DNA of 64,000 bases, taken from the NCBI GenBank assembly GCA_009746045.1, contig RPFO01000184.1:576881-640880 (forward strand), written 5' to 3'. Position 1 is the first letter of the stretch. Each line of letters opens with the position of its first letter. Positions 1 to 64,000 of the stretch are shown here, piece by piece. The translations under genes were made by a program, and so were the position numbers. This DNA comes from Mesostigma viride. Taxonomy: Eukaryota; Streptophyta; Mesostigmatophyceae; Mesostigmatales; Mesostigmataceae. Below the pieces are notes generated by a model. That model searched no databases and was not told where the DNA came from. It saw only the letters and a program-made list of their open reading frames with translations.

Positions 1-1690
1 GATACTTGTTCCTGGTTGTGGGATACTTGTTCCTTGTTGTGGGATACACGTTCCTGGTTGTGGGATACACGTTCCTGGTTGTGGGGTACACGTTCCTGGT
101 TGTGGGATAGTCGTTCCTGGTTGTTGGATACTTGTTCCTGGTTGTGGGATACTTGTTCCTGGTTGTGGGATAGTCGTTCCTGGTTGTGGGATACTTGTTC
201 CTGGTTGTGGGATACTTGTTCCTGGTTGTGGGATGCACGTTCCTGGTTGTGGGATGCACGTTCCTGGTTGTGGGATACTTGTTCCTGGTTGTGGGATACT
301 TGTTCCTGGTTGTGGGATAGTCGTTCCTGGTTGTGGGATACTTGTTCCTGGTGGTAGGATACTTGTTCCTGGTTGTGGGATACTTATTCCTGGTTGTGGG
401 ATACTTATTCCTGGTTGTGGGATACTTGTTCCTGGTGGTGGGATACTTGTTCCTGGTAGTGGGAAACACGTTCCTGGTTGTGGGATGTGTTCCTTGTTGT
501 GGGATACTTGTTCCTGGTTGTGGGATAGTCGTTCCTGGTTGTGGGAAACACGTTCCTGGTTGTGGGATACTTGTTCCTGGTTGTGGGATACTTATTCCTG
601 GTTGTGGGATACTTGTTCCTGGTTGTGGGATGCACGTTCCTGGTTGTGGGATACTTGTTCCTGGTTGTGGGATAGTCGTTCCTGGTTGTGGGAAACACGT
701 TCCTGGTTGTGGGATACTTGTTCCTGGTTGTGGGATACTTATTCCTGGTTGTGGGATACTTGTTCCTGGTTGTGGGAAACACGTTCCTGGTGGTGGGAAA
801 CACGTTCCTGGTTGTGGGATACTTGTTCCTGGTTGTGGGATACACGTTCCTGGTTGTGGGATACTTGTTCCTAGTGGTGGGAAACACGTTCATGGTTGTG
901 GGATAGTCGTTCCTGGTTGTGGGATACTTGTTCCTGGTTGTGGGAAACACGTTCCTGGTTGTGGGAAACACGTTCCTGGTTGTGGGATACTTGTTCCTGG
1001 TTGTGGGAAACACGTTCCTGGTTGTGGGATACTTGTTCCTGGTTGTGGGAAACACGTTCCTGGTTGTGGGATACACGTTCCTGGTTGTGGGAAACACGTT
1101 CCTGGTGGTGGGAAACACGTTCCTGGTGGTGGGATACACGTTCCTGGTTGTGGGATACACGTTCCTGGTTGTGGGATACTTGTTCCTGGTTGTGGGATAC
1201 TTGTTCCTGGTTGTGGGATACTTGTTCCTGGTTGTGGGAAACACGTTCCTGGTTGTGGGAAACACGTTCATGGTTGTGGGAAACTTGTTCCTGGTGGTGG
1301 GAAACACGTTCCAGGTTGTAGGATACTTGTTCCTGGTTGTGGGATACACGTTCCTGGTTGTGGGAAACATGTTCCTGGTGGTGGGAAACACGTTCCTGGT
1401 TGTGGGATACTTGTTCCTAGTGGTGGGAAACACGTTCCTGGTTGTGGGATACTTGTTCCTGGTTGTGGGATACTTGTTCCTGGTTGTGGGAAACACGTTC
1501 CTGGTTGTGGGAAACACGTTCCTGGTTGTGGGAAACTTGTTCCTGGTTGTGGGAAACATGTTCCTGGTTGTGGGAAACACGTTCCTGGTTGTGGGAAACA
1601 CGTTCCTGGTTGTGGGAAACACGTTCCTCGTTGTGGGAAACACGTTCCTGGTTGTGGGAAACACGTTCCTGGTTGTGGGATAGTTGAGCA
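1..1690. repeat. 21-bp minisatellite array, left arm
   Basis: About 80 tandem units of 21 bp with constant part TTCCTGGTTGTGGGA and a variable hexamer between units (ATACTT, ATACAC, AAACAC, ATAGTC or ATGCAC with small changes). The unit length is a multiple of three and lacks stops in several frames, so long 7-residue-repeat reading frames appear on both strands; nothing suggests they are genes. The array starts at or before the window edge. The same array is present inverted at 4620-5500, and a short block recurs at 2740-2902. Confidence 0.97.
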
Positions 1691-1734
1691 AAGTTGTGGG
1701 ATGTGTTCCTGGTCCAAATATAAAGGGGCACGGG

Positions 1735-2268
1735 AATTAGCGATAGCAGAGGGGGCTCGGGAATAACGTTAGCAGAGGGGCACGGGCACTAACGTTAGTG
1801 AAGGGGCACGGGCACTAACGTTAGCAGAGGGGGCTGGGCACTAACGTTAGTAAAGGGGCACGGGCACTAACGTTAGCAGAGGGGGCTGGGCACTATCGTT
1901 AGTAAAGGGGCACGGGCACTAACGATAGGAGAGGGGGCTGGGCACTAACGTTAGTAAAGGGGCACGGGCACTGACGTTAGCAGAGGGGGCTGGGCACTAA
2001 CGTTAGTAAAGGGGCATGGGCACTAACGATAGCAGAGGGGGTGTGGGAATTAAAGTTTATTAGCATAGGGGGGAAATAATTATAGTAGAGGGGGGGGGCA
2101 CTAACGTTAGCAGAGGGGCACGAGCACTAACGTTAGTAAAGGGGCGCGGGCACTAACGTTAGCAGAGGGGGCTAGGGAATAACGTTAGTGAAGGGGGGTG
2201 GGCATTAACGATAGCAGGGGGGGGGAGGGCACTTACGTTAGCAGAGGGGTGTGGGAATTAACGTTGGG
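1735..2268. repeat. TAACGTTA-containing minisatellite, left arm
   Basis: Units of roughly 27-30 bp alternate between two forms, one with GTAAAGGGGCACGGGCAC and one with GCAGAGGGGGCTGGGCAC. Each carries the 8-bp palindrome TAACGTTA or a variant such as TAACGATA. A degenerate AT-rich block interrupts it near 2045-2095. The 1690-1735 junction to the 21-bp array is reproduced, inverted and almost identical, at 4580-4622. Confidence 0.95.
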
Positions 2269-2272
2269 GCCA

Positions 2273-2738
2273 CGCACTGCCGGCAGTTACCACTCCCTGT
2301 GATGATTGCATGGATGGCTTGTGGGTTCTGGCATGGGGTAGCACTGCCGGCAGTTACCACTCCTTGTGATGACTGCATGTCCCCGGCTTGGTTGTTCTTG
2401 CATGGGGTGGCACTGCCGGCAGTTACCACTCCTTGTGATGACTGCATGTCCCCTTGACGCAAGGACGGCTTGTGTGTTCTTGCATGGCGTGGCACTGCCG
2501 GCAGTCACCACTCCTTGTGATGACTGCATGTCCCCGGCTTGTGTGTTCTTGAATGGGGTGGCACTGCCGGCAGTTACCACTCCTTGTGATGACTGCATGT
2601 CCCCTTGACGCAAGGACGGCTTGTGGGGTCTTGCATGGCGTGGCACTGCCGGCAGTCACCACTCCTTGTGATGACTGCATGTCCCCTTTATGCAAGGACG
2701 GCTTGTGGGGTCTTGCATGGGGTGGCACTGCCGGCAGA
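2273..2738. repeat. 69/86-bp minisatellite
   Basis: Six tandem copies with the core CACTGCCGGCAGT followed by TACCACTCCTTGTGATGACT. A short form is about 69 bp; a long form of about 86 bp adds a segment containing TTGACGCAAGGACGG. It lies only in the left half of the inverted super-array, between the ~28-bp array and a short return of the 21-bp repeat. Confidence 0.9.
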
Positions 2739-2739
2739 G

Positions 2740-2902
2740 GATACTTGTTCCTGGTTGTGGGATACACGTTCCTAGTTGTGGGATAGTCGTTCCTGGTTGT
2801 GGGATACTTGTTCGTGGTGGTGGGAAACACGTTCCTGCTTGTGGGATACTCGTTCCTGGTTGTGGGATGCACGTTCCTGGTTGTGGGATACTTGTTCCTT
2901 GA
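2740..2902. repeat. Short block of the 21-bp minisatellite
   Basis: Eight further units of the 21-bp repeat in the same orientation as 1-1690. They follow directly on the 69/86-bp array and end in unique sequence at about 2903. Confidence 0.93.
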
Positions 2903-2982
2903 CATGTTCGCCGTTATTCCTCCATGCAGTTATTCCTACACGCACATCAAGATAGAGCTATTAAATATTTCCTTGTACATCC

Positions 2983-3301
2983 AATGATGCTACGTCTTGG
3001 CTATGCTCACATTACTTGCCCACGCTCCTTGTTATGATAAGCTCACATGGGTCTCATTGCACCCACAGATCTTGTGCACAGGATCGTTTAGCGTGTCCGA
3101 TTGCAGCTGTGGCATTAATTAATTAATTAATTAGACTCGTGCTCCCGTTTGGGAGTCACGCAAGTGTGGCATGCCTCTAGCATGAAGGAGAAAGGGGGTC
3201 TCTGACCTTCCTTCCTGTTGTGCAAACAAAGGGATGAAAGGCAGTTCGGGCTCCGTGACTCCCCAACGGGAGCATGAGTCTAATTAATTAATTAATTAAT
3301 T
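2983..3301 (+). mobile_element. Hairpin-tail short retroelement, copy 1 (with nested 49-bp insertion)
   Basis: One member of a dispersed family found at least five times in the window (2983, 17440, 23985, 54540, 57080). In this orientation the body carries GGGTCTCTG and CAGGGATTAAAAGC-like blocks and ends in the hairpin CTCCCCAACGGGAG (3259-3272) and a TTAA-repeat tail (to 3301). The body is interrupted at 3116-3164 by a minus-oriented 49-bp copy of only the tail and hairpin, flanked by the duplication TGTGGCAT (3108-3115 and 3165-3172). There is no coding capacity. The terminal simple-repeat tail and variable 5' extent suggest a SINE-like element mobilised by the local LINE; that is inference. 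Confidence 0.75.
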
Positions 3302-3884
3302 ACCTACCTACCTGACCTACCTATCAAGTTCTAACTAGCTCACTAGCTAACTAACTGACTAACTATTTTAACCAAGTAAGTACTAACTAACTACTAACTA
3401 AACAACCCCCGTTGCTCTGCCGAACTAAATAGATGCCCTTCGATTAAAACGCACAAATCGTGAATGATGCAAGCTACCGTGCCGACGCACAATTGATTCT
3501 TGCCCCCCTACGCATCTAAATCTTGTATTGTTGTCATTAAGCGCTCAACGTGCATGGGGCTAGCTGCCCCAATATGAGATTCCACGGACAACACCGAAAA
3601 TGAGAAACCACAGTAGCTACCAGCAAGTTACGAACACAGGACCTCCCTAAATCTAGTATCAAGTAACGTTATTTCCCCGTTTCGACGAACTTGGTCCATT
3701 CACATTTATAGCGGTGAATTAACTGTCACACCTTGCTCAGGCAAAGTGCGCCAAGTCCTACAGCATGTCTCCCCATGTCATTCACTTAAATAAGGAAGGG
3801 AAATGTAAAGCCATGCATCGTGAAGCCGTATGAAAGGGCATAACCACCCAAAAAATCAAGTTGGTACGTATAGTGTCAACCCCC
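3302..3884. other. Unique spacer at the axis of the inverted super-array
   Basis: No gene, RNA or repeat family recognised. The left end has a short run of TACC/TAAC-type simple sequence (3300-3410). It separates the left and right arms of the 1-5500 inverted arrangement. Confidence 0.6.
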
Positions 3885-4580
3885 TCTGCTAACGTTAGTG
3901 CCCGCGCCCCTTTACTAACGTTAGTGCTCGTGCCCCTCTGCTAACGTTAGTGCCCCCCCCTCTACTATAATTATTTCCCCCCTCTGCTAATAAACTTTAA
4001 TTCCCACACCCCCTCTGCTATCGTTAGTGCCCGTGCCCCTTTACTAACGTTAGTGCCCAGCCCCCTCTGCTAATGTTAGTGCCTGTGCCCCTTTACTAAC
4101 GTTAGTGCCCAGCCCCCTCTGCTAACGTTAGTGCCCGTGCCCCTTTACTAACGTTAGTGCCCAGCCCCCTCTGCTAACGTTAGTGCCCGTGCCCCTTCAC
4201 TAACGTTAGTGCCCGTGCCCCTTTACTAACGTTAGTGCTCGTGCCCCTCTGCTAACGTTAGTGCCCCCCCCCTCTACTATAATTATTTCCCCCCTCTGCT
4301 AATAAACTTTAATTCCCACACCCCCTCTGCTATCGTTAGTGCCCGTGCCCCTTTACTAACGTTAGTGCCCAGCCCCCTCTGCTAATGTTAGTGCCTGTGC
4401 CCCTTTACTAACGTTAGTGCCCAGCCCCCTCTGCTAACGTTAGTGCCCGTGCCCCTTTACTAACGTTAGTGCCCAGCCCCCTCTGCTAACGTTAGTGCCC
4501 GTGCCCCTTCACTAACGTTAGTGCCCGTGCCCCTCTGCTAACGTTATTCCCGAGCCCCCTCTGCTATCGCTAATTCCCGT
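3885..4580. repeat. TAACGTTA-containing minisatellite, right arm (inverted)
   Basis: Reverse complement of the array at 1735-2268. It has a higher-order duplication: a block of about 310 bp, including the distinctive AT-rich stretch with CTACTATAATTATTTCCC, occurs twice (markers at 3927 and 4237). The right arm is therefore longer than the left. Confidence 0.93.
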
Positions 4581-4619
4581 GCCCCTTTTTATTTGGACCA
4601 GGAACACATCCCACAACTA

Positions 4620-5500
4620 GGCTCGACTATCCCACAACCAAGAACGTGTTTCCCACAACCAGGAACGTGTATCCCACAACCAGGAACGACTATCCCACAA
4701 CCAAGAACGTGTTTCCCACAACCAGGAACGTGTTTCCCACAACCAGGAACGTGTATCCCACAACCAGGAACGTGTTTCCCACAACCAGGAGCGTGTTTCC
4801 CACAACCAGGAACAAGTATCCCACAACCAGGAACGTGTATCCCACAACCAGGAACAAGTATCCTACAACCAGGAACAAGTATCCCACAACAAGGAACGTG
4901 TATCCCACAACCAGGAACAAGTATCCCACAACCAGGAACAAGTATCCCACAACCAGGAACGTGTTTCCCACCACCAGGAACATGTTTCCCACAACCAGGA
5001 ACGTGTATCCCACAACCAGGAACAAGTATCCTACAACCTGGAACGTGTTTCCCACCACCAGGAACAAGTATCCCACAACCAGGAACGTGTTTCCCACAAC
5101 CAGGAACGTGTATCCCACAACCAGGAACAAGCATCCCACCACCAGGAACGTGTTTCCCACCACCAGGAACGTGTTTCCCACAACCAGGAACGTGTATCCC
5201 ACAACCAGGAACGTGCATCCCACAACCAAGAACGTGTTTCCCACAACCAGGAACGTGTATCCCACAACCAGGAACGTGTTTCCCACCACCAGGAACATGT
5301 TTCCCACAACCAGGAACGTGTTTCCCACAACCAGGAATAAGTATCCCACAACCAGGAACAAGTATCCCACAACCAGGAACAAGTATCCCACAACCAGGAA
5401 CGTGTATCCCACAACCAGGAACGTGCATCCCACCACCAGGAACGTGTTTCCCACAACAAGGAACACATCCCACAACCAGGAACGTGTATCCCACAACCAG
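4620..5500. repeat. 21-bp minisatellite array, right arm (inverted)
   Basis: About 42 units of CCACAACCAGGAACGTGTA-type sequence, the reverse complement of the array at 1-1690 with the same set of variable hexamers. It ends at a unique border near 5500. Long frames inside it are repeat artefacts. Confidence 0.96.
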
Positions 5501-6570
5501 TCGCGCAGTCGGTCTGAATGACTGGCATTATAACGAGCGTCATATTCGTCTCCGGCTTGGCAGTGCCGTCAGCCTGCATACAAAAAGAACATTGGAGCCA
5601 GCACTTTCCCGCGGGTTGTAGCCGATATTCCTCCATGCAGCGATATTCACCAATGCGCTATCAATAAACAAGTCGACACCATCCGGTATGTAAAAAAAGC
5701 ACGCTGCTGGCCACGACGGTCACGGCGATGATGAACGACAATAACAAGAACGCCTAATAGCAGGCGTCATACAAACTAGAACAGACTGGAACAACTACTT
5801 ACCCGGTCGTCTGTGATCTTGACGCAGAGCCTGGTTTACAAGGAAGCGAGGGAAACCGGCCACTATGACCACCCCTACTTAACCCACATAATGAAGGTTA
5901 GGAATCCTCCCCATCATGCTAACCGTAGACTCGGTGAAACGCCCCATGCTACAAATACGATAGCCCAGCAACGACTACTTGCGGCCATCACCTTGTCCAG
6001 TTCTGGCTGGCTGTGCGGCGGTAATTTTACCAAGTTTAAAAATGTTACGCCGCACCAGTCTGTGCTTTTTTACGTAGTACCAGTGTAGTGCAGAAATCTG
6101 CCAAAAGAGCAAACGCCCAAAGGCAAATTCCAAGACGCCCAAAGCCAAATTCCAAGACGCCCAAAGCCCAAAGGCGGGCGAGTCTGGCGCGGCGCGCCTG
6201 TCCTGGAGGCCATTGGGCGCCGGAATAAGAAATCCCGTAAAACTACCAATGCGGAGGGTGTATGGGCTCATGGGCTCTACGAGGTATGGTCGTTTGCCTG
6301 TGCCAAAACTGCCTATTCAACTAGCAATGCTGCGTGTGCCAGCTCCATGGGCATTCCTTGCCATGCCAGCAAATATATGTGCGATTTAAATTGCCATGCT
6401 TTCAAGGAAGCTCCCGTTTTTGCACCATAAGACGTTAGATCGCTTGTGGGTCCCTACACTTAGCTGATCACATGTCAGTGTTCGGCAATGGAAAGAAATC
6501 GAGATTGCAGTCATGACTTCAGGGCATCTGATGAGGCTTGCTGACAACCGATAGTGCAGCACAATAAAAA
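5501..6570. other. Region upstream of CutA
   Basis: No recognisable gene. A 91-codon frame at 5813-6088 matches no family I know. A small tandem duplication of about 22 bp (CAAATTCCAAGACGCCCAAA) lies at 6123-6165. The region should contain the CutA promoter and 5' leader, but I see no clear core-promoter element. Confidence 0.5.
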
Positions 6571-9500
6571 ATGATGGCTCATCGCTCCGGGAAAAGCTCG
6601 AATTTTTACCCGCCAGTGGCGCCGTGCCTCGCGTTACTGGTCGGTTTCCTTGTCCTGGCGTTACTGGCGCTGACGCTGCTTTCGCCGGGGGACCGTAGCC
6701 CACCGGGCGTGGTCACCGTATTCATTAGCGCGCCCGACCAGAACGTTGCCTCGAATCTGGCCGAGGTGAGCGTGACCTCCAGGCCGTTCTTGCCGCATAC
6801 AGTCACGCCTGGCCACCAAGTCCTCATCATACCTTGTGAAAACGCACTTACTTACGTTGCGTTCGGATGCCTTACAAGAAGAAACGTCTTGGTCATTTAT
6901 GAATTCTGATTTGAAAAGCTGGAGCAGAGGAGAATCGCTTTTGATGCATGTCACTTCATCTTTCTTACTGGATCGGCCCTCGGCCTTCAGTTCCTATCTA
7001 GCAGTTGTCACGGTACCCGAGTCTCTAGAGACACAATCGGCCGAAAGCCAACCTAGGAACCCCTCCTGCCTGTATCATCCACACGATCAAATCCTCTTCC
7101 TTGCTGCTTCGATTCGCTTTCGGGATCTGCGCCGCGTGACATGTACAGCATTAGGTGGGTTACACCTACACACACGCACGCGCGCCTGCTGCCCCACGCA
7201 CCCACGCACCTGCTACTGGCCTTGCAAGTGTGTGTGCACCCTGATGGATGCATGCATGGTCACACCCCTCTCTTCAGCCCGTTGAGCCAAATGCGGTAAT
7301 CAAAAAGCACCTGGTAACAGCATCCTCTCTGAGAGATAGTAGCCCTAAGGCAAGCTCACCCACCCTCGACCTGCCTGCCTGCCCACACCGATCGCTTCTT
7401 TGGGCAACCGCCATGTGGCTAGGTCCCCAACAATCCTTATTGGCCTCTGCTCCCCCCATTCCTCCTATTCCTGCTTCGCCCTATTCGCCCTATTCCTGCT
7501 TCGCCCTATTCGTCCTATTCCTGCTTCGCCCTATTCGTTCTATTCCTGCTTCCCCCTGTTCCTGTACATCCCCTTATCTTGCCCCCTTGTATCGCCGCTG
7601 GTCACCCCCCAAGTAAAGTATTCCCGCATGTCATCCCAATCCCCGGCCCCTTGTATCGCCGCTGGTCAAAGTGTTCCCGCATGCCATCCCCATCCCCGCC
7701 CCCTTGTATCGCCGCTGGTCAAAGTATTCCCGCATGTCATCAACAGCGAATGCATATAGGTGTGGTTTGAGTGGCCTCACCATGCAAACATGGCACCCTA
7801 GGCTAGGAAGAACCCCAGCCAGTAAACCCTGCTGGTATTCCCTCTCTGTTTACCTTATGCAATCGTGTGCCTGTCTCCAAGTGGCGTCTCTCTCCTATCT
7901 CTGACCCTGCCCAACTTCCCCTTCTCATACTAACCCTACCATCGCTGCCTCACGCTTGCCAACGCCCCCCCCCCTCAAGCCGGACACTCCCATCTGGGTG
8001 CCTGGCAATGACATCAATGACATATATTTAATATTCCCTGAGCATATGTTCCCCCATGCCTCCCGATATCCACCACCTATCTCGACATTGCCTGTCTCCT
8101 ATCCCAGATCCTTGAAATAATTACCCCCCCACCCCCTAACATTCCCCTTATCATGGCCTCCCACATGCCCCCTAAATGCCGCTTCTATCCGAAATGCTCG
8201 TCTCCAGGGGCCGGCAATCAAGTGGTGACGCACATGATATCCCCCATATGCCTCCCGGAGATTATCTGTGGTGACGCACATGATATCCCCCATATGCCTC
8301 CCGGAGATTATCTGTGGTGACGCACATGATATCCCCCATATGCCTCCCGGAGATTATCTGTGGTGACGCACATGATATCCCCCATATGCCTCCCGGTGCC
8401 TATCTGTGGTAACGCACATGATATCCCCCATATGCCTCCCGGTGCCTATCTGTGGTGACGCACATGATATCCCCCATATGCCTCCCGGAGATTATCTGTG
8501 GTAACGCACATGATATCCCCCGTATGCCTCCCGGTGCCTATCTGTGGTGACGCACATGATATCCCCCATATGCCTCCCGGAGATTATCTGTGGTAACGCA
8601 CATGATATCCCCCATATGCCTCCCGGTGCCTATCTGTGGTAACGCACATGATATCCCCCATATGCCTCCCGGTGCCTATCTGTGGTAACGCACATGATAT
8701 CCCCCATATGCCTCCCGGTGCCTATCTGTGGTAACGCACATGATATCCCCCATATGCCTCCCGGAGATTATCTGTGGTAACGCACATGATATCCCCCATA
8801 TGCCTCCCGGAGATTATCTGTGGTGACGCACATGATATCCCCCATATGCCTCCCGGAGATTATCTGTGGTGACGCACATGATATCCCCCATATGCCTCCC
8901 GGTGCCTATCTGTGGTAACGCACATGATATCCCCCATATGCCTCCCGGTGCCTATCTGTGGTGACGCACATGATATCCCCCATATGCCTCCCGGTGCCTA
9001 TCTGTGGTGACGCACATGATATCCCCCATATGCCTCCCGGTGCCTATCTGTGGTGACGCACATGATATCCCCCATATGCCTCCCGGAGATTATCTGTGGT
9101 AACGCACATGATATCCCCCATATGCCTCCCGGTGCCTATCTGTGGTGACGCACATGATATCCCCATATGCCTCCCGGTGCCTATCTGTGGTAACGCACAT
9201 GATATCCCCCATATGCCTCCCGGTGCCTATCTGTGGTAACGCACATGATATCCCCCATATGCCTCCCGGTGCCTATCTGTGGTAACGCACATGATATCCC
9301 CCATATGCCTCCCGGTGCCTATCTGTGGTAACGCACATGATATCCCCCATATGCCTCCCGGAGATTATCTGTGGTAACGCACATGATATCCCCCATATGC
9401 CTCCCGGTGCCTATCTGTGGTAACGCACATGATATCCCCCATATGCCTCCCGGAGATTATCTGTGGTGACGCACATGATATCCCCCATATGCCTCCCGGT

Positions 9501-11884
9501 GCCTATCTGTGGTAACGCACATGATATCCCCCATATGCCTCCCGGAGATTATCTGTGGTAACGCACATGATATCCCCCATATGCCTCCCGGAGATTATCT
9601 GTGGTGACGCACATGATATCCCCCATATGCCTCCCGGTGCCTATCTGTGGTAACGCACATGATATCCCCCATATGCCTCCCGGTGCCTATCTGTGGTAAC
9701 GCACATGATATCCCCCATATGCCTCCCGGTGCCTATCTGTGGTAACGCACATGATATCCCCCATATGCCTCCCGGAGATTATCTGTGGTGACGCACATGA
9801 TATCCCCCATATGCCTCCCGGTGCCTATCTGTGGTGACGCACATGATATCCCCCATATGCCTCCCGGTGCCTATCTGTGGTAACGCACATGATATCCCCC
9901 ATATGCCTCCCGGTGCCTATCTGTGGTAACGCACATGATATCCCCCATATGCCTCCCGGTGCCTATCTGTGGTGACGCACATGATATCCCCCATATGCCT
10001 CCCGGAGATTATCTGTGGTAACGCACATGATATCCCCCATATGCCTCCCGGTGCCTATCTGTGGTGACGCACATGATATCCCCCATATGCCTCCCGGTGC
10101 CTATCTGTGGTAACGCACATGATATCCCCCATATGCCTCCCGGAGATTATCTGTGGTAACGCACATGATATCCCCCATATGCCTCCCGGTGCCTATCTGT
10201 GGTGACGCACATGATATCCCCCATATGCCTCCCGGTGCCTATCTGTGGTAACGCACATGATATCCCCCATATGCCTCCCGGAGATTATCTGTGGTAACGC
10301 ACATGATATCCCCCATATGCCTCCCGGTGCCTATCTGTGGTAACGCACATGATATCCCCCATATGCCTCCCGGAGATTATCTGTGGTAACGCACATGATA
10401 TCCCCCATATGCCTCCCGGTGCCTATCTGTGGTGACGCACATGATATCCCCCATATGCCTCCCGGTGCCTATCTGTGGTAACGCACATGATATCCCCCAT
10501 ATGCCTCCCGGTGCCTATCTGTGGTAACGCACATGATATCCCCCATATGCCTCCCGGTGCCTATCTGTGGTAACGCACATGATATCCCCCATATGCCTCC
10601 CGGTGCCTATCTGTGGTAACGCACATGATATCCCCCATATGCCTCCCGGAGATTATCTGTGGTAACGCACATGATATCCCCCATATGCCTCCCGGTGCCT
10701 ATCTGTGGTAACGCACATGATATCCCCCATATGCCTCCCGGAGATTATCTGTGGTGACGCACATGATATCCCCCATATGCCTCCCGGTGCCTATCTGTGG
10801 TAACGCACATGATATCCCCCATATGCCTCCCGGAGATTATCTGTGGTAACGCACATGATATCCCCCGTATGCCTCCCGGTGCCTATCTGTGGTGACGCAC
10901 ATGATATCCCCCATATGCCTCCCGGAGATTATCTGTGGTGACGCACATGATATCCCCCATATGCCTCCCGGTGCCTATCTGTGGTAACGCACATGATATC
11001 CCCCATATGCCTCCCGGTGCCTATCTGTGGTGACGCACATGATATCCCCCATATGCCTCCCGGAGATTATCTGTGGTAACGCACATGATATCCCCCATAT
11101 GCCTCCCGGTGCCTATCTGTGGTAACGCACATGATATCCCCCATATGCCTCCCGGTGCCTATCTCCCCGTGCCTATCTCTCTGTGCCTCTCTCCCTGTGC
11201 CGATCTCCCCCCCCCCCTGCCTCGCTCCCCGTGCGTATCTCTCTGTGCCGATCTCTCTGTGCCGATCTCTCTGTGCCGATCTCTCTGTGCCGATCTCTCT
11301 GTGCCGATCTCTCTGTGCCGATCTCTCTGTGCCGATCTCTCTGTGCCGATCTCTCTGTGCCGATCTCTCTGTGCCGATCTCTCTGTGCCTCTGTGCCTGT
11401 CTCCTTGTGGTATTCATCCATTCACGCGCTTCTGTTGGGAGAGTCACGGGGTACCAACTTTTGAATAGCTACCTTTCATCCCTGTTTGATGCGCATCCCA
11501 CGCGGTTTGCTTAACATTGTACTATTTTTATTTTTTTATACCTCTCCCCACCCACAGATGCTCGTCTCCGGTGGCCTGGCCGCGTGCTGCAACATCGTCC
11601 CCGGGGTGGAATCCGTGTACCGTTGGCACGGCCGCCTTCAACGGGACCGGGAGCACCTGCTGATGGTCAAGACGCTGGCGACCCACGTGGACAAGATCGT
11701 GCGGCTCGTGAGCGCGCCAGGTGGCGTCCACCCGTACGAGACGCCCGAGGTGATCGCGCTGCCGGTTACGGACGGCAGCTCCCGGTACCTGGACTGGGTG
11801 CGGTCGGCCGTGGGGGGGGCGGTGAGGGAGGGGGCGGCGATGGGGCAGAACGGGTCTGATGCGCCCATGCTTCAAGACAGTTAA
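6571..11884 (+). CDS. CUTA: CutA1-family protein, two exons with a satellite-filled intron
   Basis: Exons 6571-6765 and 11558-11884 join in phase 0 (donor GTGAGC, acceptor CCCACCCACAG) to give 173 residues. Exon 1 encodes a hydrophobic segment (about residues 17-38) and then the first CutA strand VVTVFISAPDQN (from residue 47). Exon 2 supplies LAACCNIVPGVESVYRW, LLMVKT and the hallmark VHPYETPEVIALP. CutA proteins are small trimeric, ferredoxin-like-fold proteins linked to divalent-metal tolerance in bacteria; plant forms are plastid proteins. The hydrophobic N-terminus may be a signal anchor or part of a targeting peptide (inference). The domain is complete only after splicing. The intron (6766-11557, 4792 bp) holds a 3-kb 46-bp satellite. 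TGTAA at 11995-11999 is a possible poly(A) signal. The start could be either of two adjacent ATGs (6571, 6574). Confidence 0.88.
7468..7745. repeat. Two short minisatellites in the CutA intron
   Basis: 7468-7560 holds about four copies of a 24-25-bp unit with TTCCTGCTTCGCCCTATTCG. 7575-7745 holds three copies of a ~53-bp unit with CCCCTTGTATCGCCGCTGGT followed by TATTCCCGCATGTCATC. Both are pyrimidine-rich on the coding strand. Confidence 0.85.
8212..11165. repeat. 46-bp satellite, about 64 copies, inside the CutA intron
   Basis: The unit contains ACGCACATGATATCCCCCAT and ATGCCTCCCGG. Units differ almost only at two sites: GGTGACG or GGTAACG, and CCCGGAGATTA or CCCGGTGCCTA. Otherwise the array is nearly perfect; one unit near 9160 lacks a C. 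There are no spacers, so it is not a CRISPR array. It accounts for about 62% of the intron. Confidence 0.97.
11166..11395. repeat. 14-bp minisatellite next to the 46-bp satellite
   Basis: After irregular GTGCCTATCTCC-type units, about 12 copies of CTCTCTGTGCCGAT follow (11238-11385). The unit resembles the GTGCCTATCTGTGG part of the 46-bp repeat and may derive from it. It lies 170-390 bp before the CutA acceptor. Confidence 0.9.
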
Positions 11885-12944
11885 TGGTGAGTGATTTTAA
11901 GCCCATGACCCAAGACAGTTAATATGAGCTAATAGGGTGAGACAAAACCAAAGGATAATGTATGCGGTCCCTTTGGGGAGCCAAGACGATTGGCTGTAAG
12001 CCTAAGGGCCATTTATCGAAGCCCAATTGTGATGTAGTGAATTGTAGCAAGCTTAGCGAGGTCATTGTAATGTGGAAAGGTCATTGTAATGTGGGAATCC
12101 AGATCGAGCGTGTACAACGCACTCATGTTCCAGAACAGCTAGCGCTAACCCAAGGCCATGGAACTCCATGACAGCTTGCTATGTTTTTGCCAAGTGCAAA
12201 CATTTTCACTATAATATTTACTAAATGAGACATGTATGCAGCCATATTTAATTGGTGTCTAATTAACAAAAATTGATGGCTTTTGTTTTACTTTTATTTT
12301 CTTCTTCGTCCTATCTATTTATCGATTTCATCTTGTTTTCCTTCCTCTTTCTCCCCCCCCCCCCCCCCCCCCCCTCTTTGCCTTTCACCTTGCACAATTA
12401 TCACTCGTTTGAGTGAGCTTGGCCATTAGACCATTGTCACTCGAATGAGCTAGGCGTTGACCGGCCTGTTGGGAGGGAGATCCCGGGAACCATGGGCGCC
12501 ACCATGTGATGTAGTCTACGTGCTTATTGAATAAAAAACTTTTAAAATACATTATTAAACAAAAAATCCGGCTAGCCGTCGTAAGCGGATCTGCCGGAGT
12601 ATGTTGGATGCCGGCCATGCGGCATGTGTTTGCAACCGTGCTGCTTAAGCCGCCACCGCCTTTATCCCCTACATTTATACGACGATTGCTCCTTACACAG
12701 GTCTGGTGCGTGAACTACAGAGCTCTGCAGACACATCTGGATGTACGAGAGCGCTTCACAACACATTCCACCAAGCTTGTTGCAATGCTGCAGCGCAAGG
12801 GGGCTACTTCCCAATATGGGGACATCACATTCATTCATCCCGCAGGGGAAGGGGGTGAGGACTTTAGGTACGTGCAGCGTCAAGACAATTTCCTATGTCA
12901 GGGAAGATAGTAAGTAAAACAGGACGGGGCCCATGACATCCTAC
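11885..12944. other. Spacer between CutA and the first LINE relic
   Basis: This contains the presumed CutA 3' untranslated region, an AT-rich stretch, and a poly-C run (12353-12374). An open frame at 12527-12910 has an unplaced C-terminal part (residues about 65-127) with no recognisable family. I cannot support a gene here. Confidence 0.5.
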
Positions 12945-12954
12945 ATATACTACA

Positions 12955-13800
12955 CATCTGGCTCGCTTCAAACTGCTGGGGAGCATGCTCCCCGACACGG
13001 CCGACGATGTGGATACCCGCATCAGCCTGGCCTGGGCCAGGCCCGTTCGCTTAACACCTACTGGCACTCAAAGGACCTGGGCGAGGACCGCAAGCGAGTG
13101 CTCTTCAAGGTTTTGGTCCTCTTGGTGCTCACCTATGGCGCCGAGGCATGGACGCTCGGACAAGCTGGCCACCCGGCTGGACGGCACGGTTTACAGGATG
13201 CTCGATCCGACAGGTCCTGAACGTTGGGTTTTCCACACATAGGTCTAAGAGTCTCTGTATAAGGACCCGTATGCCTCGCATTACGGACAAGATTAGGCAG
13301 TGTAGGACAGCATTCGTAGGACATCTTGCTCTCACCAGTCAGGTAGATACCGCCCTCGGTCTGGTCGGCCCCCAGCGGCTTGGCTAGCCAGGGCGGCATA
13401 TCCTGACCCATGGCCTGGCCCCAAGGACATTCCCAGAAAGGTTGGTAAACCTGCCATTCAAACTATACGCAGCAGCTGCTGGCGGACCTAGTGGTCCCAG
13501 CCCAGTTTGAACACCGCATTTCCTCCCTTTCTCTTGCTTGGACACTGCAGAACAAGAAGAGGTGGCAGACCATTGTCCACGCCCACACGCCTGCCCCTGT
13601 GGGCAAGCCCCCCCCCCCCCAGGATCGAGGAAGGGGCACTTTGCTGAGTAGAGTAGTTAGGATTTTCTAGATTATAGCTCAGATCGAGTTAGCTTAGTTA
13701 GGTTTCGCGGCTTCGCTCACCTCCATCCATCAAGTCAGGGAATACGTGCTGCATGATCTCCCCGCGGAGTTCCGGCATGTTATAATTTAATTTCATGTAA
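12955..13800 (+). pseudogene. LINE reverse-transcriptase remnant, 3' end, + orientation
   Basis: A degraded copy of the C-terminal half of the LINE protein. Recognisable blocks equivalent to FKLLGSWLPDTADDVDTRI, MLFKVLVL, LTYGAEAWTL and DEIRQ-R-AFVGHLA appear in shifting frames. The 3' untranslated part (13740-13800) matches the other LINE copies, including a diverged ATCTCCCCGCGGAG hairpin and an ATAATTTAATTT tail. The copy is 5'-truncated, as is typical of target-primed reverse transcription. Confidence 0.8.
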
Positions 13801-14308
13801 TTTACACATCAGGCACGGCAGTACTGCGAGCCACATGTGCGCTAGTCCGCTACCCTCCTCCCCCCATGCAGCAGATGCCGAAATTAAGGTCACATGTGCA
13901 CAGACTTCTGCTTTGGTTCCATGTGGCATGCCACTACCACCCACAAGCCCCCATCTGCCTTCATACTCAAATGCACTACATTAATCAAGAGGCTGCCCGG
14001 GCATGACCCCGTCCCGTCGAGGAACGAGTAACACATGCATGTCCATGCGCCTAGCCTGTCGATCCCGATAAAAGTCCACTGACGGATGGTGGCCCGGCCG
14101 TGCGCACGCGACCTGGGGCATGCTGTGCGTGAGGACAAAACGACTGGCACGGGCTGAGTGCCAGCTGGTCTGTCTGATGTGTCTACCTAAGCTGTGCGGG
14201 CCAGGTCACCTGTGCCTGGCCAGGGCCGGTCTAGGCTCCTGTGCCTGATAACAATCGGTGGGAAACATATCGAAAACGCGGAAAAGATGACGGCAGGCTC
14301 GAGCTACC
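13801..14308. other. Spacer between two LINE copies
   Basis: Nothing recognisable. An 86-codon minus frame (13890-14150) has no family resemblance. Confidence 0.5.
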
Positions 14309-14367
14309 ATTAATTAATTTAATTAATTAATTAAACATGTGCTCCCGTTGGGGAGTCACGGAGCACC
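14309..14367 (-). mobile_element. Tail-only fragment of the hairpin-tail element
   Basis: Minus-oriented hairpin (GCTCCCGTTGGGGAG on the + strand) with a TTAA-type tail, abutting the AAATT tail of the LINE at 14368. The two retro-tails lie back to back, so one inserted into or beside the other. Confidence 0.65.
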
Positions 14368-17327
14368 TAAATTAAAAATTAAATTAAATTATAACATGCC
14401 TCCGTTGGGAGATCATGTAGCACATATTCCTTGATGGATGGGTGGGGTGGAAGGAGCCGCGTAATCGAACTAACCTAACTCTAATCTAGCTAGTCTAGAA
14501 AAGTCCTAACTACCCTACTCATCGAAACGCCTCCTCCGCTTGGGGGGAGGTGGTTTGCCCACAGGGTCGGGCGTGTGAGCCTTGACAATCCTCTTCCACC
14601 GCGTCTTCTTCTGCATGGCGGTCCAAAGAAGGGAGAGAGAGTGGATGCGGTATTCGAACTGGGCTGGGACCAGTAGGTCATCCAGCAACATCTGTACGTA
14701 GTTCGTGACATGTTTCCCTACCTTTTTGGCAATGCCCTTGGGGCCAGGCCAGGTCAGAATGTGCCGCCCTGGCTGGCCAAGCCGCTGGGGGCCGGCCAGA
14801 CCAAGGGCGGTGTCGACCTGGCTGGTGCGAGCAAGGTGTCCTACAAATGCTATCCTACGCTGTCTAATCTCGTCCGAAAGACGAGGCATGCCCTGATACA
14901 AAGACTCTGATGACGGGCGCTTGGAAAACCCTACGTTCAGGACCTGTCGGAGCATCCTGTAAACTGTGCCGTCTAGCCTAGATGCCAGTGTGGGGGTGAG
15001 TGTCCACGCCTCGGCGCCATACGTGAGCACCGTAAGGACGAGGACCTTGAAGAGCATGCGCTTGCGGTGGTCGCCCAGGCCCTTGGAGCGCCAGTAGGTG
15101 TTGAGCGAACGGAGCCTAGCCCAGGCCAGGCCAATGCGGGTGTCCACATCGTCGGCGGTGTCAGGGAGCCAGCTCCCTAACAGTTTGAAGCGGTCGCGGA
15201 ATGGGTCCGTCGTCCCGTCGAGCAGGCGCGGCAGCGGCGGTGTACTGGAGGCCCCAATCACCATCGCCTCAGTTTTGACACTAATCTCCAACCCCACCGC
15301 CCTCGCCTCCAGGCCCAGACAGTCCAGCCAGGTCTGAATGTCCTCGGGGCGCGCGATGAGGGTGGTGTCATCCGCATAGATCAGGTCGCCCAGGCGGTAG
15401 CCAGGCTCAACCCCGCCGTGCTCTTTCTCGTTAAGGATGTCCAAGCCTGGCTCGAACCTGGCAGTAAAGCGTGCACGTGCTCGGCGCATGACGTGATCCA
15501 CGACAATAATGAACAGGTATGGGGACAGGACACAACCTTGCCACACCCCGTGGTGAAGGGGGAATGGTGGGGTCGTGCCTTCCGCAGTCCGCACTACTGC
15601 CTAGCTGTGAGCCCTCATACAGCCGGCAAATGGCAGCAATAAACGCAGGTGGCACACGATCCAGAGCTAGGATGGCCCAAAGAGCCTCCCAGAGGACCGT
15701 GTCAAAGGCCTTGATATAGTCAACAAAAATGAAGACCAGCGGCAAACTGTCAGGGGGAAGGCGACGCACCTCCTCCATGCATCAACCGGCGCGCGACAAA
15801 CACAGCCATGACAGTGTTACGACCACGACGGAAACCCATCTGAGACTCACCCAGGTGTGGGTCCAGCGCGGCGCGGAGCCTGTGCAGCATCATGCGCATG
15901 AAGACCTTCAGCGCGGCGCTCTGGAGGCAGACACCCCGGTAGTTACCGAGGTCAGCAGCAGAGCCCTTCTTGTACAGCATGACGCGGATGGCCGTCTGCC
16001 ACTCAGCAGGCGGAGGCTCGTCAGAAAGCAGGACACGGTTGCAGAACGCCAGCAGAAGATCCCTAACCGCCGGATCAGGGGTCTTCAGCAGCTCGGCAGA
16101 AAGGTGGTCAGCACCGACCGCCGCATCGTACCGAAGGCGAGCAAGGGCGCCGTCCAGTTCCTTCAAAGTGAAGGGGCGGACGACGTCGTCAGACTGTGGC
16201 AAGGCAGCCCTCCTGCAAGGCCGGGACTTGGTAGTCCGCGGCCGAGGAGGGGGGCGCTGGCGGCGGCGGGGGTCCGGCAACCCCGAGGCGGGCGGCCGTC
16301 TCGGGGTGAAGCGGCGGGGGGGGGGCGCGAGCCCCACCGGTCAAGGAAACATTGTGGGCCAACCATGCAGCGGTCAAGGCTGACCGGCGCCGTGCCGTCC
16401 CCCGTGTGCTCCACCGGGGTGCGCTGCCGCCGGCCGCCGAACCGGTCGAGGTGGTACCAAATGTCCTTGCCCTGGTTGCGAGCCTGGCAGGCCCTTGGCA
16501 TCCGCGATGCACTGGGCCGCCTCCGCGTCCTGAGCGTGCTCGTAGGCCTCCACGAGGGCGGCCTTGAGCACTGCATGGTTTCTGCAGCGGGTCCCGGTTA
16601 CGCTTGAGGCGGTGCCGGGCGGCCAAGACCTTGGGGTCCTGGCGGTAGAGCGGGCCAGGGCGGCGGTGGGGCCGATGGCCGGCAGGTGCCGGGCCGCCAG
16701 CAACAGGGCACGGGCCGCAGAGCCCGCAAAAATGGTGGCGTTGGGGGCACCCTTGTCCAACTCGTCGACGTCCGCCCGGGCGCCCAGGGCCGACAGGTAC
16801 TCCCGTCGGCACCGGTTCCGCTCGTGCTCGGCGTCCGTCCAGTCCTCAGGATCTCCCCGGACCGGGCGTAGAGCAGACCAGTCAGGGCGGACCACTGGGG
16901 CGCGGCGCGCGGGGACGTGGAACCGGAGCCGAATGGTCGCGCGCACCAACCGGTGGTCCGGAGCACACCGTGGGCGTGTCAAACACTCGGGTGTCCAGGA
17001 CCGAGGTGCACCTGGACTGCCGTAACACCACGTAGTCCAAACAGGCCTGACGGCCGTTAGGGCCACAAAAAGTGACCGAGTCCTGTGAGGGACGTTGGAA
17101 GTGGCAGTTGACAGCAACCATCCCGCTATCCCGCAAAAAGGCAGAAAACAGGGGAGTGTTGTCGTTAGCAGTAGTGTCAGCAGGCGCAAAGCGACTGCCA
17201 GCAGTGCCCACGGGGAGCGTGGCATTGGCGTCGAGCAGCATAACCAAAAAGTGGCGGGCCGGAGTGACCCCCTCAAGGCGATGCAAGGATTCGAAGAACT
17301 CCTCACGGGCCGACTCAGGTAGACCAC
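14368..17327 (-). mobile_element. Non-LTR retrotransposon (endonuclease plus reverse transcriptase), frameshifted
   Basis: Read on the minus strand: the C-terminal part of an apurinic-type endonuclease (16882-17286, with LLDANATLPVGT, TFCGPNGRQACLDYVVL and then a diverged PDHRLVRATIRLR in the adjacent frame), a linker, reverse transcriptase N-terminal motifs (15750-16160, AVGADHLSAELLK, LYKKGSAADLGNYRGVCL, MGFRRGRNT), a middle block (15431-15778, FIFVDYIKAFDTVLWEAL), and the catalytic and C-terminal part (14515-15594, HGVWQGCVLSPYLF, YADDTTLI, LTYGAEAWTL). At least three frameshifts (about 15600, 15770 and 16350-16900) break it, and the endonuclease N-terminus is absent. The 3' UTR ends in CTCCCAACGGAG (14400-14411, minus sense) and an AAATT tail. 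The clade (L1- or RTE-like) cannot be settled by eye. Confidence 0.9.
14515..15594 (-). pseudogene. LINE reverse transcriptase, catalytic and C-terminal part
   Basis: A 359-codon frame beginning just after a frameshift. It contains the WQGCVLSPYLF block, the catalytic YADD (LIYADDTTLI), thumb sequence and a long C-terminal region with LTYGAEAWTL, RLDGTVYRMLRQVLNVGF and DEIRQRRIAFVGHLAR, as is common in LINE proteins past the polymerase. It ends with a basic KRRRRFDE tail. The upstream palm and finger motifs lie in two other frames, so the protein is not intact. Confidence 0.88.
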
Positions 17328-17334
17328 TATATGG

Positions 17335-17800
17335 GGTGCGTAGCCCTGACCCCCACCGTGAGGTGGTGTTTAGACCGCCCCTCGACGGGGGTGAAATGGG
17401 CTACCATAAGGCGTGCGGTTAGATACTTAAGCGTGCGGAGCACCTTTAGGTGCGGAGCACCTAAAGGTGCTCCGCACGTAGGTGCGCTTAGGTGCATGCT
17501 CCGTTAGGTGCCGAGCACCTAACGGAGCACCTAAGTGCTTTTAATCCCAGAGTGTGCTCAACGGGTAGGGGGGTAGAGACCCCCCCCTTCCCTAGCTCAC
17601 GCCACACGGGCATGCTGCACAGGGTGCTCAATCGGACCCGTCTAACCGTACTAAACGATCCGGGGCATCGGCCGGCCCTGTGCAGGGTGCAATATGTCCC
17701 GTGTTCACGAGCATTGCATTGCGAATTTGCGATGGAGGCGTACGTGAGCAAACAAGCAGTGCTACGCGAAGCGCCTAGCTAGGCTGGCCTACGCCCAAGC
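17335..17800 (-). mobile_element. Hairpin-tail element copy with flanking inverted-repeat sequence
   Basis: 17345-17440 matches 54700-54775 and (inverted) 57010-57080. It is followed by two perfect hairpins (17433-17528) and by the family body, including AAGTGCTTTTAATCCC, GTAGAGACCCCCCC and GTGAGCAAACAAGCAGTG, which is shared with 23985-24280. On the minus strand the hairpin end is at the left. The TTAA tail is missing here. Confidence 0.65.
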
Positions 17801-18529
17801 AAGCTACCGCGACAGGGGCAGAGGCCACCGAGGGAAACGGGAGGGCACTGGGGTCACCCTCGTGAAACGTATATAGGCTTTATATGTCTGTTGGCTACGG
17901 CTGGTAATTAGGCATGGCTACGTTCTACCCTGCATTGGCATTGCGCTATGGGATGGCGATGGCAAGGTCGGTTGCATGCGTCACCCGAGCATTGGTGCTA
18001 CTATAAAATGGCTAGTCTAGCCCGTAGGGGGCTTTCACAGCTGGTTGTTGATGATCAGGTCCCCGCCCCGCCAGAACACGTTACACCGCCCGCATTGGTA
18101 AGTTTACTAAATAATTATGAGGCTGGGCGCCGGCCAGCTGCAAACGATAAATAAAACAAAAGAATTTTAATTAACTAATTCCCGAGTGTACTGACCTGTA
18201 GTTTTTGAAGCTACCAAACAAATAAAGAAAGTGTAAATAAATTGTTTGACTGCCAACAAGAGCGCTTCTTTTGCGGTAAAAAACAAAGAAATATTAAATC
18301 TCTGGCTGAAAAATGTGCTTTTACTAGCCGTAAGAGCAGTGCATCCGGCTGGGTTATACAAAACAAACAAAGAATTATTAAATTTCGCAGCCGGTTTGAC
18401 GGTTGTTCGGTAACCAAACAAACAAACTAATAATTAATTAATTGGGCGGACACAGTATAGCACTTTCAACCAATAAAACGCTAATGTCTAATTCCGAAGG
18501 GCCTTTTGGCTGAACTGAATTAAAACTAC
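17801..18529. other. Spacer; partly homologous to 57440-57600
   Basis: 17870-18095 aligns loosely with 57420-57600 (both contain CTAGCCCG-AGGGGGC and a GATCAGGT block). 18170-18440 is an AT-rich island with two diverged copies of TTTAATA-TTCTTTGTTT on the minus strand and short frames of no recognisable family. Confidence 0.4.
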
Positions 18530-18720
18530 CATGCAATGCGGGCGGTTTAAGGGCTTCTTGGGGTCTTGCTTGTGGCGCCGGGAGGTACAGTCTCCGGCCA
18601 CTGCATGGTCACGTCGCTGCTGCTGCTGAGCGGGGATCACTGAGGTCGTCGTCCAGCGTCAAGGAGAGGTCGTGCGACTTCTTGCGGCACGAGAGGAACA
18701 GCTACCATGGTCCGGATTCT
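18530..18720 (-). pseudogene. Diverged ORF1 remnant
   Basis: In minus sense the block TCGTCGTCCAGCGTCAAGGA with TGCGACTTCTTGCGGCACGA (+ strand) corresponds to the conserved ORF1 stretch FLRRRKRLEKTLFTLDDDLT. It resembles the fragment at 57580-57790 more closely than the ORF1-only copies at 21560-27400, so it belongs to a second ORF1 lineage. Confidence 0.55.
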
Positions 18721-18844
18721 CCCGATTTCCGGCCTGCGCTGGCTGTCTCCTTGATATTATCGTAAATCAGTGAACAAATCCTCATGGCTAGAGCTCTAAT
18801 GTTAAGTGAGACAACTATTGTAATGTGCAAACTGAATGGAGTAT

Positions 18845-19437
18845 TCAACCGGCCTTGCGCAACATCTTGGTGCATGACAGAGCCGTCAAGTCGATTCTCC
18901 AGCTCCGGCCTACGTCAGCCGGAGTCACGTCTTGGCGCCGTAGGATTGTCAGGATGACCGACCTTGAACAGGTAGTGCATGCTTGACGATCCGGTGCAGG
19001 ACGTACGACACTGAGCGGGAATGCTCGATGGAGCTGCCCCCACGCCATGCCGATCGATCCGTCGTCAATTAGTCGCCCTCGCAGTCGGGGAGCCAAGCAG
19101 TCCAACCAAAGGCCGGCTGGGCAGATCGACGGCGGCTGCTCAATGAGTGTGATACGTCGTCGGCATGGCGTGGTCATCATTTACATGCATGTAAATGATC
19201 GAGCTCAGCGAGTAACTTCTGCTCGGCCATGCCCTTCCCCGGGCTCAATCTCAATCACTGAGGCCAGGTTCGCGCCTTCGTGGCGCGAACCTGGCCTCAG
19301 CTAGCTATAGCGATGTCAGCAAAGCGGGCACATACTGACGCATATAATATAACATAATCCACTACAATAATGAACAGGTACGGCGACAGGACATGCACGG
19401 CCTTGTTAAGGCGCCTCAGTGTCTGGCAGACTCCCCC
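18845..19437 (-). pseudogene. Old, strongly diverged LINE remnant
   Basis: 18850-19100 aligns in order with the minus-strand LINE at about 14950-15180. 19355-19400 (CAATAATGAACAGGTACGGC) aligns with 15500-15530. The reading frame is lost. A perfect 19-bp hairpin at 19258-19300 and the palindrome CATTTACATGCATGTAAATG (19179-19198) lie inside. The TTAA-flanked transposon begins exactly where this remnant stops. Confidence 0.6.
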
Positions 19438-19441
19438 TTAA

Positions 19442-21161
19442 CTCGTCGTCTGTCCCAACTCAGTCCTCAAAAGAGGACTGAGTTGACCTTTTTCAACCGC
19501 GTGTAGCGACTAGGTGGGGGGTCCATCCCAAATGTTTTGATGTGGATCGAGGGTGTATTTGATGTCATTTTGCTGGAAAAAATACTGCGTTAGTGAAAAC
19601 TTGACCCAAACACCTGGAAATTACTCGGACATATGACACCCTCGGCGAATTTGCATTTTTCGGGATAAGAGCGAGTGGGGAAAATTTAATCAAATCATGG
19701 TGCACGTTAGAAAAATATAGGCATGTAAACAATATAGTTCTTGAAACGTGGCAAAAAACTGGGCTCAATTTGGCCACTGCCACTGCCTGAAACAATAAAA
19801 AAACTCTCAGTCCTCAGGAGAGGAATGGGGCTTTTGCTAACTTTGCTAGCATGTAAGTGCGGTCATACTACACACCACCGTGGCCACCAACCATCCCAAT
19901 CAACTCATTTCCCTTCAAGCGTAACAGGACAACACACTTGCATCATCATACTGCAGTTGTATCATACCTTATCATGTAGTGAGAGCCTATGCATGCACGT
20001 AGGGAATGGGCTTGGATACCTACCAACAAAGGGTTATGTGATAAGTGTCAACCACCAATATAATGGGTAGGTCAAGCATCTTTCCATTGTTTCTAACAAC
20101 TATAGATATGGCTATAACTGTTTTGCCTTGCCATGATGTGGCCAACATAGTTGCTGGCACATGATGGCAGTGGTTTGTCACCAAGACTTTTCACTCACCC
20201 GTATAAGCTTGAAAGCACCCTTGACGCAGCCCGTGGCCACACAATCATGCAGTATGAACGTAGCAAAAGAATAACTAACATCTATGAAGGTGTTTAAACC
20301 TGCACAGCTCCTAAAACCCTGCACAACTACACTGGGTTAAGGCAAATGCCTGCTAACATCATCTGAAAAGGGGGTTTTAGAGAGGGGCAGGCAACGGTCG
20401 AGAAAGAGCATCGAGACTTGAACCTGACAACGCCTGGCAAGCTTAAACTCATGTAAGAACATCAAGAAACGAAGAGGCAACGATAATCCGACTTTACCTG
20501 GCATGGCTGGCGTTACCTTGGCCCAGGCGGTGCCCGCAAAAGTGGCACTTTGCGGCACATAGACCATGACGTGACAGAGTGGTCGAAATCATCAAATCTA
20601 TACTGTCACTCAATTTATTCTAATACAATACATGTTTAAATGTAGAAAGAAACCTATCAGCCATTGAAATTGCGCCGGAAAGGAAGCGCAGTCATCAATT
20701 CCGTCGACCTGCCTTATAGCAGTTTTTTCCAGCAAGAACAGTGCCGACACCGGGTAAATCGCATCCCCGCGAGCTAAAAATTAGGATTTATCATCTATAG
20801 GACATTTAAAATCTATTTCCTGAGTTTGGACAGCTAACTCGTCCGCAAACGTAAACTGCATGCATGGGCGCGAGCCGCCATGGCTAGGTCGTGCATTTCC
20901 GGAACTCGCGTTTCACGTGGAAAAGTACCCTTACCACCTGTACTTTGACCGTACATTTAGCCGCTCATACCAAATCCAAAAAAATCCCAAAAATATGTCC
21001 AAGAAAGATCTTTTCACGTAGTATTTGAATAAATGTTGAGAGAATTTTTTTGTCAAACATTCTGACCGGGGCGAATTTTGTACAGAACCTCAAAACTCGG
21101 TCCTCAGGAGAGGACTGAGAAAAACTCAGTCCTCTCCAGAGGTAGTGGGACAGACGACGAG
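19442..21161. mobile_element. 1.72-kb non-autonomous DNA transposon with TTAA target duplication
   Basis: Perfect 16-bp terminal inverted repeats, CTCGTCGTCTGTCCCA (19442-19457) and its complement (21146-21161), are directly flanked by TTAA on both sides (19438-19441, 21162-21165). Subterminal palindromes built from ACTCAGTCCTC and GAGGACTGAGT sit just inside both ends. TTAA duplication is typical of piggyBac-type and some other transposases. No transposase is visible inside; frames at 19741-20070 (+) and 20337-20567 (-) have no recognisable family. I therefore call it a deletion derivative or MITE-like element. Confidence 0.82.
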
Positions 21162-21165
21162 TTAA

Positions 21166-21440
21166 TTCATTAGTTACTTAGTACGTTGTTTCTAATCCGG
21201 TGAATTGGCCACGGCACGGGCCAAACCATCCATGCAACCCATCATCAGGTCCGATACGCGGCATCCGGCCGGCCCTGACCACAAGGGGACCACCGCTCTC
21301 TACCGGCACGCAAGTACTGTCTCGTAGTATAGGAAAGCTAGGCCTCTATAGACCGACGGGAATTAACCCGCGACCATCCTCTGTGTGGCAGCAGAATGGC
21401 CAAAAACAACACGAGCCACGAGCCACGAGGTAGCCATGGC
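21166..21440. other. Spacer before ORF1-only element A
   Basis: No gene seen. The right part (from about 21400, ACGAGCCACGAGGTAGCCAT) is shared with the 5' flank of copy C at 26890-26945, so the 5' end of the element family lies within or before this stretch. Confidence 0.5.
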
Positions 21441-23382
21441 TGTCGGAGCTCATAACTTTCACGTTTGAGCACCGAATTCAGCTGTGAATATCACAATCGC
21501 TTCGTCTTTCTTAGACGCACATGCTGATATAATTTTCCGAAGCTATAACGCACTATACGATGAGCAAACGCCTCTCGACGCAACGCAGCCTGGCGGCTGC
21601 GCTCAGCAATGAAAATACGCCTGCAGCCCCGGCTGCAGCTTCGCCAACCGGCCAGACAGAAGGCAGCGGCGCCACTAGCCAAGCTCTAGTGGTCGCCCAT
21701 CCCCCTGCTGAGCCCGCATCGCCAGCAGCGTCGCCCGAACCCAAGCGCAGTCGCCCTGACGGGCTGCTGGACGAGTACGACTTTGACGCCAGCCAGCCCG
21801 GCTTTTTTGACAAGCTCACACCCGATCGCATCCTGGGCTACGTGTTTTTCGGGACGCATGCCTCTCTTATAGAACTATGCAAGCAGCTTTCCCACCAAGG
21901 TCGCCTTGTCAATGCCTTCCTCCAGAGGCGCCATTTCGGCAAGGACGTCCTCAACGCCCGCCGCCCCCACCTTCAGCAATTCGCCCTCTTTTCCCTCCTT
22001 GGACGCTCCATCGAGGAGCTTTGGCCCTCAAAGCCCCTCACCACCACCTTAACCGAAGCCTCCATCCGCTCACTCCTCAAGGAGGCCCTCGAGCAGCACG
22101 TGGCCCCCATCGCTGCAGATGTGGCGGCCATGGGCAGCACGTTGGCTGCCGAGCTCCCCCTCCTCTCCACCATTTCCACCGCCACCTCCACCCTCCTCGC
22201 CTCCTCCACCGCCGCCATCCCCTCCTCCGACTCCATCACCGCCCAGCTCCGCGACATCGACCAGCGCCTCAAGGATAATGCAATCGCTATCGAGGTCTTG
22301 CAGAACACAGCAGGCCTCACCGCCCAGGCAGTGAAGGACATTGCCGCCAAGCCAGCCTCGGCTGGCCTGGCCGGCGATGCTCCTCCCATCACGACCTGGG
22401 CGGACATGCTTAAGCAGCACACCACCTCCACCACCTCCGCCGTCGCAGCACAGCTCCAGCGGCAGACGCTTGACCTCCGCGAGGAGGCCGAGCTCGCCAA
22501 GCGCAGCCTTAACGTCATTGTCAAGAATCTCAAGATGGAGGAAGGTGAGAATTCCGAGAAGCTTGCGCGTGCTTTTGAGAGAGAAATCCTTGATCGCATG
22601 GGCCTTACTGGTGAGATCGAGCTGGCCGCCCACCGCCTTCCCCGCGCGCGGGGTAAGGCAGGGCCGCCCCCGCTCCTTCTCACCTTTAAGACCCCGGCGG
22701 ACAAGATTTCTTTTCTCAGACGCCGCAAGCGGCTCGAGAAGACTCTCTTCACCCTTGATGACGACCTGACCCTGGCGCAGCAACAACGGCGACGGGAGCT
22801 ATGGCCGACCTACCTCCAGCTCCGGCAGACCAAGGCGGGGCAGCCGGTGTACTGGAAGGGGGCGGCCATCTACGTCGGCCACAAGCCCTGGCAGGCGACC
22901 CCCGCGGCCCCAGCGACTCCAGGCGCCCCAGCTTAGGGGAATACAGCAGTAGTAGTGTAGAATAGATAGACCGTGGCCATGTACATGTACGCCTCCTAGA
23001 GGCCCTATCCCAGCTAAGCCACGCGCTTTATTTCATCATGTACATGTGTGCCTATGATGAGCCACACTCCAGACGATGCCTAGCCTTATTTAGTAATGTT
23101 GTGCCCATGCAGGGAGTCACTCCCTGCTGAGAAGCCATGCCATAGCTCTTGTATAGCCATGATGATCTTCCCCCTCACAGGCATGCTCCCCCCTTACCCG
23201 GGCATAGCGTGATAGACCATGAGGGTGCGGGTGCCCTGGTGCACCTAGAGCAAGTGTTGTTTACATTCCCACCCTTGCAGGAAGTAGCTTAGAATGTATT
23301 ATAGGCTCATATGCCCCTTCTCAGGGCTATGTGCTACATATACTCCCAACGGAGTTATGTTCCTAATTAATTAATTAATTAA
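21440..23382 (+). mobile_element. ORF1-only retroelement ('half-LINE'), copy A
   Basis: The leader (21440-21559), the intact ORF1 (21560-22936) and a 3' UTR of about 440 bp end at CTCCCAACGGAG (23343-23354) and a tail of AATT repeats (to 23382). The 3' UTR continues through segments shared with copies B, C and E. There is no endonuclease or RT frame, so mobilisation must be in trans. Mammalian HAL1 elements are a comparable known case of ORF1-only LINE derivatives. Confidence 0.8.
21560..22936 (+). CDS. LINE ORF1-type RNA-binding protein, intact, in an ORF1-only element
   Basis: 458 residues. An Ala/Pro-rich N-terminus (1-60) is followed by a leucine-rich helical region (about 75-160), a low-complexity Ser/Thr/Ala stretch (170-220), a helical segment likely to coil (about 225-325) and an RRM-like plus C-terminal domain (about 328-450). 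The last resembles LINE ORF1 proteins of the Transposase_22 kind: SLNVIVKNLKMEEGENSEKL, AHRLPRARGKAGPPPLLLTF, FLRRRKRL, LDDDLTLAQQQRRRELWP and AIYVGHKPW. Such proteins coat the element RNA and act as chaperones. No reverse transcriptase follows; the element ends at 23382. The ATG is preceded by a leader shared with copy C. An intact frame next to broken relatives suggests recent insertion. Confidence 0.82.
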   Translation: MSKRLSTQRSLAAALSNENTPAAPAAASPTGQTEGSGATSQALVVAHPPAEPASPAASPEPKRSRPDGLLDEYDFDASQPGFFDKLTPDRILGYVFFGTHASLIELCKQLSHQGRLVNAFLQRRHFGKDVLNARRPHLQQFALFSLLGRSIEELWPSKPLTTTLTEASIRSLLKEALEQHVAPIAADVAAMGSTLAAELPLLSTISTATSTLLASSTAAIPSSDSITAQLRDIDQRLKDNAIAIEVLQNTAGLTAQAVKDIAAKPASAGLAGDAPPITTWADMLKQHTTSTTSAVAAQLQRQTLDLREEAELAKRSLNVIVKNLKMEEGENSEKLARAFEREILDRMGLTGEIELAAHRLPRARGKAGPPPLLLTFKTPADKISFLRRRKRLEKTLFTLDDDLTLAQQQRRRELWPTYLQLRQTKAGQPVYWKGAAIYVGHKPWQATPAAPATPGAPA

Positions 23383-23984
23383 TCCTCTGTGATGCCTGGA
23401 TAGTGGTAGGAATTTTCCCTGTCTCTCGGGATAAGCACGGCCGTTAACTGTATTTGTAAATTATAATTAATTTACACGTAACTGCGTCACGTGAGCATGA
23501 GCTAGTCCTAAGGGAAATTAATTAATCTGGGATGGGTACGTGGATGGATGTACGTAGCTATGTCTAGTTCCAAGTTACATGCAACCTACCCCCGCCCACA
23601 CCCGTCATCATGGCCGAGCGTACAGTCGTCTTGGATTATTAGTCCAGATGACGCGGATCGGTTGCTATCTGCGACTCCAGACCTGGGCGAGTGAGTTGCG
23701 CCACTTGCCTTCGCGGGTGAAGTATCCACGTAGAAAAGTACCTCATCAGGTAAGTACTCCGTGGCATGCCTTCCCGTGGCATGCCTTCAGTGCATGTTCA
23801 CGCACTTACTTACTTACCCCTAGTTACTGGGTTGCGAGCACCACAGCCCGAATCGCTACGCATGCCAAAGTTAGTCACACGCGGAGGCCCCACCGACTCA
23901 GGGGTCGGTGGTGGCCTTCATTACTCCTGCCACCTATCAAAGAGACAACACCTATCTCTATACACGCCTTAAATTAATTCATTA
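23383..23984. other. Spacer between copy A and a hairpin-tail element
   Basis: No recognised feature. Short frames at 23579-23977 show no family resemblance. Confidence 0.5.
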
Positions 23985-24280
23985 ATTAAACACGTGCAGC
24001 CGTTGGGTAGTCACGGAGAACCTAAGTGCTCAGTTCAATCCCTGAGTGTGCACTGTCAACGGGTAGTAGGGGGGCAGAGACCCCCCCTTTCGCCACGTAG
24101 TACATGCAGGCACATGCCACAGGGTGCTCAATCGGCCCGACAGGCACATGCCACAGGGTGCTCAATCGGGACCCGTCTAACTAAATAATCCGGGGCATGC
24201 ATCCCCTGTGGCTGCAATTAAAATGTCCCGTGTGAGCATTGCATTGCTATGGAGACGTGAGCTAACAAGCAGTGTTAGGC
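23985..24280 (-). mobile_element. Hairpin-tail element copy
   Basis: Minus orientation: an ATTAATTAAA tail and a decayed hairpin (CAGCCGTTGGGTAG on the + strand) at the left, then the body shared with 17480-17790 (ACCTAAGTGCT, GCAGAGACCCCCCC, CAGGGTGCTCAATCGG, the last duplicated here, and CATTGCATTGC). Its far end adjoins ORF1 fragment B. Confidence 0.7.
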
Positions 24281-24930
24281 AAGTGAGAGCAAAATCCTTG
24301 ATCGCATGGGCCTTAGAACTTGGTGAGATCAAGCTGGTCGCCCACTGCCTTCCCCGCGCGCGAGGTAAGGCAGGGGCGCCCCCGCTTCTTCTCATCTTTC
24401 AATGAGAGCCCAGCGGACAAGATTTCGTTTCTCATGCAGACGCCGCAAGCGGCTCGAGAACACTCCCTTCACCGTGGACGACGACTTGACCCTGGCGCAG
24501 CAACAACGGCGACGAGAGCTATGGCCGACCTACCTCCAGCTCCTGCAGACCAAGGCGGGGCAGCCGGTGTACTGGAAGGGGGCGGCCATCTACGTCGGCC
24601 ACAACTTAGCGCCCTGGCACGCGACCTCCGCGACCATCACGGCCCCAGCGACTCCAGACGCCCCAGCTTAGGGGAATACAGCATGCAGTAGTAGTGTAGA
24701 ATAGTTAGCCCGTGGCCTTGTACATGCACGCCTACTACAGGCACTATACCAGCTGATGCCTAGAATTTGTAGTCATGTACATGTGTGCCAGCTATGATGT
24801 GCGGCACACGTACTCCAGATGATGCCTAGCTTTATTTAATTATATGTTGTGCCCATGCAGGGAGTTACTCTCTGCTGAGAAGCCATGCCCTAACTAGCCT
24901 TTGTATAGCCATGCTGATCTTTCACCCCAT
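24281..24930 (+). pseudogene. ORF1-only element, copy B (5' and 3' truncated)
   Basis: Matches the last third of ORF1 copy A (from the KILDRMGL equivalent) and the first ~250 bp of its 3' UTR. Small insertions such as CATG or TTAG duplicate local bases and shift the frame (24402-24671 keeps the C-terminal frame). It stops at 24930, where the tail of copy C begins. Confidence 0.8.
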
Positions 24931-26945
24931 TAATTATTAATTAGGAACATGACTCCGTTGGGAGTATATGTAGCACATAGCCCAGAGAAGGGGCATATGA
25001 GCCTATAATACATTCTCAAGCTACTTTTTGCAAGGGTGGGAATGTAAACAACACTTGCTCTAGGTGCACTAGGGCACCTGCACCACCCAGAGTCTCGGGC
25101 AACACCCAGCTAAGGGGAGCCCGTCATAGCGGTGGGGAAGATCAGCATAGCTATACAAGAGCTAGAGTGTGGCATCTCAACAGAGAGCAGCTCTCTGCAT
25201 GGGCACAACATAACTAGATAAAGCTAGGCATCATCTGGAGTGTGGCACATCATAGGCACACATGTACATGGCTAAATGAGACTCGTGAGTCAGCTGGTAA
25301 AGAGCCTGTAGGAGGCTTACATGTAGATGGCCACGGCCTATCTATTCTACACTACTATTGTTGTATTCCCCTAAGCTGGGGCGTCTGGAGTAGTTAATTG
25401 GGGCCGCGGGGGTCGCATGCCAGGGCTTGTGGCAGACGTAGATGGCCGCCCCCTTCCAGTACACCGGCTGCCCCGCCTTGGTCTGCAGGAGCTGGAGGTA
25501 GGTTGGCCATAGCTCCCGTCGCCGTTGTTGCTGCGCAAGGGTCAAGTCGTCGTCCACGGTGAAGGGAGTGTTCTCGAGCAGCTTGCGGCGTCTGAGAAAG
25601 GAAATCTTGTCCGCTGGGCTCTCAAAGATGAGAAGAAGCGGGGGCGCCCCTGCCTTACCCCGCGCGCGGGGAAGGCGGTGGGCGACCAGCTCGATCTCAC
25701 CAGTAAGGCCCATGCGACCAAGAATTTCTCTCTCAAATGCACGTGCAAGCTTCTCAGAATTCTCACCTTCCTCCATGTCGAAGTTCTTGACGATGACGTT
25801 GAGGCTGCGCTTGGCGAGCTCGGCCTCCTCGCGGAGGTCAAGCGTCTGCCGCTAGAGCTGGGCTGCGACGGCGGAGGTGGTGGAGGTGGTGTGCTGCTTA
25901 AGCATGTCCGCCCAGGTTGTGATGGGAGGAGCATCGCCGGCCAGGCCAGCAGAGGCTGGCTTGGCGGCAATGTCCTTCACCGCCTGGGCGGTGAGGCAGT
26001 GCGGTGTTCTGCAGGACCTCGATAGCGATGTCCTTGTCCTTAAAAGACGCTGGTCGATGTCGCGGAGCTGGGCGGTGATGGAGTCGGTGGAGGCGGAGGG
26101 GGGGGGGGGGGTGGAGGCGAGGAGGGTGGCGGTGGTGGTGGGGATGGTGGGGAGCTCAGCAGCCAGCGTGCGACCCACAGCTGTCACATCTGCAGCAATG
26201 GGCGTCACGTGCTGTGAGAGGGCGTCGTGGAGGTGGTGGAGGAAGGTTGATTCGGTAATGGGGGCGGGGTGTAGAAGGTCCTCGGCCGAGCGCTTAACGA
26301 GGGTAAAGAGAGCTGCGAGCTGAAGGCGGGGGCGAGACCAGCCGACCAGGTTGGTCAGAGAAGGGTCGTCAGATACGCGGTGAGAAAACCGGCCATCAGC
26401 TCCGTTGCGGAAAAAGTGGGTGTTGAGATGGAGTTGCTGGCACAGGGCCAGCAGTGAGGCATGTGACCCGTAAAACACGAGCTCCAGTATCTTGATGGGT
26501 GGCATGTTCGAAAAAGGCAGGCCTGTTGACGTCGAAGGTAGTAAAGAGCCTAGCAACGTCAAAATCACGCTCAGACCAGCCAGGTTCGCGTGGGCGACTG
26601 CGCTTTGGGTCAGGCGATGCAGAGGGAGAGGAAAGCCCGGGAGGGTTCGGGGCGACCACCAGTGCGCGACTAGTGTCACCAATGCCTTCCGGCCCGGATG
26701 GCAATTAGCTGCAGCCGGAGCTGCAGACGTATTTTCATTGCCGAGCGCAGCCGCTAGGCTGCGTTGCGTCGAGGAGCGTTTGCTCGTCATATCTTGCGTA
26801 ATAGCTTCGGAAAATTATATCAGCATGTGCGTCTTAGAAAGACGCGTCGATTGTGATATTCACGGCTAAATTCGGTGCTCAAACGTGAAAGTTATGAACT
26901 CCGCCGTCAGCCATGGCTACCTCATGGCTTGTGGCTTGTGGGGCA
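24931..26945 (-). mobile_element. ORF1-only element, copy C, near full length
   Basis: Minus orientation. The AATT-type tail and hairpin core (24953-24964) are at the left; the 3' UTR follows to 25375; ORF1 spans 25342-26790; a leader matching that of copy A reaches about 26945. ORF1 is interrupted by a TAG (25852-25854) in place of the Gln codon of AQLQRQ and by at least one frameshift near 26030. It also differs from copy A in the N-terminal third, so it is not a recent duplicate of A. Confidence 0.82.
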
Positions 26946-26949
26946 TATG

Positions 26950-27322
26950 GTTTTTAATATACACTGCTGGAGGTAGGTCGACCATGGCTCCCGTCGCCGT
27001 TGTTGCTGCGCCAGGGTCAAGTCGTCGTCCACGGTGAAGGGAGTGTTCTCGAGCCGCTTGCGGCGTCTGCATGAGAAACGAAATCTTGTCCGCTGGGCTC
27101 TCAAAGATGAGAAGAAACGGGGGCGCCCCTGCCTTACCCCGCGCGCGGGGAAGGCGGTGGGCGACCAGCTTAATCTCACCAAGAAGGCCCATGCGATCAA
27201 GGATTTTGCTCTCAAACGCACGTGCAAGCTTCTCGGAATTCTCACCTTCCTCCATGTCGAAGTTCTTGAGTATGACGTTGAGGCTGCGCTTGGCGAGCTC
27301 GGCCTCCTCGCGGAGGTCGAGT

Positions 27323-27354
<32 letters not shown>

Positions 27355-27375
27355 ACACCCCATGCCAGGTGCTTT
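26950..27375 (-). pseudogene. ORF1-only element, copy D fragment with a CAG repeat
   Basis: Minus-strand fragment covering the RRM-like region (KLDLREEAELAKRSLNV, EEGENSEKLARAFES) to about LAQQQRRRE, with a frameshift at the FLMQTPQAA position shared with copy B. A run of about ten CTG (CAG on the minus strand) at 27327-27354 encodes polyglutamine. It abuts the 5' leader of copy C. Confidence 0.75.
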
Positions 27376-27429
27376 CACCCCTGCTGCTGGAGCTGTGCTT
27401 TCACCCCATGCCAGGCCTTAATTGAGCTC

Positions 27430-27604
27430 TGAGACAGCATGGTGGTGCCGGTGCCCTTGGTGCACCCAGAGTAGACCTGTGGCAGTTTACGTTCCCCCAC
27501 CTGCAGGAAGTAGCCAAGATTGTATTAAAGGCCATATGCCCCTTCTCAGGGCTATGTGCTACATATGATCCCAACGGAGTTATGCCACTAATTAATTAAT
27601 TAAT
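27430..27604 (+). mobile_element. 3'-end-only copy E of the ORF1-only family
   Basis: Matches 23215-23382 of copy A, including CCCCTTCTCAGGGCTATGTG and TCCCAACGGAGTTATG, and ends in an AATT tail at 27604. Only the last ~175 bp are present, as expected for a strongly 5'-truncated insertion. Confidence 0.75.
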
Positions 27605-28796
27605 ACGCGATACGCCGAGGTTTTGCCGTATTGCCGTACTAGCTCACACTGGCGCATAGGCATGCCACGGAGTACTATGTTAATCTCATTAGATAAATAA
27701 TTACACAACAGACAAATATCGTCTGCATCATGCCCCAACCATATACTAAAACAGGCATTGCATATACTAAAACAGGTTGTCTCCTTGATATACAAAAACA
27801 GGCATTTATGAGGCAACCAGAACAGCGTGTGCTGTTTTTCTCACACTTGGATGCTAGAGTACAAGCGGCAAAGGCTAAGTGCAGCCTCTCCGCCACTTCT
27901 CTCTTCAACAGGCACATCAATGCAACCTCTCTACCCGCTGCGACTACCTCTCTGGACCCATGGTCCCACAGATTCTCACTTCACAGGCAACACTATATGG
28001 TGCACGTTTCAAAAGCTCAATGGGTACCTTGTAAGCTTCCTAAACCCCCCCCTTCTTCCCTCATCTGCACATATTTTACAAATCCCGCACTCAGCGCTAC
28101 CAAAATCACAAGCATTACCCCACTATCACCATCACATCATGATGCTTACATCTACGCCATGCAGCTAGCACTCTACTTCAATGATAATAAAAAGTGATCC
28201 CACCCCACACAAGCATGTATGCCCGCACGCTGCGCTATCCTGTAGTCCTATAAGGTTTGTCTACTTTCTACCATGACGTGCATGGCTATCAGAGCCAAGA
28301 TGGGTGGATGGGGAAGGCCTTCCCATGCCCCACAGCTTGTTGCGCCACCACCGCAGTTTATTACCCACTGCAGCTGTTGGTTCCCAGCTCAGCGTGCACA
28401 GAAGGCAAGAGAACACCTCTGGAATCTTGATCATGCTCTCAAGACCCAGCTCTTAGGAACATGTTCGTAAAACTGGGTTCTAGTGCCCATGCTCTTTGGC
28501 CCCGTGATCTTTGACCCGTGCTCTTTGGCTTTCAAAGCCCAGCCCCAGAGCCGGGCTCTCGGGATCTCAGCCCCCTGCACGATGGCCCGTGCTTGCACCA
28601 CCAGGCCCTGCTGCCTGAGCTCACTATTGCCCGGGCTCTTATGCCTGGACCCTTTTGCCTGGGCTCTCCATTGCCTGGACTCTAATGCCTGGGCTGTCTT
28701 ATGCCTGGCATTTCTTATGCCTAGGCCATTTTGCCTGGACCCTTTTGCCCGGGCTCTCTTATCAATGAGACAACCAGGCTCTTTAACGCCAGGCTG
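27605..28796. other. Downstream flank of the phosphodiesterase gene
   Basis: No gene supported. 28610-28770 contains degenerate tandem units of about 20-27 bp around TGCCTGGACCCTTTTGCC and GGGCTCTCTTATGCC. The 3' UTR of the minus-strand gene probably extends into the right part. Confidence 0.45.
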
Positions 28797-29649
28797 CTAG
28801 GGCGTGACGTGCCGGTCGCGCAGGCTCTCCCAGTACTTGATGTTGGACATCATCTCGTCCAGGACGGGCGCGGAGTCGGGGAATTGGCTCACCCACGCCT
28901 CGTACAAGGGGAGCGCGATGAAGGAGAAGAAGCCGAGCTGCATAGTCATAATAGATAGGGCGCATGCCATGAGGGCGTAACATCAGTATGATGAAGGAGA
29001 AGAAGCCGAGCTGGGGCAGGTGGTTGTTCTCGCAGCTCATGCGCCTACCCTGTCCCCATTGTGTGCGCATATGCTCCATTCCCCCCCCTTGTGTGAGCAT
29101 GTGCTCCATATGTTACTATGCTAGTATATTAGTAATGATACACCTGGCCCTTGGGCAGGTCGTTCTCGCGGTCCATGTGCACCCTCCCCATCAGGTGCGC
29201 ATGTGCTCTATCAACCACACCAGTGAAGTAGCAACATCTCTGTTACAATACTATACCTTGCCCTTGGGCAGGTCGTGGTTCTCGCGGCCCATGTATAACA
29301 TATGACATTCCACATTCACATTTCACTAGTAAAGCACGACACCACTATTGCTCGTTCCATGCCCAACCATACCTGGCTCTTGGGTAGGTCGTTGTTCTCG
29401 CGGTCCATGAACGGCGACACCTTGAACCCCTGCGCCTTCTCCTTGTCACCCTGCAGGTAGAACTCCTCGGTGATCGCGTCGGTCCACTTCTTGTGGATGG
29501 CCAGCTTCTTGGCTGAGTGGCCGATGTCGGCCACTTTGAGCGCGATCTGCATCAGCAGCAGCCGGTCGGTCTCGCTTTCGCGGCTGATCGGGTTTTCCTT
29601 GTCCTTGATGCGCTTCTTGAACAGCTCCACCAGCTCGAAGTGGCGCTTG
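28797..29649 (-). CDS. Phosphodiesterase exons 9 and 10: C-terminal half of the catalytic domain
   Basis: Exon 9 (29373-29649) encodes RHFELVELFKKR, LLMQIALKVADIGHSAKK with the second metal-binding Asp, and SPFMDRENNDLPKSQ. Exon 10 (28797-28937) adds LGFFSFIALPLYEAW and ends at TAG. The intron falls directly after the conserved Gln codon (CAG|GT). The invariant order Gln-x-Gly-Phe and PLYE-W matches known PDEs such as the PDE4 group. Confidence 0.9.
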
Positions 29650-32600
29650 CTGGACAAGGGGGCGAGGGGAGACATCGGGTGGGGTGGACTCTGCAAACAT
29701 TAGCGAACACATGTGACTATTTCGCTGAACATATTTCATATTATTGAGCTTTCTGGAACAGCTCCACCCGCTCAAATCGGCGCTCGCGGGGCGAGGGCGA
29801 CAACAGTGGGAGGCACGAACAAGGGTGCGGGAGTGGGTGATTGAGTGAGTCGAGGTTGTGAGCTGAGTTTGCGATACCACGCAGTCCAGGACGTGACTGT
29901 AGAGTTTGCGATGCGGTGAGTTTGCGACGCCGTGAGGCCAAGGGAGGGGAACGCAAGACCAAGGTTGGCAACACGCCTTGGGGCGACCAAGTCGACGTGA
30001 AGCAGCATCCTGACCAACCCCTGGAAGAACTTATCCATATACACATTATACACTATACATATTATGCTTCAGTAATAATCTATCATTTAGGGGAGGACAA
30101 GCACTGGGAGCAACACACGGCAAGGTTAGAAAACATTTGCTGGACGATACCTCCCCCACCCCCCCACGCCGCTCCGGGTACACAACCATTTGTTACTGAT
30201 ATACACTGGCCGAGAGGATGCGGGGAAGAAGAATAAACAAATGAGCGGGCTTGTAAGCCCAGGTCCAGTAGGCAACATTTTATGCTGACAAATTCAGAGA
30301 GAGAGAGCACAAATGATGTAGTCGGGTGTCGGAAACAGGCATAAACATTTTGCTCTGATTTACGAAGGAAGGAGAACCGAAATGGTGGGTCGAGTAGGCT
30401 GCATTTGCAACAAGTGAGGGGGGAAAAGCCACCAGTGGGCTCCGCACGAACACGAAAAGGTGCCCACAAAAGTGCAGGAAGCCCACTGGTCGTTATGACC
30501 ACATCGCGCACCCCCTGTGCTCCATCCCAAGCAAACTAGTAGTGACTACAGCCAGCATGCCATAGTCCGTGTGGTATGCACTCACAGGTCGGATCCCAGC
30601 ACCAGCTCGATGACCGCGTTGCGCACGTATTTGAAGTCCTCCTTGTCCAGCACGTCCAGAAAGTTCAACTCCTCCATCGCGAGCAGAATGAACGCCTCGG
30701 CCACGTGGAAATTCTCCAACACCGTCCGATCGTTGTACCGCAACGCCAGCGCATCCGACGACCGCACGACAAAGTCATTGTTCAACCCCGGGTGCCGGAA
30801 ATCGTGCACAAGCGCCGCGGTGATGGCCGCCAACACATCGAGCCGGGTGAGGTACGACCCTACACCCGAGTGCCTAATCAAATGATACAGGCTGTTGGCC
30901 ACGTCCGCAATGTGCGTGCTGTTATGGTACTTGTTCGCGGGCATGCCATCGTCCAGGAGAAGCAAGAAACGCGTCAGCTTATCGAGCGGCAGCTTGAAGA
31001 CCTTCAGCACGCCCGCGCGCCGGTACAGCTCCAGCCCCATCCACAGGATCGGCTGACCGCTGGACGCCAAGGCCAACTCCATCGTGTCGTAATTCCAGCG
31101 GCCGATACCCTCGAGGCTGGCCCGAATCGCCTGCATGGCCGGGTGCTGCTGGTGGCCCCCCCCGCCCCGGCCACCACCCCCGACCCCACCCCCCGCCGCC
31201 CCCGCTCCGGCCAACGCCGCATGGATCACCGTCGGGTGCGGGCGAGGATACACCATCTCCGGGCTGCTGATCACGTGGAGCGTCCCTGGCGGCGCAGCGG
31301 TCACGTCATCGTCGGGCAGCGTTGGCAGGTGGGAGCTAGCAGAGATGCGCATGCGAGCATACGTTCCGAAATCAGTGCTGGAGCGTCCCATCGCATACGT
31401 CCCGTAGTCCTTGAGCGACATCTCCTCCTCGGGTTGGCCCTGCTGGATGACCTGGCGCATGATCTCAACGACCGTGTCCAAGGTGCCGTCGTCGTTCGCG
31501 TTGGGGCCGCTCATAGTGCGCATGAGGGGGCTCCCGCCGACGAGCGTGAGCTCGTCTGGCTCGGAGCGGCGGTAGAAGGAGAGCGCGCCGATGCCGATGT
31601 CGGCGCGGTTGCTAGCGAGGGAGGAGGTGCGGGGAAGCCGCATGACGGTGGAGCGCAGCCACGCGCTGAGGTCGTCATCGAGCATCTGAGAGAGGGTGGG
31701 TGGGTGGGTTGGTGGGTGGAAGACACAAGTTTACGGAGTGACAGGCATTTTGAGCGTGGGACAAGGGCCACGAGAGCCGAGGTTGTCATCGAGAACCTGC
31801 ACGGGCTGAGGAAAAGGTGGAAGGAGACGCCGGAAGATTGGAGCGGTAGATTTAGCACCCAGGGTATGTGGACCAGAGGTTGTCATCAAGCATCTGACAG
31901 GCGGAGGGGGGCAAGACAAGGAAATAAAAAAGTGAGCAGACGTTCACGAGTAATACGCGTGACAGGCAAGGGCTACATAGTGGGGGAATGCCAGTTGAGG
32001 GCCACAAGGGGTGACGTCGTCATCCAGCATCTGTGCACCGCGAGAGGGTACCCACGAAGGCTACGTAAGGTGAGACGGGCTGGTCCGACAAGAAGGATGT
32101 GGGGCAAGAAGGACGTGGGAGGAGAAAGATGTGGGATGAGAAGGGCGTGGGAGGACATGATGATGTATGATGAGAATGATGGGGAATGAGACCGAGGGTT
32201 AGCAGGTAAGAAGCCGTGAGTGATGCATGCGCGAAGGCATGATGCGCTGGTTATGCATGCGCAAAGAAAGGCGTGGGAGAGAGGATGTACGAAAAGGGGA
32301 GGGGTCAGAGAAAGGCGTGCGGAGAGCTGTGCATTAGGGGGCTATCACAGGGGTAGATGTTGGTTATATATTGGTTTACAACTTTCCATCATGAGATAGT
32401 CATCGCATCGCTAATTGGTTAGACAGCAAGGGAAAGGGGGAGATTATCATCATTTGCATGGAAGGGTGGATGACCGTGGGACGGGGTGGGGGGGTAAGGG
32501 GAAAGAGAAAATGATGGAGAAGCACGTTTGCTGTAGAGACTGACATGAAAGGAAGCAGGGGTATGGCGCCATGGCGGACTGACATATGCAGAATGGAACC

Positions 32601-35492
32601 CCCGACTGCTCGAGGACCAAGGGGTTCCCCTCAAACAGCCCAGCCCACCCACGGGTTATCTACTCTCCCACCTCTGGGGTCATTCTGCTCTAAAATGACT
32701 AGCTAGGGCTACGGAATGTGACCTCTTTGTCACGAGGGGAAGCCTTCCCGGACCCTACAATGGCAGACCCGCCTCCAGGGGTCACAGGCTCCTCTGTGGC
32801 TGACCTATCTCCGGCGGCACGGCCCCCATGGCTGGCACCACCGGGTTGACATATCATGAATGCCAGCGGGTGCCCCTCGTGTCCCAAAGTAGTCAGACCC
32901 CCTACCACGGACCCACCCCATGGGTACTCGCCTCTACAACTAAATGCACCTATCAGCTTGTCTGATCCAACATGCCCAGCCCCACCTCAAAACAGCCGCC
33001 GTCGGCTCTACAGTGAACCCATTGGCTCTTCTACAGTGAACCCAATGGCTCCTCTACAATGAGCCCCATGGATCCTCAACAATGAACCCGTTGGCTCCTC
33101 TACGACGAACCCACCTGTGGCGGCACGCCGCCCATAGCCTTCACCACTGGGTTGGGCCCGGAGCTTGATCCCCCGCTGTGGTTGGCCAGCGCATCCTGCA
33201 GCACGACGGGCATGTGCAGCTCGGGCATCTTGAGCAGCGACTGGATCACGTTCAGCGTCTCCGAAGTGGGCACCTTGTTCTGGGCCGACAGCTCACTGGG
33301 GGGGAAGGGGACAAGGGGGGAAATGGAGGTAGGGGGGGGGGGGGGGGGGGGGAGGGGGGGGGGCGTAGAGGCAGGGGGAAGGACAGGGGGAGGAGTAAAG
33401 AGGGGGAGAGGCAGGGGTGGAGGAAGGGGTGGAGGTCGTGGTAGGGTTATTAGGTAGGGGAAAAGGAAGGGGACGAGGAAGGAGAAGAGGCGCGGAGGGG
33501 GAGAGGCAGGGAGGTGGGTTGGGGGGCAGTTTGGGGGAGAGGCAGGCAGGGGAGAAGGTAGAGAAGTGCAAGGCAGGCAAGAGAATAGGCAGGCAGAAAG
33601 GAAAAAGGCAGAGGGAGGGAGATGCAGGGGGGAAGGCAGGCAGAGCGAGGGTCAGCAACACGTAACCGAATCACTCACTCGCTCACTCATTCATGCGCTT
33701 CCATCGGGAGAGCCACGGGGTATATAAAAGACAACATGGTTAAAGTTGGCACAAGATCAGAACAGCGGAACCACCAAGTATGCTGGTAGCGGTAACCAGG
33801 CCAACACAGGAAAACAAGAGATTGAGAGTACGTGACCATAGGATACTCATCGCTGCCGCTTTTGCCCATTAAATCCTGAACCACCATTGGACACAGCCCC
33901 CACCCCCACCCCCCCATCCCCCCCTCTTTCCCCCTGAATACAGTAATATGCAACATAATAGCTTTTGTTAAATTAAACCATTTAAAAGCACTTGAACTAC
34001 GTTGACAGCACACAGTTATCGGTTTTGAGAACACCGACGATACGTTGTCTTGCCCCCATCTACATTGTCTTACCATCGATACACACATACAGAGGTCGTC
34101 TGCGCCCGCTTCCACCGGGGTGTTTTGATGTGACCCCCCAGCATTATTCATGCTCCTTACATCGCCTTACCCGCGTCAGTGCCCTTTCCAAACGCTCACG
34201 CAAGCAGGTCGCGGACCGTCAGTTATGGTAATTATTGATGCGAAACCCTTTTGCCACTCGGCACAAAGGTTCCCCATCAATATATTACCTTGCGATGGAA
34301 CCTACCTTTACAGGGGCATAAACTTATGCGTTCATAAACTTAGGTTACCAGCGAGCGGTTATCACTGGGTAAATATTGGTGCGGAGCCGGTGTGCCGAGC
34401 AGAAACAGGCTTTCGCACAATATTTCGTCTCCCTCCGCGTGTTACATACCATGCGCATTTACTGTTGCGCTTTAGTCATAAAGAAAGTAAATATTTAGTA
34501 AGTAGTAAGCAAAACAGGTGTTTATCGTACCCTTCCACCTAAACATATATGCAACACTCACGAGAGCAGGTCGTTAATCGTCTCCATTGGCGTGCGCATG
34601 TCCATCGACACCCGCCCCGACGTCCCACTCGGCAAGAGCGCTCTCATATGGTCCAACTCCTTGGCCATCTTCTCCATCTCTCCCTCCTGCTTCTCGACCT
34701 CGTTCTCCAACGCTTTGGCCTCCTTGGCCATCTGCTTTATCTTCAGCGTCGAGATGTACACGCCCAGCACGCCCAGCACCGCGATCGAGAGGGTCACGGC
34801 GAGAACGATCACCAGCAGGCGGTGCTTGGTGTGGTCGACCGCGCCCATGATGATCTTCCGGGGGAGTAGCATCACGCCCACCATCGGCAGCCGCCCGCGG
34901 GAACCCCCGTAAACGCTCCCGTGGCAGTGGAGGTACCAGCGCTTGCCGCCCACGGTGATCTGCGCCGCATTGAACAAGAGGTGGTCTCAGTTTGGTTACA
35001 CTTGAATAAGGATATATTTATTGTTAGCATACCAGCGCTTGCAGCCCGCGGTGATCTGCGCACGCACAGAGGGTTTTCTTAATATTTCCCCCCCCCCCAT
35101 TCGTTACACTTGAATGATGACATAATTATCAACAGGGGCATCGGCGCTTGCCGCCCCCGGTGATCTGCGCCGGATGCGGAAAACAATTTTTTTTTACAGT
35201 CAAGGTACTCTTTGGCTGAGCTGCGAAGAAGGGGTAGCGAGGAAGAGGGCAGGGGGGAAGGACGTACCATAATCAACATGTCAAACCGCTCACCACCGTC
35301 CCACACAATCACACAGGCCCAGCCATCATTCCAACCATCACTCACACCGCTCTGTAGTCCACACTCACCACCATATCGTAGTTAAACCACTCACCACTGC
35401 GTATCAACAATACCAACAACATGAATGATATAACAATCAGTTGTTACCACTTACCACCACATATCGACAATTATAACAATAGCAATACAAAA

Positions 35493-35535
<43 letters not shown>

Positions 35536-38500
35536 TGGCGATGGCAACGACGACGACCACGACGACAACGACGGCGGCGGCGGCGACAACGACGCCCACC
35601 ACCACAACAATGACGATAGAATCGTCGTGCCCACTCACCACCGCGTATCAGAATAGCAATACTCGAGAGAAGGTATTCGCGTCGTCGTGCCCACTCACCA
35701 CCGCGTATCAGAATAGCAATACTCGAGAGAAGGTATTCGCGTCGTCATGACCACTCACCACGGTGTCGTAGTCGTACCAGCACAGGCCCGCCTGTGCGGC
35801 CGCGAGCGCCAGCTCCGTGTCTTCACTACCATTCCCCGCGATCCCCTGCAGGCTGTTCCTCTTCCCTATGACCGGGCCGGCCACGGAGAACGCCGCCCTC
35901 AAGTGCTTGCCCGCGGCCGCGATGACCGGGTCGTCCGACAGATCCGCGGTGATCGCGGCCCGCAGCGGCTTGCCGTCGTTGCTGGCCGAGCCTGGGACCT
36001 CCCTGGACAGCTGCCCCTCGTTGGCGATCACGAGCATGCCGTCCTTGACGAGCGAGAAGAAGAGCCGCCCGCCGTGCAGGGTCGCGTCCATGCGAGACAA
36101 GAAGCTGTGGAGCGAGTTGGTCGACTTCGTCATGCCCACCACACCGATCACCGTGGAGTTCCGTGCGCCACTTGTCCCATTCGCGAGCGCTGGCGACGGG
36201 AGCGTCGACGTACCGTTGGCCGATGCCGCGTCCCCCGTCTGGTTGGCCCCCTCATTGACCACCGTGAGGGATGTCATCGCCGCGTAGACCATGGCGTTCG
36301 CCGCGCTCCCCGTGGGCAAGAGGCCCGTCCACCAGCCGACGACGCCGCGGGGCTGAGTCAGCCCGTCGCGGAAGTAAGGGAGCTGGGTCACCGAGGAGAT
36401 GGGGACGAAGGGGACATTGGCCTCTGGGACGGTCCAGGTGCCGAGTTCGGGGTCGGCGGGCGCGATGGCGCCGACCCACGCTCCAAGGGACTGGGACGCA
36501 TTGACCGGGTGGCCGAGCTGTGGGGGGGAAAGGTGGCCGGGGGTGAGTGGCGAGAGTGGGGGAGAGTTTAGCGTGGGGAGGAGTACAGGGGAAGGGAATG
36601 GGCCACAGAAGGGCAGGGGAGAGTACAGCGGGGGAGAGCGAGCAGGGAAGGATAGAGCAGGGGAAGCATTGGGGTGGGCGAGGGTGCATCGTGGGAGTGG
36701 AGCGGGGGTAGTGGCAGAAGGGCAAGCCGAGAAAGGAAGGAGAGGGGGGAAGGAGAGGGAAGAAGAGGAAAGGGAAGGAAAGGAGCGGCAGTGAGAGCGA
36801 AGTGAGAGGAAAGGAGAGGGAAGGAGAGAAAAGGGGAGGGAAGGAGAAGGAGAGGGGGGGGGGGGGGGGGGGGGCGGGGAAGGGAATAGAAAGGAGGGGG
36901 GCAAATGGAAGGTTAGGAGAGGGATGGGGTGGAGCGAGAGAGAGATGAGACAGGACGAGGGACGAGAAAGCATCAAGCAATGCCCGTGTCTAATGCCCCG
37001 ACATTGCTAGCGCCAGGAGTGTACTTTTTCTCCCCTGGTGCACATCGACATCATGTAGTGAACCCTGTTGAGAGCCATTCCTACTACAACAGGTGCACAC
37101 AGGAGATGGTAAGGGGTAGAGATGACCTGCTTACTGAGACCCTCCAAGACATCTTATCCATCTTGCCCAGTTCTATTATCCAACTCTGTTACCGGACCAC
37201 ATGATCACGCCTTGCGCCCCCCTGTGTTCAAGCCCTAGTACCCGCTTCAACTGTACACTAGCGCGCTGCTTGATGATCCTTAAGCACCTGCACTCAAATC
37301 CTGGTAGTACATAACACTGCACAGATACTATGGCAGCTACCACGTACAAAAATGCACTCCGTTGGGCTGCCCTCCCGCAGCAGGAATAGCACCCTCCTAC
37401 AGCAGGAATACCACGCTATCACATATTCTGAACAGAACTATCAGGGAGCAAGCACCAGATACATACGATCAAGTACACGGCGGCATCACCCTTCCGCCGA
37501 AACCACAAATTATACTATCTACATATCTCTTTCTCTCTAGCATGTTGAGAGGGGGGGATGATTTATGTAAAAAGTAGTATTCATTCTTGATGAACATAAA
37601 TTGAGGGGGTGGGCACCGTCACGTACGATCAGGTACGCCGTCGGGTCGCCCTCCCGCCGCAGGTATGTCACCGCGCCTCGATCCGTTCCATACGCGGCAT
37701 ACTCGGCGAACGGGACGGATTTGAACATCTCCCACAGCAGCGACCGCGCAAGGGGGTGGTACACGTTCTCTTGGATGAGCGGCGCGAGGCCTTGCCCATG
37801 CAAATTGGCCGACAGCACCAGCGTGCCAGTCACCATCTCGTTCACGAAATCGGCCATCTGCATGTGGGCCTGCAAGTGGAGGGGTGGGGGTGGGGGTGAG
37901 GGGGGGTCCAACAAGCAGTGGTGTGAACAGGCAACAGCATATGTCAGCCATCTGCATGTGGGCCTGCGTGCGCACACGCGCGCGCGTGTGTGTGTGTGTG
38001 TGCATGTGTGTGTGCCTGAGGGGAAAGAGGGTGGCGGCACACCAGGAGGGGCAGGGGGCAAGCAGGAAGCGGGGCACCAGATATGAGCATGTGGGCCCGT
38101 ACCTGTCTGTTTTGTGTGCGTGACGTAAATTTGTGCGTTTTTTTTTTTTTTTCTAGCATGAGTTTCTGGTCAATCCGCCCCTGACCAACACTATATCACT
38201 ACCACCTGCCAATACATACAAAACGGCGGCCATCGCCGCGCACACCCCCAGGTCTATATGTATGGCAGGCCTGACTCTGTTCTTCCCTAAATAACATAAA
38301 ACTACGAGACTGGGCTAGGTCAGAGATTCGTTAATATCGTCAATTCGATCTTTTTTTTAATAATTCTAAAATATGATCAAATCGATCAAAAGCATTTTGA
38401 CAACATTATGAAATCCATTCTATAAAAAAAAAACTTTGACACCATGATCAAATCAATGAAAAGCAATTTTGAAAGTATGATCCAATCAATAAAATATCTT

Positions 38501-41500
38501 TCTTACAATATGATCAGATCAACCGAAAAAAATTTCAACGAATGATCCAGTGTTTCTGCTGACGGGCTGCGCGCAGCAACATGTGGCCTCCGGCCGCCAG
38601 ATTTTGGGGCCCGCGGTCACACGTGGCCGCCGCATTTCCGTGGCCGCGGGATTTCGGTGGCCGCGGCCACAGGCCTACAAGTCTTGTGACCATGGTCACT
38701 TCTGGCTGCGGGTTGTGCTTGTTAGTGTGCCCATTGGCCGGTCAGTGGTAACTTCCGAGGGGTGTGCTGAAATTGTCAGAACCGAAATTCCCGAGTACAG
38801 AGGGTTGACTGAACAAAATTCAGCCTTCCTTGGTTTATTGCTGAAATCAGATATTTTCCAGTATCCGCGTTCCGAGGACTGCCTCATAGATTGGTGCCGA
38901 CGTTGCCAACCTGGCTCAAGACCTACCTAGAGGCTAGACTCAAGAGCCTGCACCATGCTGCGATGAATTATTGTAGCTGCTGCACGGTTGACGGTGCGGC
39001 GAAGCCAGTATGGCTGACCATTTCGTAGACATGATGCTAGGTTTTGTTGCTGGATAAAACGTAGTATTTAAAATAATCAGTGGAAGCGCATAGCAAATTT
39101 AGAGCCGATAGCGACTAGCCCTGCTTTGGGGGGATTTTGCTTGCCTTGGCGTGAAATGCGAACCTGTCGGCTAACGGAAGATTGAACATGGCCAGCAACA
39201 CTAGGAAAGAGTCTAGTGCAGGAGCGTCCGCCGCAGGCAGACCTAAAGGTATATTAGCGTGGCTCCTGCCACAACGTCCACTTTCTCGGCCACGGTCTTC
39301 GTCGGAGCCACGATCACCATCTCCATCATCTCATTCATCTGGTAAAGCTGGCCGCAGCCTGCCTGGCGATGCCATGCCCCAAGCAGTGCCTGATCCGACG
39401 CCATGGTCAGGGGATCTACAGCCGCCTGGGAATCTGAGTAATGTCGAAGCTAGCCTCAATTCTGAATCTCACGAGAAGAATAGCGGGACAAGCTCTGGGT
39501 CGTCTCACTCACGTCCGCATTCTGACGATATTGCTCGAAATTCAGGTCATGGAAAGCATCTCCGTAGCTCAACTGAATCTTAAAGCAGCGACTCTACAAG
39601 CAGCAGCTCTTCAAGCAGTGATGCAGAAAGCTCGCAGCGGCCATCAAAGCGCAGGAAGGAGGACATTTTATGTAGTGCCTCAAGTCAAGCAGGAGTTTAT
39701 AGAGTTTTCAACCTAGTAATCCTACATAGCACTTGCCAGTTGCCCGGCCAATGGCCAGTTGGCCATGCCCTCGAGTTTTGGCCCATATGGCATGTGTGAC
39801 TTCACTTCATCACTTGTTACGGCGTCATCTAAATTTATTATTGTTGCTGTTAATTTAATGGTTTGACGGTCCTCAATCCTATCGTGCACATTGGATATCG
39901 CCACTGTGCCTATGAAGGGAGTGAAGGCTGTAAATACAGTAGTAAGGGCTGTCAGGCCATAAGCCGGTGAGGCATAATTGCCTTATCAGTGCCTGCCATT
40001 ATTAATCCACGTCCCACCTAACATCCCACCTAACAATGCCTATATAATGGTATAGCAACCCCCCCCCCCATTCCCCAATACAAAGCCGACCTAGGCTAAG
40101 CACTCAATGGTGTGCATAACACATCTTGCTTGCAACACAGCTATGTTGAAAGGTGCGACCACGGGATTTTGGTGGCTGAGGTCACATTGACCGCAGGATT
40201 TTGGGAGCCGTGGTCACACGCGACCGCAGCCCAAAAACCCTTTGCAGAAACACTGGAATGATCAAAATGATAAACGACGATTTCGACAAGACAACGAAGT
40301 GATAAAAGACAATGTCGACAGTATGATAAAATCAACAAAAGACAATTTCAAAAATATGATCAAATCGATCTTTAAAAAAATGACAATATGATCAAATCGA
40401 TCGAAAACAATGTCGACAATAAATCGATCGAAAACAATTTTGACGATATGATCAGATCGATCAAAAACAATGTCAACAATATGATCAACTTGATCAAAAA
40501 CAATGTCAACAATACGATCAAATCCATAAAAAAACAATCTAAACAGTATGATGAATTCAAAAAGAACAAATGACGACAATATGATCAAATGATTTGAAAA
40601 ACGGTTTCATTGATGAATACTTACCACATAATATCAATGAGGTGGCCATCCGGCAGCGCATCCCCAAGGCATCCCATATGACGCCCCCGTGTTCAACCCT
40701 CCCCAACCGAACATGAAACCACCACCGCTGCAATGCTAGGACATACCACAGCGATCACCGGTAGAGCATCCCAACTTGCTTGGATATTGGAGGGGCTATG
40801 CGACGTCACCATTGGACGTCTACCACAGGGGGGGAGACGGGCAGAGCATCCCCAAGCCTATTTCCTGGCATCATTCGTGGACTACACAACTTCCTTGCTT
40901 GACACATGCCACAGTCGCCACCTGGTAGATGAACCCCATGCTAGCCTCCTGAATCATTCAATCCTGAATCATTCAATCATGTTAGTACATACCACAGTAG
41001 CCATCTGGTAGAGCATGCCAAGCCCCAGCTCGACCGCCTCTTGGTACATGGTCGCGTTGTACAGCCGCAGCACAAAGAGTGCGGTGCCCATGACAGAGAA
41101 CGCTAGCAGTAGCTGCACAGAGACACCACGCATGCATGGGCCATACGTACGCAGGTTTGATAAGTGAATTGTTACACGTGCGACACGCACCCCGTGGCAA
41201 GAGTCAGGGTTCGGCCAACTATGACCGCGAACACGGCGGCAACTGATGGGGAAATTATTACATTAGTATTAGTATTAGTATTAGTATTAGTATTAGTATT
41301 AGTATCAGTATTAGTATTAGTATTAGTATTAGTATTAGTATTAGTATTAGTATTAGTATTAGTATTAGTATTAGTATTAGTGATTAGTGATTAGTGCTAG
41401 TGCTAGTGCTAGTGCCAGTGCCAGTGCCAGTGCCAGTGCCAGTGCCAGTGCCAGTGCCAGTGCCAGTGCCAGTGCCAATGCCAGTGCCAGTGCCAGTGCC

Positions 41501-42624
41501 AGTGCCAGTGCCAGTGCCAGTGCCAGTGCCAGTGCCAGTGCCAGTGCCAGTGCCAGTGCCAGTGCCAGTGCCAGTGCCAGTGCCAGTGCCAGTGCCAGTG
41601 CCAGTGCCAGTGCCAGTGCCAGTGCCAGTGCCAGTGCTAGTGCTAGTGCTAGTGCTAGTGCTAGGTTAGTGTTAGTGTTAGTGTTAGTGTTAGTATGACA
41701 GTCCTTCCCGCGTTAAGTTACGATCGCCGCCATATTCTGGGCGTCGTAACTTAACGCGGGAACGTAACTTAACGGTAAAATTAGGCTAGCAGCCCACCCC
41801 CCTCTAGTCTGACGGATTTCTACACGGCATTCAACAGCTCTCGTCGACTCAAAGTACGGGATTTCGTACCAGATTCTGGATGCAGCGAGGTGCTTGGGTG
41901 ATAGGCTGATAGCATCGTTGGCAGCTGCGAGTTTGCTTGTTCACCTCAGTTCAGTTCCGGCTGAGCAGTTCATCCTGTAGCCGGGCGCTTGCTATCTTCT
42001 ATGTTCCGGGAATGATCCAGGTTCCCTGTTCCCTGCCGAGCTCGGCCTAATTGCCACTAATTAACTGGAGCCGCATTCAGCATGGTATTTTGCCTCCTAA
42101 AACGTCACAATCATAGTTAGATACAGTCGTCTCACTTAGCTATTAGCACAGCGGGTTCCATAGTCCGGAGTCCGGGCGACCCTAATTTGGCCAAAAATGG
42201 CATCCTCCGCGGCCAAAAGCAGCCTGACACCTGCAGTTTGGCTCGATCCCGCGGTAATTTACGATGGTACTCAGGCTTAATTTACGGTCGCCGTCCACCG
42301 GCGTCACCATTAACGCAGGAACGCACCCTTAATAATCGTAACTTAACACAACAATGGGAGGAGGAGGAGTAGCAGGAGGAGGAGGAGGAGGAGGAGGAGG
42401 AGGAGGAGGAGGAGGAGGAGGAGGAGGAGGAGGAGGAGGAGGAGGAGGAGGAGGAGGAGGAGGAGGAGGAGGAGGAGAGGAGGAGGAGGAGGAGGAGGAG
42501 GAGGAGGAGGAGGAGGAGGAGGAGGAGTAGGAGGACTATGAGTACTAGTATTCGTCGTCGTTGTTGTTGTTGTCGTCATCGTAGTAGTAGTACTAGTTGT
42601 ACTAGTAGTAGTAGTAAGTAGTGC

Positions 42625-42695
<71 letters not shown>

Positions 42696-43822
42696 ATAGT
42701 AGTAGTAGTAGTAGTGATATTAGTAGTATGAGTATTGTTATTAGTTATGTTATTATTACTATTATTATTTAAAAACCTTGCTTTCAATGGTGGTCGCGCA
42801 TTTGGTGCTATGTCTACGCGGCATCCTCAATCCTAGCTCTCGTGCAAATTGGGTTCAAGAAAGCTGCAATCATAATTAATTACAGGCTCCCAAAGAGCAG
42901 GGCATAGGCTCATGATAAAGGCACATTAGAGAGGCAAAGCTAATTGGTTTAGAGATTGTGAAAACGTCATGCTTGAAAAGGGTTAGAAGATAGGGTTGGA
43001 AAGGCAATTAAGGATGATGAGTGAGAGAAACGAGGCTGGCCGAGCAAGAAAATACCAGCCAGTGGTGTCTACGCAGCTGGTGCCTGGAACGCAAAGCCTG
43101 CAACGCAAAACCATTGTGAAATTGTCCCTGTGAATGCTGCAAATGCCGGAGCATCCCCAAACAAAGCAGGAAGAATTTCGATACAGGCCCTTTTCCCCAC
43201 AGATTACCACACATTGCCACCCGATCGTCCCCAAAACGGGGTCCCCCGCCCCCATGGCGCCCCCTTTGGCCCCGCCTTGCTTTACTTGACAACACGAGTG
43301 CCATCTGTTTCTGAACAACAACAACAACACCCCCTATCTGTACACATGTGCTATGCACCACCACGGAATCCACTTGTGTCCTGAAGGTGAGGTACGCCTC
43401 TATCCCCTCTTCCCCCCTCGCTTACTCACCACAAGGGCCACACGTGTCCAAAAAGCAAGGTTCCTGTGGCGGTGCGCAAAGCTATACGTGGACAAGGAGC
43501 TCGGGCTGCGAAGAACCGCCTTGCTGATTATGGCATGTTCGTATGCGCCCCCGTGGCCATTGCGCAGAAGATCCGCAGCGTCCGTCAGGTGCCACACAGG
43601 GGTGCTCACGCCGCCCATGTCGGCCCCGCTCGATACTTTCTTGAGCAGGCGCTCAGGAGACGCGCCTGTACTGGCCCCTAATTCAACATCGGGTGTCTCT
43701 GGGCCATCGGCGCTGTGGGCCGAGACATTGGCCCCCCAGGCAATGCTGGGCTGAAGCTCGTAGGACACGGAGGGCGACCTGCTGCCTTTGGACGCCACGT
43801 CATGGGGGCCTTTCGAACCCAT
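28797..43822 (-). CDS. Receptor-like, membrane-anchored cyclic-nucleotide phosphodiesterase, ten exons
   Basis: Exons in gene order: 43822-43426, 41242-41187, 41112-40993, 37869-37627, 36517-35759, 34959-34562, 33295-33115, 31685-30586, 29649-29373, 28937-28797. They total 3672 nt with continuous phase, giving 1223 residues. Architecture: cytosolic N-terminus (1-125), hydrophobic segment(s) (about 126-172), extracytoplasmic region (about 175-570), transmembrane helix (573-595), coiled coil (598-632), linker, then a class I PDE catalytic domain (about 910-1223) that hydrolyses cAMP and/or cGMP. Metal-binding residues are visible: H972/H976 (YHNSTHIADV), H1012-D1013 (VHDFRHPGLNN), D1126 (KVADIGHSAKK), and the nucleotide-binding Gln at 1177 (KSQLGFFSF). 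It probably couples an external signal to second-messenger breakdown. The exon 2 donor (GTGTCG) and the start codon are tentative; specificity cannot be read from sequence. Confidence 0.85.
28985..29300 (-). repeat. Junction copies in intron 9
   Basis: Exon 9's end with its donor (CGCGAGAACAACGACCTACC then AAG) recurs, diverged, at 29256-29300 (donor AAG|GTATAG) and 29139-29185 (donor CAG|GTGTAT). At 28985-29050 it is fused to the first 24 nt of exon 10 (CTCGGCTTCTTCTCCTTCAT) without any intron. Spacing is about 111, 117 and 127 bp. Confidence 0.85.
29745..29790 (-). repeat. Copy of the exon 9 start in intron 8
   Basis: In gene sense, GCGAGCGCCGATTTGAGCGG and GTGGAGCTGTTCCAGAA align with exon 9's start (CAAGCGCCACTTCGAGCTGG and GTGGAGCTGTTCAAGAA) over about 40 nt. 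It lies about 110 bp before the real acceptor. Translated, FERVELFQK corresponds to FELVELFKK. Confidence 0.8.
30586..31685 (-). CDS. Phosphodiesterase exon 8: linker and N-terminal half of the PDE catalytic domain
   Basis: 366 codons plus two bases. The first 190 are a variable linker with a Gly-rich run (GGGVGGGGRGGGG). The catalytic part begins around WNYDTMELALASSGQ and includes FLLLLDDGMPANKYHNSTHI, the HD motif ALVHDFRHPGLNNDF and LENFHVAEAF. These match the family pattern of class I phosphodiesterases. It ends within the domain in phase 2; exons 9 and 10 complete it. Confidence 0.92.
31781..32039 (-). repeat. Three copies of the exon 8 acceptor in intron 7
   Basis: The real acceptor reads CAG|ATGCTCGATGACGACCT (31685). 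Diverged copies with their own AG lie at 31781-31800 (CAGGTTCTCGATGACAACC), 31877-31900 (CAGATGCTTGATGACAACCT) and 32011-32039 (CAGATGCTGGATGACGACGT). Spacing is about 100-135 bp. Confidence 0.85.
32799..33110 (-). repeat. Copies of the exon 7 end and donor region in intron 7
   Basis: 32799-32850 reproduces about 42 nt of the exon 7 end (in gene sense CAACCCGGTGGTGCCAGCCA then TGGGGGCCGTGCCGCCGG; real CAACCCAGTGGTGAAGGCTA then TGGGCGGCGTGCCGCCAC). 32995-33110 is a set of ~25-bp units (TGTAGAGGAGCCAATGGGTT) continuous with the real donor sequence. Confidence 0.75.
33299..33650 (-). repeat. Polypyrimidine tract before the exon 7 acceptor
   Basis: About 350 nt almost purely G and A on the + strand, hence C and T in the transcript, ending at the acceptor of exon 7 (33295). 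It includes long poly-G runs (33330-33360). A similar 420-nt tract precedes exon 5. Mirror-type homopurine runs of this size can form triplex DNA. Confidence 0.85.
34189..34220 (-). repeat. Copy of the exon 6 donor in intron 6
   Basis: Gene-sense GACGGTCCGCGACCTGCTTG then CGTGAGCG aligns with the exon 6 end AGACGATTAACGACCTGCTC then TCGTGAGTG over about 28 nt. It lies 370 bp inside the intron. Confidence 0.65.
34562..34959 (-). CDS. Phosphodiesterase exon 6: transmembrane helix and signalling coiled coil
   Basis: Encodes RWYLHCHGSV, then HRLLVIVLAVTLSIAVLGVL (transmembrane, residues about 573-595) and immediately a charged heptad-like stretch, KQMAKEAKALENEVEKQEGE and onward (598-632). A coiled coil just inside the membrane is the usual arrangement for dimeric receptor enzymes that pass a signal to a catalytic domain. 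It ends in phase 2 at GTGAGT. Confidence 0.8.
35030..35180 (-). repeat. Two copies of the exon 6 acceptor in intron 5
   Basis: The real acceptor is GCGCAG|ATCACCGTGGGCGGC (34959). Copies at 35031-35065 (GCGCAGATCACCGCGGGCTG then CAAGCGCTGGT) and 35138-35180 (GCGCAGATCACCGGGGGCGG then CAAGCGC) match 19-23 exon bases each. The sequence between copies also repeats (GTTACACTTGAAT), so whole ~100-bp units were duplicated. Confidence 0.88.
35363..35758 (-). repeat. Copies of the exon 5 donor in intron 5
   Basis: The real exon 5 end and donor read TACGACACCGTG|GTGAGTGG. Two 60-bp tandem copies follow (35627-35746) with GATACGCGGTGGTGAGTGGG, and further ones at 35438-35470 and 35363-35405 (for example AACTACGATATGGTGGTGAG). 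A GGCGAC-type microsatellite (35487-35600) lies between them. Confidence 0.8.
35759..37869 (-). CDS. Phosphodiesterase exons 4 and 5: extracytoplasmic sensor region
   Basis: Exon 4 (37627-37869, 81 codons) and exon 5 (35759-36517, 253 codons) join in phase 0 at YLI|LGH. The region has many potential N-glycosylation sites (NAS, NQT, NGT, NST) and sits between two membrane segments, so it is most likely extracellular or lumenal. Its length and position resemble Cache-type sensors of receptor enzymes, but I see no diagnostic ligand motif and call it only an uncharacterised sensor region. Confidence 0.7.
36521..36965 (-). repeat. Polypyrimidine tract before the exon 5 acceptor
   Basis: About 440 nt of G/A-rich + strand sequence (C/T in the transcript) ending at the exon 5 acceptor (36517), with GGGGGAAGGAGAGGGAAG-like units and a poly-G run at 36857-36876. 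No junction copy is evident in it. Confidence 0.8.
37342..37504 (-). repeat. Two copies of the exon 4 end and donor in intron 4
   Basis: The real exon end and donor (gene sense) is GCGTACCTGATC|GTACGTGACG. 37461-37504 reads GCCGTGTACTTGATC|GTATGT. 37342-37391 reads CGGGAGGGCAGCCCAACGGA then GTGCATTTTT|GTACGTGGTA, matching the exon over about 45 nt. Confidence 0.82.
37925..37975 (-). repeat. Copy of the exon 4 acceptor in intron 3
   Basis: Gene-sense CACGCAG|GCCCACATGCAGATGGC recurs about 90 bp before the real acceptor TTGCAG|GCCCACATGCAGATGGC, identical over 17 exon bases and then diverging. A CACG/GTGT simple repeat lies just beyond it. Confidence 0.85.
38345..40620. repeat. GATC-rich minisatellite in intron 3, split by a hAT element
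   Basis: 38345-38547 and 40256-40600 consist of degenerate units of about 24-33 bp such as ACAATATGATCAAATCGATC with AAAAACAATGTC. The hAT element (38548-40255) interrupts it; the eight bases GAATGATC on both sides belong to the repeat. Confidence 0.8.
38548..40255. mobile_element. Non-autonomous hAT-type transposon, 1708 bp, in intron 3
   Basis: Terminal inverted repeats CAGTGTTTCTGC (38548-38559) and GCAGAAACACTG (40244-40255) are flanked by the perfect 8-bp duplication GAATGATC (38540-38547, 40256-40263). Both the 5'-CAGTG terminus and the 8-bp duplication are hallmarks of hAT elements. GC-rich subterminal blocks with GGCCGCGGGATTTCGGTGGC-like units follow each end. Inside, a Ser-rich frame with a good start context (39188-39583, 131 residues) has no recognisable domain, and no hAT transposase core is visible, so it depends on a transposase elsewhere. 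Confidence 0.87.
40620..40990 (-). repeat. Copies of the exon 3 end and donor in intron 3
   Basis: The real junction on the + strand reads ACATACCACAGTAGCCATCT then GGTAGAGCATGCC. Copies: 40909-40945 (ACATGCCACAGTCGCCACCT then GGTAGATGAACCCC), 40740-40775 (ACATACCACAGCGATCACCG then GTAGAGCATCCC), and weaker ones at 40822-40856 and 40620-40672 (ending GGCAGAGCATCCCC and GGCAGCGCATCCCC). Confidence 0.8.
40993..41242 (-). CDS. Phosphodiesterase exons 2 and 3: membrane segment and entry to the outer domain
   Basis: Exon 2 (41187-41242) encodes AAVFAVIVGRTLTLATGC and exon 3 (40993-41112) LLLAFSVMGTALFVLRLYN and then YQEAVELGLGMLYQMATV. The 74-bp intron between them is the shortest in the gene and shows no junction copies. 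The exon 2 donor GTGTCG is the only phase-compatible GT, so this boundary is the weakest in the model. Two adjacent hydrophobic runs may form one long or two short helices. Confidence 0.6.
41262..41697. repeat. Hexanucleotide microsatellites in intron 1
   Basis: (TTAGTA)n at 41262-41385 grades into (GTGCTA)n and (GTGCCA)n (41396-41660) and then (GTTAGT)n. Adjacent units differ by one base, so the array evolved stepwise by spreading of variant hexamers. Confidence 0.95.
42356..42720. repeat. (GGA)n and (GTA)n microsatellites in intron 1
   Basis: (GGA)n with few interruptions at 42356-42535, then mixed trinucleotides, then (GTA)n at 42602-42716. On the transcript strand the first is a pure CCT tract. 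Confidence 0.95.
43185..43381 (-). repeat. Possible copies of the exon 1 donor in intron 1
   Basis: The real junction on the + strand is CTTACTCACCACAAGGGCCA then CACGTGTCC. Looser matches lie at 43359-43381 (CACCACGGAATCCACTTGTG then TCC), 43279-43315 and 43200-43225. Spacing would be about 65-80 bp. These are the weakest of the junction copies. Confidence 0.4.
43426..43822 (-). CDS. Phosphodiesterase exon 1: cytosolic N-terminus and start of the first membrane segment
   Basis: 132 codons plus one base. Polar, low in recognisable structure, ending in the hydrophobic VALVV. With donor GTAAGC (phase 1) it joins exon 2 to give VALVVIAAVFAVIVG, one uninterrupted membrane helix. The stronger-looking GTGAGT one codon earlier would put exon 2 into a stop, so the inner donor is preferred. 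The frame stays open upstream of the ATG, so an earlier start is possible. Confidence 0.65.
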
Positions 43823-46226
43823 GCAGGACGGGAGGCCGCGAGGCGGCCGCTACCGGCAGCCGCCCTGCGCGGCCACAGGAAGACACGAGAGGCAAAAGGG
43901 GCGATGTCCGTCAAGCAAGGCAACTCTGCAAGACCTTTTAAGCAAGACCTTGACGCAAAAGGTGCGCAGACAAACCGGGCATTCTGGTGAAACGTATTAT
44001 ATCCTAGGTATGGAGAAGACAAGCAGCGCATGAAAATTCGGCAAAATTGGCGGGCGGGGAGAGGCGTAAGGGGAGCGATGGGGCAAACGGGGTAGCTCGG
44101 CAACGCAGGCAAAAATAGACGCCGGAAGGCCAAGTCTGCTCACAAAATTGCCTCGCTGGTCTATCGAAAAAGGAAGAAAAGTAGGGGAACCAATTATTCT
44201 ATTTGAAAGGACGGAGACGATGAGGGGTTGCCTGGTGCCGCAAGTAACGGAGAAAATAATTCGCGCGTAAAATAAATAATAACAATTATAATAATATATG
44301 CGGGCGGGAAATGCGCATGTAAGAGAAGGAGTGCCTGCTTTACAAAGCAATGAGCTAAAAAAAGCTCTCGGCAAGTACTGCCTGGCGAACAGGCCGAAAG
44401 CTTCAATACTCACGACACCATTCCCGCAAGTTTCCGAGCGCAAACCTACAAGGTCGCGCTACATTTTACAAAAAAAATTCCCGCTAGGTCAGTAGATTAT
44501 GCCATCGACGTACCTTTACTTGGAAGAGAAAGAAATAGCACTGGGCTTGGTAACCACTAAATACAATGTCTGTCACCGCCATTCACGCAACTATAAGACG
44601 GTATTCTCAACCCATAGCGAAAACATCATGATATGTGGCGGTAATAACTATCATATCCGCACATTGTCAGTCTGCCATAGCGGCAGTGCGCAATGTTTAG
44701 ACGTCTGCGAAATGCGATTGTTTAACGCTGCGTTCACGGCACGGGCCGTAGGTAATTTGCTTGCCCCATTTTTCCGGGCTTCGGCACTGCCCAGTTCGGC
44801 ATGCCCAAGATTCACCGCAGGGCACAGCGGTTCTGAACAACTCCGTCCGCACTACTGTAGAGCTGTAATTAGCAGGAATATAGCTCAACGTGGCGTCTTG
44901 TGGTTGCCCTAAAGATCACCACGAGAATTGGCCCGTGTGCGCGTGATAGAAACACAAACGGTGTCTCTGACAAGAGAATGTCACAAATTCCTCCCGTAGT
45001 AATCAGAGGTGACGCCACACTGGCCAGTCAGGGCCGACCTCAAAAGATGCTATGGCGGCAGCACACGCCCATGGGATGACCAGGTTACTCCAGCTGGAAC
45101 GCGCGAGGGATGGAAAGGTGGCCACGCACTGCGCCGTACCGCACCTTCAGCGGGTGCTGATTGCTGAATTCTTCGTCACACGTGGTGCAGCGGCGGGTGG
45201 AATTGTTTTCAGCCATGTTGTTGTTGTTGGTTGTTGGTTGTTGATTGACCGCCCCGCATGGCAGCAGAGATTTCAGCCAATGAATTTGACTGACATCACG
45301 CTGAACTTGCAGTAATGCAGTTGGCGCCGCTCTCTGAGCTTTAATTTTATTTGTTCTCTTGGACTGGTCTAGGATGCCTTCGGTTCAGGACCATATTTTT
45401 CAGACTGATGATCTGGATGCGCATCCAGACTCACCCAAGCCTATTGGCGCGGTACTCCAAGCAGGTCCGTAGCCTGCATACAAGGCTCGCCTGTCGGCCT
45501 GTGGACCTGCGGGCGCGTAAATTACAGTAGTCAGGCGCCGTAAGTGCAAGACAGCAGACCCCCGGCAGCCATGGCGGGAGAAACATTCCGGATATTGACG
45601 GGGGCGGCATGGACATTTACCTAAACGTAGGTTGACGTTTCAATACCTTGTTTCTAAGCACGCAAGTTAGCGTTAATTTCAATCTGATAGATAAGGCATT
45701 TTATCATGGATTTTCTCCAGAGCTTGACAGTGTTTGTCGTGGAAGCCTGGTCCTATCCAGTAAATCAAGTGTCGGCATTACTATCGATTGTTCCTTTGGA
45801 TTGCTGCATTTGCCAATTGAGCTTCACTTCGAAGAGTGATATTGCCTTGTTATGTTGCCAGGCGGAGTAAATGTCGCCAGGCGAGTGACCGTCGACTGTG
45901 CTCGCCATCACCTTGCAACAGTTGTAAGTACATGCAACTGGCGAGCGGGGTTGCTGGTGTTCTTTTCTTTCCTGCGAGCTGTCTTGGTTCTTCAGCGTTG
46001 TGCATTGTTTCTCGATGCATTTAGGAGCGCGCATACAAGCGGGCTTGCTTTCTTTGGGTCAGGTCCAGATGGTGCGTTGTCGATCGAGGGAGCCCATCAT
46101 AATTATTATTATTATTTTATTTTTATTTTAAGCAGGCGTGCTTGTTGGGTATGGTTATATACTTGTGGTTATATACTTCATACTCATGGCTATATACTTT
46201 ATAGTATTGTTCGCTGCCGAGCAGCC
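43823..46226. other. Region upstream of the phosphodiesterase gene
   Basis: No gene supported. 44200-44900 differs in composition (AT-richer) from its surroundings and has an open frame (44499-44912) without recognisable homology. The gene's promoter and leader are expected in 43823-44400; I see no core element I would defend. 45330-46220 shows nothing beyond a short ATT run at 46100-46130. Confidence 0.45.
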
Positions 46227-47310
46227 ATGGCTGTCATGGCTGTCATGGCTGTCATGGCTGTCATGGCTGTCATGGCTGTCATGGCTGTCATGGCTGTCAT
46301 GGCTGTCATGGCTGTCATGGCTGTCATGGCTGTCATGGCTGTCATGGCTGTCATGGCTGTCATGGCTGTCATGGCTGTCATGGCTGTCATGGCTGTCATG
46401 GCTGTCATGGCTGTCATGGCTGTCATGGCTGTCATGGCTGTCATGGCTGTCATGGCTGTCATGGCTGTCATGGCTGTCATGGCTGTCATGGCTGTCATGG
46501 CTGTCATGGCTGTCATGGCTGTCATGGCTGTCATGGCTGTCATGGCTGTCATGGCTGTCATGGCTGTCATGGCTGTCATGGCTGTCATGGCTGTCATGGC
46601 TGTCATGGCTGTCATGGCTGTCATGGCTGTCATGGCTGTCATGGCTGTCATGGCTGTCATGGCTGTCATGGCTGTCATGGCTGTCATGGCTGTCATGGCT
46701 GTCATGGCTGTCATGGCTGTCATGGCTGTCATGGCTGTCATGGCTGTCATGGCTGTCATGGCTGTCATGGCTGTCATGGCTGTCATGGCTGTCATGGCTG
46801 TCATGGCTGTCATGGCTGTCATGGCTGTCATGGCTGTCATGGCTGTCATGGCTGTCATGGCTGTCATGGCTGTCATGGCTGTCATGGCTGTCATGGCTGT
46901 CATGGCTGTCATGGCTGTCATGGCTGTCATGGCTGTCATGGCTGTCATGGCTGTCATGGCTGTCATGGCTGTCATGGCTGTCATGGCTGTCATGGCTGTC
47001 ATGGCTGTCATGGCTGTCATGGCTGTCATGGCTGTCATGGCTGTCATGGCTGTCATGGCTGTCATGGCTGTCATGGCTGTCATGGCTGTCATGGCTGTCA
47101 TGGCTGTCATGGCTGTCATGGCTGTCATGGCTGTCATGGCTGTCATGGCTGTCATGGCTGTCATGGCTGTCATGGCTGCGATGGCTGTCATGGCTGTCAT
47201 GGCTGCCATGGCTGCCATGGCTGTCATGGCTGTCATGGCTGTCATGGCTGTCATGGCTGTCATGGCTGTCATGGCTGCCATGGCTGTCATGGCTGTCATG
47301 GCTATCATGA
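46227..47310. repeat. 9-bp satellite (ATGGCTGTC)n, about 120 copies
   Basis: Nearly perfect until 47175, then units with ATGGCTGCC and ATGGCTGCG appear. The unit is three codons long and stop-free, giving long tripeptide-repeat frames on both strands that are not genes. Confidence 0.97.
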
Positions 47311-48065
47311 CTGCCATTGTTGTCGCCGCTGTCGTTGCATGCATTCAGTACTGCCTAGGTGTCTTGCATCGCTGACTTTTGTGCCTGTTTGCATCTCTGG
47401 GTTATTAACATAGCTGTATTGCTTGCATTGGTGGCTGTCTGTGATTGTTTGCCTTGTTGGTGCATGTGGTGATGGAACACATGGGCCTCTGTTGAGAGGT
47501 CACGTAGCACTGACAGTGCTGTACACAATGTGTGGCAATTTTTGGCAGGTCGCCACCTTCCATCGTCTGAGTGGGCCCCACCCGCAATCAGCCTCAACTA
47601 GATATCTAGGTACTGGGAGATTGGGGATGTGATATCCTCTTTGTGGTAAGTGCTCGCTGTGCTTGCTGCATGTGTGATGGCTAGTGTTGGCATGTTGCTG
47701 GCTGGCTTGCTTTCTGGCTTTCTTGCATGCATCATGTGCATCTCTTGCGTTGCTGATGTGAACAGAGGGGTCTGGGCTACATGCGGTTTGCAAGTGCTGC
47801 TATCTGCTTCAGGAGGGGGGACATCCAGCCAAAACAGCACACTCCACCGTGTGTCCGGCGCGGCACCTCCGGACGTGGAGCTAGCACCCAAATCGGGGAA
47901 AAATGTGTCCGGCGGCAGAATTTTGGCGACGGAGTGTACTGCTGTCGAAATTTTTAGGGCGGCACGAAGGAAAATTTTCAGGAGCTAACTCCTCCCGCCG
48001 GTCCGGCGCCATTTAGGAAAGGAGTGCGCTCTGGTGATCCCGCTAGCTCGGTCCGGCGTTTGATT
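47311..48065. other. Left flank of the TTGAG/TTGCG satellite
   Basis: No gene seen. The final 210 bp contain four GTCCGGCG motifs (about 47858, 47905, 48000 and 48050) and GGAGTGCGCTCTGG (48021-48034), echoed on the other side of the satellite (CAGAGCGCACTCA at 53779-53791, GATCCGGCGCAGC at 53755-53767). This may be the remains of an element split by the satellite. Confidence 0.4.
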
Positions 48066-51000
48066 TTGAGTTGAGTTGAGTTGAGTTGAGTTGAGTTGAG
48101 TTGAGTTGAGTTGAGTTGAGTTGAGTTGAGTTGAGTTGAGTTGAGTTGAGTTGAGTTGAGTTGAGTTGAGTTGAGTTGAGTTGAGTTGAGTTGAGTTGAG
48201 TTGAGTTGAGTTGAGTTGAGTTGAGTTGAGTTGAGTTGAGTTGAGTTGAGTTGAGTTGAGTTGAGTTGAGTTGAGTTGAGTTGAGTTGAGTTGAGTTGAG
48301 TTGAGTTGAGTTGAGTTGAGTTGAGTTGAGTTGAGTTGAGTTGAGTTGAGTTGAGTTGAGTTGAGTTGAGTTGAGTTGAGTTGAGTTGAGTTGAGTTGAG
48401 TTGAGTTGAGTTGAGTTGAGTTGAGTTGAGTTGAGTTGAGTTGAGTTGAGTTGAGTTGAGTTGCGTTGCGTTGCGTTGCGTTGCGTTGCGTTGCGTTGCG
48501 TTGCGTTGCGTTGCGTTGCGTTGCGTTGCGTTGCGTTGCGTTGCGTTGCGTTGCGTTGCGTTGCGTTGCGTTGCGTTGCGTTGCGTTGCGTTGCGTTGCG
48601 TTGCGTTGCGTTGCGTTGCGTTGCGTTGCGTTGCGTTGCGTTGCGTTGCGTTGCGTTGCGTTGCGTTGCGTTGCGTTGCGTTGCGTTGCGTTGCGTTGCG
48701 TTGCGTTGCGTTGCGTTGCGTTGCGTTGCGTTGCGTTGCGTTGCGTTGCGTTGCGTTGCGTTGCGTTGCGTTGCGTTGCGTTGCGTTGCGTTGCGTTGCG
48801 TTGCGTTGCGTTGCGTTGCGTTGCGTTGCGTTGCGTTGCGTTGCGTTGCGTTGCGTTGCGTTGCGTTGCGTTGCGTTGCGTTGCGTTGCGTTGCGTTGCG
48901 TTGCGTTGCGTTGCGTTGCGTTGCGTTGCGTTGCGTTGCGTTGCGTTGCGTTGCGTTGCGTTGCGTTGCGTTGCGTTGCGTTGCGTTGCGTTGCGTTGCG
49001 TTGCGTTGCGTTGCGTTGCGTTGCGTTGCGTTGCGTTGCGTTGCGTTGCGTTGCGTTGCGTTGCGTTGCGTTGCGTTGCGTTGCGTTGCGTTGCGTTGCG
49101 TTGCGTTGCGTTGCGTTGCGTTGCGTTGCGTTGCGTTGCGTTGCGTTGCGTTGCGTTGCGTTGCGTTGCGTTGCGTTGCGTTGCGTTGCGTTGCGTTGCG
49201 TTGCGTTGCGTTGCGTTGCGTTGCGTTGCGTTGCGTTGCGTTGCGTTGCGTTGCGTTGCGTTGCGTTGCGTTGCGTTGCGTTGCGTTGCGTTGCGTTGCG
49301 TTGCGTTGCGTTGCGTTGCGTTGCGTTGCGTTGCGTTGCGTTGCGTTGCGTTGCGTTGCGTTGCGTTGCGTTGCGTTGCGTTGCGTTGCGTTGCGTTGCG
49401 TTGCGTTGCGTTGCGTTGCGTTGCGTTGCGTTGCGTTGCGTTGCGTTGCGTTGCGTTGCGTTGCGTTGCGTTGCGTTGCGTTGCGTTGCGTTGCGTTGCG
49501 TTGCGTTGCGTTGCGTTGCGTTGCGTTGCGTTGCGTTGCGTTGCGTTGCGTTGCGTTGCGTTGCGTTGCGTTGCGTTGCGTTGCGTTGCGTTGCGTTGCG
49601 TTGCGTTGCGTTGCGTTGCGTTGCGTTGCGTTGCGTTGCGTTGCGTTGCGTTGCGTTGCGTTGCGTTGCGTTGCGTTGCGTTGCGTTGCGTTGCGTTGCG
49701 TTGCGTTGCGTTGCGTTGCGTTGCGTTGCGTTGCGTTGCGTTGCGTTGCGTTGCGTTGCGTTGCGTTGCGTTGCGTTGCGTTGCGTTGCGTTGCGTTGCG
49801 TTGCGTTGCGTTGCGTTGCGTTGCGTTGCGTTGCGTTGCGTTGCGTTGCGTTGCGTTGCGTTGCGTTGCGTTGCGTTGCGTTGCGTTGCGTTGCGTTGCG
49901 TTGCGTTGCGTTGCGTTGCGTTGCGTTGCGTTGCGTTGCGTTGCGTTGCGTTGCGTTGCGTTGCGTTGCGTTGCGTTGCGTTGCGTTGCGTTGCGTTGCG
50001 TTGCGTTGCGTTGCGTTGCGTTGCGTTGCGTTGCGTTGCGTTGCGTTGCGTTGCGTTGCGTTGCGTTGCGTTGCGTTGCGTTGCGTTGCGTTGCGTTGCG
50101 TTGCGTTGCGTTGCGTTGCGTTGCGTTGCGTTGCGTTGCGTTGCGTTGCGTTGCGTTGCGTTGCGTTGCGTTGCGTTGCGTTGCGTTGCGTTGCGTTGCG
50201 TTGCGTTGCGTTGCGTTGCGTTGCGTTGCGTTGCGTTGCGTTGCGTTGCGTTGCGTTGCGTTGCGTTGCGTTGCGTTGCGTTGCGTTGCGTTGCGTTGCG
50301 TTGCGTTGCGTTGCGTTGCGTTGCGTTGCGTTGCGTTGCGTTGCGTTGCGTTGCGTTGCGTTGCGTTGCGTTGCGTTGCGTTGCGTTGCGTTGCGTTGCG
50401 TTGCGTTGCGTTGCGTTGCGTTGCGTTGCGTTGCGTTGCGTTGCGTTGCGTTGCGTTGCGTTGCGTTGCGTTGCGTTGCGTTGCGTTGCGTTGCGTTGCG
50501 TTGCGTTGCGTTGCGTTGCGTTGCGTTGCGTTGCGTTGCGTTGCGTTGCGTTGCGTTGCGTTGCGTTGCGTTGCGTTGCGTTGCGTTGCGTTGCGTTGCG
50601 TTGCGTTGCGTTGCGTTGCGTTGCGTTGCGTTGCGTTGCGTTGCGTTGCGTTGCGTTGCGTTGCGTTGCGTTGCGTTGCGTTGCGTTGCGTTGCGTTGCG
50701 TTGCGTTGCGTTGCGTTGCGTTGCGTTGCGTTGCGTTGCGTTGCGTTGCGTTGCGTTGCGTTGCGTTGCGTTGCGTTGCGTTGCGTTGCGTTGCGTTGCG
50801 TTGCGTTGCGTTGCGTTGCGTTGCGTTGCGTTGCGTTGCGTTGCGTTGCGTTGCGTTGCGTTGCGTTGCGTTGCGTTGCGTTGCGTTGCGTTGCGTTGCG
50901 TTGCGTTGCGTTGCGTTGCGTTGCGTTGCGTTGCGTTGCGTTGCGTTGCGTTGCGTTGCGTTGCGTTGCGTTGCGTTGCGTTGCGTTGCGTTGCGTTGCG

Positions 51001-53285
51001 TTGCGTTGCGTTGCGTTGCGTTGCGTTGCGTTGCGTTGCGTTGCGTTGCGTTGCGTTGCGTTGCGTTGCGTTGCGTTGCGTTGCGTTGCGTTGCGTTGCG
51101 TTGCGTTGCGTTGCGTTGCGTTGCGTTGCGTTGCGTTGCGTTGCGTTGCGTTGCGTTGCGTTGCGTTGCGTTGCGTTGCGTTGCGTTGCGTTGCGTTGCG
51201 TTGCGTTGCGTTGCGTTGCGTTGCGTTGCGTTGCGTTGCGTTGCGTTGCGTTGCGTTGCGTTGCGTTGCGTTGCGTTGCGTTGCGTTGCGTTGCGTTGCG
51301 TTGCGTTGCGTTGCGTTGCGTTGCGTTGCGTTGCGTTGCGTTGCGTTGCGTTGCGTTGCGTTGCGTTGCGTTGCGTTGCGTTGCGTTGCGTTGCGTTGCG
51401 TTGCGTTGCGTTGCGTTGCGTTGCGTTGCGTTGCGTTGCGTTGCGTTGCGTTGCGTTGCGTTGCGTTGCGTTGCGTTGCGTTGCGTTGCGTTGCGTTGCG
51501 TTGCGTTGCGTTGCGTTGCGTTGCGTTGCGTTGCGTTGCGTTGCGTTGCGTTGCGTTGCGTTGCGTTGCGTTGCGTTGCGTTGCGTTGCGTTGCGTTGCG
51601 TTGCGTTGCGTTGCGTTGCGTTGCGTTGCGTTGCGTTGCGTTGCGTTGCGTTGCGTTGCGTTGCGTTGCGTTGCGTTGCGTTGCGTTGCGTTGCGTTGCG
51701 TTGCGTTGCGTTGCGTTGCGTTGCGTTGCGTTGCGTTGCGTTGCGTTGCGTTGCGTTGCGTTGCGTTGCGTTGCGTTGCGTTGCGTTGCGTTGCGTTGCG
51801 TTGCGTTGCGTTGCGTTGCGTTGCGTTGCGTTGCGTTGCGTTGCGTTGCGTTGCGTTGCGTTGCGTTGCGTTGCGTTGCGTTGCGTTGCGTTGCGTTGCG
51901 TTGCGTTGCGTTGCGTTGCGTTGCGTTGCGTTGCGTTGCGTTGCGTTGCGTTGCGTTGCGTTGCGTTGCGTTGCGTTGCGTTGCGTTGCGTTGCGTTGCG
52001 TTGCGTTGCGTTGCGTTGCGTTGCGTTGCGTTGCGTTGCGTTGCGTTGCGTTGCGTTGCGTTGCGTTGCGTTGCGTTGCGTTGCGTTGCGTTGCGTTGCG
52101 TTGCGTTGCGTTGCGTTGCGTTGCGTTGCGTTGCGTTGCGTTGCGTTGCGTTGCGTTGCGTTGCGTTGCGTTGCGTTGCGTTGCGTTGCGTTGCGTTGCG
52201 TTGCGTTGCGTTGCGTTGCGTTGCGTTGCGTTGCGTTGCGTTGCGTTGCGTTGCGTTGCGTTGCGTTGCGTTGCGTTGCGTTGCGTTGCGTTGCGTTGCG
52301 TTGCGTTGCGTTGCGTTGCGTTGCGTTGCGTTGCGTTGCGTTGCGTTGCGTTGCGTTGCGTTGCGTTGCGTTGCGTTGCGTTGCGTTGCGTTGCGTTGCG
52401 TTGCGTTGCGTTGCGTTGCGTTGCGTTGCGTTGCGTTGCGTTGCGTTGCGTTGCGTTGCGTTGCGTTGCGTTGCGTTGCGTTGCGTTGCGTTGCGTTGCG
52501 TTGCGTTGCGTTGCGTTGCGTTGCGTTGCGTTGCGTTGCGTTGCGTTGCGTTGCGTTGCGTTGCGTTGCGTTGCGTTGCGTTGCGTTGCGTTGCGTTGCG
52601 TTGCGTTGCGTTGCGTTGCGTTGCGTTGCGTTGCGTTGCGTTGCGTTGCGTTGCGTTGCGTTGCGTTGCGTTGCGTTGCGTTGCGTTGCGTTGCGTTGCG
52701 TTGCGTTGCGTTGCGTTGCGTTGCGTTGCGTTGCGTTGCGTTGCGTTGCGTTGCGTTGCGTTGCGTTGCGTTGCGTTGCGTTGCGTTGCGTTGCGTTGCG
52801 TTGCGTTGCGTTGCGTTGCGTTGCGTTGCGTTGCGTTGCGTTGCGTTGCGTTGCGTTGCGTTGCGTTGCGTTGCGTTGCGTTGCGTTGCGTTGCGTTGCG
52901 TTGCGTTGCGTTGCGTTGCGTTGCGTTGCGTTGCGTTGCGTTGCGTTGCGTTGCGTTGCGTTGCGTTGCGTTGCGTTGCGTTGCGTTGCGTTGCGTTGCG
53001 TTGCGTTGCGTTGCGTTGCGTTGCGTTGCGTTGCGTTGCGTTGCGTTGCGTTGCGTTGCGTTGCGTTGCGTTGCGTTGCGTTGCGTTGCGTTGCGTTGCG
53101 TTGCGTTGCGTTGCGTTGCGTTGCGTTGCGTTGCGTTGCGTTGCGTTGCGTTGCGTTGCGTTGCGTTGCGTTGCGTTGCGTTGCGTTGCGTTGCGTTGCG
53201 TTGCGTTGCGTTGCGTTGCGTTGAGTTGAGTTGAGTTGAGTTGAGTTGAGTTGAGTTGAGTTGAGTTGAGTTGAGTTGAGTTGAG
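48066..53285. repeat. 5.2-kb pentanucleotide satellite: TTGAG, TTGCG, TTGAG
   Basis: 79 copies of TTGAG (48066-48460), 952 apparently perfect copies of TTGCG (48461-53220) and 13 copies of TTGAG (53221-53285), all in register. The five-base unit without stops opens every frame, producing spurious proteins of about 1590 residues (+) and 1790 residues (-). Confidence 0.98.
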
Positions 53286-54240
53286 CTGAGTTTATTCCCG
53301 CGCCGGTGAACCGACAGGGTTATTAATAGTGGATCCAACGGCTGGTCCACTGGGATTTTTAAGTGCAGGAGTCCGCTTTGGCCCTGCTGTACTCACAACT
53401 TACGCTGAGAACTTACCAAGTATTGGTTGATTCTAGGAAGACGTATCAACTTTCAGTCAGGCGTCAGGTTGTTGTTGATTATTCTGACAACGGACCTGGC
53501 GTAAGGCAATAGGCATCGAATTTCCGCCGGCTTGACGTCATTCTTGAGTTGCAGACCACCATTGCACCAACAACCAGCCTGAAGCCGGAGCACTGCAGTA
53601 CAAAATGTTTCATCATCATTGAACTGCTCCTACTTGGAGACTATGCCAATATTATCGAGCTTACTAAGAGCTTCTACTAAGAGATGCTACAAAAAGTGCC
53701 ACGTGTCGTACAAGCCACGTAGCACGTAGGACACTCCCAAAGTTGCCGTTTTCGATCCGGCGCAGCCTTTTGGCTGACAGAGCGCACTCAGCCATTTTTC
53801 ACTTTGGCTGGCGCCGGGCGGCGCGGTAGGCCAAACCAGGGAGTACGCTCTTGTACGATTTTAGGGGGGGGTGTCCCCCCTCCTTATGCTTCCGCTGCTG
53901 CTATCTGCTACCTTGGCCAGAGCTAAGCTGATGGTGTTGGCCGCCAACAACTGGCTAAGGGCGAGCAGAGCATTTTCAATGCCACATGAGCTGCCTACCT
54001 CAATCATGAACTTGCTGGATGCATTGGGGTGTTACCCATGTGGTTCACTCTTGTTGGAATAATACCGCGTATCTGTAGCTTTCTCGCACTCTACCTGTGT
54101 ATACAACTTCCATTACAACCCCAAATGACAGGCTTTTTTGTTGTATTCTTGTACTTGATGCTGCAAGTATATAGGCCCCACCGTCTAGGTCATCTAGTCG
54201 CTCTACACGTAAGCCAGCCATAATGTCAATGCACAAGGCT
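53286..54240. other. Right flank of the pentanucleotide satellite
   Basis: No gene supported. It contains the CGCACTC/GTACGCTC-type motifs mirrored from the left flank and otherwise nothing recognisable. Confidence 0.4.
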
Positions 54241-54243
54241 ACA

Positions 54244-54412
54244 GGTGGGTGGGTGGGTGGGTGGGTGGGTGGGTGGGTGGGTGGGTGGGTGGGTGGGTGG
54301 GTGGGTGGGTGGGTGGGTGGGTGGGTGGGTGGGTGGGTGGGTGGGTGGGTGGGTGGGTGGGTGGGTGGGTGGGTGGGTGGGTGGGTGGGTGGGTGGGTGG
54401 GTGGGTGGGTGA
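54244..54412. repeat. (GGGT)n microsatellite with G-quadruplex potential
   Basis: About 42 perfect copies of GGGT/GTGG on the + strand followed by a G run (54414-54428). A run of G3 tracts separated by single T is the classic composition for parallel G-quadruplexes. Confidence 0.96.
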
Positions 54413-54534
54413 GGGGGGGGGGGGGGGGCGGTAGGACCCCCCCACACTCATAAATCGTCGGGGTGGGGGGTTCGGACACCCCTTTCCCCCCCCAGGCCAA
54501 TGGAACCCCCCGGGGTCGGGGCGATATCTCCGAG

Positions 54535-57270
54535 ATCGTTTAGCGTGTCGAATTGCAGCTGTGGCATGCCTTAGGCATGAAGGAGTAAGGGGGTCTCTGC
54601 CCTTTCTCCTGTTGTGCACACGCAGGGATTAAAAGCACTTCAGTGCTCCGTGACTCCCCAACGGGAGCACGAGTTCAATTAAATAATAAATCAAACCGTG
54701 AGTAGGTGCTTAGACCGCCCCTAACTGAGGTGAAATGTGCCACCATAAGGCGTGGGGTTAAAAACTTAAGCGTGCTGAGGCTGGTAGCTGCCAGCGGCGA
54801 ACACAGAAGGCCAACGCCACCTTGGCCTGGCGTCCCACTACCACCAAAGTAAAAACTTAAAACGCCAACCGCCTGCCAGGCGGTCAGTGAGCACCGTGCC
54901 AGGAGGCACCATGCAACGATGCTCCTGCACGCCTATAGCTAGAATACGGACACACGATGTTCAATCAGATTGCAGAAGGCAACAGCTCCTCCACCCGGTA
55001 GCTATGGGCGCTATCTGCTAGCAATGTGCGTACGTGGAAAGATGCGAGGGCCAAGGATGCCTGCTGGCCCAACAGGGGAAAAGGAGCAGGGGGGATGGGG
55101 GTGGATCTGCAGTGGAAGATGGGGGTGGGGATGGAACGGAGGGGAGGGATCGAGAGATGACCAGTCGAATAGTGCTTTTCATCGCATGGACTGCTTGTCC
55201 TGCAGGCGGAAGATGCAAGCCTCAGCCGCCTGCTTTGGGTAGTATTCGGGGGTGATTGCGCAACGCAGAGGCGTAGATAATCTAGCATGTGTTGTGTATT
55301 GCGAATCTGACTGCTGAGCTGTCGTTTTAGCCCGAAATACTGGCACCACCGATGATGTGTATCACTCGACTAGGTCGATGCATGGGGGTGGAACGGGTGG
55401 GACTTTTTAGAGGCTGTCCCCGAAGCGCCTGTTAGCCGCGAGCCGACGATCAAGAAAGGCTGTCTACTTGCTGGAACCAACAGGGGCGTGACGCTTAAGA
55501 TTCTTCACACGAGACTCTGCACCCGACCGTGGTGTTAATCTCAACACCGTCATCAAAGAATGAAGCATTGAAAGCGGCCATCCGGCATCAGACGCATCTG
55601 CACACGCTTCCCCCCCTCTACGTACCCATTCCTGACCTTCACGACCTCAGCGTGATTCCAAAGCTTGGTCTTCGCCGCCAGCTGGGCAGGGGTGTATAGT
55701 CCTCGTCCATGCTGATGCGGGTGGTCTTGAGCATGCGACGGGCTCCAATGACCCATATTTCTTACATCATTCATGGAGGCCATCTGGCCATCCCTGGTGA
55801 CAAGAACCAGGTCAAGCTGGCCTGGCAGGTGGATGGCCCTCAGGTCAATGACCACCTTGTTGCGCATGCAGCTGCAGCACCCCTAGGAATTGCGGGACCT
55901 CGCAGTGCCTGGCCCACCTGGAAGTTCTTGATCAAGAATGAAATTGCGTTCAGCTTGAGCCTTCGCCGACGTCTTGAGCCCGGCCACCTCACCTAGCTTG
56001 TAGCATAAGCTATGCGTCAGCCTACCTATGGTATTGCACTGGTTGTATTGCACCCACAGTGTTGCGCCCCGGCATGCACCAGCATGGCATTGCTGTGGAG
56101 AGAGCGCTCTGTGGCCTGCCCACTTGCGGCAGTGAGAGAAGCTAGGGCGCCCTCCCTCCTTCTCGCTGTGCATATAGGGTTTCAAGAAGGTTCCTTTACC
56201 CTGTATTGGCACCCACGTGACGCAGTCACGTGCTTATTAATTAATCAATTAATTATATTGCGTTGTCGGATTTGTGCCACATTCAGCGGACACCACGGCA
56301 GTGGCTGCTGTCTTAGCCGCCTGGGCTACGATGGCATCCATGCAGGTTCTTGCCCGTCACGTGGATCGCTTGCGGGGGAATGCCATGGCCTCCTTCAATT
56401 CCATCAAGGTTGCTTGTGTCGCAGCAGATGCAACAGCCGGCATGGACTTTATCTCACCTTGCACTGAGGTGAGTGACCGCTGCATGAGCACGCAGCAGCT
56501 CAGCGGGGTCGGCTGCGGTGGCAGGGGTGTCGGCATCGGCCGCGGCGTCGGGTGCGGCAGCGATGGTCGCCATGCATGCAGCGGGTACGTTGCAAAGTTC
56601 AGGGCAGCAGGTTAAGAGGCACTCGGGAGGTGCGAACGCTGTCGGGCCGGCCTGGTCCCATTTCCTTCACTCGGCCGGGGAGTTGCCTAGCTGTCACGTA
56701 CAGCCGCGCCCGTCTTGGCCGGTGGCGAATGGTGGGCGTTGGCGTCGTATCTGGTTTTGAGGATGAACTCCGCGTTGGCGATGATCCGACATCAATTGTG
56801 AAAAACGCAGCAAGGTCGTCCGGTAGCAGGCCGAGTGCCGATGCTTAATTGTATATTTCGTTCAGGCTGATGGTGCATGCAGGCTGTAGGGTATCTGGCA
56901 GGCGGTTGGCGGTTTAAGTTTTTACTTTGCTGGTAGTGGGACGCCAGGCCAAGGTGGCGTTGGCCTTCTGTGTTCGCCGGTGGCTGCTACCAGCCCCAGC
57001 ACGCTTAAGTTTTTAACCCCACGCCTTAAGGTGGCACATTTCACCTCAGTTAGGGGCGGTCTAGGCACCACCTCACGGTTAATTAATTAATTATGTAATT
57101 AAACTCGTGCTCCCGTTGCAGGGGAGTCACCGAGCACCGAAGTGCTTTTAATCCCTGTGTGTGCACGACAGGAGAAAGGGCAGAGACCCCCTTAAATAAT
57201 CTCCTTCATCATTGCCAAACAAAGGCATGCCACAGCTGCAATCGGACACGCTCAACGATCCAGCAGGATC
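54535..57270. mobile_element. 2.7-kb unit bounded by ~350-bp inverted repeats
   Basis: The left arm (54535-54890) and right arm (56900-57270) are inverted copies. They share the hairpin-tail element body (CAGCTGTGGCATGCC; inverted GGCATGCCACAGCTG), the block GACCGCCCCTAACTGAGGTG, CTTAAGCGTGCTG and GGCCAACGCCACCTTGGCCT. The interior (54890-56890) carries an ORF1-like remnant on the minus strand. It may be one mobile unit with long inverted ends or two hairpin-tail elements inserted in opposite directions; flanking duplications are not evident. Confidence 0.6.
55553..56480 (-). pseudogene. Second-lineage ORF1-like remnant inside the inverted-repeat unit
   Basis: Minus-strand pieces in several frames: a helical N-terminal piece (56270-56470, with PAVASAATQATLMELKEAMA), AKAQAERNFILDQ (about 55930-55970) and an intact C-terminal frame (55553-55867) with LDLVLVTRDGQMASM and YTPAQLAAKTKLWNHAEVVK then GKRVQ. 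The last piece follows the ORF1 C-terminal pattern (compare LTLAQQQRRRELWP then GQPVYWKG). The assignment rests on this pattern only. Confidence 0.4.
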
Positions 57271-57579
57271 TGTGGGTGCAATAAGACCCATGTGAGAATG
57301 TCACAACAAGGACCGTGGGCAAGTAATCTGCAATTAGCGTAGCCAGGACGTAGCATGGCTGTACAAGGACTAAGCCAAGGCTAGGGCTGGTTGTGTACCG
57401 TGCGTTCTAAAGCGGTGCACGTGACTAGGTATATGGTGGCACATGCAGCAAGGCAACTTTCTAAGCATGGCTGCCGTAGCGGCAGTGACTATACCAATGG
57501 ATACAAGCTATAGGGCTATTATGCAAGCTATTCTAGCCCGCAGGGGGCGTCCACATCGATCTTGTGGTTGCATGATCAT
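57271..57579. other. Extension of the right arm towards an ORF1 fragment
   Basis: Continues the hairpin-tail body (CATGTGAGAATGTCAC-like, shared with 2990-3070 inverted) and then sequence loosely shared with 17870-18095. No gene. Confidence 0.5.
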
Positions 57580-57790
57580 CAGGTTGGCCCCAGACCCCGC
57601 CCCTCCAGTACACCTTGGGCTTCTGGGGGTCCTGCTTGTGGCAGAGGTATTCCGTCCACAGGTCGCGTCGCTGCATGAGCACTGCTCAGTGCTGAGCAGG
57701 GATCAGGTCGTCGTCCAGCGTCCAGGTGAGCTAGGTCGTGCAACCTCTTGCGGCGAGAGAGGAACTGCTGCTTGTCCTCACGGGAGGGGA
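57580..57790 (-). pseudogene. ORF1 fragment, second lineage
   Basis: Minus sense: EDKQQFLSRRKRLHDLA, then in a shifted frame LDDDLIPAQ, then RRDLWTEYLCHKQDPQKPKV followed by YWRGG. This aligns with ORF1 copy A (ADKISFLRRRKRLEK, LDDDLTLAQ, RRELWPTYLQLRQTKAGQPV, YWKGA). Two frameshifts are present. Its close relative is at 18530-18720. Confidence 0.7.
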
Positions 57791-58898
57791 TTAAAAAAAA
57801 TTAAATTAAATTAAATTATAACATGCCTCCGTTGGGAGATCATGTAGCACATATTCCATGATGGATGGGGTGGAGGAAGCCGCGTAATCGAACTATCCTA
57901 ACTCTAAGCTATCTAGTCTAGAAAATCCTAACTACACTACTCATCAAAACGCCGCCTCCGCTTGGGGGGAGGGGGCTTGCCCACAGGGTCGGGCGTGTGC
58001 GCCTTGACAATCCTCTTCCACCGCGTCTTGTCCTGCGTGGCAGTCCAGAGACGGGAGAGAGAGTGGATGCGGTGCTCAAACTGCATGGGCTGGGACCACT
58101 AGGTCGTCCAGCAACATCTGGATGTAGGTCGTGACAGGTTTCCCTACCCTTTTGGGAATGCCCTCGGGGCCAGGCCAGGTCAGAATGTGGCGCCCTGGCT
58201 GTCCAAGCCGCTGGGGGCCGGCCAGACCAAGGGCGGTGTCGACCTGGCTGGTGCGAGCAAGGTGTCCTACAAATGCTATCCTACGCTGCCTAATCTCGTC
58301 CGAAATACGAGGCATGCCATGATACAAAGACTCTGATGACGGACGCTCGGAAAACCCTACGTTAAGGACCTGTCGGAGCATCCTGTAAACCGTGCCGTCT
58401 AGCCTAGCTGCCAGTTTGGGTGGGAGTGTCCACGCCTCGGCGCCATACGTGAGCACCGTGAGGACAAGGACCTTGAAGAGCATGCGCTTGCGGACCGCCC
58501 AGGCACCGTGCTCGCCCAGGCCCTTCGAGCGCCAGTAGGTTTTGAGCGAACGGAGCGTGGCCCAGGCAAGGCCGATGCGGGTGTCCACATCGTCGGCAGT
58601 GTCAGGAAGCCAACTCCCCAACAGCTTGAAGCGGTCGCGGAACGGGACCTCCGTCCCGTCGAGCAGGCGCGGCAGCGTTGGGCGACTGGAGGCCCCAATC
58701 ACCATCGCCTCAGTTTTGACACTACTCTCCAACCCCACCGCCCGCGCCTCCAGGCCCAGACAGTCCAGCCAGGTCTGAATGTGCTCGGGGCGCGCGATGA
58801 GGGTGGTGTCATCCGCATAAATCAGGTCGGCTAGGCGGTAACCAGGTCTAACCCCGCCGTGCTCTTTCACGTTAATAAGGATGTCCAAGCCTGGCTCG
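57791..58898 (-). mobile_element. 5'-truncated LINE copy
   Basis: An AAATT-type tail (57791-57818), hairpin core (57827-57838), 3' UTR and the C-terminal 270 codons of the reverse transcriptase (58076-58888) in one open frame, including YADDTTLI, FKLLGSWLPDTADDVDTRI and LTYGAEAWTL. It breaks off at 58898 within the region equivalent to FEPGLDILNEKEHGG. Compared with the copy at 14368 it has a small in-frame insertion (GEHGAWAVRKR against GDHRKR), and near the C-terminus the insertion CATG changes the end. Confidence 0.88.
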
Positions 58899-59191
58899 AA
58901 CCCCTTAATTGGTATTTGGTTGTCTCATTGATCCTATGAAAAGAGACAATAAACTTGGGGATAAAGTGCTCCGTAGCCTGCCAACCAGCGCATTATTTTA
59001 TCCTCGTGTGTGGAGTCATTCAGGATCAAAGAGACAACCAACGCAGGCCAGAAATATGGAGAATCTCAATTTGTTCCTACATGGCCCGGATCTAGTGTCT
59101 ATGCCAGCTTTATTTATTTTTTAATACCAACGCAAGCTGGGTGTTATATAAAATACTTCTTGTACATCGTAGCCAGTAGACACCGCGACAG

Positions 59192-59422
59192 CCTTACGCG
59201 GATCCGCGCTTTACGAAAAGAGATAACACCTTTTACGTTCAGTACAGACATGCAACTGGTCTCAGCCATGCACGGGGCTCGGCGTGCCATGCTTCCACGT
59301 TTGTTGTCTCTTTCGTATATACGAAAGCGACAACAAACGTGGAAGCATGGCACGCCGAGCCCCGTGCATGGCTGAGACCAGTTGTCTGAACTGAAACGTA
59401 AAAAGCGCGGATCCGCGTAAGG
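59192..59422. repeat. 231-bp snap-back palindrome
   Basis: The arms start and end with CCTTACGCGGATCCGCGCTT and its complement and meet with no spacer at CGTATATACG (59314-59323). The inner ~85 bp of each arm match almost perfectly; the left arm has about 23 extra bases near 59213-59235. No coding sequence. It may be a foldback-type MITE; no target duplication is evident. Confidence 0.85.
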
Positions 59423-59774
59423 CGCGTGGCTCGATAGCTACTGGCTCAGGACAGGGAGAGAGTGAGAAAGAGGTGAGCATGGTGACGGAGGTTAGTAGTA
59501 GCAAAAGAACGGGTAACAGAAATACAAAGTAAAAAACAGGACAAGTATTAGACATGCATGGCATCTTAACCTATGAAAATGCTACGTGGCATCGATGAAT
59601 CTGAATTGGAGCTCGCACGTTAGTGATCAATTTGTGTCGCTGATGAAGAAAGAGCTTATGCAAGCATGGACCATTGGGTTAAGTCCCAATGCCCACATTT
59701 TGGACGCGGCATTAGTTATTTAGAAGACATTACTCAGATTGATTAGTTAAATAATTATGCACGTTTGTTGTCTC

Positions 59775-59885
59775 TTTTCACACACGTGCTCCCGTTGGGG
59801 AGTCACGGAGCACAGAAGTCCTGTTTGTGCCCAGCAAGGGGGAAGTGACTGAGTCCCACCTTCCTTCATGCCACTGGCTGGCGTG
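59775..59885 (-). mobile_element. Hairpin-tail element fragment
   Basis: CTCCCGTTGGGGAG, TCACGGAGCACAGAAGT and AGCAAGGGGGAAGTGACTGA match the 3' end of the family (minus orientation). The TTAA tail is replaced by GTTGTCTCTTTTC-type sequence that also borders the snap-back palindrome. Confidence 0.6.
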
Positions 59886-59894
59886 CCACAGGTG

Positions 59895-60490
59895 CATTCG
59901 AAGCGCAGCGAAGGGAAGCGAAGCCGGATCGAGCGAAGGGCAGCGAAAAGCGAAGGGCAGCGAAGAGCAGGGCAGGGCAGCGAAGGGCAGCAAAGGGCAG
60001 CGAAAAGCGAAGGGCAGCGAAAAGCGAAGGGCAGCGAAAAGCGAAGGGCAGCAAAGGGCAGCAAAGGGCAGCGAAAAGCGAAGGGCAGCGAAAAGCGAAG
60101 GGCAGCGAAAAGCGAAGGGCAGCGAAGGGCAGCAAAGGGCAGCGAAAAGCGAAGGGCAGCGAAAAGCGAAGGGCAGCGAAAAGCGAAGGGCAGCGAAAAG
60201 CGAAGGGCAGCGAAAAGCGAAGGGCAGCGAAAAGCGAAGGGCAGCGAAAAGCGAAGGGCAGCGAAAAGCGAAGGGCAGCGAAAAGCGAAGGGCAGCGAAA
60301 AGCGAAGGGCAGAGAAAAGCGAAGGGCAGCGAAAAGCGAAGGGCAGGGAAAAGCGAAGGGCAGAGAAGGGCAGCGCAGCGAAGCGAAGGGCAACGAGGAG
60401 CAGGGCAGGGCAGCGAAGGGCAGCAAGGGCAGCGAAAAGCGAAGGGCAGCGAAAAGCGAGGGGCAGGGAAGCCGGAGCGAAGGGCAGCGA
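59895..60490. repeat. Minisatellite of AGCGAAAAGCGAAGGGC units
   Basis: About 30 units of 10 or 17 bp made of AGCGAAGGGC and AGCGAAA blocks. It passes without a break into the GGGAA satellite, and the latter's unit could derive from GAAGGGC by loss of two bases. Confidence 0.93.
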
Positions 60491-61160
60491 AGGGAAGGGA
60501 AGGGAAGGGAAGGGAAGGGAAGGGAAGGGAAGGGAAGGGAAGGGAAGGGAAGGGAAGGGAAGGGAAGGGAAGGGAAGGGAAGGGAAGGGAAGGGAAGGGA
60601 AGGGAAGGGAAGGGAAGGGAAGGGAAGGGAAGGGAAGGGAAGGGAAGGGAAGGGAAGGGAAGGGAAGGGAAGGGAAGGGAAGGGAAGGGAAGGGAAGGGA
60701 AGGGAAGGGAAGGGAAGGGAAGGGAAGGGAAGGGAAGGGAAGGGAAGGGAAGGGAAGGGAAGGGAAGGGAAGGGAAGGGAAGGGATCAAGGGAAGGGAAG
60801 GGAAGGGAAGGGAAGGGAAGGGAAGGGAAGGGAAGGGAAGGAAAGGGAAGGGAAGGGAAGGGAAGGGAAGGGAAGGGAAGGGAAGGGAAGGGAAGGGAAG
60901 GGAAGGGAAGGGAAGGGAAGGGAAGGGAAGGGAAGGGAAGGGAAGGGAAGGGAAGGGAAGGGAAGGGAAGGGAAGGGAAGGGAAGGGAAGGGAAGGGAAG
61001 GGAAGGGAAGGGAAGGGAAGGGAAGGGAAGGGAAGGGAAGGGAAGGGAAGGGAAGGGAAGGGAAGGGAAGGGAAGGGAAGGGAAGGGAAGGGAAGGGAAG
61101 GGAAGGGAAGGGAAGGGAAGGGAAGGGAAGGGAAGGGAAGGGAAGGGAAGGGAAGGGAAG
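60491..61160. repeat. Pentanucleotide satellite (GGGAA)n, about 133 copies
   Basis: Interrupted once by GGGATCAAGGGAA (60783-60790) and once by a shortened run at about 60840. All frames are open, giving spurious GREGK-type proteins. The Copia LTR begins at its right border. Confidence 0.97.
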
Positions 61161-61164
61161 GAGT

Positions 61165-62692
61165 TGTGAGGGTAAGAATGCCACGAATTCCGCCATGGTT
61201 CTTGCAGGAAGTTGCCTTTATTAATAATCAGGAAACACAGACGTAAGTCACGTCACTTCCAAGACTGCACGCAGCACAGACGACAGGGTCGCAGTGCCAA
61301 GAGAACGTGCACGCAAGAACTAGCGTCCCGGTGTGACCAAGTCACTCATATAGCTTACTAGGGACGCGTCCAAGTATTCAGCTGCACTGTCACAGCTGAA
61401 CTGTCAATCAATTGATTACACAGACTCTGGCACGCCTTTGGCGCGCAGATCTATCAATTGTCCATACGGCTAGTCCTGTGGACCTATCCGTACACTAGTC
61501 AGCATCAATTGTCTCATAGGTCCTGGCGCGCTACAGTGCGCCTACCTATCAATTGACCATCAAGTCCTGTACAAGTCCTGTCAACGTCCTGCGGACTATC
61601 AAAGTGACACTTGTACATCCTGTGTCCGTACGCGCCCACAGTGGCGCGCCGGGTACTGTCGGCACAGCCTAGGAAACGTCATAACTTTTACGTTCCTTAA
61701 CCAAATGAGGCGTTCAAGGTGCCGTTGGAAAGAGCGTAACAATCTCTATCCATCTAACGTAAATCCTTTACGTTAACTCCAATCCCTTCTTTTCTTTAGG
61801 GATCACATCCCCTGCCAGGGACCCTTGAAGTAGCTTGAAATGTCCTTCACTCCAGCTTGAAGCTTGAACAGATGTCTTTAATGGCCATTGCCATTCCCCC
61901 AGCCCTTTCTTTTAAGGAACTGGAAAAGAAACAGATCTGCCACAGGGAAAACCATTTCATGAGAAATGGAGAAAACCTATGGAAGTGGCATTACAGAGTA
62001 CCACCAGATATTAGAAGCACACAAAATTAAATACATACAGGTTAATTCTATGAGGTCTTCTCCAGGAATTAATCCCATCACCTCGGTAGAGCCTCCAGTA
62101 CAATGACCTTCTGGCGGTGAGTTACATTAATCCCAGATACTAATCCCATAAAACCCAGTACATATTCAATATAAGTACAATAAATCCATGACAATTAAAA
62201 TACCACTTGACAAAGTAAGGCGTATTACAATAGTTTGCCTGTCATTCTCTCAACAGGGGTCTATTGGCGCCCGTCTTACGGCGCCCGTCTACTTGCCAGA
62301 TGGTAAACTGCCACAGCAAACAAATGACAAAATGAAACACATAGGCAACAATTAAATCCTGCCCTGGGGAACTAGGGAAGTCTGAACAGGCAAACACCTG
62401 AACAGGCCAGCTTGTAGAAACATAATACCAGGGAATCGAACCCCGCCCTATAAACCCCAGAATAAAGGTTCCCAGACCATTGTGAGAAGTATGTACAAAT
62501 ATACATTTCTTTTAAAATAGAATACATGGTCTGTAATGGACCTGTCAACCTTGTGTAGTCAACAGCATGAACCCCAGCCAAAACCTGGCTGTATCCTGAT
62601 TAAAATCAGAGTGAGTGTACCATGGTCCATGAGCCTTAGTACAGACTAAAATACAGGTATTATGCCAGTCACAATGCTGACACTACCACACA
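61165..62692 (-). mobile_element. Probable 3' LTR of the Copia element
   Basis: In element sense the stretch begins TGTGTGGTAG (62692 downwards) and ends TACCCTCACA (61165), a short inverted terminus TGTG-GG/CC-CACA. It is preceded by a purine-rich run (GGAGAGCAG), as expected of a polypurine tract. AATAAA occurs near its end (61217-61222 on the + strand). At 1528 bp it is long for a Copia LTR. The partner LTR lies outside the window, so the borders are inferred. Confidence 0.6.
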
Positions 62693-62727
62693 ATCTGCTC
62701 TCCAATGCCCTATAACCATGCACCAGC

Positions 62728-64000
62728 TTAGACAGCTTGCTGAGATGGGTCCATCAGAGACTGAAGAACCTTGTATTGCACTGCTGCCTTCTGCACTAGC
62801 TTGGTCAAAGCATCAGCAGGATTGTCAACCCCAGGGATATGCTCAATATTGGCCAAGGAGGACAACTCCTTAAGAAGGAGATAATCCAAGTCCCTACTTC
62901 TGGCCATCTGCCTGTGCACAAACTGCACCATCCCCATGGAGTCTGTTTTTAGAAGAGTGGTAACCTGAAGTGGCCAAGGAGTGTTAGAAGTCATCTGATG
63001 AAGCAACTCCTTCAGATAAAGGCTTGTGTGAATGCCTTCACAAATAGCCCTGCATTCTGCCACATCACTGCTGACAGCCACCCGTTTGTGCAGGCGACTA
63101 AACCAGCTCACCAAACTCCCCAGGCCTTCCTGTCTGAGCACAAAGAGCCCTGCAGCCCTGCCCCTGACCTTGGAGACCTGCCTGCTGTCCATTGAGCTAT
63201 CCACATACAGCTCCATGCAAATGGGTTGTGATAAATCCACTGCAGACAACAGAATGCCAGATGAAGCCCTGACCTGATCAGCCACCTTGGCAGACCCTAG
63301 CTCCACCAGCATGTCATCAGGCAACCTGGCTATGACCATAAGGTCTGGCCTGGAAATGCCTGCCACCCAAGCAACCATGCCCCTCACCATGGGACACAGT
63401 GCCTGTGTGATGGTTGGAGGAAGCTTGCTAATGAGGGTCTCTTGATAGTCATTGCCCCCCACCAGCAGCATACGCCACTCCCCCCCTTCTTCACCAGTGT
63501 GGCCTCCATGCCCACAAACAGCAGAGGCTCATTCTCCACCTGCCATTGCTCCCTACCCAGAGGAAACTTGGACTTAATGATGGAGATCAGCTCCTTAAGC
63601 CACGACGTGGGAGCTATCAGATGTAGGTCATCCCCGTGCAGCGAAGCATACACTGGCAGGCCTTCCCATTGCCCCAGAAACAGACAGGGGTCTACAGGAG
63701 AGACCTTCAAGTTGCAATGCTCCTTCAGGAAACGGTTGAGAGTCTCCCTCCAGATTATTGGACTTGACCTCAGGCCCTCCAGGCCCTTGAGGATTTTAAG
63801 GAACTCCGTGTGGATGTCCCTTTTCCATACAGCAGGCACCCTAACATAGAAAGGCGTCTTGCCCTCCCACTTTTCCTGTGCCACATCTGCATCACCCTCC
63901 AGAAATGCCCTCTTGAAGTCTATCACCACTGAGCCATAGTCCAAGCCCTTGTTGAGAAGGCCTAGAAAGACACACAGCAGCAGCCTCCAAGTATCATGCA
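62728..64000 (-). mobile_element. Ty1/Copia polyprotein: reverse transcriptase and RNase H, open at the window edge
   Basis: In minus sense the frame enters from 64000 (WRLLLCVFLGLLNKGLDYGS), continues through VIDFKRAFLEGDADV and VYASLHGDDLHLIAP (RVT_2-type polymerase) to 63480, then shifts. It resumes as GGNDYQETLISKLPP, MVAWVAGISRPDLMV and RNase H motifs: LYVDSSMD, SSDVAECRAICEG, LLKTDSMGMVQFV, and HIPGVDNPADALTKLVQ at the end. The shift lies in a run of C (63480-63486, + strand), so it may be a sequencing error. The usual YVDD catalytic box reads HGDD here. Gag, protease and integrase would lie to the right, outside the window. Confidence 0.9.

Follow-up and report, generated by a model that had tools for sequence, protein, structure and literature searches.

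Introns 3 to 9 of a phosphodiesterase (PDE) gene in Mesostigma viride, a unicellular streptophyte alga, carry copies of their own exon borders, in which exon sequence is repeated together with the neighbouring splice site. The best account of these copies, to which we give a probability of about 0.8, is that short tandem duplications straddling the borders were kept as intron and then decayed. The gene lies within the window, by which we mean the whole stretch of 64,000 nucleotides that was analysed (C80:576881-640880 of a 439.9-Mb assembly in 2243 contigs); with the other loci described below, about 194 kb of the 440-Mb genome was examined. The mean intron of this genome is reported to be 1141.87 bp long, and repeats are reported to make up 30.1% of intron space (PMC6947507).

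The gene is encoded on the minus strand of positions 28797-43822, and its product carries a C-terminal PDEase_I domain (PF00233, 2.7e-76). Its best protein match, P0001 (eukprot jgi/Mesvir1/9423/Mv01523-RA.2), is 100% identical over 96% of the part searched, and the same search, limited to scoring the 7991 candidates with most words in common, returned 17 more PDE proteins with the Mesvir1 label. A ten-exon model like that of the first-pass annotation is open in frame from end to end; P0001 splices exon 1 (donor 43429, exon end 43430) straight to the exon starting at 41112, and exon 2 of the ten-exon model (41187-41242) and its 74-bp intron 2 are missing from it, as the peptide of that exon likewise is from the paralog proteins P0002 and P0006. 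We therefore used a model of nine exons, eight introns and 16 borders, in which the numbers of introns 3 to 9 are kept from the ten-exon scheme. The sequence of exon 2 was also considered as a diverged copy of the start of the next exon and rejected as such, its best score of 17 falling short of the shuffle 95th percentile, 24. At the other end of the gene, P0001 continues beyond exon 9 into intron 9 and terminates there; the last exon, which is not in P0001, is supported by the open frame and by the paralogs, with which the gene has in common the position of its last intron, between KSQ and LGFF. Five of the 18 Mesvir1 PDE proteins (P0001, P0009, P0011, P0014 and P0018) stop 9 to 19 residues past the KSQ that closes exon 9, an apparent read-through which suggests that retention of the last intron, or termination within it, recurs among paralogs. 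The exons, numbered as in the ten-exon scheme, are the following.

43430..43822, minus strand: exon 1, with the annotated donor at 43429 (match to P0001)
40993..41112, minus strand: exon 3, the second true exon (open frame and P0001)
37627..37869, minus strand: exon 4 (open frame and P0001)
35759..36517, minus strand: exon 5 (open frame and P0001)
34562..34959, minus strand: exon 6 (open frame and P0001)
33115..33295, minus strand: exon 7 (open frame and P0001)
30586..31685, minus strand: exon 8, inside which the PDEase_I domain begins (open frame and P0001)
29373..29649, minus strand: exon 9 (open frame and P0001)
28797..28937, minus strand: exon 10, the last (open frame and paralog intron position)

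Every border was taken as a query of 60 nt of exon plus 12 nt of intron and aligned to its own intron, with 300 dinucleotide shuffles as control. At 10 of the 16 borders (the donors and acceptors of introns 3, 7 and 9, the donors of introns 4 and 6, and the acceptors of introns 5 and 8) the own-intron copy scored above all 300 shuffles, and each of introns 3 to 9 holds at least one border copy, which bears out the first-pass annotation in its central claim that these introns contain copies of exon borders with the neighbouring splice sites. The donor of intron 5 was equalled by 2/300 shuffles but bears a 60-bp tandem array of 97% identity that extends three bases into exon 5 across the donor. 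At the remaining five borders shuffles did as well: 8/300 at the acceptor of intron 4, 53/300 at the donor of intron 8, 167/300 at the acceptor of intron 6, and 167/300 and 289/300 at the donor and acceptor of intron 1. The same annotation had described weaker copies in intron 1 and had singled out intron 2 as the only intron free of them, and neither statement survives: intron 1 is without border copies, a simple ATACTA repeat accounting for the matches at its acceptor, and intron 2 is the one missing from P0001. The weakest of the ten positive borders is the donor of intron 6, where the border-spanning query finds 18/21 identical positions and an exon-only query is equalled by 21/200 shuffles. 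The individual copies, found by border alignment unless otherwise stated, are listed below, followed by the two arrays.

40904..40929, minus strand: intron 3 donor copy, 23/26, donor now GC
40733..40774, minus strand: intron 3 donor copy, 34/42, GT kept
37944..37967, minus strand: intron 3 acceptor copy, 23/24, AG kept
37461..37499, minus strand: intron 4 donor copy, GT kept
37341..37393, minus strand: intron 4 donor copy, 40/53, GT kept
35362..35382, minus strand: intron 5 donor copy, 18/21, GT kept (2/300)
35144..35175, minus strand: intron 5 acceptor copy, 30/32, AG kept
35030..35066, minus strand: intron 5 acceptor copy, 34/36 and one inserted base, AG kept (read from the alignment)
34191..34211, minus strand: intron 6 donor copy, 18/21, the weakest
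32787..32848, minus strand: intron 7 donor copy, 46/62, GT lost
32012..32033, minus strand: intron 7 acceptor copy, 20/22, AG kept
31876..31911, minus strand: intron 7 acceptor copy, 29/36, AG kept
31767..31799, minus strand: intron 7 acceptor copy, 26/31, AG kept
29751..29797, minus strand: intron 8 acceptor copy, 38/47, AG lost
29250..29293, minus strand: intron 9 donor copy at +116, 38/44, GT kept
29142..29177, minus strand: intron 9 donor copy at +232, 34/36, 3-nt deletion, GT kept
29011..29041, minus strand: intron 9 donor copy at +368, 25/31, ending before the splice site and fused to an acceptor copy
28990..29013, minus strand: intron 9 acceptor copy, 24/24 (CAG and 21 nt of exon 10)
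35622..35761, minus strand: 60-bp tandem array, 2.3 units, 97%, with GTGAGTG in each unit (tandem-repeat scan)
33006..33113, minus strand: 23-bp tandem array, 81%, beginning at the intron 7 donor (tandem-repeat scan)

The fused pair at 28990-29041, in which a 31-nt copy of the end of exon 9 meets CAG and the start of exon 10, resembles the spliced junction minus six bases. As a relic of the origin of intron 9 it was rejected, the two halves differing in preservation (25/31 and 24/24) and the intron position being common to the paralogs.

The copies are specific to their own borders and keep one orientation, and this specificity bears on two further explanations. Introner-like or other mobile elements bearing splice sites would likewise place repeats with splice sites in introns, and such repeats are present here, but when exon-only 60-nt queries were used with the ten-exon model, 9 of the 18 borders scored above 200/200 shuffles and for all nine the own intron scored higher than the other introns (intron 2 left out), while border sequence finds its local matches in direct orientation only; we give this reading almost no credence. 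That the copies reflect chance, low complexity or an assembly artefact might be argued from the simple repeats behind the intron 1 matches and the repeat-rich nature of some introns, and is nevertheless highly improbable in view of the shuffle, inverted and non-cognate controls, and in view of the many divergence levels among the copies and the recurrence of the pattern in other genes. A scan of the window with sliding 50-nt windows, from which low-complexity sequence was dropped and in which a local match meant a score of 28 or more, gave direct matches for 13/28 border windows and inverted matches for 0/28; the corresponding figures were 4/103 and 0 for exon interiors, 44/274 and 7 for introns, and 186/1236 and 41 for the rest of the window. 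Local duplication is therefore frequent both inside and outside introns, and leaves the strongest trace at the borders.

Offsets of the 20 copies assessed span 60 to 390 nt from the border; the spacing of 60-135 bp that had been described as common is thus found in part, with 9/20 offsets at 60-137. The divergence levels, which run from exact to poorly preserved, agree with the earlier remark that the copies have decayed to different degrees. GT is present in 9/12 donor copies, and AG in 6/8 acceptor copies as computed, or 7/8 after one offset was corrected from the alignment. The retained dinucleotides would fit a role of the copies as functional alternative splice sites, or as exon ends used alternatively or in mutual exclusion, yet none of the 20 copies would, if spliced at its own site, insert an in-frame sequence free of stops, the annotated protein P0001 uses none of them, and mismatches show no third-position excess (29/158, 17/159 and 25/162 at the three codon positions; chi-square p 0.20). 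The earlier suggestion that the copies act as decoy or alternative splice sites thus finds no support, and alternative exon ends or sites in general are very unlikely; tandem or mutually exclusive exons in particular were rejected, the copies being partial, never in frame and free of coding constraint. With GT or AG absent from 4/20 copies, a figure that includes one copy cut before its splice site and allows for the corrected acceptor offset, and with no third-position bias, there is no sign of coding constraint or of strict splice-site constraint: the copies look like debris in decay and unlike coding sequence.

Support for a tandem origin comes from young units that still cross real borders. 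Head-to-tail units of exon plus intron are found at donor 5 of the window gene, at an acceptor and a donor of two PDE paralogs, and at a donor of a kinesin gene. In the kinesin gene (locus L026) the unit is exact over 82 nt at 70-bp spacing and comprises 23 nt of exon and 59 nt of intron (TRF), with an older third copy at +140 (27/30 identical) that covers the exon end and donor only. The last acceptor of PDE paralog L015 carries an 88-bp unit, 106/109 identical, made up of the intron end and 19 nt of the last exon, whose period TRF confirmed, and a donor of paralog L016 carries a 22-bp array of 7 units at 87%. These units, which differ in age, are all tandem duplications that cross a border, and the near-identical cases outside the window, together with the donor 5 array, uphold repeated tandem duplication across exon-intron borders, the process originally proposed, as the best account. 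Among older units the intron-derived parts can be recognised in some and not in others: in the window they were similar in 2/6 comparisons (units 1-2 of intron 9 and units 0-1 of intron 5), the other 4/6 giving nothing, and among the donor units of paralog L021 they were similar in 1/6, with nothing in 5/6. The two L021 acceptor units are like each other and like the L015 unit, all 3/3 comparisons standing at 0/300.

How widely the copies occur was gauged in further genes. Eight PDE paralog loci (80 kb, picked from PF00233 matches, with 19 introns mapped and unplaceable junctions left out) had 10/38 borders above all shuffles, with an inverted control of 0/38; among these ten, the L012 donor preceding VSIDG adjoins a CCT repeat. 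A second pass with longer queries at 12 chosen paralog borders, which masks the intron start and so hides copies nearer than about 90 nt, gave nothing for four and only simple repeat at the L012 donor. Seven further paralog last introns, tested with a cruder two-letter-block shuffle (L014 and L015 had been counted earlier, and five loci without a last acceptor were left out), yielded 2/14 positive borders, both in L021. Border copies are thus found at 12/52 paralog borders, and six of nine paralog last introns are without them, so that their presence varies among PDE paralogs; positive borders are more frequent in the window gene (10/16 against 12/52, Fisher p 0.0055), an excess to be expected because the gene was noticed for its copies. 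The last introns of L020 and L022, on different contigs (C1461 and C1), are almost identical (local score 1670), which points to a recent duplication of the locus, and the two loci are therefore not independent. The positions of intron 8 (LKRHF, phase 2) and intron 9 (KSQ and LGFF, phase 0) recur in paralogs whether or not these carry copies, and these two introns are therefore not newly gained. At the protein level, a search of 18 paralog proteins for duplicated border peptides gave self-repeat matches in four only, which by eye are low-complexity stretches.

Beyond the PDE family, the shorter of two kinesin genes selected for closely spaced exons (L026, C2189:669801-672700) was analysed with borders approximated from the domain match, its donors being placed afterwards; 3/6 borders stood at 0/300 shuffles and another at 1/300. 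Ten coding segments near the window gave copies at 3/20 approximate ends, one of them low-complexity and one at a stop codon. Border copies are not confined to one gene family. In intron 2 of the kinesin gene the acceptor (..GGCCGCACAG) is similar to the upstream exon end (..GGTCGCACAG), a likeness that a past origin of this intron by tandem duplication would lead one to expect.

The process that would account for these observations can be laid out as follows. Short tandem duplications with units of about 20-140 bp would arise repeatedly in genes of Mesostigma, presumably by slippage or break repair. Where such a duplication crosses a splice junction, the mRNA would keep using the exon-proximal site, that is, the outermost donor or the outermost acceptor, as is apparently the case in the annotated proteins, and the extra piece of exon, with its splice site and piece of intron, would become intron. 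The intron would gain one unit length, the protein would stay unchanged and the copy would decay, and repeated rounds would build a ladder of copies of different ages behind the border, so that the duplications probably add net intron length. Duplications inside exons would be removed because they alter the protein, and those inside introns would be harder to recognise because both copies drift.

Some observations sit less easily with decay by substitution of a simple tandem duplicate. When contiguous duplication followed by even decay was simulated, the share of alignments ending within 10 nt of the border never rose above 4% as long as divergence was 10% or less, whereas similarity in the adjoining intron (p<0.05) was found in only 7/19 copies, and in 2/8 of those with at least 90% exon identity; a purely neutral tandem model therefore leaves the missing flanks of well-preserved copies unexplained. 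Stringent border matches in the window have a ratio of length to spacing of 0.14-0.34, not about 1, except in the 60-bp array. Of three readings we favour two, namely that intron flanks turn over by indels larger than those simulated, or that copies are re-made repeatedly with preferred unit lengths; in the third, which is also possible, gene conversion or selection would renew the part of each copy that stems from the exon.

This last possibility amounts to a rival account, in which the copies are of tandem origin but their exon part was afterwards kept similar by short-tract gene conversion (concerted evolution) or by selection, for instance as splicing decoys. Well-preserved exon pieces beside unrecognisable intron flanks are what it would predict, and so is the way in which the copies in the last intron of four genes follow their own gene: at sites where the exons differ, they read 112 own, 11 other and 19 neither (non-independent pairs summed). 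Independent recent duplications in each gene would, however, give an equal match to the own exon, and the L014 donor copy is an exception in the opposite direction (own 5, other 7, neither 4). Maintenance would also explain why the donor ladders are alike in the window gene (+116, +232, +368) and in L021 (+117, +227, +364, +490) though the rest of window intron 9 has no detectable likeness to the L021 last intron (71/100 shuffles as good) and window intron 9, compared with six paralog introns, has no detectable sequence in common with them outside the border copies; against this, preferred unit lengths could yield similar ladders too. That the ladders predate the split of the paralogs and have stayed unchanged since was considered and is unlikely, the window reading own 13, other 0, neither 4 and L021 own 15, other 1, neither 3. 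The homology of the L021 and L015 acceptor units speaks for maintenance as well, but the flank of the window acceptor copy is not detectably like either: a motif after the exon 10 copy that seemed common to the paralogs was tested and rejected, 239/300 (L015) and 69/300 (L021) shuffles being as good. Added to the missing third-position bias and to the copies that have lost GT or AG, these points make conversion or selection on the whole unlikely. Its most far-reaching form, in which the ladders are maintained exon shadows amid a fully turning-over intron and possibly tune or buffer splice-site choice genome-wide, we regard as a rather doubtful proposition. We accordingly retain border-straddling duplication followed by decay as our reading.

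Intron lengthening is usually attributed to transposons and diffuse insertions. Border duplication is a plausible and directly testable way of intron growth, and would represent a second route to long introns that can be read from sequence, in which splicing, by holding to the outer site, lets duplications across a border be absorbed. Since the exon half of a copy has a conserved counterpart against which its age can be gauged, the copies form a fossil record of local duplication beyond what ordinary intron repeats offer. They also set up natural experiments on spliceosome choice between adjacent, almost identical sites, and hint at exchange between exons and their intronic copies.

Closely related border duplications are already known from human and potato. 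Tandem repeats at exon-intron boundaries modify introns in human genes of segmental duplications (PMC2812944), where, as here, minisatellite-like tandem units span the borders, with elongation of exon and intron; in that study recent duplicates are compared and the changes are read mainly as novel introns or alternative splicing, whereas here most borders of the PDE gene, and unrelated algal genes as well, show a decayed series of several ages. In a potato RdRp gene a tandem duplication crossing an intron-exon boundary created a new intron (PMC4974935); the duplicated piece, like those described here, crosses the boundary and bears 3' splice signals, but in Mesostigma the intron position is old where tested, the intron is longer and the extra sites are apparently unused. 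Tandem duplication is more generally an accepted route of intron gain (PMC3443670, PMC2891723). In the model of Rogers 1989 and Hellsten 2011 (cited in PMC4974935 and PMC3443670) duplication of an exonic AGGT yields a new intron, and splice sites are supplied by tandem duplication as here, although in our case the duplications concern borders already present, and no intron position was seen to be new. The novel intron positions of Drosophila include cases of tandem duplication (PMC2891723) in which gene structure is likewise changed, but which rest, unlike ours, on new positions. Introners (PMC9860276, in whose main text Mesostigma was not found) resemble the copies in being repeated intronic sequence with splice sites; they are common to many introns, whereas the copies, as compared within the PDE gene, are border-specific. 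In the literature searched, mostly at the level of titles and abstract openings, we found no account of border duplication in Mesostigma or gene-wide elsewhere, and what appears new is that it recurs, at several ages, in old introns throughout a gene as well as in genes of the same genome unrelated to it.

Outside the PDE gene the window holds several other repeats and coding stretches. A 5.2-kb TTGCG array with a 5-bp unit (48066-53283, more than 1000 copies, 99%) leaves several frames open, and related 26-bp arrays lie between two long arrays of a 21-bp unit that run in opposite directions (1-1682 and 4608-5500). Rfam and tRNA scans returned no matches. A 46-bp minisatellite of 64 units (8222-11164) precedes a coding stretch at 11558-11884, which we take to be a CutA-like C-terminal exon and which has a copy of its stop-codon region just downstream. 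Two reverse-transcriptase-like frames lie on the minus strand, the first of which (14515-15600) matches RVT_1, while the second (58076-58924), which has no Pfam match, is by eye closely similar to it.
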